From Poriferisphaera corsica (GTDB lineage: Bacteria > Planctomycetota > Phycisphaerae > Phycisphaerales > Phycisphaeraceae), in the NCBI RefSeq assembly GCF_007747445.1, contig NZ_CP036425.1, forward strand, positions 2,960,175 to 3,024,174: DNA of 64,000 bases, given 5' to 3'. Numbering within the stretch: position 1 is the stretch's first letter; every line of letters starts with the position of its first letter. The position numbers and the translations under genes are program-made. Under the pieces are notes generated by a model. The model searched no databases and was not told the origin of the DNA. It worked only from the letters and a program-made list of their open reading frames with translations. Below, one piece after another: positions 1 to 64,000 of the stretch.

Positions 1-2
1 TT

Positions 3-227
3 ATGATGGTGACGGCGTTGAATGAACTTGGAGATATTGAACGGGGCGTGGAATCGGGGACGGATGACTTTGTGACCAAGCCAGTCAATAAGCTTGAGCT
101 ATTAACTCGAGTTAAATCATTACTTCGCGTCAGGCATTTGAAACGGGAACTGGATCGGACTGAAGCGTATATCAAGAACCTGCAACGAGAAGCTGAAGAT
201 GATCAGATGCAGGATGATGCTGAGTAA
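3..227 (+). CDS. Response regulator receiver domain, C-terminal fragment
   Basis: This is the 3' end of a gene that begins before the window, so the apparent start is only the first in-frame Met. The visible 74 residues match the last third of a CheY-like receiver domain: the GTDDFVTKP segment carries the conserved Lys-Pro that follows beta-5, and the alpha-5 helix (LELLTRVKSLLRVRHL) follows. A short charged tail ends the protein with no output domain, so it probably acts as a single-domain signalling protein or has any other domain upstream of the window. The tail style resembles receivers linked to cyclic-di-GMP or chemotaxis systems, but no partner is visible. It lies directly upstream of the flagellin genes, which may be coincidence. 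Family is firm; role is unknown. Confidence 0.8.
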   Translation: MMVTALNELGDIERGVESGTDDFVTKPVNKLELLTRVKSLLRVRHLKRELDRTEAYIKNLQREAEDDQMQDDAE

Positions 228-255
228 TTGCTATATACATATAGATAAAAGATTG

Positions 256-285
256 AACGCTGGCTGAGAAGCTGGCGTTTTTGCT
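256..285 (+). terminator. Weak intrinsic terminator after response regulator
   Basis: AACGC pairs with GCGTT, with a further GC/GC pairing inside across a TG/TG mismatch, and is followed by a run of five T. It lies about 30 bases after the stop codon. Confidence 0.5.
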
Positions 286-758
286 ATTTAAGAGGATGTG
301 GATTGGTCCGACTAATCGATCGGAAAATGGGATTGAATGGGCGAGATTATGGGTTAGAGCCGATAAGTGGGCGGCGAAGGGTGTTAATTTGTGCGGATTG
401 TGCGGATTGTGCGAGATGTATGAGGGTCAAAGGCGGAAACTCCGAGTTGGATTAAATCAAGAGGTAATACTTAGATGGAAGGGTGTCGATGTCATGCACG
501 TCACGACAGATGTATGTCGTGGAAGATAGAGCTGAGCCGACCAATCTCGACTCTATTCAAAAGTTAGATCCAGCTGACTTGAATCCCTGCCGAGTCAGCA
601 CTGCAAGAGTATGCAGTTTTGAAACGTCAGGGGTTTGGTCTCAAGAGGGTCCAGAACATTTCTAAAAACCGGCAACAGCAGCTTCGACAGCTCAAAAGTA
701 ACTACAGATAACTGTCACGAAGCAAAAAGCCGGCGAAAGAGAATGGAGGACAGTTAGC
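284..758. other. Gene-free region upstream of flagellin 1
   Basis: About 475 bases without a convincing gene. Two short open frames here (281-529 and 483-665) have no ribosome site and no recognisable protein character. The last 20 bases hold the flagellin ribosome binding site (GGAGG at about 744-748). No clear sigma-28 promoter of the TAAA-N15-GCCGATAA type was found by eye. Confidence 0.5.
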
Positions 759-2516
759 ATGAGTCGAATTAATACCAACGTTAATGTGATGACGGCACAA
801 CGCGTCACCGGGATGAACACAAAGTCCCTGAACACTTCCTTGGAACGTCTGAGCACGGGTTTACGAATCAACCGTGGTAAAGATGATCCCGCGGGTCTGA
901 TCGCTTCTGAGAACTTGCGTTCTGAGAAAGCTGCGATTGAATCTGCTATCAGTAATGCGCAGCGTGCTGATCAGGTCGTGAACGTCGCTGAAGGCGGCTT
1001 GCAGGAAATCAACAGTGCTTTGGTCGAGCTTCAGTCACTGGTTACAGGTTCAGCAAACGAAGCTGGTCTGTCCAAGGAAGAAAAAGAAGCGAACCAGCAG
1101 CAGGTTGAATCCATCCTGCAGACGATTGACCGTATCTCAAACAATACTTCTTTCCAGGGTACAAAACTGCTTAATGGCGATTTTGATTTCCAAGTAGCAG
1201 GCAAAGATGCCAACGTACAGTCATTGGAAATCAATGCAGCCAAGATCGGTAGTGAACCACTTAAGGTTCAGGCAAACATCACGCAGTCTGCCCAGCAGGC
1301 TGGTGTCTACATGTCACTCGGCGGCACGCTTCAGCTCGACGACGATGCGGACAGCACCTTCTCCATCGAGATCGGCGGCTCACTCGGCTCACGTCAGCTC
1401 AGCTTCGCTTCCGGCACAACCACTTCCGATATGGCGGCACAGATCAACACCTTCACCGATGTCACCGGCATCAAGGCTGTCGCAGTCAACAGCGGCGACC
1501 AGGACGGCATCAAGTTGGTCTCGACCGACTACGGCTCAAATGAGTTCGTGTCTGTGGAAGTTCTCGATGACGGCAACGCATCTGCAGGCGACGGCATCTA
1601 TAATCTTGACAGCAAGAACACCAACGCTCTCGGCAAGACCTTGGGGACGCCTACGACAACAACCAGTGATGACCAAGCTGATGCCGCCACTGCGACCGCA
1701 TTTGGTATCGCGGTCGGCGATATTGGCACGCTCAATGTTGGTGATACCCGTACCGTGGTCGCAGCCAACGGCGATCAAACGGTCTACACTTATCAGGGTG
1801 CTGGTACCAACAGCGATCACAAGTTTGATGTGGCGGTGAGCGTCGCAAGCACCAGCGCATTGACAAGCTTTGCGAGTGCGAACGATGTGATCCGTGATGA
1901 AGGCCAGGATGTCACCGGCACGATCAATGGTTTGGCAGCCCGCGGTGATGGCCGCACGATGTCGGTGAAGAGTGATGCACTGGATATGTCGGTGACACTC
2001 AAGGACAACGGTGCCGCCACGACGGCAAGTGCAACCAAGACCGGTATCGTCGACCTAGTGAACATCACTGGCGGCGGTGCACAGTTCTCGATCGGCCCAT
2101 CAGTCGATGCCACCAACTCCGTGCGTCTGGGCATCTCATCGGTCAGCTCACGTGAAATCGGTACGACCAGCTTCGGTGCTAAGACTTACAGCTTGTCTGA
2201 CCTTGGCGGTGCTGGTGACCTGAACGTCATCGATGGCAACCTTGAAGAGGCACAGGATGTTGTGAATAAGGCGATTAAGTCGATCTCCGCACAACGCGGT
2301 CGCTTAGGTTCCTTCCAGAAGAACATCATTGGTTCAACCGTGAACTCGATGGGTGTTGCTCTCGAGAATATCGCGGCGGCTGAATCAGCCATCCGTGATA
2401 CGGACTTCGCGAAAGAAACGGCTGAAATGACACGCTCCCAGATCTTGTCGCAGGCATCACAAACGGTGCTCGCTCAGGCAAAATCTCAGCCAATGAGTGT
2501 CCTTTCACTGCTCTAA
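759..2516 (+). CDS. Flagellin 1
   Basis: Structural subunit of the flagellar filament. The N-terminal D0/D1 region (about residues 1-170) begins MSRINTNVNVM and contains the canonical SLERLSTGLRINRGKDDPAG segment; the C-terminal D1/D0 region (about 490-585) contains IRDTDFAKETAEMTRSQIL and ends in VLSLL. The central 170-490 region is a Thr/Ser/Asp-rich variable domain, making this 585-residue protein much longer than minimal flagellins of about 270 residues. The ATG follows a strong GGAGG. It is one of three tandem flagellins, closest to flagellin 2, and shares two blocks of perfect nucleotide identity with it (829-928 and 1608-1872) that suggest gene conversion. Its own terminator follows, so it is probably transcribed alone. 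Confident. Confidence 0.97.
   Translation: MSRINTNVNVMTAQRVTGMNTKSLNTSLERLSTGLRINRGKDDPAGLIASENLRSEKAAIESAISNAQRADQVVNVAEGGLQEINSALVELQSLVTGSANEAGLSKEEKEANQQQVESILQTIDRISNNTSFQGTKLLNGDFDFQVAGKDANVQSLEINAAKIGSEPLKVQANITQSAQQAGVYMSLGGTLQLDDDADSTFSIEIGGSLGSRQLSFASGTTTSDMAAQINTFTDVTGIKAVAVNSGDQDGIKLVSTDYGSNEFVSVEVLDDGNASAGDGIYNLDSKNTNALGKTLGTPTTTTSDDQADAATATAFGIAVGDIGTLNVGDTRTVVAANGDQTVYTYQGAGTNSDHKFDVAVSVASTSALTSFASANDVIRDEGQDVTGTINGLAARGDGRTMSVKSDALDMSVTLKDNGAATTASATKTGIVDLVNITGGGAQFSIGPSVDATNSVRLGISSVSSREIGTTSFGAKTYSLSDLGGAGDLNVIDGNLEEAQDVVNKAIKSISAQRGRLGSFQKNIIGSTVNSMGVALENIAAAESAIRDTDFAKETAEMTRSQILSQASQTVLAQAKSQPMSVLSLL
829..928 (+). repeat. 100-bp block identical in flagellins 1 and 2 (copy 1)
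   Basis: By eye, 829-928 is base-for-base identical to 3087-3186 in flagellin 2, including third codon positions, while bases on either side differ. It encodes the conserved D0/D1 segment. Confidence 0.8.
1608..1872 (+). repeat. 265-bp block identical in flagellins 1 and 2 (copy 1)
   Basis: By eye this tract is identical at every base to 3866-4130. It lies in the variable central domain where constraint should be weakest, and synonymous differences resume immediately outside it. This pattern suggests a recent gene-conversion tract. Confidence 0.85.
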
Positions 2517-2556
2517 AGTGAAACGTTCGGTTAAAGCTAACGTCCGAATAACTCGA

Positions 2557-2592
2557 GAAAGACGGCCTAACGGTCGTCTTTCTTCTTTTTTA
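2557..2592 (+). terminator. Intrinsic terminator of flagellin 1
   Basis: An 11-bp stem (GAAAGACGGCC with GGTCGTCTTTC, one G-T wobble) around a TAAC loop is followed by a T-rich run. Confidence 0.9.
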
Positions 2593-3016
2593 TATATGAT
2601 TTTTTATACATACTTCACACCTTCTATCTCTCATTATCCTCTCATGAAATGTCTGATAATCTGCGGTGTATCCGATTGTAAATGGACGTTTTCCGATCCT
2701 ACGGGTTATGACAGATGACCGACTGTGCGAAATACTCGGGTTATAACGATCAAGATATTTGAATCAAATGTAGCACTTAAGTAATGTCCCCCCTTCGAAG
2801 GGTCGATGGGTCTTGTGTCGCAGCAAGTTACGCGGCGATCGAAAGAGGATTTAAGAGTAACTCATTCGTATTTGTAGCTTCCTTCAACCGTTTCATGTCC
2901 ATTGAATACAGTTGATTGAAACTGAAAAGAGAGTCCCATTCACCACTCCACGGTTTTGGGTCGCCGCTTATCGTGCGTCTGTATCCCTTACCGCTTAAAG
3001 AGCATGGAGGAAAATC
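2593..3016. other. Leader/promoter region of flagellin 2
   Basis: About 420 bases with no convincing gene. A short palindrome, CCCTTCGAAGGG, sits at about 2792-2803. A strong GGAGG (about 3005-3009) precedes the flagellin 2 ATG. No promoter could be assigned with confidence. Confidence 0.5.
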
Positions 3017-4777
3017 ATGAGTCGAATTAATACCAACGTCAATGTGATGACGGCACAACGTGTTTCGGGGATGCAAAACAAAGGATTGAACACTTCCTTG
3101 GAACGTCTGAGCACGGGTTTACGAATCAACCGTGGTAAAGATGATCCCGCGGGTCTGATCGCTTCTGAGAACTTGCGTTCTGAGAAGGCGGCGATTAGCG
3201 CAGCGATCACGAATGCCGAGCGTGCTGACCAGGTCGTGAACGTCGCTGAAGGCGGCTTGCAGGAAATCAATGCATCGCTTGTTGAGCTTCAGTCTTTGGT
3301 TACAGCATCAGCAAACGAAGCTGGTCTGTCCAAGGAAGAAAAAGAAGCGAACCAGCAGCAGGTTGAGTCTATCCTGCAGACGATTGACCGCATAGCAAAC
3401 AATACTTCATTCCAAGGCACGAAATTGCTCAATGGAAATTTTGACTTCCAGTTGGCTGATAAAGACGCGAACGTACAGTCACTGGAAATTAATGCGGCCA
3501 AGATCGGCAGTGAACCACTCAAAGTTCAGGCAAACATCACACAGTCAGCTCAACAGGCAGGTACCTACCTATCACTCGGCGGTACACTTCAGCTGGATGA
3601 CAACGCGGACAGCACGTTCTCCATCGAGATCGGTGGCGCACTCGGTTCACGTCAGCTCAGCTTCGCTTCTGGCACAACCACCGCAGATATGGCAGCACAG
3701 ATCAATACTTTCACCGATGTCACAGGCATTAAAGCAATAACAGTCAATAGTGGCGATCAGGATGGTATTAAATTGCTATCTACAGAGTATGGTTCCAATG
3801 AATTTGTGTCGGTTGAAGTACTGGATGATGGCAACGTCTCAGCGGGCGACGGCATCTTCAATCTCGACAGCAAGAACACCAACGCTCTCGGCAAGACCTT
3901 GGGGACGCCTACGACAACAACCAGTGATGACCAAGCTGATGCCGCCACTGCGACCGCATTTGGTATCGCGGTCGGCGATATTGGCACGCTCAATGTTGGT
4001 GATACCCGTACCGTGGTCGCAGCCAACGGCGATCAAACGGTCTACACTTATCAGGGTGCTGGTACCAACAGCGATCACAAGTTTGATGTGGCGGTGAGCG
4101 TCGCAAGCACCAGCGCATTGACAAGCTTTGTGAGTGCAAACGATGTGATCCGTGATGGAGGCCAGGATGTGACCGGCACGATCAATGGGATCACTGCCCG
4201 CGGTGATGGCCGAACGATGTCGGTTAAGAGTGATGCACTGGATATGGCTGTCACACTTCAAGATGATGGTGCAGCATCAACTGCGAGTGCGACCAAGACA
4301 GGTATCGTTGACCTAGTGAACATCACTGGTGGCGGTGCACAGTTCTCGATCGGCCCATCAGTTGACGCAACCAATCAGGTACGCTTAGGCATCTCATCGG
4401 TCAGTTCACGTGAAATCGGAACAACAAGCTTCGGTGCAGAAACCTACAATCTTGCAGATCTCGGCGGCTCAGGTGACCTTAACATGATTGATGGTGATCT
4501 CGAAAAAGCGCAGGATGTCGTAAATGCATCAATTAAATCAGTTTCAGCAATGCGAGGCAGATTTGGTTCCTTCCAGAAGAACATCATTGGTTCGACCGTG
4601 AACTCACTCGGTGTTGCACTCGAAAACATCTCGGCGGCTGAATCGGCCATCCGTGATACGGACTTCGCGAAAGAAACGGCTGAAATGACACGCACACAGA
4701 TCTTGTCACAGGCATCACAAACGGTGCTCGCACAGGCAAAATCTCAGCCAATGAACGTCCTTTCACTGCTTGGATAA
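3017..4777 (+). CDS. Flagellin 2
   Basis: Filament subunit of 586 residues, a close paralogue of flagellin 1. Its N-terminal D0/D1 (MSRINTNVNVM, STGLRINRGKDDPAG) and C-terminal D1/D0 (IRDTDFAKETAEMTRTQIL, ending VLSLLG) are nearly the same, and the central variable domain is of the same type. Differences between the two genes are scattered synonymous and conservative changes, except for two tracts of perfect identity (3087-3186 and 3866-4130). The ATG is preceded by GGAGG at good spacing, and an intrinsic terminator lies 35 bases after the stop, so it is a separate transcription unit. Such paralogues may make different filament segments or serve antigenic or sheath variation; the sequence does not show which. 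Confident. Confidence 0.97.
   Translation: MSRINTNVNVMTAQRVSGMQNKGLNTSLERLSTGLRINRGKDDPAGLIASENLRSEKAAISAAITNAERADQVVNVAEGGLQEINASLVELQSLVTASANEAGLSKEEKEANQQQVESILQTIDRIANNTSFQGTKLLNGNFDFQLADKDANVQSLEINAAKIGSEPLKVQANITQSAQQAGTYLSLGGTLQLDDNADSTFSIEIGGALGSRQLSFASGTTTADMAAQINTFTDVTGIKAITVNSGDQDGIKLLSTEYGSNEFVSVEVLDDGNVSAGDGIFNLDSKNTNALGKTLGTPTTTTSDDQADAATATAFGIAVGDIGTLNVGDTRTVVAANGDQTVYTYQGAGTNSDHKFDVAVSVASTSALTSFVSANDVIRDGGQDVTGTINGITARGDGRTMSVKSDALDMAVTLQDDGAASTASATKTGIVDLVNITGGGAQFSIGPSVDATNQVRLGISSVSSREIGTTSFGAETYNLADLGGSGDLNMIDGDLEKAQDVVNASIKSVSAMRGRFGSFQKNIIGSTVNSLGVALENISAAESAIRDTDFAKETAEMTRTQILSQASQTVLAQAKSQPMNVLSLLG
3087..3186 (+). repeat. 100-bp block identical in flagellins 1 and 2 (copy 2)
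   Basis: Partner of 829-928. It covers the conserved N-terminal signature and is identical at all bases by eye. Confidence 0.8.
3866..4130 (+). repeat. 265-bp block identical in flagellins 1 and 2 (copy 2)
   Basis: Partner of 1608-1872. It is bounded by single-base differences on both sides. Confidence 0.85.
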
Positions 4778-4811
4778 ACAAAGCAAGACAAACAACGTCC
4801 GAATAACTAAC

Positions 4812-4837
4812 AAGGCGACCAATTGGTCGCCTTTTTA
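4812..4837 (+). terminator. Intrinsic terminator of flagellin 2
   Basis: A perfect 9-bp stem, AAGGCGACC with GGTCGCCTT, surrounds an AATT loop and is followed by a T run. Confidence 0.92.
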
Positions 4838-5474
4838 TATGGACTGAAGCGCAATGATATTTTCTTGCAGGCATATCTTGGAATTGTTAGATCCAGCATA
4901 CACGGCATGACTCATAATAAAGTCTATTAAGATCGTTTATATCTATTTTTTAAGTATTAATCGCGATGCAATTACGCTGTGAGATGTAACGTCACGTCAA
5001 GTAATCATGACTAGGTAGACGTATAAGGTTTGTAGCGATCGTACGGAATGCAAAAAAGAAAAGTGCGTATTCGTGTCCGATAAAAAAGTTTTACTCTCAA
5101 GGTTATTAGGCGAAGGCTTTCTTCCCGATTTCATACGTGCAGCCGAGAGGAAATTTCGGAGGCCAACTGACAACCCGCAGGATGCAGGAAAAGGCAAATC
5201 GGATTGATGTCCATAACATTCCGATTGCCATCAGCCACCAAGGAAGGTGGAAGGAGTTGCAAATGAGGTAAGGATACCTTGCAAAAGGGAATGATCAGAC
5301 CATTCCTAAGAAGATTACCAATCTACAAAATCAGTGTAAAAAACGGGCCTATTATCGGCCCAAAAGCATCAGTCAGATCGGATCGGAGATCCGTGAACGT
5401 TCAGCAGGAAGCTGGATTCGTCAATCGACGGCCAAGAACGTAACACGGAAGCGTGTTCACGGAGGACCAAAACC
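4838..5474. other. Long, hairpin-rich leader of flagellin 3
   Basis: About 640 bases with no convincing gene. The second half can fold into several short hairpins: CCACC/GGTGG near 5236-5250, GGAATG/CATTCC at 5288-5306, GGGCC/GGCCC at 5345-5361 and CGGATC/GATCCG at 5379-5393. GGAGG at about 5461-5465 is the flagellin 3 ribosome site. No known riboswitch consensus was recognised. Confidence 0.5.
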
Positions 5475-7382
5475 ATGAGTCGCATTAATACTAACGTACA
5501 GTCACTTATTTCCCAGAGAACATTAGCCAGTCAGAACAAATCCTTGAACGGCTCGCTTGAGCGTTTAAGCACAGGCTTGCGCATCAACCGCGGTAAAGAT
5601 GACCCTGCGGGCTTAATCGCATCAGAAAACCTGCGTTCTGAAAAGGCATCCATCGGTGCTGCAATCAGCAATGCTGGACGTGCCGATCAGGTCATGAATA
5701 TTGCTGAGGGTGGCTTGCAGGAAATCAATTCACTTCTGCTTGAAGTTCAATCGCTTGTTACAGGGTCTGCAAACGATGCAGGTCTCTCTAAAGAAGAAAA
5801 AGAAGCGAATCAGCTTCAGATCGATTCAATCCTTGAAACCATCGATCGTATTTCAACATCTACTTCATTCCAAGGCACAAAGTTGCTTAATGGAACTTAC
5901 GACTTCACCATCTCCGGCCAAAACGGCGTTGTTGATGACGTAAAAGTTAACGCTGCGAAGCTTTCACACGGCGAAAACCGTGATGTAAATGTGCTCGTCA
6001 CAAAATCCGCTCAACATGCTGGTGTTCTGCTCTCTTTAGGTGCAGATAAACTTGATCTTGGCGGGATGTCAGCCAACGGCACTGATAAGTTGACGGCAGC
6101 GGATAAGAACTTCATCTTTGAGATTGCAGGCGCAAAGGGTTCAAAAGAATTCACCTTTGCTTCAGGCACCACACTCAACGATATGATTGCAGCAATCAAT
6201 ACCTATACTGACGTGACTGGCCTCTCGGCAACACTCAGTGGCGGCACAGCCATTTCACTGAAATCAAACGAGTTTGGTTCCGATGAATATGTTTCCGTTA
6301 AAGTCATCGACGATGGCGATATGGATAACAATGTAACCGGACCAACGACTGGCATCTATAAATACGAAGAAAAGAACGGCAATGTTGCTCATTCCACCGG
6401 TATTGGTGCCACGATTGCAGACTGGGGCACCAATGGTTCCTGGACAACAACTGCATTCGCAGCAGGTGCTGGTACTGCCGCTGCAGACGCGGCAACGATG
6501 GCTGGGATCATTGAAGCGACCAACTTAAATGCTGAAGGTGAAAGAGATACATCACTTGGTGCAAACACTGGTGCTCTAACGACATCAATTACTGGTATCG
6601 CAAACAATGGTTCTGCTGTTTTCACCTCCTACAATGAGAACCACGAACAAGTTCGTTACGAAGTCAGCAAAGATGGTACTGGCAACATCTCATACAAAGA
6701 AGTCACAGAAGCCTATACACCAAACGCTGATATCGCACCATTATTGCCAGCAACATGGTCTTACGCTGAAGGTAAAGAGCCAGAGCGTGACTCCGGTCAA
6801 GACGTTGGCGCGATTGTAAACGGTGTTGTCGCAACTGCTGATGGCAAGCATATTACCGTCCGTACAGATGTTCTTGATACCGAAATCAAACTATCAGATA
6901 GTGGTGCTCAGAGTCTCAATTCTGTACAAGCTTTCACCATTACAGGTGGCGGTGCTCAGTTCAATCTCGGCCCATCAGTTGATATCATCAACCAGGCCAT
7001 CATCGGTATTAGCAACGTATCTGTACGTAACCTTGGTACATTCGAACATGGTTACCTTGACGAGCTTGGCTCATCCAAGGACAGCAACCTGGTCGACGGT
7101 AACCTATCTAAGGCACAGAAGATTGTTGACGATGCAATCAATCAGGTTTCTTCGCTCCGTGGCCGCATCGGCGCCTTCCAGAAGAACACAATTGGTTCAA
7201 CGATCAACTCACTGAGCGTTGCACTCGAAAATACAAGTGCTGCTGAATCATCCATCCGTGACACCGATTTTGCTGCAGAGACTGCTGAAATGACACGTTC
7301 TCAGATCCTCTCACAGGCTGCACAGACTGTACTCGGTACCGCGAACTCTTCACCACAAGCAGTTCTTTCACTACTCGGATAA
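5475..7382 (+). CDS. Flagellin 3 (divergent paralogue)
   Basis: Filament subunit of 635 residues, more distant from flagellins 1 and 2 than they are from each other. The N-terminal D0/D1 shows MSRINTNVQSLISQRT and STGLRINRGKDDPAG; the C-terminal D1/D0 shows IRDTDFAAETAEMTRSQIL and ends VLSLLG. The central domain (about 170-540) is about 50 residues longer and richer in Ala, Gly and Asn, but keeps the same frame elements (SFTFASGTT-like, DVTGL, GGGAQFNLGPSVD), so all three come from one ancestor. The ATG has a GGAGG upstream and a strong terminator follows. The long hairpin-rich leader suggests separate regulation. It is next to a glycosyltransferase-methyltransferase gene that may modify it. 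Confident. Confidence 0.97.
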   Translation: MSRINTNVQSLISQRTLASQNKSLNGSLERLSTGLRINRGKDDPAGLIASENLRSEKASIGAAISNAGRADQVMNIAEGGLQEINSLLLEVQSLVTGSANDAGLSKEEKEANQLQIDSILETIDRISTSTSFQGTKLLNGTYDFTISGQNGVVDDVKVNAAKLSHGENRDVNVLVTKSAQHAGVLLSLGADKLDLGGMSANGTDKLTAADKNFIFEIAGAKGSKEFTFASGTTLNDMIAAINTYTDVTGLSATLSGGTAISLKSNEFGSDEYVSVKVIDDGDMDNNVTGPTTGIYKYEEKNGNVAHSTGIGATIADWGTNGSWTTTAFAAGAGTAAADAATMAGIIEATNLNAEGERDTSLGANTGALTTSITGIANNGSAVFTSYNENHEQVRYEVSKDGTGNISYKEVTEAYTPNADIAPLLPATWSYAEGKEPERDSGQDVGAIVNGVVATADGKHITVRTDVLDTEIKLSDSGAQSLNSVQAFTITGGGAQFNLGPSVDIINQAIIGISNVSVRNLGTFEHGYLDELGSSKDSNLVDGNLSKAQKIVDDAINQVSSLRGRIGAFQKNTIGSTINSLSVALENTSAAESSIRDTDFAAETAEMTRSQILSQAAQTVLGTANSSPQAVLSLLG

Positions 7383-7440
7383 TAACTCAGAATGGACAAA
7401 GGAAGCACCGCAATTAAAGCGGGCATCCGATCACTGATGC

Positions 7441-7474
7441 GAAACGGCGACATGATGTCGCCGTTTCTTTTTTT
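7441..7474 (+). terminator. Intrinsic terminator of flagellin 3
   Basis: A perfect 12-bp stem, GAAACGGCGACA with TGTCGCCGTTTC, has a 3-base loop and is followed by a run of seven T. Confidence 0.95.
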
Positions 7475-7772
7475 GTATCCCCCTGCCCTACCTTGATCAG
7501 TGATAGTCGATCATCAACCGAGTTGATCGTCGAGTCTGATTCACAATTTTTCGCCAACAACCATGGAAATTCGGCCTCCACTACACGATGACGCCTAAGC
7601 AAATCGTGAGTTTTTTTCGCTATAAATATGCTAAAAACTTGCATTTATAGCGTATTTGATTACTTTGATCGTATCTGGCAAGGATTGCTAGATATTGCTT
7701 ATGGCGTAGTTAGATAACATGAGCAGGCCAAGTTTGAATCACATCGCCCACGCTTAAGCACGGAGGCTTACC
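7475..7772. other. Gene-free region before the glycosyltransferase
   Basis: About 300 bases, AT-rich toward 7610-7700. It presumably holds the promoter of the next gene; none could be assigned. The ribosome site CGGAGG lies at 7761-7766. Confidence 0.5.
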
Positions 7773-9401
7773 TTGTCCAAGCCACGCGTATCCATTCTCA
7801 TTCCCAACTATAACAACGGCAAATTATCGACTCATGATCAGCAACATGATCTGATCGGTAACTTAATGGCGACGCTCCATAAAACACTAAAAAATGAACC
7901 GATGCCATTCGAAATAATCGCGTTTGATGATGGCTCAACCGATGACAGCCTCGATACACTCCGTTCTTGGACAAAACAAACATGGCATCACGGAGGCCCT
8001 GTACTCAATCAACTCATTGAAGCAGAACACTGCGGCGTTCTAGCTGTCACCGCAAACAAACTCGTCGAAGCATCATCAGGGGATATCTTGGTTCGACTTG
8101 ATGGCGATGTTGTCATCGCAACAGAAAACTGGGTTAGCAAACTCTGCCAAATCTTCGATGACGGCCCGAATGACCTCGGAGTGATTGGTCCAAAACAACT
8201 TGGACTATCTGGCAAATTGTATGCTTTCGGCGATTGGCTGCTTCACCCCAAAGGATACCATCACATCGGTGCGGAGTTAGACCGTTATGCGCATAGACAG
8301 CCATTAGAAGTTGACCACGTCATGGGCTGTTTTTACTGCTGCAAACGCGAAGTACATGATCAGTTAGGCGGCTATGATGAGAAAATTTTACGCGGACAAA
8401 CCGTAGACTTTGGTTTACGGGCAAGATTACATGGCTGGCGTTGCTGGGCGGTGCCACACATCGAATTTCAGCACTGCCATGGCTTACGACTCGATCGTGA
8501 CACTCGGGCTGACGAAGAGGAAGGTATCTCCTATACACTCGATGTGTTCAAGAAAAAATGGGGCTTCGATCGTATCGCTCCTGATCTAGACTATGTACGC
8601 GAACATTACACCAGCACGCCATTGCTATGGAATGCGAATGTGTTTGGCATCAATGCCGATGAAATCATGATCTCCCATCAAAACCCTACCTTGAGCATGG
8701 ATGATAGTGAATGGGGACGATACGCGAACGACACCAGACTACAAACCAGCACTGAAAATAAAGTCCAATTAATTAAATCCGCACTAAAAATGCTTCCTGA
8801 AGATAAACGTGAGGATGCAAAAGTTGGTGTCATTGGGAATGGTGCTGGTGTTTTGGGGCTTATCGCTTTCAATAAAGGCATCAACTATACAGGTACGGAT
8901 TGGTCTGAAGGAAAAGTGAAAGTTGCGAACCGCTGCATCGAGAGTGTTCCAACTCAAAGCAACCCCAAACCCAAGATCATACACCACACTGATTGGCGCA
9001 AGATTCCGTTAGAAGACGGGTCACTTGATGTTGTTTTACTGATCAATGTACTCGACAATCATGCCAACCCCGTGTCATTAATCAACGAAGCACACCGCGT
9101 GCTCGGTGATGGTGATGATAAAATTCTTCTCACCTTGACCCTTCGCAAACCATCGCGGCCAACAGGCCCTGCAGATCCAATGTGTACGTACACACATCTT
9201 GAAATCGCGAATCAAATCAACGCGACAGGTGGATGGGATTTATATTGGTGGGATCCTGAGCAGCAAGAAGGCCCTGTTGCGGTTATATTCAAACGTGTTG
9301 AGAGCAAGACGACTGAAGCCGATGAGAAGCCGGAAATGGTTGTGGTTGCAGAACAATTGCGAAATCAATCGACTAAGCAATTGAGTGCTGCAAGACTGTA
9401 A
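7773..9401 (+). CDS. Family 2 glycosyltransferase fused to a SAM methyltransferase
   Basis: Two-domain cytosolic protein of 542 residues. Residues about 1-270 are a GT-A family 2 glycosyltransferase: SILIPNYNN at the start, FDDGSTDDS, and LDGDV as the metal-binding DxD. Residues about 340-500 are a class I SAM-dependent methyltransferase with glycine motif VIGNGAGVLG and the later LEDGSLDVVLLINVLDN motif. The start is TTG, chosen because CGGAGG lies six bases upstream. Sugar transfer followed by methylation of the sugar or of a glycan is the simplest reading. Position directly after three flagellin genes suggests flagellin glycosylation, as in other flagellin-linked glycosyltransferases, but this is inference. 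It could instead act on a surface glycan. Confidence 0.88.
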   Translation: MSKPRVSILIPNYNNGKLSTHDQQHDLIGNLMATLHKTLKNEPMPFEIIAFDDGSTDDSLDTLRSWTKQTWHHGGPVLNQLIEAEHCGVLAVTANKLVEASSGDILVRLDGDVVIATENWVSKLCQIFDDGPNDLGVIGPKQLGLSGKLYAFGDWLLHPKGYHHIGAELDRYAHRQPLEVDHVMGCFYCCKREVHDQLGGYDEKILRGQTVDFGLRARLHGWRCWAVPHIEFQHCHGLRLDRDTRADEEEGISYTLDVFKKKWGFDRIAPDLDYVREHYTSTPLLWNANVFGINADEIMISHQNPTLSMDDSEWGRYANDTRLQTSTENKVQLIKSALKMLPEDKREDAKVGVIGNGAGVLGLIAFNKGINYTGTDWSEGKVKVANRCIESVPTQSNPKPKIIHHTDWRKIPLEDGSLDVVLLINVLDNHANPVSLINEAHRVLGDGDDKILLTLTLRKPSRPTGPADPMCTYTHLEIANQINATGGWDLYWWDPEQQEGPVAVIFKRVESKTTEADEKPEMVVVAEQLRNQSTKQLSAARL

Positions 9402-9425
9402 ACACACGAATCAGGAAGGGATTTG

Positions 9426-10208
9426 ATGAAACTGTCGCGTCGAAATATCTTGATGATAGGGATCAGCATGTTGGCAGCTGGGTGTGTCGACACACGAATG
9501 CGATACCTGCCGCGTCCGCGTGTCGATTGGCCCCACGCAAGCAAGCCAAATAGTTCAAATCGGTTGAGTATTGCGCCTAAACCCGCACAAAAAACAGCTG
9601 CAGCCCGACCTGCCACATATTCCCGGACACGATCAACACCTTCAAACTCAACGACGCGTCGCTCGGTCACATCACAACAAACAAAAGTCAGCCACGGTGC
9701 ATTCCGCCCGATTGCTCGATCCAATTGGACAAAAATCGGCCCCGCTAAAGGCCGCGTCAACACAATGCGCGGCGTCAACAAAATCACCATTCATCACGAA
9801 GGTTCCAGCACATTCTGGACAACCGACTACCGCACAACAGCAAAGCATCTCGATGATGTCCGCAAAGGACACGTTGGCAATAAAGGCTGGGGAGATATCG
9901 GGTACCACTACATCATCGATCGAGCGGGTCGTGTATGGGAGGGACGCAGTATCCGCTACCAGGGCGCTCATGTAAGCGGCCACAACCCAAACAACGTTGG
10001 CGTTATGGTGCTTGGCAATTTTGAAAAACAGAAACCCACCAAAGCGCAGCTTACAGCCCTGCAAACCACACTACGCGCATTGATACGTAAATATCGTGTG
10101 CCTGTCACGCGTGTCTACACCCACCAAGAATTGATGCCGACAAAATGCCCAGGCCGTAATTTACAGCCACTCACAGTCAAAATACGTAAAAGTGGCGTAC
10201 TAACATAG
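9426..10208 (+). CDS. Lipoprotein N-acetylmuramoyl-L-alanine amidase (PGRP/Amidase_2)
   Basis: Predicted to cut the amide bond between muramic acid and the peptide stem of peptidoglycan. The N-terminus MKLSRRNILMIGISMLAAGC is a signal peptide, possibly Tat-like (SRRN), ending in a lipobox, so the protein should be a periplasmic lipoprotein. Residues about 25-95 are a Pro/Ser/Thr-rich linker. The catalytic domain (about 95-260) shows the zinc-site pattern of T7-lysozyme-type amidases: His in ITIHHEG, Tyr in GYHYIID, His in YTHQE, and Lys-Cys in TKCPG. ATG 9426 was chosen over TTG 9423 because AGGAAGGG lies just upstream. The gene follows the glycosyltransferase by 24 bases, so the two may be cotranscribed. 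Confidence 0.92.
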   Translation: MKLSRRNILMIGISMLAAGCVDTRMRYLPRPRVDWPHASKPNSSNRLSIAPKPAQKTAAARPATYSRTRSTPSNSTTRRSVTSQQTKVSHGAFRPIARSNWTKIGPAKGRVNTMRGVNKITIHHEGSSTFWTTDYRTTAKHLDDVRKGHVGNKGWGDIGYHYIIDRAGRVWEGRSIRYQGAHVSGHNPNNVGVMVLGNFEKQKPTKAQLTALQTTLRALIRKYRVPVTRVYTHQELMPTKCPGRNLQPLTVKIRKSGVLT

Positions 10209-10292
10209 TCTCTCAAATATATCTTTAATTCTTGAAAAACGGCCATTTCTAGACAATATGCGAGCCAATCGCTCTGCGGATACAATATAGCC

Positions 10293-11036
10293 ATGAGCAA
10301 TGTGACCGAAGAAAATCAGCCTGAGAATGCTGCAGATCCACCTGCTGTCGATGCAGAGACCTGTGACGAGGTAACCGAGGAACACGAAGAAACGCTTGTA
10401 TCCGAGGACACAACCCCCAATGCATCCATGCCAATACCAAGCGACAGCACTGAAGCTATTCCAGAGCCTGTAGATGAACATGCTGACGAGCCAGAGGAAG
10501 GCACATATGAGGTACCTGATGACCTCGATGAGCGTGTAGAAGCAGCACTTCTCACCAGCCCTCAAGTGATGAACGCGAATCGCATTGGCAAAGCACTCGG
10601 TGGACTCCCGAGTAAAATCATCGTTGAAGCGATTGACCGCCTCAACATTGTCTATGCAGAGTCAAATCGAAGCTTCCGCATTGAGCAGGTCGCAGGTGGA
10701 TGGCGCATCATGACATTACCCGAGTATGGTGATGTGCTAGCTGGGATCAGTAAACAACGCACCACGGAAACAAAGCTCCGTCCTCCTCAATTGGAAACTC
10801 TTGCGATTGTCGCCTACAAACAACCAGTTACACGCGTGGATGTCGAAATGATCCGAGGCGTTGCCTGCGGCGAGGTACTGCGTTCTCTTATGGAGCGACA
10901 TCTAGTCAAAGTCGTTGGCCGAGCCGACGAAATCGGGCGCCCGATGCTCTACGGCACAACCAAGAAGTTTCTTGAAGTTTTTGGTCTCAACAGCACCAAA
11001 GATCTGCCGAATGTCGAAGAAATCGGCATCGACTAA
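10293..11036 (+). CDS. scpB: Segregation and condensation protein B
   Basis: Winged-helix subunit of the SMC-ScpA-ScpB complex that compacts and segregates the chromosome. Residues 1-75 are an acidic, Pro/Glu/Asp-rich extension not found in short ScpB proteins. The ScpB core starts near DLDERVEAALLTSPQVMN and includes PPQLETLAIVAYKQPVTRVDVEMIRG, the family's most conserved segment (written here as two joined parts), and ends with GRPMLYGTTKKFLEVFGL. The usual partner ScpA is not in the window. The ATG has no strong Shine-Dalgarno. A clear intrinsic terminator follows. High confidence from the core motifs. Confidence 0.93.
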   Translation: MSNVTEENQPENAADPPAVDAETCDEVTEEHEETLVSEDTTPNASMPIPSDSTEAIPEPVDEHADEPEEGTYEVPDDLDERVEAALLTSPQVMNANRIGKALGGLPSKIIVEAIDRLNIVYAESNRSFRIEQVAGGWRIMTLPEYGDVLAGISKQRTTETKLRPPQLETLAIVAYKQPVTRVDVEMIRGVACGEVLRSLMERHLVKVVGRADEIGRPMLYGTTKKFLEVFGLNSTKDLPNVEEIGID

Positions 11037-11063
11037 GGAACGTCAAATCTATTAAAGCAATAG

Positions 11064-11088
11064 AAGCAGGCTTCAGCCTGCTTTTTTC
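11064..11088 (+). terminator. Intrinsic terminator of scpB
   Basis: Perfect stem AAGCAGGC/GCCTGCTT with a TTCA loop, followed by six T. Confidence 0.93.
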
Positions 11089-11309
11089 ATATCAATACAT
11101 CAAATACTGTCAAACTACCCTTTCACCTCAAAAAAGCGATGTTTGCAGAAATCGTGACTTTCTATATCCCAAAGGGTATATTATCGATTAGAACTGCGGC
11201 TGAACACGAACTCAATCCTTTGCAGTTGAGTATTGAAAGAGTCGCAGCACCCACCCTGCTGCTCACGTGTTCAAATCCACCGCAACCGATGTACCCACGA
11301 GATATTTTG

Positions 11310-11813
11310 ATGCCACAACCACAATTTCCAAAGTACCACAAAACAAACCTATGGATACTGTCTGTACTTGCAGTACTCACCTTTGTTGCCACTGGTTGCA
11401 GCCAATATCAATTGGCTGGCCGTGTGATAGAAGGCCCTAATTCATACATCGCTGTTGTCGACCAAAATGACCCACGCCTCAACGCTCATCAATATGGCGG
11501 TGGTGTCGCAAACACCCAAATTTCCGTCACACTCGACCCCAACGATATGCGCCCGATTCATGAAGGCACAGCATACTCAGACCTCAGTGGCAACTTCTCA
11601 CTCCCCATTAATGCCCAAGGCGCTGGCTTCCTCATGTACGAAGCCCAAGTCACGGCTATCGAATCCGGCCACATGCCTACCCAACAAGAATTCGCACTCC
11701 CCTCAGCAAGCAAACGCATCCTTGTCGTCCTCAAATCAGGTGAAGGTAAACTTTCACCCAAAACAAACCTCATCGAAGAAACCCTGAAAATGGGCGAACC
11801 TTACATGAGATAA
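11310..11813 (+). CDS. Small secreted lipoprotein, function unknown
   Basis: A 167-residue protein not assigned to a function. A hydrophobic signal (residues about 12-30, LWILSVLAVLTFVATGC) ends in a lipobox, pointing to a membrane-anchored lipoprotein. The rest includes NTQISVTLDP and a YSDLSGNFSLPI segment that resembles carboxypeptidase-regulatory-like or transthyretin-like beta-sandwich repeats, which usually read VTLDxxGxFxL. The open frame extends upstream to 11139, but those residues lack signal-peptide character, so ATG 11310 is preferred even though no strong Shine-Dalgarno is visible; ATG 11289 is an alternative. The DUF58 gene follows after 140 bases. Confidence 0.7.
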   Translation: MPQPQFPKYHKTNLWILSVLAVLTFVATGCSQYQLAGRVIEGPNSYIAVVDQNDPRLNAHQYGGGVANTQISVTLDPNDMRPIHEGTAYSDLSGNFSLPINAQGAGFLMYEAQVTAIESGHMPTQQEFALPSASKRILVVLKSGEGKLSPKTNLIEETLKMGEPYMR

Positions 11814-11956
11814 CCTTCCTGCCAGATTCAAATTGATTTCTGATGGGCAGATCGGACGATCGGATGGAATTTTGGCACAACTTCCGATGTTGGCAAAAAT
11901 AGAGCGAGATAGTAGGCAATCCGCTTGTCAGCAGTATTGATATTCAGCATCGATAT

Positions 11957-13117
11957 GTGGGACAAATCGTGAGCAAACCAATCAGAACGCGCATCTCTTG
12001 GGGACCCAGCTGCTTATGGTTCTCAGTCACCTACCTGCTCGCTCTTGCCGCGACATTCTATACACAAGCCAACCTTCTCTTCTGGGCATTTGGTCTTATG
12101 ACCGGCGCTATCGTTGCATCTTTCTGCTTCTGCCTTATTACACTTCGTCATGTAACCGTCAAACGCCTTCTCCCAATGCACGGCCTCGCGCATGAGCAAC
12201 TCACCATCCGGTACAACATCCAAAACAATGCGCGGCTCAGCTTACTCAATCTAACCGTAACCGAATTGAGTGAAGACATCACAAACCACCTGCCCACCTC
12301 CCCAATCGGCTGGCTACTATACGTTGGCTCAGCTCAACACATGATGGCCGAAGCCCCCTGCTGGCCCAAACATCGCGGGCCACTTCACTTCCAAAAAATC
12401 CAACTCGCCTGCTCATTTCCTTTCGGTATCCTCAAAAAAACAGTGACTTTCGAACAACCCGATTATTTACTCATCTATCCACGTATTTTTCGTTTAAATA
12501 GACGCATTGCAGCATCAATCTCTCGGATCACACACGAAGGTAATATACAAAAAGAAAAAAGTGGAGGTACGGAAGATTACTTCGGCCTTCGCGAGTATCA
12601 CACCGGTGATAGCATCCGCATGATCAACTGGAAGCAATCGGCCAAAACAGGCAATCTGATCGTCAAAGAAATGACCCAACCGTGCCCTCCCCAAACAATG
12701 ATCAACTTAAACCTCACACCCCCTGATGCTACGGACCTTACACAAACACAAATCCATTCGCTCCAAGAACAAGCAATCAGCCTCGTTGGCTCTGTCATTT
12801 GCGATGCCTATACACACGGCTACCCTGTAGGTCTGACTATCCCTGCATTAGACATAACCTTCCCTCTTCATCACAGCCTACCACACCGCACAAAAATCCT
12901 TGAATCTCTCGCACAGATCGAACTATCATCCATCGATTCCGATGCGGCTGGCACAACCGACAAAGACGCCATCAATATTACAACCCATCCTTTATCTAGC
13001 CACTCATCCAGCAAACTCACACTCAGCGTCCACGACATCAATCAATACATCACCGATCAAGACGTTTCGTCTCATGATCTTGACCAAGATGAGCAATCCG
13101 ATGGAGGTGCTGTATGA
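11957..13117 (+). CDS. DUF58 family membrane protein
   Basis: A 386-residue DUF58 (von Willebrand factor A-like) protein. Two membrane segments lie near residues 18-60. The DUF58 signature is GLREYHTGDSIRMINWKQSA followed by GNLIVKEM, at about residues 212-240. DUF58 proteins typically sit with a MoxR AAA ATPase and a transglutaminase, possibly in envelope or stress-related assembly. Here the transglutaminase gene overlaps its stop (ATGA), but no MoxR gene is adjacent. The C-terminal tail (about 330-386) is Ser/Asp-rich. The start is a GTG with a weak ribosome site; GTG 11969 is an equally good choice. Family assignment is secure; exact function is unknown. Confidence 0.85.
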   Translation: MGQIVSKPIRTRISWGPSCLWFSVTYLLALAATFYTQANLLFWAFGLMTGAIVASFCFCLITLRHVTVKRLLPMHGLAHEQLTIRYNIQNNARLSLLNLTVTELSEDITNHLPTSPIGWLLYVGSAQHMMAEAPCWPKHRGPLHFQKIQLACSFPFGILKKTVTFEQPDYLLIYPRIFRLNRRIAASISRITHEGNIQKEKSGGTEDYFGLREYHTGDSIRMINWKQSAKTGNLIVKEMTQPCPPQTMINLNLTPPDATDLTQTQIHSLQEQAISLVGSVICDAYTHGYPVGLTIPALDITFPLHHSLPHRTKILESLAQIELSSIDSDAAGTTDKDAINITTHPLSSHSSSKLTLSVHDINQYITDQDVSSHDLDQDEQSDGGAV

Positions 13118-15438
13118 GGATTCACTCCCTCTTCCGCAAGCTCATGTTCTTCATGGTCATGCTCGGCATTACCTCTTTCTGTATCGCAGAACAAAATTAT
13201 GGCCTCCTCTTAGTACTCATCATTCTTGGTGCCTTCTCTTGGCTTCTCACCGAAACACCCCACGGCCGCCCTTTGCCACGTCCCCTTATCTACCTGACTT
13301 CCGTCATCATCATTATTTGGCTCGTCCTTGATCTATACTATTTCCGATCCCATACCCTCATCGCGATGGGACACTTCACCATCTGGCTTCAACTCATACT
13401 CCTCTTCTCGCAAAAAACAAACCGCGAATACGCACAACTCATCATTCTCAGCATCCTTCAAATGATCGGCGCAAGTATTCTCAGCATCTCCATGCTCTAT
13501 GGCATACTCCTCTTCTTATACAGCACGATCGCAATCATTACACTGCTCGTTTTCAACCTGAAACTAACCAATGACTTCATCTATAAATCACGTCAAAAAT
13601 CAGCGCTCGACCCAACTCTCATCAATCGTCCCATTGCCGCCTCAACGCTTGACCTTCGAAAATATCTTCGAAAAACAACACTCACCGTTGGCCTCATCTG
13701 TTTCTCTATCGCAATCCTCACATTCACGATCACACCTCGAAAACCTTTCACCGCAACAGCACCAAGCAATTTCTTAAACTTCAAGCAACGCATTACCACA
13801 GGCTTCAACGCTTCAATTAACTTGAATAATCCAGCCCCCCAGCCGGGCGACAACCAAACAATCCTCAATATGACCGTTGAACGTAACGGTCAAAATATTG
13901 GCTCACCCTATCGCCATTTCCTCCTTCGAGGATCTGTACTTGACACATACAACAGAGGTTCACGCCAATGGTCTCGAAGCACACACGCCCAACAACTCGA
14001 AACTTCAATTTCACTCTCAGATAACGATCTACCCTTAGCGCAACCCATTCAACTATCAGCCATAAACACCGCAACAATCACCTATAGGCAACCCAGCAAA
14101 AACTACATCTTCACACTACCCTTTGCTTACAACATCTCCAGCAATGATTTTTCACGCATCCTCTCTGGCAATGCTGATCAGCAAATCCGCCTCCATCGCA
14201 CACCTAGCAGCAATATTAATTACACCATCAAATGGGACAGCACACTTACCGACAATACGCTAGATTTCATTCAAAACCAACAAGCAAATACAATCAAACT
14301 CGGCCAACACAAAATAACAAACAAATACAATCAATCGCTCTACCACTCAAAATTTTACGCTCGCAATTGGTACATTGCACCACGCGCAACGTCTAAACTC
14401 GCGCAATCAATTCTAGAACCCAAAAACCTCTCGCGTAGCCGCTTCGAATTATCAACACCTGACGATATGCAAATTGCAATCGTCTTACGTGACTATCTCC
14501 AGAGCAACTTCAAATATTCGCTTGAAGCACCTCCACGCGATTCTCATTCCAAACGTGACCCAGTCATTAATTTCCTCTTTGAAACTCATAAGGGACATTG
14601 CGAACTCTTCGCAAGCGGCTTCGCCGCCCTATGTCGATCCATCGGCCTCGCCGCTCGTGTCGTCACTGGCTTTCGCGCCAGCGAATTCAACGCCCTCGGC
14701 GGCTACTATATCGTCCGCAACAACGACGCCCACGCATGGGTAGAAGTTAAAATCGATAACCGATGGGTTACTTTTGATGCAACCCCACCCGCCGATGTTC
14801 AAGAGCAACATGCTGTCCAACCCACATTCACCAGCAACGCCTCACACTTTTTCGAATACGCCAACTATCTCTGGATCGGAGCCGTCGCAGCCTTTGACCG
14901 TAAAACTCAAACGAAACTTCTCGACTCAATCAAACAGCATTTCGCCGCTGGCGATGAAAATCGCCCTGATGGCGTCTTCTACCATTACTACGCACAAGCT
15001 CGTGATTGGCTTGCCGCCATCAAAATGCAGCACGTCTTCATCCTCTTACTCTTAGCCGTCACCGCCGCGGTTCTTACCGCCTTCTACCTATTCACACGCT
15101 ACCGCATCCGACGCAAAGCAACGCAACTCAACCTAACCACATTGCCTCCTGCACAACGAAAATCTCTCGCAAGACAACTCGACTTCTTCCTCAGCACCCA
15201 ACGGCTACTCGCCCAGCGCGGTTACCATCGACCCGATTGGCAAAGCCCAATGCAATTCGCTCTGCAACTCAACCACTCTCAGCAAGAAGACCTTCAATCT
15301 CTCATCGAACTAACCCGCCATTTCTACGATATTCGCTACGGAAACCACACCCTTACAAACGAACGTAAAAACCTAATCGACAATTATTTACAAACACTCA
15401 AAAACGCATTACACACCCCCTCAGCCTCCGCTCACTAA
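13114..15438 (+). CDS. Transglutaminase-like membrane protein (TgpA type)
   Basis: A 774-residue membrane enzyme. About six membrane segments occupy residues 10-215, as in the DUF3488 region of TgpA. An extracytoplasmic transglutaminase domain follows near 440-560 with a complete triad: Cys in GHCELFASGF, His in NNDAHAWVEV and Asp in WVTFDATPP. A further membrane segment (about 635-655) and a cytosolic DUF4129-like tail complete the protein. The start codon overlaps the stop of the DUF58 gene, so translation is probably coupled. Family members are thought to act on peptidoglycan-linked or envelope peptides; the substrate here is unknown. Confidence 0.9.
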   Translation: MRIHSLFRKLMFFMVMLGITSFCIAEQNYGLLLVLIILGAFSWLLTETPHGRPLPRPLIYLTSVIIIIWLVLDLYYFRSHTLIAMGHFTIWLQLILLFSQKTNREYAQLIILSILQMIGASILSISMLYGILLFLYSTIAIITLLVFNLKLTNDFIYKSRQKSALDPTLINRPIAASTLDLRKYLRKTTLTVGLICFSIAILTFTITPRKPFTATAPSNFLNFKQRITTGFNASINLNNPAPQPGDNQTILNMTVERNGQNIGSPYRHFLLRGSVLDTYNRGSRQWSRSTHAQQLETSISLSDNDLPLAQPIQLSAINTATITYRQPSKNYIFTLPFAYNISSNDFSRILSGNADQQIRLHRTPSSNINYTIKWDSTLTDNTLDFIQNQQANTIKLGQHKITNKYNQSLYHSKFYARNWYIAPRATSKLAQSILEPKNLSRSRFELSTPDDMQIAIVLRDYLQSNFKYSLEAPPRDSHSKRDPVINFLFETHKGHCELFASGFAALCRSIGLAARVVTGFRASEFNALGGYYIVRNNDAHAWVEVKIDNRWVTFDATPPADVQEQHAVQPTFTSNASHFFEYANYLWIGAVAAFDRKTQTKLLDSIKQHFAAGDENRPDGVFYHYYAQARDWLAAIKMQHVFILLLLAVTAAVLTAFYLFTRYRIRRKATQLNLTTLPPAQRKSLARQLDFFLSTQRLLAQRGYHRPDWQSPMQFALQLNHSQQEDLQSLIELTRHFYDIRYGNHTLTNERKNLIDNYLQTLKNALHTPSASAH

Positions 15439-15663
15439 CCCTCATCTCCCAAATTTTGATGGCATATCAACAAGACACCCGTCATCATATGTCGTATACA
15501 ATGTTTCGATCACTGAGCGGCCGTTCTCTATCGCCCTCAGCACCCAACATGAGGTATCGCATAATGCTGATTCTTTACAGGTCTTGATTGTAAAACCTAA
15601 TCAGCCAACTCACGGACAATACCTCGTTTTTTCGTCATCGACTTACTGGTCAACAAGTAAGTC

Positions 15664-17706
15664 ATGACGAATAATGCTCTAGGTGTGATCGCCGGCACGG
15701 ACGCTCGCGAGCCTCGTTTCTGCATCCTTCGGCCTTCACAACTCATGCCTGAGTTCACACAAAGAAATCAAAACCCCATCGCAAACTCCCGCACCATGTT
15801 CTATGGCGGGCAATGGGTCGCATTGTCCGAATCCACACCGCCAGATCAAAGCAACCTCTTCGAAAACGATCCCCCCTCCCCGCCTCCCTCAAACGGCAAC
15901 TCGCGCAAAAAAACTTCTTCACACACCCAACGAACCTCGCGACGCCGTGATATCACTTCGCCTCCTCGCAGACGTGGCAAGCTCGCTATGTGGCTTCTAT
16001 TACTCACATGCCTCACCCTCGCATCCATCCCCATCTTCGTCGACATCAACCACGGCAGCGTCATCGAGCAAGCCGAAGCTCGATCCATATGGACCAGCAT
16101 CGAAACCTATAAACTCATTAAAAAATTACCACCTGATGAGCTATCCCTCGAGCCCTTTGTACCTGTCTACAACACACAACGGCAACTCACCGAACCCCCT
16201 GCTGGCACTTGGCTTTTCATGATGAGCTTCGCCGCCGACGACTTCCTCGGCGGCATGCACCTCACATCCGAATACATCCTCGATGCACGCATCGTCTCCG
16301 CGGTCTTCGCCCTCCTCACCGTTGCCGCAGTCTATTGGATCGGCTTCTCCATCGGCGGCAACTGGCTCACCGCCATCTTCGCCACAGCCATCATCATCTC
16401 CAACCCAACCTTCCTCTACTACGCGCGCCTCGCGACGCCTGACATGCCCACCGCCGCATTCATGATGCTTTCCATCGCCGGCGCCCTATGGGCCGTTCGT
16501 CCACTGCGACCAACCGCCATCCTCGGCCGGCAAGCACTAGGCTGGACTTTCTCAGGCCTCATGATGGGCCTCGCCATCCTCACCGGCGGCCCGGCACTCA
16601 TCGGCCCCATCATCATCCCACTCTTCGTCATCATGCTCCTCTGCCCGCATCGCGCCTCACACCTCCTCGGCCTCCTCGCCGCAATCCTCATCGCCGCCCT
16701 CCTCATGACCCCATGGATCGTCTACGTCCAGTACGGCAACAACCCCGCTCAATGGACCGATTGGACGCAAACAATCATTCCCACCAATCTCGCTTCCTTC
16801 GAATCAACCTTCAAGCTCTCCGGCCTCCGGCTCCTCGCACTCATCGCCGCAACCACGCCCTGGCTCTTCTGGTTCATCGCACTACTCGTACAACCCTTCT
16901 CTGATTCCTCTGCCGGCGCGCGGCTCCGCATGTTTATTGGCTGGTCTTGGTTCGTTACCGTCATCCTCCTACTCCTCATCCGCCCTGAATCCCAAATCAC
17001 CCAACCGATCCTCCTAATACTCCCCGTGTTCGCCGTCGCGCTCGGCCAAACATTCCGTCAATACACCGACCTCGCCGCAACTGGCCGTTACGCACGATTC
17101 TGGCGTCTCATGCGCTGGCCACACTTCGCCTTCCTCCTCATCATCTCCGCCATTCTCCCAATCGTCCTCTTCCTCGAACCCATACTCATGAAGTACGGCT
17201 ACATCACCCTCATCTTCGCCGAACCCATGCACTGGACCTACTGCGCCGCCCTCGCCTTCATGCTCATTACACTCTTCTTCCTCGCCGCACGAGCCGCCAT
17301 CCGACACTACCCCATCCAAGCTGTCACCTTCTGGGCACTCTGGGGACTCGTCACCTTCACCGCAATCAACGTCCCACTTGTCCGAGGCCCCATCTACGTC
17401 TCACCCATCAAATACAACGCCGAGCAAATCGCATACCTCACCTCAAACGCCCAGCTCTACGCCGTCGGTTTTAGCCCATCCCCCAACTTCCTCCTCTATA
17501 CCGAACGCGAGATCCCCATCATCAGCCCAGAGCAAGCCACTGAGCTCCTTCAAGGCGGCGGACAAATCTACATCCTCACACCCAATATCCCCCCCGATCA
17601 AGCACCCAGAGGCTATATCAACCGTGGTTACTTCCCAAACGCCGACGTACAGCTCTGGCACGGCCAAACGCGTTTCTCGCAATCCGATACAATACCTCTC
17701 CAATAA
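15664..17706 (+). CDS. ArnT/PMT-like membrane glycosyltransferase (GT39/GT83 type)
   Basis: A 680-residue polytopic protein that probably transfers a sugar from a polyprenyl-phosphate donor to an envelope acceptor. Residues 1-105 are cytosolic, Pro/Ser/Arg-rich and low in complexity. From about 106 there are roughly 11-12 membrane segments. The first extracytoplasmic loop has the acidic signature region (SVIEQAEARSIW) expected in the family, and a second conserved pattern ARLATPDMPTAAFM resembles the R-x-x-x-x-D-x-x element. The start is uncertain: ATG 15664 has no strong ribosome site, and ATG 15745 or 15797 would remove part of the disordered leader. It is 36 bases before a DPM1-like transferase, which could make the lipid-linked donor. 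Confidence 0.82.
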   Translation: MTNNALGVIAGTDAREPRFCILRPSQLMPEFTQRNQNPIANSRTMFYGGQWVALSESTPPDQSNLFENDPPSPPPSNGNSRKKTSSHTQRTSRRRDITSPPRRRGKLAMWLLLLTCLTLASIPIFVDINHGSVIEQAEARSIWTSIETYKLIKKLPPDELSLEPFVPVYNTQRQLTEPPAGTWLFMMSFAADDFLGGMHLTSEYILDARIVSAVFALLTVAAVYWIGFSIGGNWLTAIFATAIIISNPTFLYYARLATPDMPTAAFMMLSIAGALWAVRPLRPTAILGRQALGWTFSGLMMGLAILTGGPALIGPIIIPLFVIMLLCPHRASHLLGLLAAILIAALLMTPWIVYVQYGNNPAQWTDWTQTIIPTNLASFESTFKLSGLRLLALIAATTPWLFWFIALLVQPFSDSSAGARLRMFIGWSWFVTVILLLLIRPESQITQPILLILPVFAVALGQTFRQYTDLAATGRYARFWRLMRWPHFAFLLIISAILPIVLFLEPILMKYGYITLIFAEPMHWTYCAALAFMLITLFFLAARAAIRHYPIQAVTFWALWGLVTFTAINVPLVRGPIYVSPIKYNAEQIAYLTSNAQLYAVGFSPSPNFLLYTEREIPIISPEQATELLQGGGQIYILTPNIPPDQAPRGYINRGYFPNADVQLWHGQTRFSQSDTIPLQ

Positions 17707-17742
17707 GTTTCTCACTCCCAATACCACAAGAGCCTTCCCACC

Positions 17743-18501
17743 ATGAGCGACAACCCCAACACAAACTACGATCTCTCAATCGTCATCCCCGCACTCAACG
17801 AGCAAGACAACGTCGAACCACTCGTCTCAGAAGTCGAAAATAACATCCGTGGCAAGGGGATCAACGCCGAACTCGTCTACATCAACGACGGCTCCACCGA
17901 CCAAACACTCCCCAACCTCAAAGCACTCCAGCAATCACGCCCTTGGCTCGTCATCCTCCACCGCGACAAACCACAAGGCCAATCCTCCGCCATGTTCGCT
18001 GGCATACAAGCCGCATCAGCACCCTATGTCGCCACGCTCGACGCCGACCTCCAGAACGACCCCGCCGACCTCACCAAAATGTACCAGATGATTCAGGACG
18101 ACCCCTCCATCGATATGGTGCAAGGCGACCGCTCCCGTAACCGCCAAGATAATATCATCCGCAAAGTCACCTCCCTCGTCGGCCGCAAAATGCGCCTCCT
18201 CATCCTCGGCGACAAAGTCCGTGACACCGGCTGCTCCGGCCGCGTTCTTCGCTCCTCCATCGCCAAGCAATACCCACTCCAATACAAGGGCGTTCATCGC
18301 TTCCTTCCCGCCTACGCAAACATGCTCGGCGCAAAAGTCGTCGAACTCGAAGTCGTTCACCGCGCCCGCGTCGCAGGTGAAACCAAATACGGCTTCGGCA
18401 TCCTCACCCGAGGCTGGTCCGGCTTCTGGGACCTCTTCGCCGTACGCTGGATGTTCAAACGCCATCGCGATACTTCCACTGAACGAATGACCTCTAACTA
18501 G
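17743..18501 (+). CDS. DPM1/ArnC-like polyprenyl-phosphate glycosyltransferase (GT2)
   Basis: A 252-residue GT-A family 2 enzyme without an obvious C-terminal membrane domain. The motifs are SIVIPALNEQDN, YINDGSTDQT, LDADLQNDP (DxD metal site) and TKYGFGILTRG, which match dolichol- or undecaprenyl-phosphate sugar synthases. It likely charges a polyprenyl phosphate with a sugar in the cytosol, for use by the ArnT/PMT-like protein encoded just upstream. A LAB_N protein encoded at 22.6 kb is often found with this pair in bacteria. No lipid A genes are in the window, so the acceptor is unknown. Confidence 0.88.
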   Translation: MSDNPNTNYDLSIVIPALNEQDNVEPLVSEVENNIRGKGINAELVYINDGSTDQTLPNLKALQQSRPWLVILHRDKPQGQSSAMFAGIQAASAPYVATLDADLQNDPADLTKMYQMIQDDPSIDMVQGDRSRNRQDNIIRKVTSLVGRKMRLLILGDKVRDTGCSGRVLRSSIAKQYPLQYKGVHRFLPAYANMLGAKVVELEVVHRARVAGETKYGFGILTRGWSGFWDLFAVRWMFKRHRDTSTERMTSN

Positions 18502-18510
18502 CAATTAGAC

Positions 18511-19653
18511 ATGAATAACAAAACAATTATCCGAGCGGCATACCCCTTATTCCTCTTAATCTTATCCTGCGCATACACACTCACCCTCAGCGCACAACAA
18601 TCCATCTTCGACAACCCCAAAAACACCCCCTCAACTTTCCACGGCATCAACGCCGGTGCACCCATCTGGAACGGTGAAACAAAACTCACCAAATACCGCA
18701 TCTACCAAATCGCATCCACCGGCACGCGCGCTATACGCATCAACTTCCGACTCGACGGCAACAAAGAGTGGACGCCCGAACTCCTCAAAAAATACGACAT
18801 CATCATCCGTCACGCCCACAACGCCCGCTTCAAAATCCTCGGCCTTCTCTGCAATGAATCAACACCCGGCGGACAACGACTCTGGAACACCACATCCCCT
18901 TCACCCAATAACCAATACGTCAAAGACTTCTCCCAAAACGCTGCTCTCCTCGTCGACCGCTACAAACGCTACATCAAAACATGGGAAATCTGGAACGAAC
19001 CCGACGCTTGGACAAATATCAACTACCGATCCAACCCACGACAAGCCGGAGGCACCTACATCCTTCCCGAAGTCTTCGCGCACATGCTCGTCCAAACTAA
19101 TCTCGCGCTCCGCAACAATAAACGCGGCAACCTAATCAACGACTACAACATCAAACTCGTCACAGGCGGCCTCTTCGCTCACGATATAAATAACACACAA
19201 AACACCGCCGCCCCTTACCTCCAATCCCTCTACAACCAAACCACCACCTTCAATCAGTTCAAAGAAAAAAAACAAACCCCCTACCCTTGGCACATCCTCG
19301 GCTACCACTTCTATATCGACCAAGGCAAAAAACTCAACCCCAAAAAGCTCACTTCCTACCTCGACGCAATCACCAAAACCGCTCGCGAAAACCACGATTC
19401 ATCCCTCTTGCTCATCACCGAATTCGGTTGGCCAACCAACCCACCCTCCGAACAGATCCAAGCGGAAAACCTCGCCGCTACCTACGACATCTTCCAGCAA
19501 CGCAACGACATCCTCGGCTCATACTGGTACCAATGGACAGACGAACCCACACAGGCCCGAGGTCTCATCAAGAAAAACAGCATCCAGTACTCCAAGCGAG
19601 CGCTCGATATCTTCAGAAAATACTGCAAAACCAAACCCTCAAATGAATACTAA
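18511..19653 (+). CDS. Secreted clan-A glycoside hydrolase
   Basis: A 380-residue secreted enzyme. The N-terminus carries a hydrophobic signal segment (about 8-27) ending near SAQQ. The fold is a (beta/alpha)8 glycosidase by motif: KTWEIWNEPDAW carries the expected acid/base Glu after Asn, and LLITEFGWPTN carries the nucleophile Glu on strand 7. Spacing between the two (about 145 residues) fits GH5, GH39 or GH53-like enzymes; the exact family cannot be set by eye. It starts 9 bases after the glycosyltransferase stop, which suggests one operon, perhaps trimming or remodelling the glycan. Its stop lies two bases from the end of the convergent lipoprotein gene. Confidence 0.85.
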   Translation: MNNKTIIRAAYPLFLLILSCAYTLTLSAQQSIFDNPKNTPSTFHGINAGAPIWNGETKLTKYRIYQIASTGTRAIRINFRLDGNKEWTPELLKKYDIIIRHAHNARFKILGLLCNESTPGGQRLWNTTSPSPNNQYVKDFSQNAALLVDRYKRYIKTWEIWNEPDAWTNINYRSNPRQAGGTYILPEVFAHMLVQTNLALRNNKRGNLINDYNIKLVTGGLFAHDINNTQNTAAPYLQSLYNQTTTFNQFKEKKQTPYPWHILGYHFYIDQGKKLNPKKLTSYLDAITKTARENHDSSLLLITEFGWPTNPPSEQIQAENLAATYDIFQQRNDILGSYWYQWTDEPTQARGLIKKNSIQYSKRALDIFRKYCKTKPSNEY

Positions 19654-19655
19654 CC

Positions 19656-20570
19656 TCAATTCTCCGCCCAATACGCAAAACGCTTCACACTCTTCAATTC
19701 ATACTTCACACCATGCGGCCCAGCATATTTCACCAGTAAACGCTGCCGATCATCACTCGCATCAAACCAAAAATCTACCGGCTCACGCCGCTCCCTCGTC
19801 GGCCCAACATACCTCAACTGCACATGATATGCCTCTAACTTACCGATAGGCAGATTCAGCTTCTCTTTCCCCATATTCACTGCTCTCCAATCCTCCGTCC
19901 GAACAGGCGACCATTTTGTCGTCGTCTGATCTGGCAATAATTTCAGATCAATCCCCTCACCTTCTTTCACCACATCATACGGATATCCGCGAAGCACCAA
20001 CGTCATTGCGTCTAAAAATCCATAACCCGCATCCTTACCCCTTGGCACATCAAACTCTCCATCCCGACTTCCTTCATTGGGAAAATACGAATCTTGCTCC
20101 CACTTCACCTCGCCATCCCAATTCACAAATCGCTTGTACGTCGTCCCGCAGTCTTCAATTGAGCCATGATCTAATTTCCAACTCTTAAAATCATCCACAC
20201 CCACATAACTCATCATCCCATAGTGATACACATAATTCGCAACAGGGATATCTTCCCGAATGTGATGTTTAAACACCGGCAATCCTCCCCCAGCTTCCCC
20301 TCTCGCACTCTTCGTAAACGTCTTTGTGCTGAAATGTTCCTTATTCGTAATGATCCTCGCCTCGTACCGTCTAACCGTCCCATAGATCGGCCGAACCGCA
20401 TCATAAACCGCCCACTCCGCTTTCCCATCAAACCATATCGGATCATCAGCCCATCGCCGATCCATGCCCTTTACGCCCTCATCATCTGCCCCCCGCACAA
20501 CCTCGCTCCCACACCCAAATAACACCACAGCCATCAGCACCAATAACGTCAACATCTGTTTCATTTTCAT
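19656..20570 (-). CDS. Lipoprotein of unknown function
   Basis: About 304 residues. ATG 20570 was chosen because AGGG lies six bases upstream and a classic lipoprotein signal follows (MLTLLVLMAVVLFGCG); ATG 20594 would add 8 residues. The mature protein is hydrophilic, with many aromatic residues and beta-type patterns such as YEARIITNKEHFS and DAMTLVLRGYPYD. The latter resembles the DUF3108/LolA-like style in which a periplasmic protein reads out a lipid or polysaccharide, but no family can be named. It faces the glycoside hydrolase gene tail to tail and is divergent from the zinc-ribbon gene. Confidence 0.7.
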   Translation of the reverse strand: MKMKQMLTLLVLMAVVLFGCGSEVVRGADDEGVKGMDRRWADDPIWFDGKAEWAVYDAVRPIYGTVRRYEARIITNKEHFSTKTFTKSARGEAGGGLPVFKHHIREDIPVANYVYHYGMMSYVGVDDFKSWKLDHGSIEDCGTTYKRFVNWDGEVKWEQDSYFPNEGSRDGEFDVPRGKDAGYGFLDAMTLVLRGYPYDVVKEGEGIDLKLLPDQTTTKWSPVRTEDWRAVNMGKEKLNLPIGKLEAYHVQLRYVGPTRERREPVDFWFDASDDRQRLLVKYAGPHGVKYELKSVKRFAYWAEN

Positions 20571-20717
20571 GCCATACCCTATGAATAAGATCATTTCGTG
20601 ACTATACAGGTAAAACCCGCCCCCACGCGTCTTTATTCATTCCAAACTCGACGATCTTCCCACCATCTTTTATCATCGGCCTAAGCATCGCAACCACTTC
20701 CTTCCGGAATCTCCACC

Positions 20718-22574
20718 ATGCAATCCATCTTCTTCATCACGCCGCGTTCACTCACGCTCCTCACCTTCCTTTTGGTTGCCCTCTTCATCTACCTCGCCAT
20801 CCGCGCCTTCAAAGGCAAACGCATCGACAACCATCCTCTCTGCAAACAATGTCGCTACGACCTCACTGGCACAAACACCCCATACACCACCTGCCCCGAA
20901 TGCGGCCACGACATCTCTCTCCCCGCCAACCTCATCCATGGCAATCGTCAACGCCGCCCCTACCTCACTTCCCTCTACCTCCTCTTCGCTCTCTTCTCCT
21001 TCACACCCCTCACTTATCAACTCACACAATCCAACCTCAACAGCTACAAACCACTCCGCCTTCTACTTTTCGAAGTCACGAACCCCACATGGTCATTTGA
21101 CGACAAAGCCGCACTCAGCGAAATTCAATTGCGAATCCAAGGCAACCATCTCTCCACCGCACAAGCCAACCAACTCGTCAGCGCGCTTCTCCCATACATC
21201 ACAACGCAATCAAAGCTCGGCAAGTTTGATCTACTGCAAACAATCCGCCGCACCGATGACAACTACTCACTCTCAAACCAAACCCACCTCAACATCTTCA
21301 ATCTCATCGCAGCCGACTCCTTACAAGGTTCAATCCCCTACCAAAGCTTTGGCATGCAAAAACGTTTCTGTGAATACCTCAACACACCCGATATCGTTTC
21401 CAATACCCGCCTCAAACATTACGCAGCAAATCTACTCAATACACTCAACACAACCGATCTGAAAACCATCACAGAAACGCAATCCAAACCCGTCGACCCA
21501 AACATCGCCCCTGTCGCCCTCATCCTCGCGCACCGACGCAATCTGCTATCGGATGCCCAACAGCAGCAACTTGCTCAATACATCACACACTACAATTTTC
21601 AAGGCCGCGCCTACCGCGACAAAAACACCGACTATCTATATCACATCTTCAGCAACTACGATAATTTTGTTTTCAAATCTATCCCATATGATGCGCAGAC
21701 TAATCTTCAGTTAGACCCCGTCGGCCAATACACATACAAAACCATCGGCTTTAACATCGACAATCTATTCTATCCCTACAAAGACACATACGATCAATGG
21801 TCAAATATCGGATACCCACACACCATACGCTTCAGCGGCGGTGGCTCCTCCTCCTCCCGTACTCGGCTCAATCGCCTCCCCTTCAAACTTAAACCCGCTC
21901 AATCCTTCAGCCTCGTCTTGGATGTTGAATACACTTTCACTAATTGCGACACACCCATCAAAACGCAAATCACAACACAACCTCAAACACTCACCTACAC
22001 GCAAGACCTACCAGACATCCAACGCATCACCAACAATCTAGATGCCGAAGCCCTCGCCGATGGCATCCAGTTCATCGCCCCCGATAAAAACCTCCACGCG
22101 ACCCGTATCTCAAACAATACGCCTCACACTCAGTCCATCGTCTACTGCAAGATCGATGATATCCCCTCACCGCGCAACCCCGAATGGCGCACATCAATCT
22201 CCCAAAGAATCAACAGCACCATCGCCATCAACACCCCGTTCGCCTACCACTTCTACATCGAACACGACGGCAAGCTTTACGACACAGAATCCACCATCTC
22301 ATCCGAGACCGGCAACACCATCAACTACTCAACAGACAAATTCAAAAATATCCCCACCGCCCTCGTCGGCAAGAAAGTCACCGTCCTCCTCAAACCCGAC
22401 ATCCACAAAGCTCAAACCTTCATGCTCACCGACAAAATCCTTGCCAACGAAATCCGCATCCCCAACGTCCTTATCGTTGAATACATCCCCGCCACCGATA
22501 CCACCCCCGCCCGTATCTCAACCGAACCTCATCCCCCCTCATCATCCTCCCTGCCAACCACATCTTCCCCATAA
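20718..22574 (+). CDS. Planctomycete-type zinc-ribbon membrane protein, unknown function
   Basis: A 618-residue protein. A membrane segment (about 10-30) is followed by a four-Cys zinc ribbon at about 42-65, CKQCRYDLTGT then CPECG. This CxxCxYDLxG form recurs in many planctomycete membrane proteins. A second membrane segment lies at about 88-105. The remaining 500 residues, probably outside the membrane, are Thr/Asn/Ile-rich with no recognised domain. The C-terminus is Pro/Ser-rich. Third codon positions are strongly C, matching the C-rich + strand here. It lies 70 bases before the LAB_N gene. The zinc ribbon suggests binding of metal or nucleic acid, but no function can be given. Confidence 0.78.
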   Translation: MQSIFFITPRSLTLLTFLLVALFIYLAIRAFKGKRIDNHPLCKQCRYDLTGTNTPYTTCPECGHDISLPANLIHGNRQRRPYLTSLYLLFALFSFTPLTYQLTQSNLNSYKPLRLLLFEVTNPTWSFDDKAALSEIQLRIQGNHLSTAQANQLVSALLPYITTQSKLGKFDLLQTIRRTDDNYSLSNQTHLNIFNLIAADSLQGSIPYQSFGMQKRFCEYLNTPDIVSNTRLKHYAANLLNTLNTTDLKTITETQSKPVDPNIAPVALILAHRRNLLSDAQQQQLAQYITHYNFQGRAYRDKNTDYLYHIFSNYDNFVFKSIPYDAQTNLQLDPVGQYTYKTIGFNIDNLFYPYKDTYDQWSNIGYPHTIRFSGGGSSSSRTRLNRLPFKLKPAQSFSLVLDVEYTFTNCDTPIKTQITTQPQTLTYTQDLPDIQRITNNLDAEALADGIQFIAPDKNLHATRISNNTPHTQSIVYCKIDDIPSPRNPEWRTSISQRINSTIAINTPFAYHFYIEHDGKLYDTESTISSETGNTINYSTDKFKNIPTALVGKKVTVLLKPDIHKAQTFMLTDKILANEIRIPNVLIVEYIPATDTTPARISTEPHPPSSSSLPTTSSP

Positions 22575-22644
22575 CCCCATCAATCCTCTATACTAAGAGT
22601 TGGAATCATCCCCTCGCCCCCAATAACCCACCCCATAACACCCC

Positions 22645-23271
22645 ATGAAAATACGAATCACCAAAACACGCGTCATCGTCTGCTCCATCATCGCAGCACT
22701 CGCCGCCGTCGGCATCACCTACGGCATCTACTCCCTCCTCAATTCCGCCAACACCATCACAATCAAAACCATCCCCTCAAACGCAGCCTCCGCTCAACTC
22801 ATCAAAACACCCGATCAAGGGATCCAATACCAAATCAAAACCTTTGATGGGCAAACCCAACACCTCTCTCCTAATCAATTCGCCTCAGAAATCTACAACG
22901 AACACACCAACCGCACACTCAAAACTCAAATCTTTGTCACCATCTTCAACATCACCAACAAAGACAAATTCGGCTGGGTCGCGCTCGGACTCCTCGGCCA
23001 ACTCGTCTTCGCAGGACGCATGATCGTTCAAATCATCGCCTCAGAAAAAAAACGACAATCCGTCGTCCCCGTCGCTTTCTGGTGGATGGCTCTAACCGGC
23101 GCTTCGATGCTCTTGCTCTACTTCGTCTGGCGCAAAGACGTCGTCGGCATCATCGGCCAATCAACCGGTTGGCTCATCTACACGCGCAACCTCTACTTCA
23201 TTTATTTAAAACCATCACCCCCCACGACACTCGAAGACACCGAAGAAGGCAACCTCCCCGCCTCCGAATAA
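22645..23271 (+). CDS. LAB_N (lipid-A-disaccharide synthase N-terminal-like) membrane protein
   Basis: A 208-residue protein. One membrane segment (about 10-30) precedes a short extracytoplasmic stretch, then three tightly packed segments carry the LAB_N signature: FGWVALGLLGQLVFAGRM, SVVPVAFWWMALTGASML and GIIGQSTGWLIYTRNLYFI. This domain was named from the N-terminus of some LpxB proteins but is often a stand-alone protein near DPM1-like and ArnT-like glycosyltransferases, both present 5 kb upstream. A role in moving or presenting lipid-linked sugars is plausible but unproven. The gene is convergent with the TPR gene. Confidence 0.85.
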   Translation: MKIRITKTRVIVCSIIAALAAVGITYGIYSLLNSANTITIKTIPSNAASAQLIKTPDQGIQYQIKTFDGQTQHLSPNQFASEIYNEHTNRTLKTQIFVTIFNITNKDKFGWVALGLLGQLVFAGRMIVQIIASEKKRQSVVPVAFWWMALTGASMLLLYFVWRKDVVGIIGQSTGWLIYTRNLYFIYLKPSPPTTLEDTEEGNLPASE

Positions 23272-23325
23272 TCCCCCCTCCCCTTCCATTCCCCATCAAC
23301 ACAACATAACTCATACACAAATAAG

Positions 23326-23346
23326 CCCACACGCTCAGCGTGTGGG
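23326..23346. terminator. Strong palindrome between convergent genes
   Basis: Perfect 9-bp stem CCCACACGC/GCGTGTGGG with a TCA loop, flanked by AATAAG and CTTATT, which extend the symmetry. It may terminate transcription from both sides. Confidence 0.6.
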
Positions 23347-23407
23347 ATACTTATTATCTCATCATCCGTTTTGCACCCACCCAACTCTCACACCCTACAA
23401 CACCAAA

Positions 23408-23428
23408 CCCCGCACCGCCGGTGCGGGG
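23408..23428. repeat. GC-rich palindrome, REP-like
   Basis: CCCCGCACC/GGTGCGGGG with a 3-base loop. It lacks a T run, so it may be a dispersed intergenic palindrome rather than a terminator. Only one copy was seen in the window. Confidence 0.5.
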
Positions 23429-23492
23429 GTGTCTGCAAAAGAAGCATCATATACCTACAACCACCACTCCTCGCTTGCGTCTTCTCTAGCAC

Positions 23493-25148
23493 TTAACTCA
23501 CCTCATCCAACCTCGACTTCACTGCTTTCGCATTCTCAACATCCCCCAATTCCTCATAGAGATCCACCAGATTTTTCAAACTGATCTTGATCGATTCCGA
23601 TTCATCTTTCGTTCCCCTCTCCAAAATCGCAATCGCTCGCTCCATCAACACCACAGCCTCCACTAAGCGTCCCCACTCCCCATACACCAGCGCAAGATTG
23701 TTACACGCCGATGCCAACACATCTCCAATGCCCCCGAATTTTTCGTCTATGACTTCATCGTCATCCCCAGCAAGTGATTCGCACAACGCAATCGCCTTCT
23801 GATAATGCGCCGCCGCCTCATCCAACTTCTCCAAACTATGATTCACATCCCCTAATCCATTTTCCAAATACGCAATATCAATATGCCGTTCCCCGTACAC
23901 CTCAACCAATATTTCAAGCGCCCCCTCATACATCTCCATTGCCTTACGATACGCCCCAAGACTGAAAAAATTCTCCCCCAAATGCTTCATGCTCTGCCCA
24001 ATCTCCGGATCACCTGCATTGCGCAGCTTCCGATTCAACTCCAGCGATCGCATGAAATACGCTTCCGCCTCAGAGAACCGCCCCTGATCCACATACAAAT
24101 CCCCCAAATCATCGAGCAGCGGCACAATATCCAAATGCTCCCTGCCGATCAACGCTTCACGCAATCCCAACGCCCGCCGATACAACCCCTCCGCCTCTTC
24201 CAACTCCCCCGTCATCTTCAATCCAAACCCCAACTGCTTCATCACCACCGTCTTCAGATATCCATCCGTCTCATCCTCCGACGCAAGCGCTACCAGCATC
24301 CCTTCCATCAGCGACCGTCCTTCATGGACTCTGCCCTGACTGAAAAATACCTGCCCCAAATTACTCGCTGCAACCGCCTTCACTTCCTTGCCCACACCCT
24401 CCATGCCAAGCACCCGCTCATACAACCCCGCCGCTTCATCATGCCGCTCTAACACCTGGTACAACTCCGCCAGATTGCTCAGCGTCATCGCCAACTCCGT
24501 GTCGCTTGCCTCCACGTTTTTTTCCATCACTCCAATCGCTCGCAGGTAATGACGCTCCGGCTTCTCAAACTGCTCTGTCTGGTAATACACCTCAGCCAAA
24601 TCGCAAAGTGTATGCGCGATCTCCAAATCATCTTTATTCAGCGTTCTTTCCTGAATCAAAAGCACCCGCAACAACAACGCTTCCGCTTGATCAAACGATT
24701 TCATCCCCAGATAAAGATCCGCCAGATTCTGCAGCTGCTTCGCATACTCCGCCGACTCAGACCCATGCAGATCCCCCATAATAAACAGCGCCCGCTCATA
24801 CAGCGTCTCCGCCTCTTTACTCTTGCCCTGCCGTTTATAGATCATCCCCAGATTCCCCGCCACCAATGCCACATCTTCACTTTCCACCCCTTCCTCATGA
24901 TCCACCTGCTCAAACAACTGCAAACTTCTGCGGTAAAACTCAGCCGCTAATTCATCACTTTCCAGCACATCATTCAGATACGCCATATAAAACAAACTGC
25001 GCGCGATCATCTCCTCATCACCCAATGATTCCGCCACGTCTAATGCTTGATTAGCCACCTCCAGCGCAGCCTCATACTCGCCCGTATCGCACAACTGCTC
25101 GACTTTTTCATACAAGGCATCCCAGTCCATCTCATCCGCACTCCACAT
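23493..25148 (-). CDS. Tetratricopeptide repeat protein (kinesin-light-chain type)
   Basis: A 551-residue soluble protein made almost wholly of TPR units of about 42 residues, the longer kinesin-light-chain spacing. The recurring pattern is A..YYxxAL.I.E...G (for example AEAYFMRSLELNRKL and AAHYQKAIALCESL). At least ten units can be read. No signal peptide or enzyme domain is present, so it is probably a cytosolic scaffold. The start is ATG 25148; MDWDALYEKVEQL at residue 7 is an alternative. It is divergent from thiE with 240 bases between. No partner can be named. Confidence 0.88.
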   Translation of the reverse strand: MWSADEMDWDALYEKVEQLCDTGEYEAALEVANQALDVAESLGDEEMIARSLFYMAYLNDVLESDELAAEFYRRSLQLFEQVDHEEGVESEDVALVAGNLGMIYKRQGKSKEAETLYERALFIMGDLHGSESAEYAKQLQNLADLYLGMKSFDQAEALLLRVLLIQERTLNKDDLEIAHTLCDLAEVYYQTEQFEKPERHYLRAIGVMEKNVEASDTELAMTLSNLAELYQVLERHDEAAGLYERVLGMEGVGKEVKAVAASNLGQVFFSQGRVHEGRSLMEGMLVALASEDETDGYLKTVVMKQLGFGLKMTGELEEAEGLYRRALGLREALIGREHLDIVPLLDDLGDLYVDQGRFSEAEAYFMRSLELNRKLRNAGDPEIGQSMKHLGENFFSLGAYRKAMEMYEGALEILVEVYGERHIDIAYLENGLGDVNHSLEKLDEAAAHYQKAIALCESLAGDDDEVIDEKFGGIGDVLASACNNLALVYGEWGRLVEAVVLMERAIAILERGTKDESESIKISLKNLVDLYEELGDVENAKAVKSRLDEVS

Positions 25149-25390
25149 TATGAATCCATCGCTCCATCATGATTGACAGCCCTGCTGTTTCATTCTAATC
25201 AGCCGCTGTAAATGGGCTAATATGCCCGAAGCACGATCATAGCAGCTTGCGCAAAGTTATGTGTATTCAATCACTTACAGCCGCCATTTATTTAATCGGC
25301 TCAATTTCCATCTTCTCCCTCAATCTCCACGAATCACACCTAACCACCCGACACATTTGTTGCATATGTCGCGGGGGATAGAATACAGGC

Positions 25391-26461
25391 ATGATGCAGG
25401 TCAAACGAATTATTGATGCCAACGCCAACCGTGTCCGAGAAGCCCTTCGGGTGATGGAGGAAGCGGCGCGTTTCCTCTTAAATAACAAAGACTTATGTTC
25501 ACAGATCAAATCGATGCGTCACGATTTCGCTGCCGCCATCTCACAAATCCCCAATCTTGAATCTCAACGGGATACCACCGGCGATGTTGGCACAAGTGTT
25601 TGCACTGCAAGAGAATACGAACGATCAAACACAAAGGATGTCGCGATCGCTGCGGGTAAACGACTCAGCGAAGCACTTCGAGCGATTGAAGAATATGGCA
25701 AGGTGCTTGGGCCTGTAGGTGTCGATTTGGTACGTGCCGTCGAGCAACTTCGGTACCGTGGGTATACGGTTGAACAATCTCTAAATATTGCACTGTCATA
25801 CAGTTGTGATGCAGATTGGCAGCTATGCCTATTGCTCACACGCGTGATGTGCGAGCATCACACATGGGAAGTGGTCTTGAAAGAAGCGATCAAAGGGGGC
25901 GTGGATTGCGTGCAAATACGTGAAAAGGAAGCAGAGGGCGGCTTAAGTGGACGCGCGTTAGTGATGTACTGCAAAGAAGTTGTGAAGATTTGTCATGCGG
26001 CTGACGTGGCGGTGATTGTCAATGACCGCGCGGATGTGGCGATGATGTGCGGGGCGGATGGGGTGCATGTCGGGCAGCAGGATGTTGGGTGTGATGAGTT
26101 GCGTAACCTCTTTGGTGGCCAAATGTTAGTTGGTGTGAGTACGAGTTGTATCGCGGAAGCGGAGCTGGCTTGGGAGATGGGCGCGAGTTATTGCGGGGTT
26201 GGGCCGATGTTTGCGACGACCACGAAGGATAAAAAAGTGATTGTGGGGCCTAAGTATTTGAACGAATATGGGTTATGGGGCAAGCTGCCAGGCTTGGCGA
26301 TCGGCGGGATTGAGCCGAGCGAGGAGAAATTGGAGGCTTTGAGGGGTGCGGGGATGGGTGAGGAAGGGATGCGATTGGGGATGGCAGTGAGTGGTGTGAT
26401 CTGCCGATCTGAGAAGCCGGGCGAGGTGGCTGCGGACTTAAAATCTCTATTCAATGGTTAG
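25391..26461 (+). CDS. thiE: ThiD2-ThiE-like fusion (thiamine phosphate synthase)
   Basis: A 356-residue protein of thiamine synthesis. Residues about 5-135 (RIIDANANRVREALRVMEEA and KRLSEALRAIEEYGKVL) match the domain I know as ThiD2, thought to replace the HMP-phosphate kinase ThiD. Residues about 145-355 are ThiE, which joins HMP-PP and thiazole phosphate: VQIREKE, NDRADVAMMCGADGVHVGQQ, GPMFATTTK and AIGGI are all intact. Start: MMQV, ATG 25391 or 25394. Base use shifts in the gene: the first 500 bases are balanced, while the last 500 are very G-rich. No THI-box riboswitch was found in the 240 bases upstream. Confidence 0.92.
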   Translation: MMQVKRIIDANANRVREALRVMEEAARFLLNNKDLCSQIKSMRHDFAAAISQIPNLESQRDTTGDVGTSVCTAREYERSNTKDVAIAAGKRLSEALRAIEEYGKVLGPVGVDLVRAVEQLRYRGYTVEQSLNIALSYSCDADWQLCLLLTRVMCEHHTWEVVLKEAIKGGVDCVQIREKEAEGGLSGRALVMYCKEVVKICHAADVAVIVNDRADVAMMCGADGVHVGQQDVGCDELRNLFGGQMLVGVSTSCIAEAELAWEMGASYCGVGPMFATTTKDKKVIVGPKYLNEYGLWGKLPGLAIGGIEPSEEKLEALRGAGMGEEGMRLGMAVSGVICRSEKPGEVAADLKSLFNG

Positions 26462-26858
26462 AAGGCATGTGCGCGCGTTTTGCGCAACGGATCAGGCAGC
26501 GTTTTTGTTAGTACCTGATTCGGTTGTGTTTATAGTTGCCTATCAAGAAAATGAGTGAAAATGCGCAAAGGTTCAAAATGAGCCGGTTTGGGTTGGTTTT
26601 GGTGAGTTTGGGTTGAAAACGATTCAAAAAATGAAAGAAATCATGAGTTGTGAGCTGTGTGCGCAAAAACGCGCCGCGCGTGGTGTTCGCTTTTGTGCGC
26701 GCATACCCGATCAAAAATCCATATCAAATTAAGCGTAGCCACACAAACACAATTACTGATTTACATGTACTCCAACATAACACATGGCTATAGACCGTCC
26801 AGCACGTTTCCGTTAATCTTTTTACAATAACATTGTTTCTTAGAATTGAGAAAACGTC
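26462..26858. other. Gene-free region between thiE and the HEPN island
   Basis: About 400 bases, G/T-rich first and then AT-rich. An ATCAGG/CCTGAT inverted repeat (about 26491-26520) with an internal T run may end thiE transcription. The start of the island gene has only a weak ribosome site (GAGAAAA). No att-like direct repeat was seen. Confidence 0.45.
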
Positions 26859-27470
26859 ATGAGCACCAAATTACCTTACTTAGCAACTCCCGGATCTATC
26901 ACAAACGCTTTAGATAAAATCGCCAATGCGGCTACGCCGCCAATATGCAACAATGATTTCGTTAAAAGCAAACTTAAAATTAAAGGCGGAACTGGCAGTT
27001 CAATTGCACCATTTCTAAAAAAGATTGGACTAGTTGCATCTGACGGAACTCCAACAAAACTTTACAAGCAATTTCGCAACCCCGCCTCTGCAGGATCTGC
27101 AATAGCAGACGCGATCAAAATTGGCTACAAACCTCTATACGAAGCAAACGAATACGCTCATGAGTTATCAGATAAGGAACTCAAAGGTTTAATTATGGAA
27201 GTAACTGGGCTTGAGGGCAGTAATGCGTCAATGCAACGGATTTATGGCACATTTAAAAAACTCAATGAAAAAGCTGACTTTGAAAACCCAGTGTCCGATT
27301 ATACCGAACCATCTACGAGCGATGAAACACAGAGAGTAACCCATAACAATCATTCTGAATTACCACTTAACATCGGATACACAATCAATCTCAATCTTCC
27401 CCCAACAACAAATATTGAAGTTTTCAATGCAATATTCAGCAGTTTAAAACAGCATTTATTGAAAGATTGA
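26859..27470 (+). CDS. DUF5343 protein, likely partner of the HEPN protein
   Basis: A 203-residue cytosolic protein of the DUF5343 family, recognised from LPYLATPGSITNALDKIANA, FLKKIGLVASDGTPT, LYKQFRNP, GYKPLYEANEYAHELSDKEL and the C-terminal YTINLNLPPTTNIEVFNAIF. The N-terminal half looks like a winged-helix or wHTH unit followed by a helical bundle. The family has no known biochemical role; members occur sporadically and often beside nuclease or HEPN genes. Here the next gene overlaps or abuts it and encodes a HEPN protein. Both genes are AT-rich with unlike codon use to their neighbours, which suggests horizontal arrival. A regulatory or antitoxin role is inference. Confidence 0.85.
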   Translation: MSTKLPYLATPGSITNALDKIANAATPPICNNDFVKSKLKIKGGTGSSIAPFLKKIGLVASDGTPTKLYKQFRNPASAGSAIADAIKIGYKPLYEANEYAHELSDKELKGLIMEVTGLEGSNASMQRIYGTFKKLNEKADFENPVSDYTEPSTSDETQRVTHNNHSELPLNIGYTINLNLPPTTNIEVFNAIFSSLKQHLLKD

Positions 27471-27475
27471 TTGTT

Positions 27476-28060
27476 ATGAGAACATCTGAGCTCAAATCGT
27501 TTGGAATGACTGCTCAACTAATTGAATCTGATATACAGAAAATCGAACACGATTACCAATTAGAATTGCAGCCTCCTAACGGTAAAGAAATTAATGAGAA
27601 ATACTACCCACAGTTTGATCAATTAGTTAGAGATGATGCATCTAAAATGAGTAAGTATTACGAATTGTTCTATTGCCTAGAAAAAACAATTCGTGAATTG
27701 ATTGCATTAACGCTTAAAGATTCTAAAAAACAATCGAATTGGTGGAATAACCATTCTATACCACAAAGAATTTTTGATGATGTAAACAAAAGAATGACGC
27801 GTGAACTTGATTCAGGCATAACATTACGCTCAGATCATGAAATCGACTACACAACTTTCGGTGAATTAAGCGAGATTATCAAACATAATTGGGATGAATT
27901 CGGTAGCATATTTTCAAGTTTACGAGCTGTAGAAAAAATACTGTCGAATCTAAACATACTAAGAGGGCCAATTGCGCATTGTGGTCATTTAGCTGAGGAC
28001 GAAGTGCTACGATTAGAATTAAGCATCAGAGATTGGTTTAGAGCTATGGAACAAGCTTAA
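27476..28060 (+). CDS. Swt1-type HEPN protein (candidate RNase toxin/effector)
   Basis: About 194 residues from ATG 27476; a TTG at 27467 would overlap the upstream stop. The C-terminal half is a HEPN helical bundle of the Swt1-like type, ending LRGPIAHC then EDEVLRLELSIRDWFR. RGPIAH is an R-x4-H motif, the catalytic pair (Arg163 and His168 in this numbering) of HEPN ribonucleases. A first helix pair, FYCLEKTIRELIALTL, precedes it. HEPN RNases act as toxins and abortive-infection effectors. Cotranscription with DUF5343 and a shared downstream terminator suggest a two-gene module. No nuclease activity is shown by sequence alone. Confidence 0.82.
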   Translation: MRTSELKSFGMTAQLIESDIQKIEHDYQLELQPPNGKEINEKYYPQFDQLVRDDASKMSKYYELFYCLEKTIRELIALTLKDSKKQSNWWNNHSIPQRIFDDVNKRMTRELDSGITLRSDHEIDYTTFGELSEIIKHNWDEFGSIFSSLRAVEKILSNLNILRGPIAHCGHLAEDEVLRLELSIRDWFRAMEQA

Positions 28061-28097
28061 TTTTTCATCAGATCTATTTAGATATTCACAAATCAAT

Positions 28098-28126
28098 AAA
28101 GCTCAGCGCGGTGCTGAGCTTTTTTA
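28098..28126 (+). terminator. Intrinsic terminator of the DUF5343-HEPN unit
   Basis: AAAGCTCAGC/GCTGAGCTTT stem with a short loop and six T. It closes the two-gene island. Confidence 0.93.
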
Positions 28127-28148
28127 GTTTATCCTAACTCATGGTTAG

Positions 28149-28925
28149 TTATCCTAATTGCTTACGACGAAGAAAGACTGGTGCGAGGGCGAGGAGGCCG
28201 AGAGCTGCAGCGGAGGGGGTTGGGACGGCGATTGCGGTTACCTCTGGATTTTGAGCGGCGAGGAATTGATCGTAATCGATGAGCTGGCCGTAGATGTTGA
28301 AAGAGCCGGAGGAACCGGGTGTGCCAGTTTCGAATGATTCGTTGATGTTATCGAATGACCTGCCGAGACCGACGAGTTGGAGTGTGGTGTCGATGCCGTT
28401 GAAGTTGTAGACAAAGTCGGGGTTCACGGTGTTATCTGTTAGTGAGTATGTGTCTGAGCCAAGAACTTGTGCGACATCGGGATTGGCAGGATCAATGAAG
28501 AGGCGTGCGGGGCCACCGTCTTGCACATTGAGGTCAAGCTGGAACTGTATGTAAGAGCCATTAAGTCGGGTAACAATGACGTTACGAATGGTATCGGGTG
28601 TGGTGCCTTCAATGGTTGCTTCACCGTTTGTATAGTTGATGGTGCCAAGAAGGAAAGTTTCGTTGAGTCCTACATCTTGAAAGCTATTTTGTATGCCGTT
28701 GGATTGATAGATATCACCATCATTGCGGTCGCCGGTTGTGGTTTGGCCAAGAAATCCCGTACGGTAATTTTCACGTTCGAAGGTGCCGCCAGTGTTTTCA
28801 GGACTGATGTATAGGGATGAAACGAATGATGAACCTGAGACCGTTGCGGCTTGTGTCGCGTTTACAGAGAGTAGCGTGAGCGCGGGAACAATAAGTGTTG
28901 TTGACAGGACTGACAGCTTTGACAT
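28149..28925 (-). CDS. Secreted protein with PEP-CTERM-like tail
   Basis: A 258-residue secreted protein. The N-terminus has a signal peptide (about 1-27) ending in TQAA. The body is Gly/Asn/Thr-rich, beta-type and without a recognised domain. The C-terminus shows a sorting tail: VPTPSAAALGLLALAPVFLRR, that is, a VPxP start, a hydrophobic stretch and an Arg cluster. The usual PEP is PTP here, a variant common in Phycisphaerae. Such tails are thought to be cut by an exosortase, and the exosortase-like gene at 39.2 kb is a candidate but has an altered active site. The gene lies between the HEPN terminator and rho. Confidence 0.85.
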   Translation of the reverse strand: MSKLSVLSTTLIVPALTLLSVNATQAATVSGSSFVSSLYISPENTGGTFERENYRTGFLGQTTTGDRNDGDIYQSNGIQNSFQDVGLNETFLLGTINYTNGEATIEGTTPDTIRNVIVTRLNGSYIQFQLDLNVQDGGPARLFIDPANPDVAQVLGSDTYSLTDNTVNPDFVYNFNGIDTTLQLVGLGRSFDNINESFETGTPGSSGSFNIYGQLIDYDQFLAAQNPEVTAIAVPTPSAAALGLLALAPVFLRRKQLG

Positions 28926-29181
28926 TGGGGACTCCTGATCCTCAAGTGTGATGGTATAAGAACCATCTTCTATGTGTAACCATACATGTAGGCCGATACT
29001 AAAGGCAACGATAGACCTGACCAGCGAATTGCTGAGGTGAATATTAGGAATGATGAAATGGTAATCAAGTCGTGAAGGCAGTCATTAGATATGCGGATTT
29101 CGGTAAAATTATAGGGTAATCCGAAGCTGCGATGAAAGGGATGATATTCGTTTTGTGCGTATTGAGGGTAATCTGATCAAT

Positions 29182-29211
29182 AAAAAAGCTCAACCATGTA
29201 CGGCTGAGCTT
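29182..29211 (-). terminator. Intrinsic terminator of rho
   Basis: Reading on the minus strand, AAGCTCAGCC pairs with GGTTGAGCTT (one G-T pair) around a six-base loop, followed by six T. It lies 40 bases after the rho stop. Confidence 0.9.
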
Positions 29212-29250
29212 CGTTTGTTTTTCAACTAACTTAATGTTTGCAGCGTCTGA

Positions 29251-30483
29251 TTAGGCGCGAGCGGATGCCTGCGCTGAGGCGGGTGACTGTGGGTTGCCGA
29301 CGAGGTCGCCGTTGGTTGGGAAACGTTCGAGGGCTTTGAGTAGTTGATCAACTTGCTGCACGGGAGGCATGTTGAGGAGTCGACGACGAAGTGCGTTGAT
29401 GGTGGTGACTTCGTGAGCGGACATGAGTTTTTCTTCTTTACGTGTGCCGGAGGCTGCGAGGTCGATGGCAGGGAAGACGCGTTGCTCGGCGATCTTACGA
29501 TCGAGGATGAGCTCCATGTTACCGGTGCCTTTGAACTCTTCGAAGATGACTTGGTCGCCACGTGAGCCGGTATCGACGAGTGCGGTGGCGATGATGGAGA
29601 GTGAACCGCCTTCTTCGAACTTACGGGCAGCACCGAAAAGTTGTTTCGGGATTGAGAGGGCGCCGGCATCGAGTCCGCCGGAGAGGGTGCGGCCAGTGTT
29701 TTGGAGGTGAGGTGAGGTGTTGAAGGCCCGGCCGAGACGTGTGAGCGAGTCCAAGAGGATGATGACATCCTTGCCCTGCTCTGCCCAGCGTTTGGCGCGT
29801 TCGATGGCGGCCATGGCGAGGCCGACGTGTCGTTCGGGGGTGTGGTCGTTTGAGGAGGCCCAGACGGTGCATGGAACGTTGCGACGGAAGTCGGTGACTT
29901 CCTCGGGTCGTTCATCGATCAGGAGCGCGACGGTCTTGGCTTCGGGATGGTTTTTTTGGATGGCGAAAGCGATATTTTGAAGCAGGGTCGTCTTGCCAGC
30001 TTTGGGTGGCGAGACGATCATGCCGCGCTGGCCGTAACCGATGGGGCAGAAGAGATCGATGAGGCGACATGAGGCGGGGCAGCCGGGGTATTCGAGTGTG
30101 AGACGGGGCTCAGGATCGATTGTGGTGAGGTCTTCGTATCTTGGATGTTCTGTGTTGACGTATTCGGAGGCTGGGATGCCATCGATCTTGATGATTTTGT
30201 TAACACGAAGGGCAGAAGGAGCGATTGCGTCGGGTTTGGGACGCTTGAATTGCTGCTTTTTGTGCTGAATTTTGCGTTTATTGTTTTTGTTGTTTGCACC
30301 ACCCATGGGCTTGCCGAGTTCGACTTCGAGTTCGAGTCCGGGTCGCAGGCCGTAACGGTCGATGAGCTGTGCAGGGATGACGGGGTCTTCGGGGTCAGCG
30401 ATGTATGTGTCGTTGAGTTGGCGAAGGCGTCCATCGACGCGAGTTAGAACTTCGAGTATCCCGGTTGCAGTTTTCATGGTCAT
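29251..30483 (-). CDS. rho: Transcription termination factor Rho
   Basis: Hexameric RNA helicase that ends transcription. At 410 residues it is close to the usual length of about 420, but the N-terminal helical Rho_N domain is missing: the protein begins straight into the cold-shock-like RNA-binding region ([13 protein letters not shown], then RYGLRPG). A basic, Lys/Asn/Gln-rich insert (about 60-85) lies within that region. The ATPase core is intact: Walker [27 protein letters not shown], Walker [17 protein letters not shown] and the R-loop region [20 protein letters not shown]. The start is ATG 30483. A structured region with its own minus-strand terminator-like element lies upstream. Confidence 0.97.
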
Positions 30484-30693
30484 TGTTCTTGTGTCGGCGA
30501 GAAGCCGAGTTGTAATCGGGGTCTATAAAATAAGTGTCGGCAATCAGCACGACGAGCCTAATGAGAGGCAAATATGCGATGATAATTTCTGTGAGAGGGT
30601 GAGTTTACCGAACGATGTGCTAGCGAGTTAAACAGCGCGTACGCAGTATGAGGTCATTCAGAGCTACATCTGAATGAATGGGAGAAGTACATT

Positions 30694-30769
30694 AAAAAAG
30701 CTCAAATCGTTATCGTAGGGTCGGTGGCCGTTATAAAAGATGTTACGGAAGGCAGCGAAAACCTGAGCT
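30694..30769 (-). terminator. Terminator-like element upstream of rho
   Basis: On the minus strand, AGCTCA (30769-30764) pairs with TGAGCT (30704-30699), followed by six T. The long loop carries an inner CCGT/ACGG hairpin. It lies about 210 bases before the rho start, so it would end a separate small RNA or attenuate the rho leader. Confidence 0.4.
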
Positions 30770-30931
30770 GCTGTATCACACACGGAACTGGCCTTAACGT
30801 TAACAGATTAAAAACTCTCCGCCGGTGTTTTGAGAATTTGCGTTGGCTTGTCAGGAAATGATCATGCGAATAATGCGTGATTATAACCGGAGGCAGCCGG
30901 TTTGATTGGGGTATGTTGCGTTATTGCTGAT

Positions 30932-31019
30932 GTCGGTCAGGTGCCTTCCCCAAGGCAAGAGGCCGACTGCGTGTACGCCTCTGAAGGCGAGTCACACATG
31001 GGTTACCGGGAATGCCGGT
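30932..31019. ncRNA. Cluster of three hairpins, possible structured RNA
   Basis: GTCGG/CCGAC encloses TGCCTT-CCCC-AAGGCA (30932-30967). GTGT/ACAC encloses CGCCT-CTGA-AGGCG (30971-30997). ACCGG/CCGGT follows at 31005-31019. The strand is unknown. No match to 6S, RNase P, tmRNA, SRP RNA or a known riboswitch was recognised. Confidence 0.35.
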
Positions 31020-31146
31020 GAGATAATCTAAGTTTTACATGGTTACGAGGGTAACTTCAAGTGTCATCGGCAAAATGGTGATTATTTCCTCTAAATAATT
31101 AGAAGTATCGGGTTTCAGGGGACTTAGGTAAAATATAGAATAGTGT

Positions 31147-31176
31147 TTGACTTTACTATTGATAATCATTTATCAT
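31147..31176 (+). promoter_or_regulatory. Promoter overlapped by a Fur/Zur-like palindrome
   Basis: TTGACT (31147-31152) and TATCAT (31171-31176) are spaced by 18 bases, a good sigma-70 type promoter. A perfect palindrome TGATAA-TCAT-TTATCA (31160-31175) covers the spacer and most of the -10. It resembles half of a Fur box and sits 76 bases before the ZIP start, so metal-dependent repression is plausible. Confidence 0.5.
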
Positions 31177-31251
31177 GTGGTATCGCAATTGGATTAGACA
31201 TCTGTCGATTTAGTCGATTTTTACTATCTCATATCGAATAATTGGTGAACA

Positions 31252-32331
31252 ATGAACGGCACACTGTATTTTTATCTGAGCGTTTACTGTGTATTAATTT
31301 TGTTAGTATCGTTGTTTGGTGGCATCATCCCGATGATGGTCAAGCTGACGCATAGACGGATGCAGTTTGCGATCAGTTGTGTTGCTGGGTTTATTTTGGG
31401 GATCGCAGTGCTGATTTTGCTGCCAGGATCATTTGAGTCATTAGGGGAAGCGTTTTATGTGGCGAACTGGGTGATTGCGGGGATGTTGGTCATGTTTTTC
31501 CTGGAGCGTTTTTTCTGCTTTCATCACCATGATGTTGATGATGCGAATATTGATCATGCATCATGCAAAGATGCACCTGAGGGGATTCAAGCAGAAGTTG
31601 ATCGTCACAAGCAAGGCGAGTGCGGATGTGCTCATGAACACCATCATGGTCAATCTGTGGATGGGAATGAGCAGATTAGCCTAACGGCTCATGAACACAA
31701 GCTGACATGGAGCGGGGCGGCAATTGGCCTGACATTGCACAGTATCATTGCAGGTGTCGCGTTGGCGGCTGCGATGGCGGGAGAAGGGGAAAGCGGCCGG
31801 TTTTGGCCGGGGATTGCAGTGTTTTTGGTTATCGTTCTGCATAAGCCGTTTGATTCGATGACGCTGGGAACGCTAATGGCGGCGAGCGGCTGGTCTAAGG
31901 GGTGGCGGCATATCGTAAATGGGCTATTTGCATTGGCGGTTCCGTTAGGTGCGGTGCTGTTTTTGCTGGGTGTTGGGGGAGGAAGTGATGTGCATGCGAA
32001 TGCGATCGTGGGTGGCGCACTGGCATTCTCGGCGGGGGTGTTCTTAGTGGTTAGTCTGAGCGATTTGTTGCCAGAGATTCAGTTCCATCATCATGATCGG
32101 TTGGGTTTAACAGCGGCGCTGCTGCTGGGCTTGGCGCTGGCGTATGGGGTGGTGCTGTTTGGACACAGTAAGATGCACGGCGAAGATGATGGGCACAATC
32201 ACGGGGCAAATGCAGCGGAAGTCCATGTGGGTGAGATGGAACGTGAGATACACATGATTGGTAATCAAGAAGCGGACGTGCATATTGAAGCCGGTGAGGT
32301 GGATGAGCATGCTGAACATGATCATGAGTAA
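31252..32331 (+). CDS. ZIP family metal transporter
   Basis: A 359-residue inner-membrane carrier for zinc or a similar divalent metal. Eight membrane segments are expected; the metal path is seen in segment 4 (LTLHSIIAGVALAAAM) and segment 5 (LHKPFDSMTLGTLMAA). The loop between segments 3 and 4 (about 95-150) is rich in His and Cys (FCFHHHD, HEHHHGQ), and a long His/Glu/Asp-rich C-terminal tail (about 303-359) includes HNH, HxE and HDHE clusters; both probably bind metal. The promoter carries a palindrome of the Fur/Zur kind. It has its own transcription start and is followed by rimO. Confidence 0.93.
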   Translation: MNGTLYFYLSVYCVLILLVSLFGGIIPMMVKLTHRRMQFAISCVAGFILGIAVLILLPGSFESLGEAFYVANWVIAGMLVMFFLERFFCFHHHDVDDANIDHASCKDAPEGIQAEVDRHKQGECGCAHEHHHGQSVDGNEQISLTAHEHKLTWSGAAIGLTLHSIIAGVALAAAMAGEGESGRFWPGIAVFLVIVLHKPFDSMTLGTLMAASGWSKGWRHIVNGLFALAVPLGAVLFLLGVGGGSDVHANAIVGGALAFSAGVFLVVSLSDLLPEIQFHHHDRLGLTAALLLGLALAYGVVLFGHSKMHGEDDGHNHGANAAEVHVGEMEREIHMIGNQEADVHIEAGEVDEHAEHDHE

Positions 32332-32382
32332 TACAAGACATAGAAGTGTATTGAAGCGTGAATATGGCTGAATCGCTGAGGA

Positions 32383-33966
32383 GTGGTTTGGACAACACGG
32401 GATCGCTATACTACCGATCCGATGAACACTGAAAATAAGACAAACGAAATGGCGACGAAGGCGGACTCGAAGATCGAGACCGTCTCGTTTGTCAGTTTAG
32501 GGTGCCCGAAGAACTTAGTTGACAGCGAAAAGATGCTAGGGCTACTGGCTGAGGATGGACTGTTGCCTGTTGACAGTGACGAGCCTGCAGATGCGGTTGT
32601 TGTCAATACGTGCGGCTTTCTTGAGGCAGCTAAGGATGAGTCTATTGGAGAGATCAATCAGGCTGTTGCTCTAAAAGAAGAGGGACTGGTCAAACGTGTG
32701 GTTGTGGCGGGGTGCCTGGTTCAGCGACAACGGGCGAAGCTGCTGGAATGGTGCCCGGGGATTGATGCAATGATTGGGGTGTTTGATCGAGATCGGATTA
32801 TCGAAGCGGTCAAAGGCCCGACGGGTTTTGAGATCGGTAACGATATTGCCGTTGAATTGCCGGTGTATTCGAGTATCGCGGCGAATGCGGTGATTGCAAA
32901 ACAACACCGAGAGATGGGGGATGAGGTCACAGGATATTTTGAAGAAGATGGCGGACGGATGCGTCTAACTGCGCGTCATTATGCATATCTTCGAATAAGT
33001 GAAGGATGCAATCAAAACTGTGCGTTCTGTACGATTCCATCGATCCGAGGGAAGATGCGCAGCAAGCCGGTCGATCGGATTGTGGGCGAAGCGCGTGAGT
33101 TGATGAATGATGGGGCATTCGAGTTAAATCTGATTGGTCAGGACACGACGAGTTTTGGGGATGATATTGGCTACGAAGCGGGGCTGGTTGGGATGCTTGA
33201 GGGGCTTAATGGTGTGGTGAAAGAGTATGGTGGTGGGTGGGTGCGTTTAATGTATGCGTACCCTTCAAAGTTTACGGATGAGATGGTTGAGGCTATCGCA
33301 CGATTAGAGCATGTGGTGAAGTATATCGACATCCCACTGCAGCATATTAATGATGGGGTGCTAGATCGGATGCGGCGGTATACAAGTCGTGAGTGCATTG
33401 AAACGCTTCTTCGGAAATTGAAGGAAAGGGTGCCGGGGATTGCGATCAGGACGACTTTTATCAGTGGGTTTCCGGGCGAGACGGAAGAACAGCATCAGGA
33501 ACTGGTTGAGTTCGTACGTGGGTTTGGTTTTGAGAACATGGGTGTGTTTGGATACTCGCCTGAGCCGGGAACTGTTGCAGGGACGATGTATGGCAAAGGC
33601 GATGCCGTTGATGACGAGACGATTGCAAGACGGATTGATGAGTTGATGATGACACAGCAAACGGTAGTGTTTGAGCGGCATGACGCGATGGTTGCGAATG
33701 AAGATGAAGTCGATGTTTTGATTGATGCAAAGACGGATAGCGTCCTGGAAGGTGAAGACGGTGATGTGGCTGGCGTGCTTTATCAGGGACGAACAAGTAG
33801 GCAGGCGCCACAGGTAGATGGTGTGACGTATGTGCATAGTGAGAGTGGACAGGAATATGCGTTAGGTGAGATTGTGAAATGCCGCGTGATTGGGTATGAC
33901 GGATATGATTTGATTGCAAAGCCTGTGAGAGAATTAGAAAAACGCGTATCGCTACCTTTGGCATAG
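32383..33966 (+). CDS. rimO: Ribosomal protein S12 methylthiotransferase RimO
   Basis: Radical SAM enzyme that adds a methylthio group to an Asp of ribosomal protein S12. The N-terminal UPF0004 domain has its three cluster Cys in SLGCPKNLVDSE, VVNTCGFLEAA and VVAGCLVQRQ. The radical SAM cluster is CNQNCAFC (C-x3-C-x2-C) in the phrase SEGCNQNCAFCTIPSIRGKMR. A TRAM domain ends the protein. Length is 527 residues against about 440 usually, because of a longer N-terminus and loops. The start is uncertain: GTG 32383 gives the longest form, while ATG 32422 or 32449 are as likely, since none has a well-spaced Shine-Dalgarno. An intrinsic terminator follows. Confidence 0.95.
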   Translation: MVWTTRDRYTTDPMNTENKTNEMATKADSKIETVSFVSLGCPKNLVDSEKMLGLLAEDGLLPVDSDEPADAVVVNTCGFLEAAKDESIGEINQAVALKEEGLVKRVVVAGCLVQRQRAKLLEWCPGIDAMIGVFDRDRIIEAVKGPTGFEIGNDIAVELPVYSSIAANAVIAKQHREMGDEVTGYFEEDGGRMRLTARHYAYLRISEGCNQNCAFCTIPSIRGKMRSKPVDRIVGEARELMNDGAFELNLIGQDTTSFGDDIGYEAGLVGMLEGLNGVVKEYGGGWVRLMYAYPSKFTDEMVEAIARLEHVVKYIDIPLQHINDGVLDRMRRYTSRECIETLLRKLKERVPGIAIRTTFISGFPGETEEQHQELVEFVRGFGFENMGVFGYSPEPGTVAGTMYGKGDAVDDETIARRIDELMMTQQTVVFERHDAMVANEDEVDVLIDAKTDSVLEGEDGDVAGVLYQGRTSRQAPQVDGVTYVHSESGQEYALGEIVKCRVIGYDGYDLIAKPVRELEKRVSLPLA

Positions 33967-33993
33967 TGATTGGCATTAGATACGACTTAATTG

Positions 33994-34018
33994 AGCACGC
34001 TAGTTAGCGTGCTTTTTT
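33994..34018 (+). terminator. Intrinsic terminator of rimO
   Basis: AGCACGCT/AGCGTGCT stem with an AGTT loop, then six T. Confidence 0.93.
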
Positions 34019-34140
34019 ATTAGTCGGATTGTAGGGGTTATGCGGGAAGAGAATACATGTTAATCGCATGATTGGATAAGTATGACTCATGTTTGCGGCT
34101 TGATGTGATATGCTTAAATATGAGATCAGAAGGGGGTCGT

Positions 34141-34833
34141 ATGAGAAGAGAGCCGCAGATGTCGCATTGGCATAACAAACATGATGAAGGCTGGAGTGAC
34201 GGCGTTGAACAGAGTGATGTTCGACGTGAGTTATACGCCAGAGCTGAGGCGAGATTGGAACTCGCAAGACAGCGGCTTGAGGAGGCTCGTCAAAAGCGAA
34301 ATGGGACAAAAAAGGATAAGCCAAATTTAAAACTGGTTGGCCATATTGAAGATCGAGAGAAGCGATCAGAACGTAAAATTACGTTTTCTGATTCGGAGGT
34401 ATCCAAGGCTAGACATGTCGAGATCGAGGATGAATCGAGTTCGTTTAGTGCACCTCATGGACAAATGGGCGATCCAATAACGGCAACGAATGATCCGAGA
34501 TGGGTTTTGGCTGTACGTGTTGCTGCGGTTATGGAGGGGAGTATCGTTCGCCCTGAAGAACGTGAGAAGCTCATCAAAATGGGCCGCACGTTTGGAATGA
34601 GTGTGTTTGATTGCAATTTAGTGATTGCGATACTGCAAGATCAAGCGAGAAGAGGGAACCTGCCGGAGTATTGCCCACAATTAGCTCACAAGCAATTACA
34701 ACTCATCCCCCTGCCCCGTCAAAACCCGCTTAATCAACCGATCGAAATGAATGTCGGGCTGCGGAATTCTATGATCGTAGCGGCGGTACTACTCATGGAA
34801 ATTATTGGGTTGTGGGTCATGCTTAAGACTTAA
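34141..34833 (+). CDS. C-terminally anchored protein, function unknown
   Basis: A 230-residue protein with no family recognised. ATG 34141 is preferred over the upstream frame start because AGGGGGT ends four bases before it. The N-terminal half is highly charged and probably coiled coil (ARLELARQRLEEARQKR). The middle (about 105-185) is a small helical domain with REEREKLIKMGRTFGMS and FDCNLVIAILQDQARRG, which resembles a helical hairpin. A single membrane segment ends the protein (about 210-228, IVAAVLLMEIIGLWVM), so it should be tail-anchored with its bulk in the cytosol. A terminator follows, making it a single-gene unit. Confidence 0.72.
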   Translation: MRREPQMSHWHNKHDEGWSDGVEQSDVRRELYARAEARLELARQRLEEARQKRNGTKKDKPNLKLVGHIEDREKRSERKITFSDSEVSKARHVEIEDESSSFSAPHGQMGDPITATNDPRWVLAVRVAAVMEGSIVRPEEREKLIKMGRTFGMSVFDCNLVIAILQDQARRGNLPEYCPQLAHKQLQLIPLPRQNPLNQPIEMNVGLRNSMIVAAVLLMEIIGLWVMLKT

Positions 34834-34874
34834 CACAATGATTTAAGTTGCACATTCGAAAGAGACAGACAGTT

Positions 34875-34904
34875 GCTCACGATCATGACGTGAGCTTATT
34901 TTAT
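34875..34904 (+). terminator. Intrinsic terminator at the end of the tail-anchored gene
   Basis: GCTCACG/CGTGAGC stem with a 7-base loop, then TTATTTTA. It overlaps the last bases of the convergent sugar transferase gene. Confidence 0.7.
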
Positions 34905-36329
34905 GCCTAGGATTTGCTTTGAGGTGAGTAGTATGAGCTTCATGTCTAAGTGAAAGGACATTTGCTCAACGTAAAGCAGGTCGTACTTAATCCATTCCTG
35001 AAAATCGAGACCTTCATCACGAGAACGATAAACTTGCCACATGCCAGTGATGCCGGGCCTGACTGAGAGACGCGCTTCACGCCATGCGGGGCAAAATTGA
35101 TTTTCTGATTCAGGAGAAGGACGTGGGCCCACGATAGACATATGACCTAAGAGAACGTTTAAGAGTTGAGGAAGTTCATCAATGTTGAGTTTACGGATGA
35201 GACGTCCGATGGTTGTGTGCCTTGGATCTTTTTCAATATAGAAGTGAGGGCCATCTGAAACATTTTGCTGCTGTAGTTTTTGTTTAATTTCTTCTGCATT
35301 ATTACGCATAGATCGGAACTTGATACAAGGAAATTGTTTACCATGCATGGTTTCTCGGGTATGGGCAAAAAAGAAGGGACGGCCATCTTCGATGTAAATG
35401 GCGAGCATCACAATCGGGAATATTGGGAGAAGTAAAATAAGAATCAATAATGAAAAAACGATGTCGAATGCTCGTTTTATAAAACGTTGAATGGTCGTGA
35501 GTCTACGTGGTTTAACATCATAGTATAAGTCCTTCGATGTTACGTTTGGTTCAATCGGATCCCATGTAAATTCGCTTGGTTTGGGGCGGTGTTGTGGGTC
35601 ATCCCAGAGTATAGCTGGCCCAACGACTGTATGTACGGAATCTATGTGTCGGCCTGCACCAATCCATATAGGGCCAACAAAAACTGTTTTGCCAGTATCA
35701 ATCTGAAAATCTGCCATTCTCCAAACAGGCAATTGGGCATTGATTCTTTCGGTCGATGGAATAGTTGTATCTGGACGCCGCCAAATATTTACAAGCTGTC
35801 GCGTGTATTGATTGCATTCTGAATTTCTAGTTACGTCAAAAACAGTTGCAGGAATCGAAACCGCGGCACGATCAATCTGAGATATTTCTTTTCGTAGTTG
35901 ATGCCAAGCTTTGTGAATGTCCTGAAATCTTTGCCATGATTCCGCAATGACAGGATCTGGGGTGAGTGCGACACGTGTAACTTTTCGGTTTGCTGAAGGA
36001 TAGAGCCGTTCGAATCGTATAAAACGATCATTTTCGTCGGTAACGATCCGTTCCTTGTATGCGTGCTCAAGCTGGTCATGGAGACGCAAGATGAGTAAGT
36101 GTGGGCGAAGCCAATTGAGAATGTCATGGATTTGCAGGAACTTGAATGTGACGAGTGAGGTTTGATCCAGGAGTAAATAAAGTTCTGCAGTGTGGTTAAT
36201 TTGCGTGTGCTGATTGACTCGTACAACCTGAATATTGCGCGCAGCCCAAAAACGGTCATGGAGCTGAGATGTATTCAATCCCCATATCGTTTTTTCATTT
36301 ACATGGTGTGCGTTTGAGTTCGTGATCAT
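34896..36329 (-). CDS. Polyprenyl-phosphate sugar-1-phosphate transferase (initiating)
   Basis: A 477-residue enzyme that starts polysaccharide synthesis by moving a sugar phosphate onto undecaprenyl phosphate. The C-terminal 200 residues form the bacterial sugar transferase domain: one membrane segment near KRAFDIVFSLLILILL, then KFRSMRNNAEE, RLIRKLNIDELPQLLNV, VGPRPS and RPGITGMWQV. The first 270 residues are soluble and replace the four-helix membrane region of WcaJ-type enzymes; they show no known domain, though SVVTFKFLQIHDIL-like segments suggest a regulatory role. It is the last gene of the minus-strand polysaccharide array, 24 bases after the Wzc-like gene. Confidence 0.92.
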   Translation of the reverse strand: MITNSNAHHVNEKTIWGLNTSQLHDRFWAARNIQVVRVNQHTQINHTAELYLLLDQTSLVTFKFLQIHDILNWLRPHLLILRLHDQLEHAYKERIVTDENDRFIRFERLYPSANRKVTRVALTPDPVIAESWQRFQDIHKAWHQLRKEISQIDRAAVSIPATVFDVTRNSECNQYTRQLVNIWRRPDTTIPSTERINAQLPVWRMADFQIDTGKTVFVGPIWIGAGRHIDSVHTVVGPAILWDDPQHRPKPSEFTWDPIEPNVTSKDLYYDVKPRRLTTIQRFIKRAFDIVFSLLILILLLPIFPIVMLAIYIEDGRPFFFAHTRETMHGKQFPCIKFRSMRNNAEEIKQKLQQQNVSDGPHFYIEKDPRHTTIGRLIRKLNIDELPQLLNVLLGHMSIVGPRPSPESENQFCPAWREARLSVRPGITGMWQVYRSRDEGLDFQEWIKYDLLYVEQMSFHLDMKLILLTSKQILGIK

Positions 36330-36353
36330 TGAATGAAGCTGCCTAACAATGTG

Positions 36354-38780
36354 TTAGGCTGGCCGTTTTGATTTTACAGTACCATAGGAAGCGACCGCAG
36401 ATGCGAGCGGGCCGAAACGTTCAGATTGTTGCTGCGTGAATACACTTGAAGGTTTGTAATCATGTGAAATGCGAGACTGGGCGGCAGACATTGTGGCATA
36501 GGATGTTTTCTGCATATCCTCACTCAACGCGTGATTAAAGACGACACCTGCAATTTGAGCTTTGAGCGTATAGAGATGCTCAAATGATTTAGTGGTCAAA
36601 GATTTTTGATCACCTCTTGAGACGACCATGATTACGTTGTCAACCGCTGCGGCCATAATGGAAGCTTCAAGTGAACCAAGAACTGGTCCCGTATCAATCA
36701 AGATTACGTCGTAGTATCTTTTGGCTTGTTGAACGAGTTTACTCAATTCGACAGGCGAGAGTTGTCCTGCATGATGGGGTTTTGCATCGCCGATAGGGAG
36801 AACAAAAAGGTTATCAATATCAGTCGGGCCTGCTGCATCTCGAACATTTAGACCAGAGCAGGCATCAAGTATGCCAACGGATGTTTCACTTTGCATTGCA
36901 ATTGCTTGCGCAACTTGCTCTTCAGTCGCAATGCCTCGATCAATAATAAATTGCTTTTCCGATATGTCTCGATTACGCGTTGCTAACTGAACTTCATGAA
37001 CATGCTGCTCAGTAATAATCTCTTGTGTGAAAAGAATTTCAGCAATTGATCTATTAACATGCGCATCTAAACGTCTTGTAAGACCGCCAGCAACAAGATC
37101 GCAGTCAATCAGTAGTGTTTTTGAACCCGTGGCAGCGAATGAAAGACCTAAAGCTACGGACATGGATGTTTTACCAGAGCCTGCCGCGGGGCCGGTGATG
37201 GCATAAGCTATGCCTTGATCCTTGTCAGGATTGGATGCAATCTGTAGCAAGGTACGTATGTGATGGACGGCGTGCGATGCGATTGCAGCTTGTTCGGGAT
37301 CTGCAAGCTCTGTAGGTAAAGTCGGCAATACGCCCAGCATTCGAATGTCCTTGAAGCCAACCTGAGCGTCTTCAACATGCCGTAAACGACGATCAGCAAG
37401 ACCGATTAACAGAACGATACCCACGCCAAATCCAGCGCCACCACCAAAACCGATGATGCCAAACTGGACTCGTTTAACGGTGTTGTACGGCTCGAGCGGA
37501 AAATCACCTGAATTAAGTACATGAACAGTTTGTTCAACAGGCTGCTCAACCTCTAGCCGTTCAAGACGCGTTGTTGAAAATGTTAAGTCATCCTTCGTTT
37601 CACCAATTTCTTCATTGATTTGAGCGATTTTGTTAATACGCTCTGCAAGCGTTAGTGCTGAAGCATCCTTATCAGAAATTTCATCTTCAAGTGCTTGTTC
37701 ACGTGCCCGTAATTGCTTCAATGGTGACTGCGGAACTCCTGCCCCATCTAGTGCTAATCCACTTCCTGAAAGAACATACTGATCAATTTGGCGTTTCACA
37801 GCCTGAAGTTCAGCCTTCGTATTACGTACTTCTGTGTGCCCCGCTCCAATACCACGCGTATCAAACATATGCAATCTGGATTCGAGTAGCTCCTTTTGAT
37901 TGAGTAAGGTGCGGATCCTTGGATCTGTTTGTGCTAACTGCGCTACGATAGCGTCTGATGCCATTGTTCCTTCATCAGGCAATTGATCATCTTTATCTTC
38001 TGCATCAACATCATAGCTCGGAACAAATGACTTAATTTTTGCTTGTAACTCACGTAACTCATCTTTGATCGTTTGAATGTTCTTTCTTAAGTTGTCATGT
38101 TCGACGATAAGAGTCGTTTCAGTTCCGTACTCACTGATCAGGAAACTTTTTTCCTGTTGTAATCGTGAAATACGATTTTGCTGAGTTTGACGAATATTAC
38201 GGATTTGGCTGATCTTATCTGAATCTCGTCGTTCATCTCTTCTCTGTGTATATGCTAAATATGCATCAAGAACTGATTGAACACCTGCTTGCGCTTTTTC
38301 TGGCGTACCGGCAACAAAACTAAAGTTGATCACTTCCTGCTTGCGTGGATGCAGAACCAAAAGGTCTTTATCAAAAACTTGCAGTGCCTGCTGTCGCGGG
38401 AGTTTGCCAAATTGTCGTTCGAATCTAGGATCGACTAATGCCTCATTCAAAACCTGTGGAGATTGGATGAGCTGCACTTGAGCTTCCATGTAAGCATCGA
38501 ATGTACTGATTTGAAATGGTGTATCTACGTCGTTATATAGTAAAACATCTCGTGATTGAGGAATCTGAATCTGTGCACGTGATTGAAATTCATGCCCCTT
38601 ACGAAAATATCCTGCCATACCGCCAGCTATACCGAAAATCGCAGCCAATACGATAGCCCAATGATATCTCCCTCGTAATAACATGAATATACGGTTGGTT
38701 TGCCGAGGCTCATCTTTCGCATCCATACCGTCCCATGCGGTCATTCCAAATTGTGCTAAATCATCATTCTTTTGAACCAT
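36354..38780 (-). CDS. Wzc-like chain-length determinant/BY-kinase ATPase with inserted domain
   Basis: An 808-residue inner-membrane protein controlling polysaccharide length and export. Segments near 40-60 and 465-485 flank a periplasmic Wzz domain with long coiled coils. The cytosolic BY-kinase-type ATPase has Walker A GPAAGSGKTSMSVALG (about 530-546), Walker A-prime TLLIDCDLVAGG and Walker B YDVILIDTGPVLGS (about 685). Between A-prime and B an extra 65 residues (about 575-640) read like a GspE/MshEN-type unit: AEILFTQEIITEQHV and FIIDRGIATEEQVAQAIAMQ. The C-terminus lacks the Tyr-rich cluster of typical BY-kinases. The first gene of the last two-gene unit. Confidence 0.92.
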   Translation of the reverse strand: MVQKNDDLAQFGMTAWDGMDAKDEPRQTNRIFMLLRGRYHWAIVLAAIFGIAGGMAGYFRKGHEFQSRAQIQIPQSRDVLLYNDVDTPFQISTFDAYMEAQVQLIQSPQVLNEALVDPRFERQFGKLPRQQALQVFDKDLLVLHPRKQEVINFSFVAGTPEKAQAGVQSVLDAYLAYTQRRDERRDSDKISQIRNIRQTQQNRISRLQQEKSFLISEYGTETTLIVEHDNLRKNIQTIKDELRELQAKIKSFVPSYDVDAEDKDDQLPDEGTMASDAIVAQLAQTDPRIRTLLNQKELLESRLHMFDTRGIGAGHTEVRNTKAELQAVKRQIDQYVLSGSGLALDGAGVPQSPLKQLRAREQALEDEISDKDASALTLAERINKIAQINEEIGETKDDLTFSTTRLERLEVEQPVEQTVHVLNSGDFPLEPYNTVKRVQFGIIGFGGGAGFGVGIVLLIGLADRRLRHVEDAQVGFKDIRMLGVLPTLPTELADPEQAAIASHAVHHIRTLLQIASNPDKDQGIAYAITGPAAGSGKTSMSVALGLSFAATGSKTLLIDCDLVAGGLTRRLDAHVNRSIAEILFTQEIITEQHVHEVQLATRNRDISEKQFIIDRGIATEEQVAQAIAMQSETSVGILDACSGLNVRDAAGPTDIDNLFVLPIGDAKPHHAGQLSPVELSKLVQQAKRYYDVILIDTGPVLGSLEASIMAAAVDNVIMVVSRGDQKSLTTKSFEHLYTLKAQIAGVVFNHALSEDMQKTSYATMSAAQSRISHDYKPSSVFTQQQSERFGPLASAVASYGTVKSKRPA

Positions 38781-39191
38781 GGTGATCTTTCAATTGATCA
38801 AAAAACGTTCAGAAATTTCGTATGGATCAAGGCATTCAAATCGGATGGTATCTATTGTCTAAATTGCTATACATCAATTTAACGCACGTAGATGACATCT
38901 GGCCCATCTCATATGATAGTATTGTCACTTACACGTTATCCCATTTTATAGAAATATTAGTAAATACATTTATAATGGGAAGCACACATACCTATCCCTC
39001 TAATCTATTTATCGTCCATATTCACCCCTATGCTTGCTCGTATACATTGAAACACCCGAACATATAAAAAGTTCTGATATTATAGTGTAAATTGATCGTA
39101 TCTATTTGTTTTGTACATGCTTAAGAAGATGCATACTATAGGGTTTATACTGATTTCCGCTAATCGTTTGTCACTCAAATAATCAGTCGAT
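38781..39191. other. Gene-free region between Wzc-like and exosortase-like genes
   Basis: About 410 bases, AT-rich, with no terminator recognised. It probably holds the promoter of the two-gene unit that follows on the minus strand. A short open frame at 38822-39067 has no protein character. Confidence 0.5.
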
Positions 39192-40094
39192 CTAAGTATC
39201 TTTTGGTATGGAAAAGCGATTTAAGGGTATCGATGTCCAAAGAAGCAATCTAATTACCATATATAAAACTAATACAGTTAAAATCAATGTGCCCCATGCT
39301 ATATATGCCATGAAATGATAAACACTAATTGGATCGTATACGTTATACATCCATGTCGTCGCTAGAGACCTAATGATATTAACAAATAAAGCGATGAACG
39401 GACTGCTTCCAATGACTATTAGCCTAACAATTGGCCGAAGCGGCATTCCAAAAGCAAAGGCATATGACATCAAAAGAAAAGTCATAAAGAGAGCAACAAC
39501 TCTGCCAGTATGAGCGATAGAAATTGGAATTCCATCATCATTGAAAAGAAGCATACCCTCTCGTTGTATCTCTACACCCATGAGGCCATAAATGACTTGA
39601 GTAACATCTGTCGTAGCAATTTGAACCGGAAGCGATACAACAGAGGCAACTGGAGTAGGTACTGGGATGAGAAAAACCAATACTACAAAAGCTGGCACAA
39701 ATTTTGAAAGTACATCTGTACCTACAACTGACACCCCACATCCAAATACAATTAGAAGCGCTCCTATCATCCAAATCGTTGCAACATTCAAATTTTGCCC
39801 ATATGCATAGATAAACCAACCGGCCAAAACTATTAATGGACCAACCCATGTTGAAACGGGTGCACAAAATCTCATTCGATGCCTTCGAACATAAAACAAC
39901 CAAATTGAGATGAAAGGAATTAAGATTACATACAATGCGTGTTGATAATAAACCGCGGTCAACCAAATTGTCTGCCATGCAAGTCTTGTAAAAAAGCATC
40001 CTATCACAAGCATAATCACAAGAAAAGCTAGGTGCATCATTGTCCATCCATTACGTGACAGTACCCTTGGAACAATGTATATTTTCTGACTCAT
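39192..40094 (-). CDS. Exosortase-family protein with altered active site
   Basis: A 300-residue polytopic membrane protein of about eight segments. Family features: a FLIPVPTP element (about 142-148, near the LMFMIPLP of exosortases), FVNIIRSLATTW (Arg242) and YHFMAYIAWG (His260), which match the conserved Arg and His of the catalytic triad. The position of the catalytic Cys, normally ACSG(L/I)R, reads IAHTGR, with His195 in place of Cys; the CAT codon at 39510-39512 was checked. Exosortases cut PEP-CTERM tails at the membrane and sit in polysaccharide loci, as here. Either this copy is inactive, uses different chemistry, or belongs to a non-protease offshoot. Confidence 0.8.
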   Translation of the reverse strand: MSQKIYIVPRVLSRNGWTMMHLAFLVIMLVIGCFFTRLAWQTIWLTAVYYQHALYVILIPFISIWLFYVRRHRMRFCAPVSTWVGPLIVLAGWFIYAYGQNLNVATIWMIGALLIVFGCGVSVVGTDVLSKFVPAFVVLVFLIPVPTPVASVVSLPVQIATTDVTQVIYGLMGVEIQREGMLLFNDDGIPISIAHTGRVVALFMTFLLMSYAFAFGMPLRPIVRLIVIGSSPFIALFVNIIRSLATTWMYNVYDPISVYHFMAYIAWGTLILTVLVLYMVIRLLLWTSIPLNRFSIPKDT

Positions 40095-40108
40095 ACCTTA
40101 CATACTCT

Positions 40109-40999
40109 TCACACAATGATCGTATCAACAACAGATTGTTTAGGCTTCACGATCCCAGTTGAGGTAATTAGTGAGCGAACAATAACTGCATGCTCGCTTA
40201 CATTTGCACCCCGCAAAATAACCGAATCATGAATTTGTGCAGTCGAATGAACATTCGCACCTGACTCTATAATAGAAAATAGCGGCATCCAATCTTCATC
40301 ATTTAGTTTCGTTCCTGTAACAATATGACCATTTAATAATTTAATGGCGTCAATATAGTTATTTAGTGTGCGTACTGGATACGTACGTAAACAATCCGAC
40401 CGATGTACTTTAACATCACGTTTTAAAACAATTTTCGGTAAAGCTTGTTCCTTGAAATCTACAAAACCAACTTTATTAATATCCTTAAGAACCTTTGCAC
40501 GTATAAGTATTACATCCAAAGGAGTATCATCTTTTTGAGAAGCAATAACAACATCGGAATTGGCTACAATCATTTCCGAAATCAGATCTTTAACAGATCC
40601 AACCATGATTTGTGATGCATTCATTATCAGCAACAAATCTTCGTCATCGTATTCTTCTGAAATATCTCTCAATATTCCACCAGTACCACGAAACTCATTT
40701 GGATCAAAATCAAATTGAATCGCAAAATTTGCCACACTAGTCAAATCCGATTTAATTCTAGGCGATCCTCTATCTAATATAAATCGAAGTATAGCATCCG
40801 GCTGACCTAAACTATCAAACGCATTACTTAACATTAACACAAATCGAGTAATAATTGTCTCATCTTCTGAAACAGGTAAATCTAAAAAATTCTTAGTTGT
40901 TTTTTTACGTAAATCTGTCGCACGTACAGAACCAGCCAAAACAATGGCCGCTTTTATACATTCATTTTTGGAGGTACATTTACTCATACTAATAATCAC
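40109..40999 (-). CDS. Degenerate nucleotidyltransferase-like protein
   Basis: A 296-residue protein resembling sugar-phosphate nucleotidyltransferases. It begins AAIVLAGSVRATDLR where active enzymes read (A)GGxGTRLxPLT, so the Gly-rich NTP site looks broken. Later features fit the fold: GTGGILRDI, DLLLIMNASQIMVGSV (a sugar-site element) and a C-terminal left-handed beta-helix-like stretch (VHSTAQIHDSVILRGANV) followed by VIVRSLI. The GTG start (40999) overlaps the stop of the WecG/TagA gene by GTGA; ATG 40987 is an alternative. It may be a regulatory pseudo-enzyme or a much diverged transferase. Confidence 0.65.
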   Translation of the reverse strand: MIISMSKCTSKNECIKAAIVLAGSVRATDLRKKTTKNFLDLPVSEDETIITRFVLMLSNAFDSLGQPDAILRFILDRGSPRIKSDLTSVANFAIQFDFDPNEFRGTGGILRDISEEYDDEDLLLIMNASQIMVGSVKDLISEMIVANSDVVIASQKDDTPLDVILIRAKVLKDINKVGFVDFKEQALPKIVLKRDVKVHRSDCLRTYPVRTLNNYIDAIKLLNGHIVTGTKLNDEDWMPLFSIIESGANVHSTAQIHDSVILRGANVSEHAVIVRSLITSTGIVKPKQSVVDTIIV

Positions 41000-41811
41000 G
41001 ATCGCTGAGTACCAGAATATCGTTTTAACAATGACGCTCCCAAAAGACTCATGCCGAAAGGTATCCCACGAATTAGATATCTACCGGCTAAACGTCTAGG
41101 TTCCTGGACAAACCGGTGTATCCACTCTAAACCAATTTTCTGAATCCATGACGGAGCTCTCTTGACATCACCAGCAATAAACGAGAATGAAATTCCAACT
41201 CCAATAAACCAAACAGATGGGAAACGTACTCTTAGCTTTGCAATTAACCTTTCCTGCTTAGGCGACCCCAAAGCAACATACACAATATCTGGCTTTGCAA
41301 CATCTAATTGCTGAACAATCATTTGAAGAACGTTATCACTCAAATTATTGACAATAATAGGTGAAAACACACCAACTATTTCAATATGATCTATTGTACG
41401 TTGAAGATTAGCCGCTGCCTTTTCAGCGGTATTATTTGCGCCACCTAATAGGAAAATTTTTTTGTTTCTGATTGCGGCATTACTTGATAAACTAATCGTT
41501 AGTGTTGACCCAGCAATTCGTTCCGGTAATGGTGTTCTTTGCAATCTACTTGCCCAAACTAATGGCATACCATCTGCCACAGTAAGATCTGCATTAGCAC
41601 ATAAATTAAAAAAATCTTGATCATGAACGAGTCGATACAGATGATCTAAATTCGGCGTTACTATCCACCCGCCTCTGTTATCATCCAGTGAGTTCAAGAC
41701 GTAATTAATACAATCCTTCTCCGAGATTGCGTGAATAGTAATGCCATAAAGCCTAATGGTTGGCAAATCACTATCTCTCCCATTGAATTGTTTCTGTGTA
41801 ATATAATTCAT
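40996..41811 (-). CDS. WecG/TagA/CpsF family glycosyltransferase (GT26)
   Basis: A 271-residue peripheral-membrane enzyme that adds the second sugar to a lipid-linked intermediate in polymer synthesis. The family motifs are all present: TPNLDHLYRL, ADLTVADGMPLVWASRL, FLLGGANNTAEKAA, YVALGSPKQERL (the GSPKQE signature) and FIGVGISFSFIAGDVKRAP, followed by the WIHRFVQEPRRLAGRYL tail. It follows the membrane GT2 by 10 bases and overlaps the next gene, so it is firmly in the operon. The acceptor would be the product of the initiating transferase at 34.9 kb. Confidence 0.93.
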   Translation of the reverse strand: MNYITQKQFNGRDSDLPTIRLYGITIHAISEKDCINYVLNSLDDNRGGWIVTPNLDHLYRLVHDQDFFNLCANADLTVADGMPLVWASRLQRTPLPERIAGSTLTISLSSNAAIRNKKIFLLGGANNTAEKAAANLQRTIDHIEIVGVFSPIIVNNLSDNVLQMIVQQLDVAKPDIVYVALGSPKQERLIAKLRVRFPSVWFIGVGISFSFIAGDVKRAPSWIQKIGLEWIHRFVQEPRRLAGRYLIRGIPFGMSLLGASLLKRYSGTQRS

Positions 41812-41820
41812 AAATACTAT

Positions 41821-43026
41821 CTACGACGTTCGTTTTGTTTTATTCCATCCTGAATAATTACCCAGCATTGCACGCAAGTATATTGGTACTTTGCGTATCA
41901 TATACTTTGGTAGACGCCACCATAGACTCTTTAACACTCTGTCCTGATCATGCCACCAGATTGCATAGAAGAATATAATGACAAAAATTATATTAGTAAC
42001 AAAAAGCAATAATACTGGAAGATAATAGTCAAATACTATCGATAGTATGATCGTAATAAATTCTATTACGAACAAAAGCATAAAATAAAGTGCTAATGGA
42101 GGGAATACTAAATCAATACAAAATAGTAGCAAAGACAGTTTGGGGGACTTATACATTTTTTTAATAAATTGAGGAACAAATTCGGCAATAATTTGGATAT
42201 GCCCATGCTCCCAACGTTGTCTCTGAAGATGAATATCTACATCATTGCGAGGCAAATCCGAATTTATAAAACTACAATCAAGAATAGGTGCTTTATCAAT
42301 TAACATAAAGTCAATACCCATCTTCATGTCTTCAACAATATGTCCATGATCAAAATTATAATCTAGAAAAAGATTGTTAGGCAAAGCAAATCCAGATCCT
42401 GTAACATTAGCCATTCCAGTTATATTATATAGTCCTATAGCCCGCATTTTATTTTTAATATAAAAAGCCAAAGCCGACATACTGGCATAATCTGAATCAA
42501 TGTTAGGAAAATTCAATGTATATATTGATTGAACAGGTCGTTGCTGCTGCACTGCTTTAGTCGTAACTTGTTTGATTAAGCCGGAGGATATTTCACAATC
42601 TGCATCAATGATAACAACTGCATCAAATGTTTTATCCTTCAAGTAATTTTGAGCAGCGGCAATAGCATAACTTTTACCTATTTGGGAAGAATCATCTACA
42701 GTAATAATTTCATCGGTATAAACGCTTGAGAGTTCCACAGTATGATCATTACAATTGTGAGCTACCACAACAAGAATGTCATTTTCGTCAATTTGATTGC
42801 ATATATTCTTCAACGTCCTTGAAATACAGGCTTCTTCATTATGCGCAGGTACAACGACAGCAATTTGATTTCTCAAATCTAATTTTGAGTCATCACAATT
42901 CAAAGATACTACTGAATTATTGATATTCTTTAATGATAGTAATAGCTCTAAAATTAGAAACCATAACGAACCAGCTGTAAGTACAACTGCAAACCAAATT
43001 ATGACGTATGCAATATCCAAACTCAT
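41821..43026 (-). CDS. Membrane family 2 glycosyltransferase
   Basis: A 401-residue membrane enzyme of the processive GT2 style. A membrane segment (about 8-30) precedes the GT-A domain: VVVPAHNEEACI, VVVAHNCNDHT, IDADCE (DxD), SGFALPNN and HGHIVEDMKMG, and then LQRQRWEHGH, the Q-x-x-R-W element of processive enzymes. Two or three membrane segments follow (about 290-350). It may extend or side-branch the repeat unit, or act as a polymerase of the cellulose-synthase type. The ATG overlaps the sulfotransferase-GT2 stop (ATGA), so translation is coupled. Confidence 0.9.
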   Translation of the reverse strand: MSLDIAYVIIWFAVVLTAGSLWFLILELLLSLKNINNSVVSLNCDDSKLDLRNQIAVVVPAHNEEACISRTLKNICNQIDENDILVVVAHNCNDHTVELSSVYTDEIITVDDSSQIGKSYAIAAAQNYLKDKTFDAVVIIDADCEISSGLIKQVTTKAVQQQRPVQSIYTLNFPNIDSDYASMSALAFYIKNKMRAIGLYNITGMANVTGSGFALPNNLFLDYNFDHGHIVEDMKMGIDFMLIDKAPILDCSFINSDLPRNDVDIHLQRQRWEHGHIQIIAEFVPQFIKKMYKSPKLSLLLFCIDLVFPPLALYFMLLFVIEFITIILSIVFDYYLPVLLLFVTNIIFVIIFFYAIWWHDQDRVLKSLWWRLPKYMIRKVPIYLRAMLGNYSGWNKTKRTS

Positions 43027-44903
43027 GACTTTCTAGTGCTTTTATAGTCAATAATTTCATTATTCTTATACTTGTATAAGTAAAATTTCAACTGACCCAA
43101 CATTGCTGGCAATTTGCCTATTGTGAGATAGAAAGCATTAATTATACGTAGTTTTTTCGAGTATTTTCCGCCACTTTCAATACGATATAGTTTTATAAAA
43201 TGCCAAACATAAATAATTAGAATAATCAAACTATAAGGCAGATATACAAACGATATAATGGGTATCAGCAAGCCGTATATCCATATATTAAGTGTTTCTC
43301 GAACCCAATGCCTTTCGGGTTTGTTCCCATGCATCGCTGCGCCCTGCGCAAAACCCCAGCCAGATCGAACTGTACGCATCCACCATTGCGAAAAACTGTG
43401 TATATCAGCATCATGAAATGTCATATCAGCATCAATTCGGTATATTTTCCAGCCATTCTTACGAATACGAATACACATCTCCGGCTCTTCACCACAAATC
43501 ATTGTCGTATTAAATCCACCTACCTGAAATAGAGCATCTAACCTGCAAAAAGCATCTCCGTGGCAATATTTAGCCTCGCCAACAGGGGTATCCCATTCAA
43601 GATCAATCATTTGGTTGTATATTGAAGCTTTCGGATACTTTTCATTTCTTCGACCACTAACAATTGCTACTTCTGTGTGATTCTCCATATAATGATATGC
43701 CTTATCTAACCAACCATCATGCAACTCACAATCACCATCGATGAACTGTATATACTTAATATTAGAGTAATTTTCTTTCAAGTAGGTAAAACCGGCGTTA
43801 CGTCCCCTAGCCATATTCATTGGCTGACTTTCATCTAAAACAACAACATCAACATTATGCTGCCTGGCATATTCGCAACTACCATCTGTTGAACAGGAAT
43901 CGACGTAAACAATATAGTTTGCTTGATTCAAAACTGATTCAATCGATTTTTTTAAACGTTCGCCTTCATTCCTGCCAATAATGACCACACCAATATGGTC
44001 ACTTGCTGACGCGTACTCAACACACATTAATTTATGATTCGTCCATGTAAAATGTCTTAACTTCTTACTTTCATCTGAAAAATTGCAACAATTTAATTCT
44101 AGATCGAACCATTTATTAATTAATTCCAGATCATTATTAAATATAAGTTCTAACCTATCTAAGCGATCTGGTGAAATTTCCGGCCGGCCTTTCATCTGCC
44201 AAAATTGTTTGATTTTATTTCGGTATGATGCTGAAATGTAATGATGCCTTATATACGTAAACAACTTAGAATATACAATTAAATCACGAAATGATGAAAC
44301 ACGTTCTCTTTTCTTCGAAACATTACTATGAGCATTTTGATAAGCTATTGCCTTATCATGATATCCTATAAAATCACACACATCATGAAGTACGTTCTCT
44401 TGGTTACGAATGAAATACTCAAATGATAGTAACTGTATATTGCTAGTACCAAATAGTTCAATATATGGCGTAAGCTGATATGCAAATCTAGAATACGATA
44501 TCAATCTTGGATATCTATCGATTGCGGTATTGATATCTTCTTTTATCGTTTTCTCAGTCCATTCATGAATGTACTGAGAAATTAGTCGCTCTATCGGGTG
44601 CCTAATAATGTAAATAATTTTCACATCGTTCTTATAATCGAATAACCTTTTTGTTGTTATTGGATAGGTTGGTAATTTTGTATAATGTGTACTTGACTCA
44701 CCTGTTAAATCATAAGGATTTGCATTCTCATAAAGAGATTCATACCAATCTACACCATTAATATAAACATCATCATCACTGAAATAATTAGGTTCTTTTG
44801 GCTCAGTCATGAAAACACCATTTTGTAGTGCAAGCAAATCATGCAAAGATGTTGTTGCACACTTCATAGCGCCAATGATTATGAAATCCGGGTACTTATT
44901 CAT
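43023..44903 (-). CDS. Sulfotransferase-glycosyltransferase (GT2) fusion
   Basis: A 626-residue two-enzyme protein. Residues about 1-270 are a sulfotransferase: IIGAMKCATTSLHDLL is the 5'-phosphosulfate loop and IIYIIRHPIERLISQYIHEW the 3'-phosphate site for PAPS. Residues about 300-540 are a GT2 domain: VVIIGRNEGERL, DSCSTDGSCEYA, FIDGDCELHDGW (DxD) and MICGEEPEMCIR. One or two membrane segments follow (about 545-590). The fusion could add a sugar and sulfate it within the same repeat unit, giving a sulfated exopolysaccharide. Both junctions with neighbours are 4-base overlaps. No PAPS synthesis genes are in the window. Confidence 0.92.
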   Translation of the reverse strand: MNKYPDFIIIGAMKCATTSLHDLLALQNGVFMTEPKEPNYFSDDDVYINGVDWYESLYENANPYDLTGESSTHYTKLPTYPITTKRLFDYKNDVKIIYIIRHPIERLISQYIHEWTEKTIKEDINTAIDRYPRLISYSRFAYQLTPYIELFGTSNIQLLSFEYFIRNQENVLHDVCDFIGYHDKAIAYQNAHSNVSKKRERVSSFRDLIVYSKLFTYIRHHYISASYRNKIKQFWQMKGRPEISPDRLDRLELIFNNDLELINKWFDLELNCCNFSDESKKLRHFTWTNHKLMCVEYASASDHIGVVIIGRNEGERLKKSIESVLNQANYIVYVDSCSTDGSCEYARQHNVDVVVLDESQPMNMARGRNAGFTYLKENYSNIKYIQFIDGDCELHDGWLDKAYHYMENHTEVAIVSGRRNEKYPKASIYNQMIDLEWDTPVGEAKYCHGDAFCRLDALFQVGGFNTTMICGEEPEMCIRIRKNGWKIYRIDADMTFHDADIHSFSQWWMRTVRSGWGFAQGAAMHGNKPERHWVRETLNIWIYGLLIPIISFVYLPYSLIILIIYVWHFIKLYRIESGGKYSKKLRIINAFYLTIGKLPAMLGQLKFYLYKYKNNEIIDYKSTRKS

Positions 44904-45895
44904 TTACCGGGAACACCTGATGTTTTAGAAATTCGTAAAGGATGAGACCAATTCGTCCAAATATCTTTAGCTTGTTCATCACAGATATGCGGAGTTTTAT
45001 GGCCAAATATTTCCCTAATCAATGAAAGAATACGCCCAATTGACCATAGTATGTTCGTCAGCCACAGCCCTGGTACTGAGTAAAATTTTGCAAAGTACCT
45101 TGCTCGTGAAGCATAGAAATAAGATGGTCTTTTCTTCAGTTCCTTCGTCAAAGTTTTAACGGGATTACTTTGCCCACGCAAATGAATCACCCGAGCTGCA
45201 GGCCAATTTAAAACTGACCAACCATGCTGGCGTGCGCGGCGGCAAAAATCGGGGTCATCAAAATATAAAAAATATCCCGGATCTAGTAAGCCGATCTCTT
45301 GAAAAACTGAGCACTTTATTAGCGCACAAGCGAAAGTTGTCCATTCCGGTTCAGTTGGAGAATCCGAGATTTCAACCGGAACATCATACGATTTAAGTAT
45401 TCTAGTAATGAATCCAGTATGTGCTGCATCAATAAATTCACTTAATGGATTAATGAAATTAAAACAACTAATTTGCGGTGTTTCATCAGGCCATTCAAGA
45501 CGTGGACTAACAATACCAGCTTTTGGATTAGATTCTACAGCCGCCATTAATTCTCGAATTGCATCGACACGCAAAATAGTATCCGCATTTAGAAGCAAAA
45601 AATTCTCTGGCGGCTTATCCCATTTCAATGCATCCTGTAAAATGACATTATTTCCACCTGAAAAGCCCCGATTTGGCATGACCGCTTTTAACCAGCACCA
45701 ACTGTTCCATCGATTCTCTTCAATAAATTGATTGATCCTGCATGCATCAGTTTCACTTGTACCATTCTCACATATAGCAACACGTACGCCTGACACATCA
45801 TCGATTTGAGTACTAATAGACTTAAGGCAATTTAATGTAAGATCTGTGGCTCTATAATTAACTATTACAATTAATAATTTTATTGTCTCTGACAT
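44900..45895 (-). CDS. Family 2 glycosyltransferase, rhamnosyltransferase-like
   Basis: A 331-residue soluble GT2 enzyme. Motifs: LIVIVNYRATDLTLNCL, AICENGTSETD, RGFSGGNNVILQDAL (the GFSGGNN element of rhamnosyl- and related transferases), LLNADTILR (DxD variant NAD), SPRLEWPDE and LLDPGYFLYFDDPDFCRRARQHGW, which carries the family's catalytic ED-like position as DD. It has an amphipathic C-terminus but no certain membrane segment. The donor may be the deoxysugar made by the genes immediately upstream on the minus strand. It overlaps the sulfotransferase fusion gene by four bases. Confidence 0.9.
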   Translation of the reverse strand: MSETIKLLIVIVNYRATDLTLNCLKSISTQIDDVSGVRVAICENGTSETDACRINQFIEENRWNSWCWLKAVMPNRGFSGGNNVILQDALKWDKPPENFLLLNADTILRVDAIRELMAAVESNPKAGIVSPRLEWPDETPQISCFNFINPLSEFIDAAHTGFITRILKSYDVPVEISDSPTEPEWTTFACALIKCSVFQEIGLLDPGYFLYFDDPDFCRRARQHGWSVLNWPAARVIHLRGQSNPVKTLTKELKKRPSYFYASRARYFAKFYSVPGLWLTNILWSIGRILSLIREIFGHKTPHICDEQAKDIWTNWSHPLRISKTSGVPGK

Positions 45896-45910
45896 GTTCC
45901 GAACTCCACA

Positions 45911-46858
45911 TCAGTTATTGCTAAGCTGATATTTATAATCGTAGTAGTTAGCTAATTCATCCCATGCATCAGATTCATTCCAAGATGGAACGTATGACAT
46001 TGCAGGCGATGTATTAAATCTTAACCTTGGTTCGCCAAAGACATCTTGAAATGCAAATCGACATTGTAGATGTACGTCTAATCTACGACCAATCTCATAT
46101 GCAAATCGCGTTGCGAAAGCTCCTTGCGTTTCAACATATCCGCTCGGATTTATATTTATGCACCGCCCGGAAGATGATGCAAACTCAACTGATTTTACGT
46201 ACGCATTCGCCAACAATGATATGTGAATATTATCTCTAACGTAATCAGGCGTATTAATTATAGGTACCGTATTTTCTGCCCATGATTTACAAAGATAATT
46301 TGTAAAGCGAGGTTCTTCAAGCATACCAAAAGGATTTGGAATAACGAACTTACTCACATTTATGTTCAACATATTCCCTAAATATTCTGCAATCTGAAAT
46401 GACATTCCTTTTGAAAATCCATATGGATTAAATGCCTCTAATACAGAATCTCCCATACCTTCGTTTTGTTCAAAAACACTTCCTGTCATAACTAAATGAT
46501 TGCACGACTTCGACTTTAATTCTGACATAACCGTGTACATGTTATAGCAATTATGATGAACTGCGGAAGCGATATCAAACGACAATGTTTTGTAACCCTC
46601 CACATCTGCCGCATGATGACATAGCACGTCCCAATATTGTGATTTCTGTATCAATTTTATGAATCGTTCATTGCCGAAGGAAGTATTAAAAACACATTCG
46701 ACTTTATTCTCAAATACATCTATACGTTTTTTTCTAAGATCAATATAATCTGACTCTGATTGCCGAAATATAGCTGTAACCTCATGACCTTGCTCCACAA
46801 GTTGCTTTACAAACCAGCAGCCAGTAAATGAGCTTGCTCCAGTAAACAGAATTTTCAT
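45911..46858 (-). CDS. NAD-dependent epimerase/dehydratase (extended SDR)
   Basis: A 315-residue extended short-chain dehydrogenase/reductase acting on a nucleotide sugar. The NAD site is GASSFTGCWFVKQL at the start; VMTGSVFEQNEG takes the place of the Ser motif and NPYGFSKG carries the YxxxK catalytic pair. C-terminal substrate loops are present. It sits between the RfbC-like epimerase (15 bases before) and the glycosyltransferase (15 bases after), so it is probably a reductase or epimerase step in the CDP-sugar route. The exact reaction cannot be read from the sequence. Confidence 0.88.
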   Translation of the reverse strand: MKILFTGASSFTGCWFVKQLVEQGHEVTAIFRQSESDYIDLRKKRIDVFENKVECVFNTSFGNERFIKLIQKSQYWDVLCHHAADVEGYKTLSFDIASAVHHNCYNMYTVMSELKSKSCNHLVMTGSVFEQNEGMGDSVLEAFNPYGFSKGMSFQIAEYLGNMLNINVSKFVIPNPFGMLEEPRFTNYLCKSWAENTVPIINTPDYVRDNIHISLLANAYVKSVEFASSSGRCININPSGYVETQGAFATRFAYEIGRRLDVHLQCRFAFQDVFGEPRLRFNTSPAMSYVPSWNESDAWDELANYYDYKYQLSNN

Positions 46859-46873
46859 TTTAAATTCTCCTGT

Positions 46874-47422
46874 TCATACCGAATGGTGGAGCGTTCTATC
46901 AAAATCCGGATGATTTAAATCTTTCTCTGAAAGAACAGTAGGTTGTATTGGCCACTTAATATCGAATTCCGAATCGTTATATCGAATCCCTCTTTCATGT
47001 TCAGGGGCATAAAATTCATCAACAAAGTAAAATGCCTCAGTATCATTTTCGAGAGTAATGAACCCGTGCGCGAAACCTTTAGGTACGTACATCATTTTTC
47101 TGTTGTTGGCTGATAGTTCCTGCCCAAAGCTTTTGCCAAACGTTGGAGAATCTGTACGTAAATCTAGAATCACATCATAAAGCGAGCCTCGAATTGTTCG
47201 AACAATTTTCGTTTCAGCATATGGCGCAAGTTGATAGTGCATCCCCCGAAGTGTTCCTACTTCTGCACTTAATGAATTATTAATTTGAACAAAGCCAGTT
47301 ACTAAACCATGCTCTTCAAATTCACGCTGGCAAAAAGCGCGAGCAAAAAAGCCTCGTTCATCACCGCGTTTCTCTAGCTCAATGATATATGCACCAGATA
47401 ATGGTGTTTCTGTAAAAATCAT
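46874..47422 (-). CDS. rfbC: RfbC-like nucleotide-sugar 3,5-epimerase
   Basis: A 182-residue cupin-fold enzyme. ATG 47422 was chosen since AAGG precedes it by eight bases and RfbC proteins begin close to this residue; the frame runs 11 residues further up into the previous gene. Motifs: RGDERGFFARAFC, GTLRGMHYQLAPYAETK (catalytic His), VPKGFAHGFITLEN, EAFYFVDEFYAPEHERGIRYND and KWPIQP. RfbC acts on dTDP-4-keto-6-deoxyglucose; beside an RfbF gene the substrate here could be the CDP form. It is between two SDR genes. Confidence 0.9.
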   Translation of the reverse strand: MIFTETPLSGAYIIELEKRGDERGFFARAFCQREFEEHGLVTGFVQINNSLSAEVGTLRGMHYQLAPYAETKIVRTIRGSLYDVILDLRTDSPTFGKSFGQELSANNRKMMYVPKGFAHGFITLENDTEAFYFVDEFYAPEHERGIRYNDSEFDIKWPIQPTVLSEKDLNHPDFDRTLHHSV

Positions 47423-47432
47423 ATTACAAACC

Positions 47433-48446
47433 TTATCTAATTTGAAAAGCATCAAGCTTATTCAATCGCTTTTGTAATGTTCGAAGACGTACAAACTGAC
47501 TTCCATTAAAATCATGCTCATTAAAACCATGATCAATCATTGCTTTATGCAATTCATCCATTCCTAACTTCAAATCATATTCCAATTTAAATTCCGGCAA
47601 TACATCATTTAGCTTATCAAACTTAACGCGATAATTTCTTGGATCGTGCCCGACTTCACCTGTAAAAACAATATCTGCATTAGGCATAAGATGCTCAACG
47701 TAATCAGCAACATCTTTCACCTGATAATTTTCTGAGTTGCCACCGATGTTAATCGCCTGATTATGGATTACCTCTTTTGGTGCATGCAAAAAAGCATAAA
47801 ACGCGTTTGCAATATCTTTGCAATGAATAAGTGGCCTCCAGGGTGAGCCGTCACTTTGAATTCTGATTTGATTAAAAGCTATCGCTGAACCTAATAAACT
47901 ATTTACCACTAAATCAATACGCAGCATTGGAGAGTAGCCATATGCCGTTGCATTCCTCAGAAAGGAAGGAGTGAAACCATCATCAGCCAACTTGGATACT
48001 TCTAGTTCTGTATCAATCTTTGATTTTGCATAAGCAGTCAACGGATTGAGTGGGTCGGTCTCTTCTAGATCTAGCTTTTCACCCTGCCCATATACAGAAC
48101 ATGAACCTGAAAAAAGGTATCGTCCCACGCCTGCAGTCTTTGCTAGCTGCGCAATGCGAATAGACGCGTCGCGATTTATACTGTGTGTAATCTCCGGGTT
48201 AATATCGCCCATTGGATCATTTGATATGGCTGCTAAGTGCATAACACAGTCATGCGTTTCGAGATCTTTTGCCGTAATTGCTCTAACGTCTTTGACCAAA
48301 TCAACGTCAGGCATCACGCATTGATCCCACTCGCATCCTTCATATAAACCAATGTCACAACCAGTAACATGGTGTCCAGCTTGTTTGAGAATGTCCACCA
48401 AATGAGCACCGATATACCCTTTATGTCCCGTTACAAATACTCTCAT
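47433..48446 (-). CDS. NAD-dependent nucleotide-sugar epimerase/dehydratase
   Basis: A 337-residue extended SDR. NAD site VTGHKGYIGAHLVD at the N-terminus; SGSCSVYG and YAKSK hold the Ser and YxxxK catalytic residues; RNATAYGYSPMLRIDL and RPLIHCKDIANAF are typical substrate and NAD-side segments. It follows the RfbF gene by 28 bases and may be the epimerase or the 4,6-dehydratase of the CDP-sugar route; it lacks a clear dehydratase-type TxE/DE motif in the catalytic region, so epimerase or reductase is more likely. Strong member of the polysaccharide operon. Confidence 0.88.
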   Translation of the reverse strand: MRVFVTGHKGYIGAHLVDILKQAGHHVTGCDIGLYEGCEWDQCVMPDVDLVKDVRAITAKDLETHDCVMHLAAISNDPMGDINPEITHSINRDASIRIAQLAKTAGVGRYLFSGSCSVYGQGEKLDLEETDPLNPLTAYAKSKIDTELEVSKLADDGFTPSFLRNATAYGYSPMLRIDLVVNSLLGSAIAFNQIRIQSDGSPWRPLIHCKDIANAFYAFLHAPKEVIHNQAINIGGNSENYQVKDVADYVEHLMPNADIVFTGEVGHDPRNYRVKFDKLNDVLPEFKLEYDLKLGMDELHKAMIDHGFNEHDFNGSQFVRLRTLQKRLNKLDAFQIR

Positions 48447-48474
48447 ACTCTATTACCTTACGTTGAGCTTATAA

Positions 48475-49269
48475 TTAAACATTCCAGGGTGCTTTTCCCT
48501 GCTCCCACATCCGATTGAGTGCATCACGATCTCTTTGCGTATCCATACATTGCCAGAATCCATGGTGTTTTTGTATTGCCAATTCACCATCGCTAGCTAA
48601 TTGAATAAGCGGTTGTTTTTCGAGCACAAGATCCTCTGCATGATCCAGATACTTTAAGAATTTCCGTTGAAAGAAAAAATAGCCGCCGTTAATCCAGTTT
48701 TCTGAAAACTCCGGCTTTTCTTCGAAATTTTTCACAATGTGTCCATCCAGTTGAAGCTCACCAAAACGAGATGGCGGGTTCACCCCTAAGACCGTACCGA
48801 TGCACCCATGTTTTTTGTGAAACCTCAACTCTTCTGCTAGATCAATATCACATACACCATCGCCATATGTCACAGCAAAATCTTCTGCCTCACCCAAATA
48901 CTTACTCGCCGCACGTGACAATCTCCCACCAGTCATCGTTAATTCACCAGTATCCGCTAGCGTCACATCCCAATCTTGATCATGATCCACAGAATGAACT
49001 GTGACATTATTTGATTGTAATTCCACTGTAAAATCACTATTCATAGATGTATAGTTTAGAAAGTATGACTTTATCACATCAGCTTTATAGCCCAAACACA
49101 GAACAAACTTCTTAAAGCCATAATGCGAATAAGATCGCATGATGTGCCACAGTATCGGGTGTGACCCAATCGGAACCATCGGCTTTGGAATACGTATCGT
49201 CTCTTCTCTAAGTCTTGTGCCTAAACCGCCACACAAAACGAAAACGGGCGTATCCTCGGGTTTCGACAT
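48475..49269 (-). CDS. rfbF: Glucose-1-phosphate cytidylyltransferase
   Basis: A 264-residue enzyme making CDP-glucose from CTP and glucose 1-phosphate, the first step to CDP-linked deoxysugars. The NTP site is FVLCGGLGTRLREET followed by KPMVPIG; sugar-binding and metal-site elements are VTYGDGVCDIDL, NWINGGYFFF and FWQCMDTQRDRDAL, all matching RfbF closely. Length is as usual. It is followed by the two SDR genes and the RfbC-like gene, which could turn CDP-glucose into a 6-deoxy or branched sugar. A typical RfbG (CDP-glucose 4,6-dehydratase) is not obvious. Confidence 0.94.
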   Translation of the reverse strand: MSKPEDTPVFVLCGGLGTRLREETIRIPKPMVPIGSHPILWHIMRSYSHYGFKKFVLCLGYKADVIKSYFLNYTSMNSDFTVELQSNNVTVHSVDHDQDWDVTLADTGELTMTGGRLSRAASKYLGEAEDFAVTYGDGVCDIDLAEELRFHKKHGCIGTVLGVNPPSRFGELQLDGHIVKNFEEKPEFSENWINGGYFFFQRKFLKYLDHAEDLVLEKQPLIQLASDGELAIQKHHGFWQCMDTQRDRDALNRMWEQGKAPWNV

Positions 49270-49306
49270 AACAAACAGCCTTTTTGTTAAGTTATTAACT
49301 AATTAA

Positions 49307-50692
49307 CTAAGGGTTATCTTGTAGTTCCGCAGATACAAAGCGATCTTTTTGCTTTTGGGCCATCATGCTTTGCATCCTAATCATTGCGAAAATTTGCCGC
49401 CATGGCATGACCGTTAAACCTCCAGCGATCATCAAAGGTATCGGGTTGATCTGCGCGTTGAGTAAACGGTCAATCATAAAAATGCCAAGAATCATTGCAA
49501 GGGCAATCGAAGCTGCGAATGCGGGATGCCTCCAGAATAGTGGTGGCACACGGTATGCAAGCCGAACGAGCGGCAACATCAATATCGCAAAAAAGCTCAA
49601 CAGCCCGAACATGCCAAACTGACCCAATACAATAATCCATGCTGAATCGGTTGTAGATATATCTTGCCCTTCATCATTGTACAAACGTGATCGACCGAAC
49701 CCACCCCATCCAAACAATGGACGTTCCATCGCCTTATCACGAAGTAAATTTTCGTTATAAATACGGTATTCAAGTGATCCAACTCGATCTGATGGAAAAA
49801 CAGATTTTGCTGCCTCAATGACGGGTGCAGCATCCCAGTCAAACACTACACGAGATGCAAGATAAATTGGCAGTGCGATTAAAACCAAGCTGATGAGAAT
49901 TCTCGATTTTACATAAAATGTACTGAAATACATACCAATCCCAGCCACACCCAACACCAATGCGCCCGATGATCGACTAAACACTAAAGTTAAAAACTGT
50001 ATCGCAACAAGCCACGCGATCGGCATGCCCCACATTGTTTTTAACTGTTTTGATTGCCACAAAATGACACCGCATATCGACGCTCCAGCCATCCATAACG
50101 CAAGCGTCAAGCCATTCTTCATAAACACGCGTGGCCTATACCCGCCATCACGGATCGAATGAATAAATTGATGTGCATGCTGACCGTACAATTTTAAATG
50201 TAATTGCGGGCTAATCAGCATCTCCAGCCAAATTAATGGCAAGTACAACACTGTTGCAGTAAAAATAATCACAGCCATGTCTTTGGCTTGGACTGGATTC
50301 GTCAGATACAATCGTCCTATCAAATATGGCACACCCCAAGGCAATACCGCATTCAACATACTCGACAAACCGTCGTAAACACCATCACCATTTACAATCG
50401 AACTGATAAATGGCGCTATGCACCATAGAATGATGGGCAGGTCCCACAGGCGAAGACGCAATGCAAATAGCCGCTGCTGATCATAAAAAAGAACACCTAG
50501 CATGATCGCAATGGCTGAAGCCGAAACCTTTGTATAGTCCGGCAAACCGCTCAGCCCAATCCCCAACTCCGGCAAATACATCCAACCCAACACAAAGCTC
50601 CACATCGCGGCACGATGTGGCTTCATCACTGCGAACATCACAATGACGGTTGGAATCCAAAGGACTAATGTTACCGGCACCAATATATACAT
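49307..50692 (-). CDS. O-antigen polymerase/ligase-like membrane protein
   Basis: A 461-residue protein with about 11-12 membrane segments. The large extracytoplasmic loop region (about residues 160-190, LYGQHAHQFIHSIRDGGYRPRVFMKNG) and the following segment with FSRSSGALVLGVAG fit the Wzy_C/O-antigen ligase family, whose loops join repeat units. A second loop (about 290-340) contains YRIYNENLLRDKAMERPLFGWGGFGRS, the GWG-type pattern of Wzy_C proteins. It probably polymerises the repeat units outside the membrane. It is 37 bases before the RfbF gene. Confidence 0.87.
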   Translation of the reverse strand: MYILVPVTLVLWIPTVIVMFAVMKPHRAAMWSFVLGWMYLPELGIGLSGLPDYTKVSASAIAIMLGVLFYDQQRLFALRLRLWDLPIILWCIAPFISSIVNGDGVYDGLSSMLNAVLPWGVPYLIGRLYLTNPVQAKDMAVIIFTATVLYLPLIWLEMLISPQLHLKLYGQHAHQFIHSIRDGGYRPRVFMKNGLTLALWMAGASICGVILWQSKQLKTMWGMPIAWLVAIQFLTLVFSRSSGALVLGVAGIGMYFSTFYVKSRILISLVLIALPIYLASRVVFDWDAAPVIEAAKSVFPSDRVGSLEYRIYNENLLRDKAMERPLFGWGGFGRSRLYNDEGQDISTTDSAWIIVLGQFGMFGLLSFFAILMLPLVRLAYRVPPLFWRHPAFAASIALAMILGIFMIDRLLNAQINPIPLMIAGGLTVMPWRQIFAMIRMQSMMAQKQKDRFVSAELQDNP

Positions 50693-50785
50693 TCGTCAAG
50701 CGTCCAAACGCGATACCGTCACAATCCTCACAGCATCAAACCTTTTATTGGGTATCCGAACTTCTTATTCAAAACATCTACGACA

Positions 50786-52162
50786 TCACGACTGAAAAAT
50801 CATGCTCCCCCAAAAAATCACCACACCTGAAAGTCCAAGTGCGCCAAAATCTAATACAGGTAACCAAACTTTATGTGGCCTGATCGCCCATGCAATGACC
50901 GGATATTCACTTAGCGAAGCGACTATCGCCCCAACAAGCAACCCATACAGCCCGCCGTACCATGCTCCAATCAATATCGCGACTAAAAATATCACTGCAC
51001 GAATCCCCTGCATCACCATATAACGCTTAGAGTTTCGAATTGCTAGCAATATCCCCGTCGATGTCTGGTTAATAATCGTCGCGATAGAGGCCACAGCCAT
51101 CAACCGCAACATCCAGCCACCTGCGTAGTACTCAGGCCTATATAACAATTCAATAATCTTATCGCCGAATATGGCAATCGCCCATATCCCCGGCAAAGCT
51201 AGCGCTAATAGCCCTGCCCGAATTCGAAACGTATTCTTACGCAAATGGTCTGACCCCTGCTCTGCCAACCTTGAATACACCGGAAACAGCGTATTGTTTG
51301 CCAAATGATTAATTGCTAGCACAATCATCGAAGCGAGCGCAAAAGCAATACTATAAATACCCAATTCTTCTTTTGTTGTAATACGACCTAATATTACCTT
51401 ATCCGAATATCTCAGAACAAACATTGTTCCTGTACTAATAAAGATCGGCCACCCATAATGCAATATATCACGCACACCCTCACGCTCTAAGGTAAACCAA
51501 CAACGATGCCCAGGAAGCAATAGATAAGACAGCACAACTTTTATAGACGCCTGGATCAAACTCGCAATCACCAACACCCAAACAGATCGCCAATAAAATG
51601 CGAGCCACACCAACAGCACCGTCGATATGATCTGCGTTAAGACATTCCAAATCTCAACTCTTAAATTTTTTACTTCGCGGCAGAGCAACCACATCCCCGT
51701 CGATTCAAACGACATGATCACATACGAAAAACCGACAACAATAATCATCGGCGCCATCTCCGGTGCCTTCCAGAACACCGCCATCGGATACGCAAGTACT
51801 GCAATGATCAACCACAGAATAAAGCCACGAATAATACCTGTCGTCCACACAGTATTCATGAACGACTGCTCAGCACCTCGCTTATGATTAATGATGTTCT
51901 GACCAATCCCCATATCACTGAATAGATTCGCAGCCACCACGACCGTTTGCACCAACAACATAATCCCAAATACTTCTCGCGCTAGTAAACGAGTCAGAAT
52001 GAGATTACTGGCCAAACGAATCATCTGCGCCATTCCAAAACTCATCGTTACGATCGCTGTACTCTGAATCGCACGCTGTTTTAAGGAAATGCGTTGCCGC
52101 CCACTCGAAGCACCTTCTGAGCGATCGTCCCGTTCTTCATTAGCAGTTGCCTCGTCGCTCAT
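50786..52162 (-). CDS. Wzx-like polysaccharide flippase
   Basis: A 458-residue membrane protein of the polysaccharide flippase/MATE-type superfamily with about 12-14 segments. The conserved start is KQRAIQSTAIVTMSFGMAQMIRLASNLILTRLLARE, with FGIMLLVQ, followed by repeating segments; VLRYSDKVILGRITTKEELGIYSIAFAL is typical of RfbX/Wzx proteins. It should move lipid-linked repeat units across the membrane. The N-terminal 25 residues are charged. It begins the polysaccharide assembly part of the array; a 140-base gap separates it from the modular glycosidase-like gene upstream. Confidence 0.92.
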   Translation of the reverse strand: MSDEATANEERDDRSEGASSGRQRISLKQRAIQSTAIVTMSFGMAQMIRLASNLILTRLLAREVFGIMLLVQTVVVAANLFSDMGIGQNIINHKRGAEQSFMNTVWTTGIIRGFILWLIIAVLAYPMAVFWKAPEMAPMIIVVGFSYVIMSFESTGMWLLCREVKNLRVEIWNVLTQIISTVLLVWLAFYWRSVWVLVIASLIQASIKVVLSYLLLPGHRCWFTLEREGVRDILHYGWPIFISTGTMFVLRYSDKVILGRITTKEELGIYSIAFALASMIVLAINHLANNTLFPVYSRLAEQGSDHLRKNTFRIRAGLLALALPGIWAIAIFGDKIIELLYRPEYYAGGWMLRLMAVASIATIINQTSTGILLAIRNSKRYMVMQGIRAVIFLVAILIGAWYGGLYGLLVGAIVASLSEYPVIAWAIRPHKVWLPVLDFGALGLSGVVIFWGSMIFQS

Positions 52163-52299
52163 AAGCTCAAAATACTATCCGCCCCTACCCTGTAATCCAT
52201 GACTTGTAGTCAACTTCTTGCTGAACGTAACTATCTTAGTATCAATCACATCAATCGCAAAGGATTACATTATCTCTTTCCAAATCATGCCACCTCTGA

Positions 52300-55200
52300 T
52301 CAATCGAACATCGCCAGTTCCAATCTCGCTGTTGAGGTCAGGTAATCAATCAAAGCACGATACTTGATCGCATGCTCAATCGGCTGATCTTGGTACTCCA
52401 GATGACCCCATGACCCCCATTTACTTGGCCTTCTCACATATTGATACGCCATATACATCGAGCCTCCGGATTTCTCGAAACTCTTCATATTTTCAATCAT
52501 CGCCTGATACATCTCGACAGATGACTGTGCAGCAATCAACGCGCCCGTCATCGTATCATCACTGGAAACCAAATGCTGACCAGCTTCATACGAAATATAA
52601 TCGATTGGCCTCCCCAATTTCTGTGACCACGCCTGTGCAAGCTGATGATGCTGCGATCGTTTATTGGTACGATTTTGAATATCCATCACCGCATGCGCCA
52701 TAATCTCACCCACAGATAGAGTTGAGCCAGGATGTGCGCCAAAGTAAGCCGTCGATGCGATTGCATCAAAGCCACCATCCATCTGACTAAGTACCATCTC
52801 TGCAATCCACGGATTGGTCTCCTGCCCCGCATATACACGCACCAAACGGTTCATCTGACCGTTAAACACATCCGACCAGATATCCAAATCACGTCTTGCT
52901 TCAATACCCCACTGAGCCAGCCATCGGTGTCCAGCATTCATACTCGACAATGCAGGATTCGTCTTACCTTTATCAGTAATCCAATGGAATTGCTTAAATG
53001 CAGGATTCCAAACCTCATTTGAATACTCCACATATACCTTCAAATTCGGATCTAATTTCTCGCGAACCATTTCCGCAAACTGTCTCACATATTCATCATC
53101 AGCCTTATGTGGCATGCAAAACCATGGATTAAACTTCAGTTTATTCGCCAGTTCAATCATCAACTCAATCGCAATCGGCTTATCACACTGCGTCGCCTCA
53201 ATCGGCAACGTTCGGTTATCCCATTTCACCCGCTCACTATTATTCGTCAGCTGCCAATCCATGTACCGCACCGTCCCAAACGGCTTCAGCCGCTCTAGAA
53301 ACATCGGATGGAATTTATAGCCAGCCCATTTCTCACCCGGCCCACAATCTGGTGCCCAGACGCGAATATTCTTCGCATCACCCTTCACCCGAATCTGAAT
53401 CCCACTATCCCTAACGATACATTCAACTTCACCATCCCCATCAAACTCAACCGTATACTCACCGTCCGGCATCTTCCCACTTATCCCCTGCATCGCTTCA
53501 TATATCTTCCAGCCATTTTCTTCACGGCGATAGGTCGACTGCATAAACACATTCGTCCAAACCCATGAATCAGACCAGAATGTAACCGCTCCAAGATTCA
53601 TCCCAAGGAAACCGTTTCGAATCGGCAATCGCGCATTATCCCAATCTCTAATACTCCCATCAAACGGATCATCGACGCCTCCATTATTCGTCCCGCTACC
53701 ACCGCCCGTATTTCCTCCACCATTTGATCCATTACCTGTCCCACCATTACTGCTTCCACCGCCCGAATTCGTGCCATCCCCAGATCCATTACCACTACCA
53801 CTTCCATTACTATTGCCACCATCTGTTCCACCACCCGTACTTCCGCTCCCTGATCCACTACCATTCGACCCTTGCGATGAACCGTCACCTGTCCCGCCAC
53901 TCGCCACATCCTTCACCTCAACCCATTGCTGCAAGTATTTCGTACCCAGATCCGGTGCGCTGTAATACACAATCAGTTTATTACGGCCGCTCGGCAAACC
54001 TTCAAGCAAATCACCTGTAATCACCCAAGGTTCAGCAATATCCTGCTTTCCCCAATCCGGCACACTCTTACCCAAGCTCTCCGCCCACGCCCAATACCCA
54101 AGCTCAAACCCAGTTGGCAAATTCCCTTCAACCTTCAACTTCAAATCACCAATCGCCCCTTTCGTCAAACTCATCAACTGCCCATCCTCAAAACTCACTA
54201 TGGGCATTTCCACCACACCAGGCCCATTCGGATCAACTGGATCTGCCTCTCCTTTCTTAACCGTCACCCATTTTTCAGTATATGCCGTTGTTAAATCTTT
54301 CGCCGACATATAAAAGATGATTTTATTTCGTCCTTCAGGCAGCTCTGCTATTTCCTCAGCGGTCACCCCCCAAGAGCCTCCATCTTTTACTTCACCCCAA
54401 TTCGAAACAGTCTTACCCAACTCGTTCGACCACGCCCAATACCCAAGTTTAAACTCGCTCGGCAAATCTCCATTGACTTCAATATCCAAACCCTTCCCAT
54501 CCCCCTTCACATACTCAACACCATTTGCCAAACTCAACTGAGGCATCGCCACAGGCTCAAGCTCAACTACAACCACATCCCCACCACCAATGCTCGAGCC
54601 CACAACCTCATTCACCGTCATCCAACAAGAGATATACTTGGTCTTATCAACCGACGACGACATATACGCCATCACCTTATACTGGCCTGGCTCAAGCAAA
54701 TTCAAATCTTCACGTTTAACCACAAAGTTCCCACCAACCATCTCCTTACCCCATCCCGCCACATTCCCATTCAAAGCCTGCGACCACGCCCAATACCCAA
54801 ACTTCGTATCCTTTGGCAAACCACCCTTTATCATCAACATCAAATCAATCGCATCACCTTTATCAATTTCATATCGCTGCTGTGCAAATCGAAATTCGGG
54901 TAACTTCGTAACCGCAATCTTGCCGTCTTCATCCTCAGATGCAACACCCCCCTCAATCTTTGTTTCCTTCACCAACACCCACTGCGATAAATACTTTGTC
55001 CCAAGACCATCCGCACGATAAGCCACCTGTACCTTATTACGACCCAGTGGCAATTTCGCTAATTCCCTACCATCTATCTTCCAATTAGGCGGATCAATCG
55101 TCTGATCCCAATCTGAGACAGTCCCCTTCTCCACCTCCGACCACGCCCATGCGCTGGCTTTAAATCCGCGAGGTAATGCCCCACTCACATCCAACCGCAC

Positions 55201-55746
55201 TTCACTTGCCGCACCACGATCAATCGTCACCGTCCCTGAATGCGCAAATCTAACCACAGGCATGACCGATGTCACAACCTCAGATTTTACAGTCTCAAAC
55301 TGCTCTGCAACCTCAACAATTACCGATTGCTTCTTTTTACCGAATACCCTAACCCACTTTGACCCATATTGTGTTCGTTTGCCCGGTACACTCGCATAGA
55401 TCACGATCTTATAATCGCCATCCGCCAACTCACTCAACTTCTCTCCATGAATCACCCACGGCTTCTTCTGCAGCTCTTCTCCCCACCCCTTCACATTCCC
55501 CCGCTCTTTCAATGACCACGCCCAATATCCAACTTTCATCCCATCCATCTCACCACCATAAAACGAGAGCGGCAAATCGTTTTCGATTCCGCGATCAAAC
55601 CCACGCCCCACATGCATGCCAACATATGGACGCGGCAGCACACTTTCCGTTGCTCCCACTTCATCAGCTATAAACAACAAACACACAGCCATACAAATCA
55701 CTGCGCTGATAGCTCGAGCAACCCGCCCTCTCATTTGGCTCATCAT
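52300..55746 (-). CDS. Large secreted protein: five W-A-W repeats, Gly/Ser linker, glycosidase-like domain
   Basis: A 1148-residue secreted protein. Signal peptide: about 1-33. Residues 40-612 hold five repeats of about 120 residues, each with a GYWAWS-type core (Trp at about 74, 200, 319, 437 and 552), a WG or DW motif 15 residues on, and a (K/R)W(V/M)xV end. They resemble carbohydrate-binding beta-sandwich modules but match no family I can name. A Gly/Ser/Asn linker follows (about 617-691). The C-terminal part is clan-A glycosidase-like: VYVEYSNEVWNP (Glu911) and YISYEAGQHL (Glu1054) are candidate acid/base and nucleophile. It lies at the head of the polysaccharide array, so it may bind and trim that polymer. 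Start: MMSQM, ATG 55746 or 55743. Confidence 0.85.
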   Translation of the reverse strand: MMSQMRGRVARAISAVICMAVCLLFIADEVGATESVLPRPYVGMHVGRGFDRGIENDLPLSFYGGEMDGMKVGYWAWSLKERGNVKGWGEELQKKPWVIHGEKLSELADGDYKIVIYASVPGKRTQYGSKWVRVFGKKKQSVIVEVAEQFETVKSEVVTSVMPVVRFAHSGTVTIDRGAASEVRLDVSGALPRGFKASAWAWSEVEKGTVSDWDQTIDPPNWKIDGRELAKLPLGRNKVQVAYRADGLGTKYLSQWVLVKETKIEGGVASEDEDGKIAVTKLPEFRFAQQRYEIDKGDAIDLMLMIKGGLPKDTKFGYWAWSQALNGNVAGWGKEMVGGNFVVKREDLNLLEPGQYKVMAYMSSSVDKTKYISCWMTVNEVVGSSIGGGDVVVVELEPVAMPQLSLANGVEYVKGDGKGLDIEVNGDLPSEFKLGYWAWSNELGKTVSNWGEVKDGGSWGVTAEEIAELPEGRNKIIFYMSAKDLTTAYTEKWVTVKKGEADPVDPNGPGVVEMPIVSFEDGQLMSLTKGAIGDLKLKVEGNLPTGFELGYWAWAESLGKSVPDWGKQDIAEPWVITGDLLEGLPSGRNKLIVYYSAPDLGTKYLQQWVEVKDVASGGTGDGSSQGSNGSGSGSGSTGGGTDGGNSNGSGSGNGSGDGTNSGGGSSNGGTGNGSNGGGNTGGGSGTNNGGVDDPFDGSIRDWDNARLPIRNGFLGMNLGAVTFWSDSWVWTNVFMQSTYRREENGWKIYEAMQGISGKMPDGEYTVEFDGDGEVECIVRDSGIQIRVKGDAKNIRVWAPDCGPGEKWAGYKFHPMFLERLKPFGTVRYMDWQLTNNSERVKWDNRTLPIEATQCDKPIAIELMIELANKLKFNPWFCMPHKADDEYVRQFAEMVREKLDPNLKVYVEYSNEVWNPAFKQFHWITDKGKTNPALSSMNAGHRWLAQWGIEARRDLDIWSDVFNGQMNRLVRVYAGQETNPWIAEMVLSQMDGGFDAIASTAYFGAHPGSTLSVGEIMAHAVMDIQNRTNKRSQHHQLAQAWSQKLGRPIDYISYEAGQHLVSSDDTMTGALIAAQSSVEMYQAMIENMKSFEKSGGSMYMAYQYVRRPSKWGSWGHLEYQDQPIEHAIKYRALIDYLTSTARLELAMFD
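53674..53898 (-). repeat. Gly/Ser/Asn low-complexity linker within the glycosidase-like gene
   Basis: About 75 codons, nearly all Gly, Ser, Asn or Thr, separating the repeats from the catalytic domain. It is a flexible linker and a likely site of length variation. Confidence 0.9.
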
Positions 55747-56182
55747 GCTTTAACCCTACTCAACGCAACAAAACACAGTTTATGAATCACGACCCAACCA
55801 CTTAACTATCCATATTAGATTATCGCCAACCAATTAGACCCAGTTCGGTGCTTTTCTCTCTTCTCTAATTCCCATAAAACTTCCCGCCACAATAATTATC
55901 ACAACCCATACAACCCAACCCAACCCCGTCAGATAACCGATACCACCCCCATTCTAACATGACAAATACGCGCATATAAAAAGCCGGTAAGCAGATCTAC
56001 AATTTCCTGCTGCTCACCGGCCCCTGCAGTGGTCGATAAAGATCAATCCAAATTAAACTAGATCTAGTTACCCCAATATTGATGCACTATCTAAAATCTA
56101 TAAACAAAAGTTGACTTTTTATAGACAGCATTTACATCACAGCAAACTATTAGGGTACATAACAGATCTTGAACAAAATGCT
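55747..56182. other. Gene-free region upstream of the modular protein
   Basis: About 435 bases with no convincing gene. The 3' end of the SDR gene's transcript is marked by the terminator at 55975-56021. The promoter of the modular protein should lie between 55747 and 55970 but was not assigned. Confidence 0.5.
55975..56021 (-). terminator. Intrinsic terminator of the oxidoreductase-SDR unit
   Basis: On the minus strand, GCCGGTGAGCAG pairs with CTGCTTACCGGC (one mismatch or wobble), followed by five T. The loop is about 16 bases. Confidence 0.85.
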
Positions 56183-57232
56183 CTAAAACTTCCCGCTCCG
56201 AACCTCATACTTCGTTGGCTTACCCAACAGTTCTTGCTCACCCTTCACCCAATCCGCCACATGAATCATCAACTCATCTATCCCCATCGTTGGATATCCA
56301 TATCGCCGATGCCCCATCTGCCCATTGCTTAAAATCGCCTCGGCTCCTTCTTCACCACCAAACTTTACTTCTTCCCCCATTAACTCGCCCAATCGTTGTG
56401 CCGCACGTCTCACCGATAACTGTTCCGGTCCCGCAATATTCAACGCATACGGCGGCGTCCCCGCATCCTGCAAACTCAACAGCGCCATCGCATTCGCATC
56501 ACGTTGCCAGATCACATTCGCCATCGGCATCCCCAGATCAATCACTTCACCCTCACGAATCCGTGTTGCGAGATCGACCAATACCCCATACCTTAATTCG
56601 CATGCATAGTTCAGCCGCAAAATCGACATTTTAGTCTTGTTCACTTGACTAAAATGCTCAAACATCCTCTCACGCCCCAAGCAGCTCATCGCATACTCGC
56701 CACACGGATTCAGTACATCACTTTCTATCGCTCCCCCTGAATGTACCGGCACCAAGCCATACACATTCCCCGTTGAAAAAGCCGCAATCGTGCTATTCTT
56801 ATATTTCTTACAAACTCGTGCCGGCAAATGCGTATTCATCGCCCACGTTAAACTCTCTTGCCCTGTCGCCCCAAACTTCATCCCCGACATATACACCACA
56901 TACTTCGCACGTGGCAAACCATCCACAAACTTGTCATCCAACAAATCTCCAGCAATCGTTTCAATACCCCAACTGTTCAATTTTTCCTGCATCCCACCAT
57001 CACTAAACCGCGACACCCCATAAACCTTCCCACCTCTTGCCGTCTGCTCCATCGCACGCTTTGCCATCCGTCCAAGCGTCGGCCCCATCTTCCCGCCAAT
57101 CCCCAAAATCATCACATCACCCTCCATCCCCATAAACATCTCCAGTACCTTACCCGTTGGCTCGGATAAGACTTCTTCCAGCCGAACCACATCATTTATT
57201 TTTCGTTTAATTTCACTCATATTTTTATCCAT
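56183..57232 (-). CDS. SDR-family NAD(P)-dependent protein
   Basis: A 349-residue extended-SDR-like protein. An N-terminal helical extension (about 1-35) precedes the NAD site VMILGIGGKMGPTLGRMAKRA, written VMILGIGGKMGP then TLGRMAKR. FSTGNVYG gives the Ser/Thr motif and GEYAMSCLGRE stands where YxxxK is usual, with the Lys replaced, so the catalytic pair looks altered. ILRLNYACELRYGVL and VNIAGPEQLSV-like segments fit the family. It lies 31 bases after the Gfo/Idh/MocA gene in the same direction; together they look like a sugar or sugar-acid modification pair. Substrate unknown. Confidence 0.8.
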   Translation of the reverse strand: MDKNMSEIKRKINDVVRLEEVLSEPTGKVLEMFMGMEGDVMILGIGGKMGPTLGRMAKRAMEQTARGGKVYGVSRFSDGGMQEKLNSWGIETIAGDLLDDKFVDGLPRAKYVVYMSGMKFGATGQESLTWAMNTHLPARVCKKYKNSTIAAFSTGNVYGLVPVHSGGAIESDVLNPCGEYAMSCLGRERMFEHFSQVNKTKMSILRLNYACELRYGVLVDLATRIREGEVIDLGMPMANVIWQRDANAMALLSLQDAGTPPYALNIAGPEQLSVRRAAQRLGELMGEEVKFGGEEGAEAILSNGQMGHRRYGYPTMGIDELMIHVADWVKGEQELLGKPTKYEVRSGKF

Positions 57233-57263
57233 TCTTACTTCCCCTTCCCTACCAATGTCCTAA

Positions 57264-58355
57264 TTAGCCACCCACCCATTCAAACCGTTCACTCACGACA
57301 CTCCGCCGGAACGCATCCACTACCTCTATCGCCGCCACCATATCCTCCACTCCGACAAGCGGCCCACCTCCCTCACTCACTGCACTCGCAAACCCCTCTA
57401 ACCAACGCTTAGCCATCTCACCGCAATACCCATCCACCAACTCACTCTTAACCACAACTTTCTCCGCACCACTTTCCTTCACCACCAACACCTCATCCTC
57501 CACACCCTCCCACGCAGGTGTCCACTGTATCGCCCCTTCCGTCCCCCTAATCGAAACATAGATATCCCGAACACCCGGATGCTCTTTAATCAGCCCATAG
57601 CTGATATCCAGCAGCCCCACGCAACCCCCTTCAAAACGCAGCAGTGCCTGCGCCTGATCTTCAATACTCCGAACCGGCTCCCCCACAGCCTCACCCACCT
57701 GACCACACACCTGCAGCACTTCCTTATCTAAAACCCACCTAAAAAAATCGATCCAATGCACCCCTAAATTCCACATCGGCCCTCCACCTTCCCCCTCACC
57801 CAACATCCAAGGCGAATGATCCCGTACATATCGCCATGCTCCTCCCGCATTCAATCGGCCCTCTACCGCAACCACCTCGCCAATCTCACCACTCTCAACC
57901 ACCTTCTTGATCAATTCACCACACCGATGCGTCCGCCAACAATACGGCGAACTAATCTTCACACCCGGATATCGTTTCGCCGCCGCCTCAATCGCCCTAA
58001 CCCCCTCAACATTGGCTGCGCACGGCTTCTCCACAATCACATGCTTCCCACAACGCGCAGCCGCTTCCACCAATCGAGGCATCTCCGTGTGCTTCTCCCA
58101 CAACATCACAACATCCACCCCACCTTGTTCAATCAACTCATCCGCATTATCAAACGCCTTTAACCCGTACACCTTATTTTCTTCAGCTAAAAAATCTGCA
58201 TCCCCATCACACACTGCAACCGGTTTATACATCGGCAACACATTCCATAGCGGCCAATACCACCTCGGATGCTGGTGATGCAACCCAATAAAACCGATCT
58301 TCAAAGCCCCATTCTTCATCTCATTAACCTCTATATTTACCACGACTTTCGTCAC
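57264..58355 (-). CDS. Gfo/Idh/MocA family oxidoreductase
   Basis: A 363-residue NAD(P)-dependent sugar dehydrogenase. The nucleotide site KIGFIGLHHQHPRW is unusual: the third Gly position is filled by His. VVMLWEKHTEMPRLVE, HVIVEKPCAANVEG (the EKP motif) and GGPMWNLGVHWIDFFRWVL (the catalytic GGxxxDxGxHxxD region, here GGPMWNLGVHWID with the Asp replaced) follow. The start may be ATG 58319, since Met13 (MKNGALKIGF) sits at the normal distance from the NAD site. It is the first gene of a two-gene minus-strand unit with the SDR gene. Confidence 0.88.
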   Translation of the reverse strand: MTKVVVNIEVNEMKNGALKIGFIGLHHQHPRWYWPLWNVLPMYKPVAVCDGDADFLAEENKVYGLKAFDNADELIEQGGVDVVMLWEKHTEMPRLVEAAARCGKHVIVEKPCAANVEGVRAIEAAAKRYPGVKISSPYCWRTHRCGELIKKVVESGEIGEVVAVEGRLNAGGAWRYVRDHSPWMLGEGEGGGPMWNLGVHWIDFFRWVLDKEVLQVCGQVGEAVGEPVRSIEDQAQALLRFEGGCVGLLDISYGLIKEHPGVRDIYVSIRGTEGAIQWTPAWEGVEDEVLVVKESGAEKVVVKSELVDGYCGEMAKRWLEGFASAVSEGGGPLVGVEDMVAAIEVVDAFRRSVVSERFEWVGG

Positions 58356-58417
58356 AACAACTATTTATTAATACCTTATCGCCCCATATATTTATTCAAA
58401 CTGTCAACTGTCTAAAT

Positions 58418-59095
58418 TCATTTTTTACGCAATCCATTCAGCAACAGATCCACCACATGCCGTACTCTTGCTTTTTGCCCCACCTTTGTCATCGCTTTCG
58501 CGCCAAGCAATTCTCCCATCGTGTGCTGATTCGAAAAGTAGAAAAAACACAACGCAAAAATACTCACCAGCAGCTCCGCAGCATCGATCTCTGCTCGAAA
58601 CTCTCCCGCATCCTGCCCCTTATCCAACGCCAATCTCAACGCTTCAATAACCTGCGCCTTTTTGCCCTTTACCCTCAATCCCTTGATCACACGCCCATCA
58701 TTCAAGTTCTCGTAACTAATCAGCCTCACAAATGCCGGATTCTCACCCAAAAACTTGTAATAGCGGCTCACCAAAACCTCCAGCAACTCATCCGCCGGAA
58801 GTAACATCGCACTCAAATCCACCTCAACTGCATAAAACCCATCGTACACCCGACCTAATGCCGCCCCATACAACCCATCTTTATCACCAAAATAGTGATA
58901 CACCATCCGCTTATTCACACCCGCCAACTGACAAATTTCATCAACCCTCGCCCCTCGCGGCCCATCCGCGCTAAAGACCTCCACTGCAGCATCCAACAAC
59001 TTCTCTCGTGTTGCCACCGCATCCCGCTTCACTTGTTTGCTTGCCTCTTGCTTCATAACAGCCATTATCCTCACCCCGCCATCACTCACAACCAT
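58418..59095 (-). CDS. TetR family transcriptional regulator
   Basis: A 225-residue repressor-type protein. The DNA-binding helix-turn-helix lies near residues 30-75: TREKLLDAAVEVFSADG, GARVDEICQLAGVNKRMVYHYFGDKDGLYGA, the standard TetR_N pattern. The C-terminal ligand domain (about 85-225) resembles the TetR_C regions that sense small hydrophobic or CoA-linked ligands. ATG 59095 follows GGAGGG with almost no spacing; GTG 59089, seven bases from it, is a likelier start, and MAVMKQE (ATG 59065) is also possible. It is divergent from the FAH-family gene, and the palindrome at 59168-59187 between them is its likely operator. Confidence 0.92.
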   Translation of the reverse strand: MVVSDGGVRIMAVMKQEASKQVKRDAVATREKLLDAAVEVFSADGPRGARVDEICQLAGVNKRMVYHYFGDKDGLYGAALGRVYDGFYAVEVDLSAMLLPADELLEVLVSRYYKFLGENPAFVRLISYENLNDGRVIKGLRVKGKKAQVIEALRLALDKGQDAGEFRAEIDAAELLVSIFALCFFYFSNQHTMGELLGAKAMTKVGQKARVRHVVDLLLNGLRKK

Positions 59096-59167
59096 CCCTC
59101 CAACAAACTAACCAACCCACTCACTAGTCATCTCCGCCCATCTCAACACAAACATACTATATTTCCA

Positions 59168-59187
59168 AAGTAACCAATTAGTTACTT
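59168..59187. promoter_or_regulatory. Palindromic operator for the TetR regulator
   Basis: AAGTAAC-CAATTA-GTTACTT is a perfect 7-bp inverted repeat with a 6-base centre. It lies between the divergent TetR and FAH-family genes, typical in form for TetR-family operators. Control of both genes is inferred. Confidence 0.75.
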
Positions 59188-59277
59188 GATGTCAACAATC
59201 ATTTATTTTACGATACACACTAACGATCAAGAAACAATAACCCCAACCCCGGATCCCCGGCTCACCGGAGCAGCATC

Positions 59278-60066
59278 ATGGCCAAAATCGCTCGTATCCT
59301 CCACAACAACCAACCCACACACGCACTCGTTGAATCAGAAGGCTTCCGCCTCATCGAAGGCGACATCTTTTCCTCATACAAACCCACCGACACCATCATC
59401 CCAACTAATAACGCGAAGCTCCTCGCACCGGTCGACCCACCCCAGGTCATCTGCATCGGCGCCAATTACCGCAAGCACTGCATCGAATGCAACGCTCCCA
59501 TACCCGAACTCCCTCTCGTTTTCTTCAAACTCGCCAACGCCGTTGCTGGCCCCAACGACCCCATCATCATTCCCAAAATCGCGCCCGACAACGTCGACTG
59601 GGAAGCCGAACTTGTCATCGTCATAGGCAAGAAATGCAAAAACATCTCCGAAGACCAAGTTGATGCCCACATCCTCGGCTACACCTGCGGCAACGACATC
59701 TCCGCCCGTGACGTACAACTAAAAATTGACAAACTCTGGGGCCGCGGCAAAAGCATGGACAACTTCGCACCCATCGGCCCATGGATCGCCACCGACCTTG
59801 ACGGCGACAACCTCGATATCTCACTCACACTCAACGGCGAAACTCGACAAAACTCCAACTCATCCGATCTCATCTTCTCTTGCCGGCATATCGCCTCCTA
59901 CCTCTCCCACTCCATGACACTCCTCCCAGGCACCATCATCATGACCGGTACGCCCTCCGGCGTCGGCATGTCTGCCAACCCACAACGATTCCTCAAAGAA
60001 GGCGACAAACTCACTGTCTCCATCCAAGGCATCGGCGAACTCCACAACCACGTCATCAACGAATAA
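59278..60066 (+). CDS. Fumarylacetoacetate hydrolase family protein
   Basis: A 262-residue FAH-superfamily enzyme: a hydrolase, isomerase or decarboxylase of keto/enol acids. The N-terminal half is short; the catalytic part has CIGANYRKHCIEC, VFFKLANAVAGPNDP, DWEAELVIVIGKKCKNI (metal-site E-x-E), GYTCGNDISARDVQ, KSMDNFAPIGPWI and IIMTGTPSGVGM, the family's metal and substrate motifs in order. GGAGCAG lies just before the ATG. It is divergent from a TetR gene across a palindromic operator, so expression probably responds to its substrate, for example an aromatic- or sugar-acid breakdown product. Confidence 0.93.
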   Translation: MAKIARILHNNQPTHALVESEGFRLIEGDIFSSYKPTDTIIPTNNAKLLAPVDPPQVICIGANYRKHCIECNAPIPELPLVFFKLANAVAGPNDPIIIPKIAPDNVDWEAELVIVIGKKCKNISEDQVDAHILGYTCGNDISARDVQLKIDKLWGRGKSMDNFAPIGPWIATDLDGDNLDISLTLNGETRQNSNSSDLIFSCRHIASYLSHSMTLLPGTIIMTGTPSGVGMSANPQRFLKEGDKLTVSIQGIGELHNHVINE

Positions 60067-60094
60067 AAAGCCTAAAGGCACTCACACAAACACA

Positions 60095-60124
60095 AAAAAG
60101 CAACGCATTTTGCGTTGCTTTTTA
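60095..60124. terminator. Bidirectional intrinsic terminator
   Basis: AAAAGCAACGC/GCGTTGCTTTT stem with A runs on one side and T runs on the other. It serves the FAH-family gene on + and the transposase-derived gene on -. Confidence 0.93.
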
Positions 60125-60147
60125 CTTTCTATTATTTTTACAACCAT

Positions 60148-60966
60148 TCAACTCAGTGGCCGCTCCCCAAGCATATCCAAAATCACCTCGCACAAATCTT
60201 CCCCTCGATGATTATGCCGATACTCACTTTCTTTCAAACACAAGTAAAACGAATCATCCCTAACCCCCCTTAATCGCGCAAACCTTGCCCTCGCTCGGTC
60301 CCAGAAACTCTCCAAACTATTCGCATCTCTCAAACGATAGATCGCATCACCCACACCATTCACACCACCCCCTGCCGGGTACACACGTCGGTAGACATCA
60401 TACCATTCCCCATCCACATCACTTTCCGCAATCTCGCGCAATCGCTCCCGAATATCATCACCCTGTTCACCAAACCATCCGCACAAGTCTCCACCTTCAT
60501 CAAATACATCACCCAACTCAAACACCCGTGTATACACACATGCCTCCACCCGCCCAACCACAAATGGTATCAGCCAATCACTCAACATATTTCGCCCTAC
60601 CCCATCACTCTCAACAACACACGCACGCCTTTTCACCATCACCCACATCCGATCAAAACCTTGAATCCCCACTTCTCGTGGTTCTTCAAGAACAGCCACA
60701 CCACTCTTTACCCCCAACACTTCCCCGCTAACATTCACAACCATCGCACCACCCATCACACGCCCAACACCCACCCGATCTGCATGAACTTCACACGCTT
60801 CTGCAATACGCAACCGTAATTTATGCAGCACCCGATTGACTGAATTACGATTCACGCCAACACACCGCGCAATCTCCTTCGCATGATGCTCTTCGACAAA
60901 TAGTTGCACCAACAACCGAAACTGCGTTTCACTCATCCGAGATCTTTTAAAATAACTGTTCGCCAT
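60148..60966 (-). CDS. IS1595/IS1016-type transposase-derived protein, active site apparently lost
   Basis: A 272-residue protein whose ends match IS1595-family transposases: an N-terminal helix-turn-helix, KRSRMSETQFRLLVQLFVEE then AKEIARCVGVNRNSVNRVLHKLRLRI, and a C-terminal NSLESFW and SEYRHNHRGEDL. The DDE core is not recognisable: the segment that should read (E/V)DExxFG is VVNVSGEVLGV, and the second Asp is unclear; only the Glu of NSLESFW fits. No terminal inverted repeats or target duplication were seen around it. It may be a decayed or domesticated transposase, possibly now a DNA-binding protein. It shares its terminator with the FAH-family gene. Confidence 0.72.
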   Translation of the reverse strand: MANSYFKRSRMSETQFRLLVQLFVEEHHAKEIARCVGVNRNSVNRVLHKLRLRIAEACEVHADRVGVGRVMGGAMVVNVSGEVLGVKSGVAVLEEPREVGIQGFDRMWVMVKRRACVVESDGVGRNMLSDWLIPFVVGRVEACVYTRVFELGDVFDEGGDLCGWFGEQGDDIRERLREIAESDVDGEWYDVYRRVYPAGGGVNGVGDAIYRLRDANSLESFWDRARARFARLRGVRDDSFYLCLKESEYRHNHRGEDLCEVILDMLGERPLS

Positions 60967-61472
60967 ACGCCAAATCGCCTGTCAGAGATTGCTATTCACC
61001 CTACATCGCATTAACCAAGATCATATTAACATGATAATCTATATATACAAGCTGTATCATATGCACTCCTAAAAAATGCGTTATACGCCCATTAAAGAGC
61101 AATTAAACCCGACCAAACACAGTTAAACAGTATTTTCAATCATAAATGTATAAATAAGGCTAGACAGGACTCACAATTTATATACCATACGTATATACAA
61201 GATTAACAAACTGTAGAAACACACCTCCTCAGTAACGCAAACCACGCAAACCAATACCCATGCACACTTGACCGCAAAACCTCATTCTCAAACTAGGCAT
61301 GAGTACCAAAACACCGCTAAAAACCAGTTGTATACAGCCATCTGAGATGTATGTTTTGATATCACAAATACAAGAATCATGACGGGCACCATTCCGCCCA
61401 TTCGTTTTTTTCTTATTAATCATATTTTTCGAACAACATTGCAATTCAAAGTATGCAAAAGGAGAACTGGAG
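60967..61472. other. AT-rich gene-free region between divergent genes
   Basis: About 500 bases, AT-rich, with several TATA-like runs, and the likely home of two promoters. A short inverted repeat GGGC/GCCC with T's lies near 61383-61410. Nothing more specific could be supported. AAAGGAGA (61457-61464) is the ribosome site of the following gene. Confidence 0.5.
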
Positions 61473-62315
61473 ATGCACGCATTCAAAGCACTTATCTGTA
61501 CTGCGACAATGATCGCTACAACGGCCACACTCGGTGCAGCCGAAATCACACTACAGAACGGACTTGACGGCTACAACGGTATGACCGACTCTTGGCTTAC
61601 CGGCGGAAATGCCACATGGGAAAACACGACCTACGGCACATCTGGTGGAGCCTACGGCAACATCCTCGGCGGCGCTGGCGGCGCAGCTCGTCGTGTCGTC
61701 CAACAATGGGACCTCAGCTCACTCAAGGGCAAAGTCGCTAAAATCAACAGCGCACGTATCTACACCATGGCAACAGGTGGCAACCAAACCAACATCAACA
61801 TCTATAAAATCGCATCCACCAACGCCTCCTGGACCGATGCCCAAACCGGCACCGATTATACCGGCTGGGATCGCACCGAAGTTTGCTGGCGTGCACGCAA
61901 AGCCGGTGACGGCGACTCACACTGGCTTAACGAAGCCGGCGAAGTCCAATACGGCATCATCTCTGATTCATCCAAACTCATCGGCCAAAACACCGCAATC
62001 GCCGGTACCATCGCCAGCAACGTCAATATCTTCTTTGACATCGACGTCGACACCATCAAAGAATGGATCGACTCTCCTGAACTCAACGCAGGTATGGTCT
62101 ACAACACTGACAACGAATTTACATCCGGCAAATTCTTCGTCATCGGCTCACAAATCTTCGGTTCACCCGGAACCCCTCCTGTCGAAGATGACGGCTACGG
62201 CAACACAATCGCTTACTACCCACGCCTCGTCATCGACTACACCGAAGTCCCTGAGCCAGCATCACTCGCGCTCATCGGCCTCGGCGGTCTCGCATTCCTC
62301 TCTCGCCGCAAGTAA
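61473..62315 (+). CDS. Secreted PEP-CTERM protein with DNRLRE-like domain
   Basis: A 280-residue secreted protein. Signal peptide: about 1-22, ending LGAAE. The body (about 24-250) resembles DNRLRE or CBM-type beta-sandwich domains: ITLQNGLDGYNGMTDSW, QQWDLSSLKGKVAKINSARIY, TGWDRTEVCWRARKAG and FDIDVDTIKEWID-type segments occur in the expected order. The C-terminus VPEPASLALIGLGGLAFLSRRK (22 residues; core VPEPASLALIG plus LSRRK) is a canonical PEP-CTERM sorting tail, expected to be cut by an exosortase and the protein attached to the outer surface. A good ribosome site and a terminator make it a one-gene unit. Confidence 0.93.
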   Translation: MHAFKALICTATMIATTATLGAAEITLQNGLDGYNGMTDSWLTGGNATWENTTYGTSGGAYGNILGGAGGAARRVVQQWDLSSLKGKVAKINSARIYTMATGGNQTNINIYKIASTNASWTDAQTGTDYTGWDRTEVCWRARKAGDGDSHWLNEAGEVQYGIISDSSKLIGQNTAIAGTIASNVNIFFDIDVDTIKEWIDSPELNAGMVYNTDNEFTSGKFFVIGSQIFGSPGTPPVEDDGYGNTIAYYPRLVIDYTEVPEPASLALIGLGGLAFLSRRK

Positions 62316-62343
62316 GCAATAATCCAAACGTTTTACCAACCCA

Positions 62344-62377
62344 CGCAGCCCTGCAATTTCCGCCGGGCTGCGTTTTT
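62344..62377 (+). terminator. Intrinsic terminator of the PEP-CTERM gene
   Basis: CGCAGCCC/GGGCTGCG stem with a 13-base loop, then five T. Confidence 0.93.
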
Positions 62378-62394
62378 ATTATCATCTATAAATC

Positions 62395-63795
62395 ATGACA
62401 TCCACAACACATACAGCATCAATTCCATCCCTAAATCAAACCGCCTCATCACCTCGCATCATCTCTATCGACATCCTACGCGGTTTCATCATGCTCACCA
62501 TGCTCTTCGTCAACGACGTTGCCGAAACACCAAAGCTCTGGTGGTGGTCAAAACACTTCTACCCATACAACGAATCCGGCATGACCTACGTCGACGTCGT
62601 CTTCCCCGCATTCCTCTTTATAGTTGGCCTATCCGTCCCCTTCGCCCTCTCAAAACAACTACAAACCAAACCACTCCACAAAGTCTTACTCCACGTCCTC
62701 ACACGCTCAGCCTCACTCCTCTTACTCGGCTTCTTCACCGTCAACGGCCCTGACTTCGAAAAAATGGGTTGGCACAATGCCGTTTGGCACATCCTCGTCT
62801 ACTCGTCTTGCATCGCTTTATTTCTCCAATTCCCCAAACCTAATCCCGAACAACGATCTAACCGTAAGATAGTTCTTTTAAAATACACAAGCATCACAAT
62901 CAAGGCTCTCGCCACTATCGGCCTCTTCATCGCTTGGTATTACTTCCAAGACAAGAACGGCAACCCAATGCAACGACATTGGTGGGGCATCCTAGGCCTC
63001 ATCGGATGGACTTACCTCTGCACCTCACTCATCTACATTGTCTTCCGAAAAAACATCTTCGCCCTCGCAATCGTCATGGCCATACTCATCGCCATGTACC
63101 TCGGCCATCAACCAATCCAACCCGCCACATGGCAGCTCCCTGCAAACAATGCCTTCAATTCCATCCCTCATCACAACTTCATCTTTAAACTCAAATACAT
63201 CCCAATGTCCACCACCATACTCACCGCCATCTCTCTCGCCGGCGCACTCCTCGGCTCCACCATCAAAAACGGCTCCCCTAACACTAACGGATCTCTCACA
63301 AACACAAACGCAGCAAAACTCAAATTCGCACTCCTTTTTGCCGCCGCACTCGCGCTCGCAGGCTACTGCATGCAATACCCACATGGCATCCTCAAGAACA
63401 GTTCCTCACCAGCATGGGCTCTCTACTCCGCAGCCATCACCGCCGCACTCTGGGCAATCTTCTTCCTCCTCTTCGACATGCTCAATTTCAGGAAAATCGG
63501 CTCCGCCCTCGCCTACGCAGGCCAAAACGCATTGCTCGCATATCTCATCGCCCCACTCTTCCTCTTCTCACAAATCTTCATCAACACCTACACCTGCATC
63601 AACCCCAAACTCACACTCGAACAACAATTCTGGATCACCCCACTCGCCTTCACATACGACAAAATCAATATGTTCGGCCACACCATTACCTTCCTACAAC
63701 CCTTCACAGGCATCGCAAAATCCATACTCCTCGCCATCCTTATCCTCGTTTTCACCGCATTCCTCGCCCGCAAAAAAATCTTCCTCAAACTCTAA
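62395..63795 (+). CDS. DUF5009-type membrane acyltransferase (HGSNAT-like)
   Basis: A 466-residue protein with about 11 membrane segments. The start resembles the DUF5009/HGSNAT family: RIISIDILRGFIMLTMLFVND, then the HFYPYNESGMTYVDVVFPAFLFIVGLSVPFAL region (shown as parts MTYVDVVFPAFLF and IVGLSVPFAL) and a later GWHNAVWHIL. Relatives transfer acetyl from CoA across the membrane to sugar amines, so modification of an envelope or imported sugar is plausible. The ATG is 80 bases after the previous stop, past a terminator, so it has its own promoter. The protein ends 205 bases before the end of the window. Confidence 0.88.
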   Translation: MTSTTHTASIPSLNQTASSPRIISIDILRGFIMLTMLFVNDVAETPKLWWWSKHFYPYNESGMTYVDVVFPAFLFIVGLSVPFALSKQLQTKPLHKVLLHVLTRSASLLLLGFFTVNGPDFEKMGWHNAVWHILVYSSCIALFLQFPKPNPEQRSNRKIVLLKYTSITIKALATIGLFIAWYYFQDKNGNPMQRHWWGILGLIGWTYLCTSLIYIVFRKNIFALAIVMAILIAMYLGHQPIQPATWQLPANNAFNSIPHHNFIFKLKYIPMSTTILTAISLAGALLGSTIKNGSPNTNGSLTNTNAAKLKFALLFAAALALAGYCMQYPHGILKNSSSPAWALYSAAITAALWAIFFLLFDMLNFRKIGSALAYAGQNALLAYLIAPLFLFSQIFINTYTCINPKLTLEQQFWITPLAFTYDKINMFGHTITFLQPFTGIAKSILLAILILVFTAFLARKKIFLKL

Positions 63796-64000
63796 TCACC
63801 ATCCGCGAAACTACACAAACTGTCATGACATGCCCTCACGCCCCCACATTCCACCCCTACCAGAATCCCTCCTAATTTAACGAATGTAACACCCTTTACA
63901 TCATTGAATTATGAATTTGCCACTTTCTCTCCCCCCAATATTGTTTTTCTGACAAAGATCAATAATAATGACAGGTGGACGCTCTAATTTCGCCTCCATG
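63796..64000. other. Intergenic end of the window
   Basis: About 200 bases with no complete gene. A possible next start codon (ATG) lies at the last bases. Nothing else is supported. Confidence 0.5.

Follow-up and report, generated by a model that had tools for sequence, protein, structure and literature searches.

A degenerate exosortase-family protein in a polysaccharide locus of Poriferisphaera corsica

Genomic context and family membership

The window analyzed here is a 64,000-nucleotide stretch of the Poriferisphaera corsica genome, which is a single contig of 4,291,168 bp. It carries a polysaccharide gene cluster with the following features around an exosortase-family gene, the position of which beside the NTP gene is termed the slot below:

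34896..36329, minus strand: EpsZ-like initiating sugar-phosphate transferase (profile match, synteny)
36354..38780, minus strand: Wzc-type chain-length/tyrosine autokinase, downstream of the slot (profile match, synteny)
38781..39191, no strand: 411-bp gap between the exosortase and Wzc genes, the site of EpsI (DUF3485) in intact loci, here without an EpsI ORF
39192..40094, minus strand: degenerate exosortase-family protein (pseudo-exosortase), 300 aa (ORF, PF09721, alignments, model)
40109..40999, minus strand: NTP, nucleotidyltransferase-like neighbor with an altered nucleotide loop, used as the locus marker
40996..41811, minus strand: WecG/TagA/CpsF glycosyltransferase, upstream of NTP (profile match, synteny)

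The slot protein matched the EpsH/exosortase family across most of its length (PF09721, 86.6 bits against a Pfam gathering cut-off of 25.7), and a Pfam-based annotation would label it "exosortase". It further resembles the family in its predicted membrane-helix fold, its position in a polysaccharide locus and the PEP-CTERM-rich genome that encodes it, but it has neither the catalytic Cys nor the catalytic His nor an EpsI partner, and its XrtA score (TIGR03109, 57.3 bits) is far under the NCBIfam curated cut-off of 208. The AlphaFold model was helical with a pLDDT of 89.6, the family being defined as polytopic with at least eight membrane helices. Among solved structures, no template was found by sequence profile at E ≤ 1 and no match by fold search at E ≤ 0.001. 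The archaeosortase ArtA is presumably related to the window protein beyond a comparable set of critical residues. It is a polytopic membrane Cys transpeptidase with such a set (PMC9263693) and requires a Cys and two Args; a Cys of this kind is missing from the window protein.

The closest relative among 61 genomes searched was the copy of strain ZRK32 (L005, CP066225; 56% identity), for which the name P. heterotrophicis has been proposed (PMC10945688); both Poriferisphaera species have been cultured (PMC7783415, PMC10945688). Intact slot exosortases from related Phycisphaerales (e.g. L006-L017) occupy the same position after NTP, share 35-39% identity with the window protein and mostly have the same RNGW N-terminus, but they keep Cys, Arg and His as well as EpsI, whereas the window copy lacks Cys, His and EpsI. 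The gene order WecG-NTP-exosortase-Wzc-EpsZ is widely common to intact and degenerate loci by synteny. Exceptions are the degenerate L053, where the 20 kb read contained neither a Wzc nor an EpsZ match, L047 and L048, with no WecG match and an intact EpsI-fused exosortase on the far side of NTP, and the intact L057, with no Wzc or WecG match; some other loci also lacked a WecG match. By descent and fold, the window protein corresponds to the exosortase in a polysaccharide locus conserved among Phycisphaerales (WecG-NTP-exosortase-EpsI-Wzc-EpsZ).

An EpsI ORF directly followed the exosortase in all nine intact loci read (seven from the same family as Poriferisphaera, two from another family of the order), and EpsI also stood beside the exosortase in all 18 additional loci whose intact copy was full-length, an adjacency that is not universal across the exosortase family. 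At the window locus there was no EpsI ORF in the gap 38781..39191 and no PF11984 match nearby.

Several other genes of the window deserve mention. Nucleotidyltransferases such as NTP usually carry a GxGTR nucleotide loop. This loop was missing from all 20 NTP sequences aligned, drawn from intact loci, degenerate loci and one empty locus (LAGSVRATDL in the window), and the NTP neighbor may thus be a pseudo-nucleotidyltransferase too, serving as a marker of this locus type. The Wzc-type kinase (36354-38780) has an apparent insertion within its ATPase domain (residues about 570-660) that weakly resembles NF053729, a motif for cyclic di-GMP binding (15.2 bits, below the cut-off of 38). A single protein encoded at 43023-44903 combines an N-terminal sulfotransferase domain with a C-terminal family 2 glycosyltransferase domain, the polysaccharide cluster ends upstream with a 1148-aa protein (52300-55746) that gave no Pfam match at E ≤ 0.1, and three consecutive flagellin genes lie at 759-7382.

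Active-site residues and alignment register

The slot protein was compared with homologues in an alignment of 128 rows, corresponding to 124 distinct full-length sequences after removal of one fragment (L103) and three duplicated genes. Sequences in which Cys, Arg and His were all present were regarded as intact (116 rows, 113 distinct). The codons of interest in the window are:

39309..39311, minus strand: Met262, at the catalytic His position (alignment)
39369..39371, minus strand: Arg242, retained, unlike the other two catalytic residues (alignment)
39504..39506, minus strand: Gly197, at the catalytic Cys position (alignment; equivalent to C180 in the L001 model)
39510..39512, minus strand: His195, at a conserved-Glu position (alignment; Glu in the sister copy L005)

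Position 197 is Cys in 120 of the 124 distinct homologues and Gly in the window protein, the only cysteines of which are at residues 33, 77 and 119, with none beyond. Position 262 is His in 114 of 124, and Met occurs there only in the window copy and L005. Arg242 is shared with 116 of 124, while position 195, Glu in 116 of 124 and in all 113 distinct intact sequences, is His. The sister copy reads SETGR, with Glu at 195 and the same Gly and Met as the window copy, and Thr196, Gly197, Arg198 and Arg242 are common to both Poriferisphaera copies. Six invariant exosortase residues have been described, in the motifs C-x-G, N-x-x-R and H-x-x-x-G (Haft et al. 2006, PMC1569441); two of the six are present in the window protein and one in L005. 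Of the intact set (116 rows, 113 distinct), whose selection already required three of the six, 114 rows carry the complete six and two carry five.

Eleven of the 124 sequences were not intact: the window copy, nine more from Poriferisphaera's GTDB family, and L172. The latter comes from a draft genome of another family of the order (G083), has Tyr at the Cys position with Arg and His kept, and was held apart as a single draft genome.

Around position 197, a MAFFT alignment of the ten degenerate copies only (A1) picked a register with a two-residue insertion, in which His195 falls in the Cys column. When gaps were charged at a cost of 12, the gapless register scored higher than the insertion register both for the window protein (32.6 vs 24.2) and for L005 (39.3 vs 24.7); with the gap cost removed, the window protein preferred the insertion (36.2 vs 32.6) and L005 was still gapless (39.3 vs 36.7). 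The AlphaFold models of the window protein and of L001, the intact paralogue from its own genome (pLDDT 91.4), showed the same helix and loop pattern with a constant offset of 17 (C180/G197, R225/R242, H245/M262, E178/H195), which supports the gapless register, although this support is not fully independent since the window model was built on an alignment (A2) with the Cys column already at residue 197. His195 as a replacement of the catalytic Cys was rejected on the basis of the Glu in the sister copy, both models and the register scores, and neither register gives the window protein a Cys at the active site.

The sequence-only reading had described an exosortase-family protein with His in place of the catalytic Cys. 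Family membership and the absence of the Cys held up, as did the retained Arg and the statement that no thiol nucleophile could form; the proposed His swap rested on a register that was off by two, and the His it took as the conserved one likewise belonged to a wrong register, the catalytic position being Met262. A nearby active-site Cys, which it had proposed to look for by profile alignment and structure model, was found in neither register. On sequence comparison and prediction, then, Cys, His and EpsI are absent while Arg and the predicted membrane fold are kept, and the window protein is very probably dead as a Cys transpeptidase.

Intact paralogues and putative PEP-CTERM substrates

The sequence-only reading had proposed to look for a second exosortase elsewhere in the P. 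corsica genome, and two are encoded there: L001 and L002 both have Cys, Arg and His, which rules out the window copy as the genome's only exosortase. Of the two PEP-CTERM-like substrates it had placed in the window, one was confirmed by Pfam and no second was found by the genome search at E ≤ 0.1, where 114 PF07589 matches were obtained, one of them within the window:

61473..62315, plus strand: PEP-CTERM protein (PF07589, 28.9 bits), likely a substrate of the genome's intact exosortases

Slot states across the family

A match was obtained in 156 of 400 genomes of the order, and sequences were read for part of the 156. Of the 51 genomes of Poriferisphaera's GTDB family, 36 carry the NTP gene. 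The slot held an intact exosortase with EpsI in 14 genomes (11 genera) and a degenerate copy without EpsI in 10 (5 genera), and no exosortase was present in the remaining 12; the locus can therefore do without the protein. EpsI was adjacent in 14 of 14 intact-slot genomes vs 0 of 10 degenerate-slot genomes, adjacency in six of the 14 (G003, G011, G015, G029, G072, G074) being taken from coordinates rather than from read loci. The slot gene of G010 is split by a contig end and was counted as intact. Two genomes were counted as empty with an intact exosortase encoded elsewhere: in G026, EpsZ directly follows NTP and the exosortase is on another contig, and in G027 it lies downstream of EpsZ. In genomes such as these, the exosortase may have moved rather than been lost. 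Two of the 12 empty slots belong to genus g9, a third species of which carries a degenerate copy. Low-scoring exosortase-like genes were also seen in G026, G027 (L068) and G022 (L069); L068 and L069 adjoin intact exosortases, and the L068 stretch read lacked a Cys-x-Gly motif.

All 10 degenerate-slot genomes have a second XrtA-type match, in each case complete in Cys, Arg and His, and a second match was found in one of the 14 intact-slot genomes (G023). The threshold for such copies (E ≤ 1e-15) was set from one query, and longer exosortases occur in both groups; in G010 the second match was left out, being the remaining part of the slot gene that the contig end splits. With phylogeny ignored, Fisher tests of second copy against slot state gave 5.6e-6 by genome and 0.0014 by genus (5/5 vs 1/11). 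Among the empty-slot genomes, five of 12 had an XrtA-type match (G014, G026, G027, G036, G061) and seven (G062 and six of genus g8) had none at E ≤ 1e-15.

The residues lost differ between the degenerate copies. The slot copies of genus g19 (5 genomes) and of G009 keep the Cys and have lost Arg and His, that of G004 has lost all three, and so has that of G006 when read without a gap, with Gln in place of the Cys, even though a nearby Cys was aligned by MAFFT. Together with the window pair, these patterns indicate that the loss differs by lineage, and the pseudo-exosortase set of 10 genomes and 5 genera may have arisen more than once. Gly197 and Met262 are common to both Poriferisphaera copies, and the loss of Cys and His therefore probably predates the species split.

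Evolutionary history of the slot

In the exosortase tree, the window pair was certain (support 100). Support was weak for joining it with L052 (53) and for a clade of all ten degenerate copies (57), and strong for L053 with L024 and genus g19 (98). In the neighbor-gene tree, the neighbors of the window pair were intact loci (0.943). The remaining eight degenerate copies shared a clade with empty loci, degenerate and empty being interleaved: L052 with the empty g8 loci (0.976), L050 with empty g9 (0.992) and L053 with empty g14 (1.0). Judging from these trees, catalysis would have been lost one to three times, and about three gene losses would have followed if the neighbor-gene tree is right and the empty slots descend from degenerate ones.

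Selection on the degenerate copies

The reading frame is open in 10 of 10 degenerate copies, and all five g19 genomes keep theirs. For the window/L005 pair, pN was 0.288 and pS 0.73. A neutral simulation of this pair run to a third-position divergence of 0.55 accumulated 12.6 stops on average (minimum 4, 50 runs) and fell to 18% identity; the observed pair has no stops and 56% identity at a third-position divergence of 0.60. The three further comparisons of degenerate copies (one sequence is used in two of them) gave pN/pS values of 0.150/0.38, 0.200/0.66 and 0.228/0.65, and four intact pairs had pN of 0.123-0.189 at pS of 0.55-0.87. The ratios were thus 0.30-0.39 in the four degenerate pairs vs 0.18-0.34 in the four intact pairs, with dS saturated. 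The ratio of pN between the window pair and L001/L064, an intact pair from the same two species, was 1.7. Between P. corsica and ZRK32, the slot exosortases share 56% identity, compared to 44% for NTP, 52% for WecG and 41% for GT2, and 75% for Wzc and 69% for EpsZ. The constraint on the degenerate copies is real but weaker than on intact ones, and by these substitution patterns the window protein has been constrained since the Poriferisphaera species split.

Interpretation

The loss of the active site and the retention of the protein in a slime-making cluster suggest either a non-enzymatic job or a relic that is slow to vanish. The explanation we favor, with moderate confidence, is that of a pseudo-exosortase whose catalytic work has gone to its paralogues and which persists for the sake of a binding or scaffolding function in polysaccharide assembly. 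The window protein would no longer cleave or transfer PEP-CTERM proteins, the processing of which would have been taken over by the two intact exosortases of the genome, and the degenerate protein would be retained for something else. Most likely, it would dock or hold together parts of the complex that exports polysaccharide, next to Wzc, or it would bind PEP-CTERM tails and leave them uncleaved. That a non-catalytic function was kept is rather probable, as the conservation of the degenerate protein argues for one. The empty slots in relatives indicate that such a role is not essential to the locus, and disruption of epsH in Methylobacillus, reported to leave methanolan production unaffected (Haft et al. 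2006, PMC1569441), speaks against a general structural role.

Plain decay is a serious though unlikely alternative, according to which a second exosortase took over and the slot copy, having lost its partner and active site, drifts functionless to deletion. The 12 empty slots among 36 NTP genomes, their interleaving with degenerate loci and the pN/pS ratios somewhat above those of intact copies are all as expected from it; the ten open frames, the copy kept throughout g19, and ratios of 0.30-0.39 in four pairs (with neutrality simulated for the window pair) speak against it. The sequence-only reading had likewise offered a retired homologue as one option. The lost Cys and His, the missing EpsI and the 12 empty-slot relatives agree with this, but "retired" may be too strong for a protein that still evolves under constraint.

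Its other option, a different transferase class, found no positive evidence. A further alternative is a changed enzyme, in which Thr196, Arg198 and Arg242 would make up a new site, for example for a phosphate or a lipid-linked sugar in polysaccharide export. Both Poriferisphaera copies do share Thr196, Gly197, Arg198 and Arg242, and the gene sits among glycosyltransferase and export genes, but the combination occurs in two sequences only, the Arg at 242 is lost in the other eight degenerate copies, and the fold search of solved structures was negative at E ≤ 0.001, making this improbable. It is very improbable that exosortase activity persists, with either His195 or a remote Cys as the nucleophile: the kept Arg242 and the register of alignment A1 would allow it, but the sister copy has Glu at that position, no Cys follows residue 119, the catalytic His is Met, and mutagenesis of ArtA found Cys173, Arg214 and Arg253 to be critical (review, PMC9263693).

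A broader reading, which we regard as possible and somewhat doubtful, concerns the fold as a whole: in polysaccharide assembly, proteins of the exosortase fold would play a part that is non-catalytic and can be told apart from PEP-CTERM processing. In the family of Poriferisphaera, the slot copy, once a second exosortase was present, would have shed its active site and EpsI and kept a scaffold role. We found no report of a pseudo-exosortase or catalytically inactive exosortase in the open-licence literature, beyond which prior publication is possible.

According to Haft et al. (2006, PMC1569441), 90% of EpsH proteins are found near exopolysaccharide genes, and EpsI is described there as of no known function. 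The absence of EpsI from all ten degenerate slot loci (L172 being outside this count) would couple it to exosortase catalysis. Loci that occur in three comparable states, intact with EpsI, degenerate without EpsI, and without exosortase, would let catalytic and non-catalytic roles be separated genetically, and bear on whether EpsH acts near exopolysaccharide genes only as a protease.
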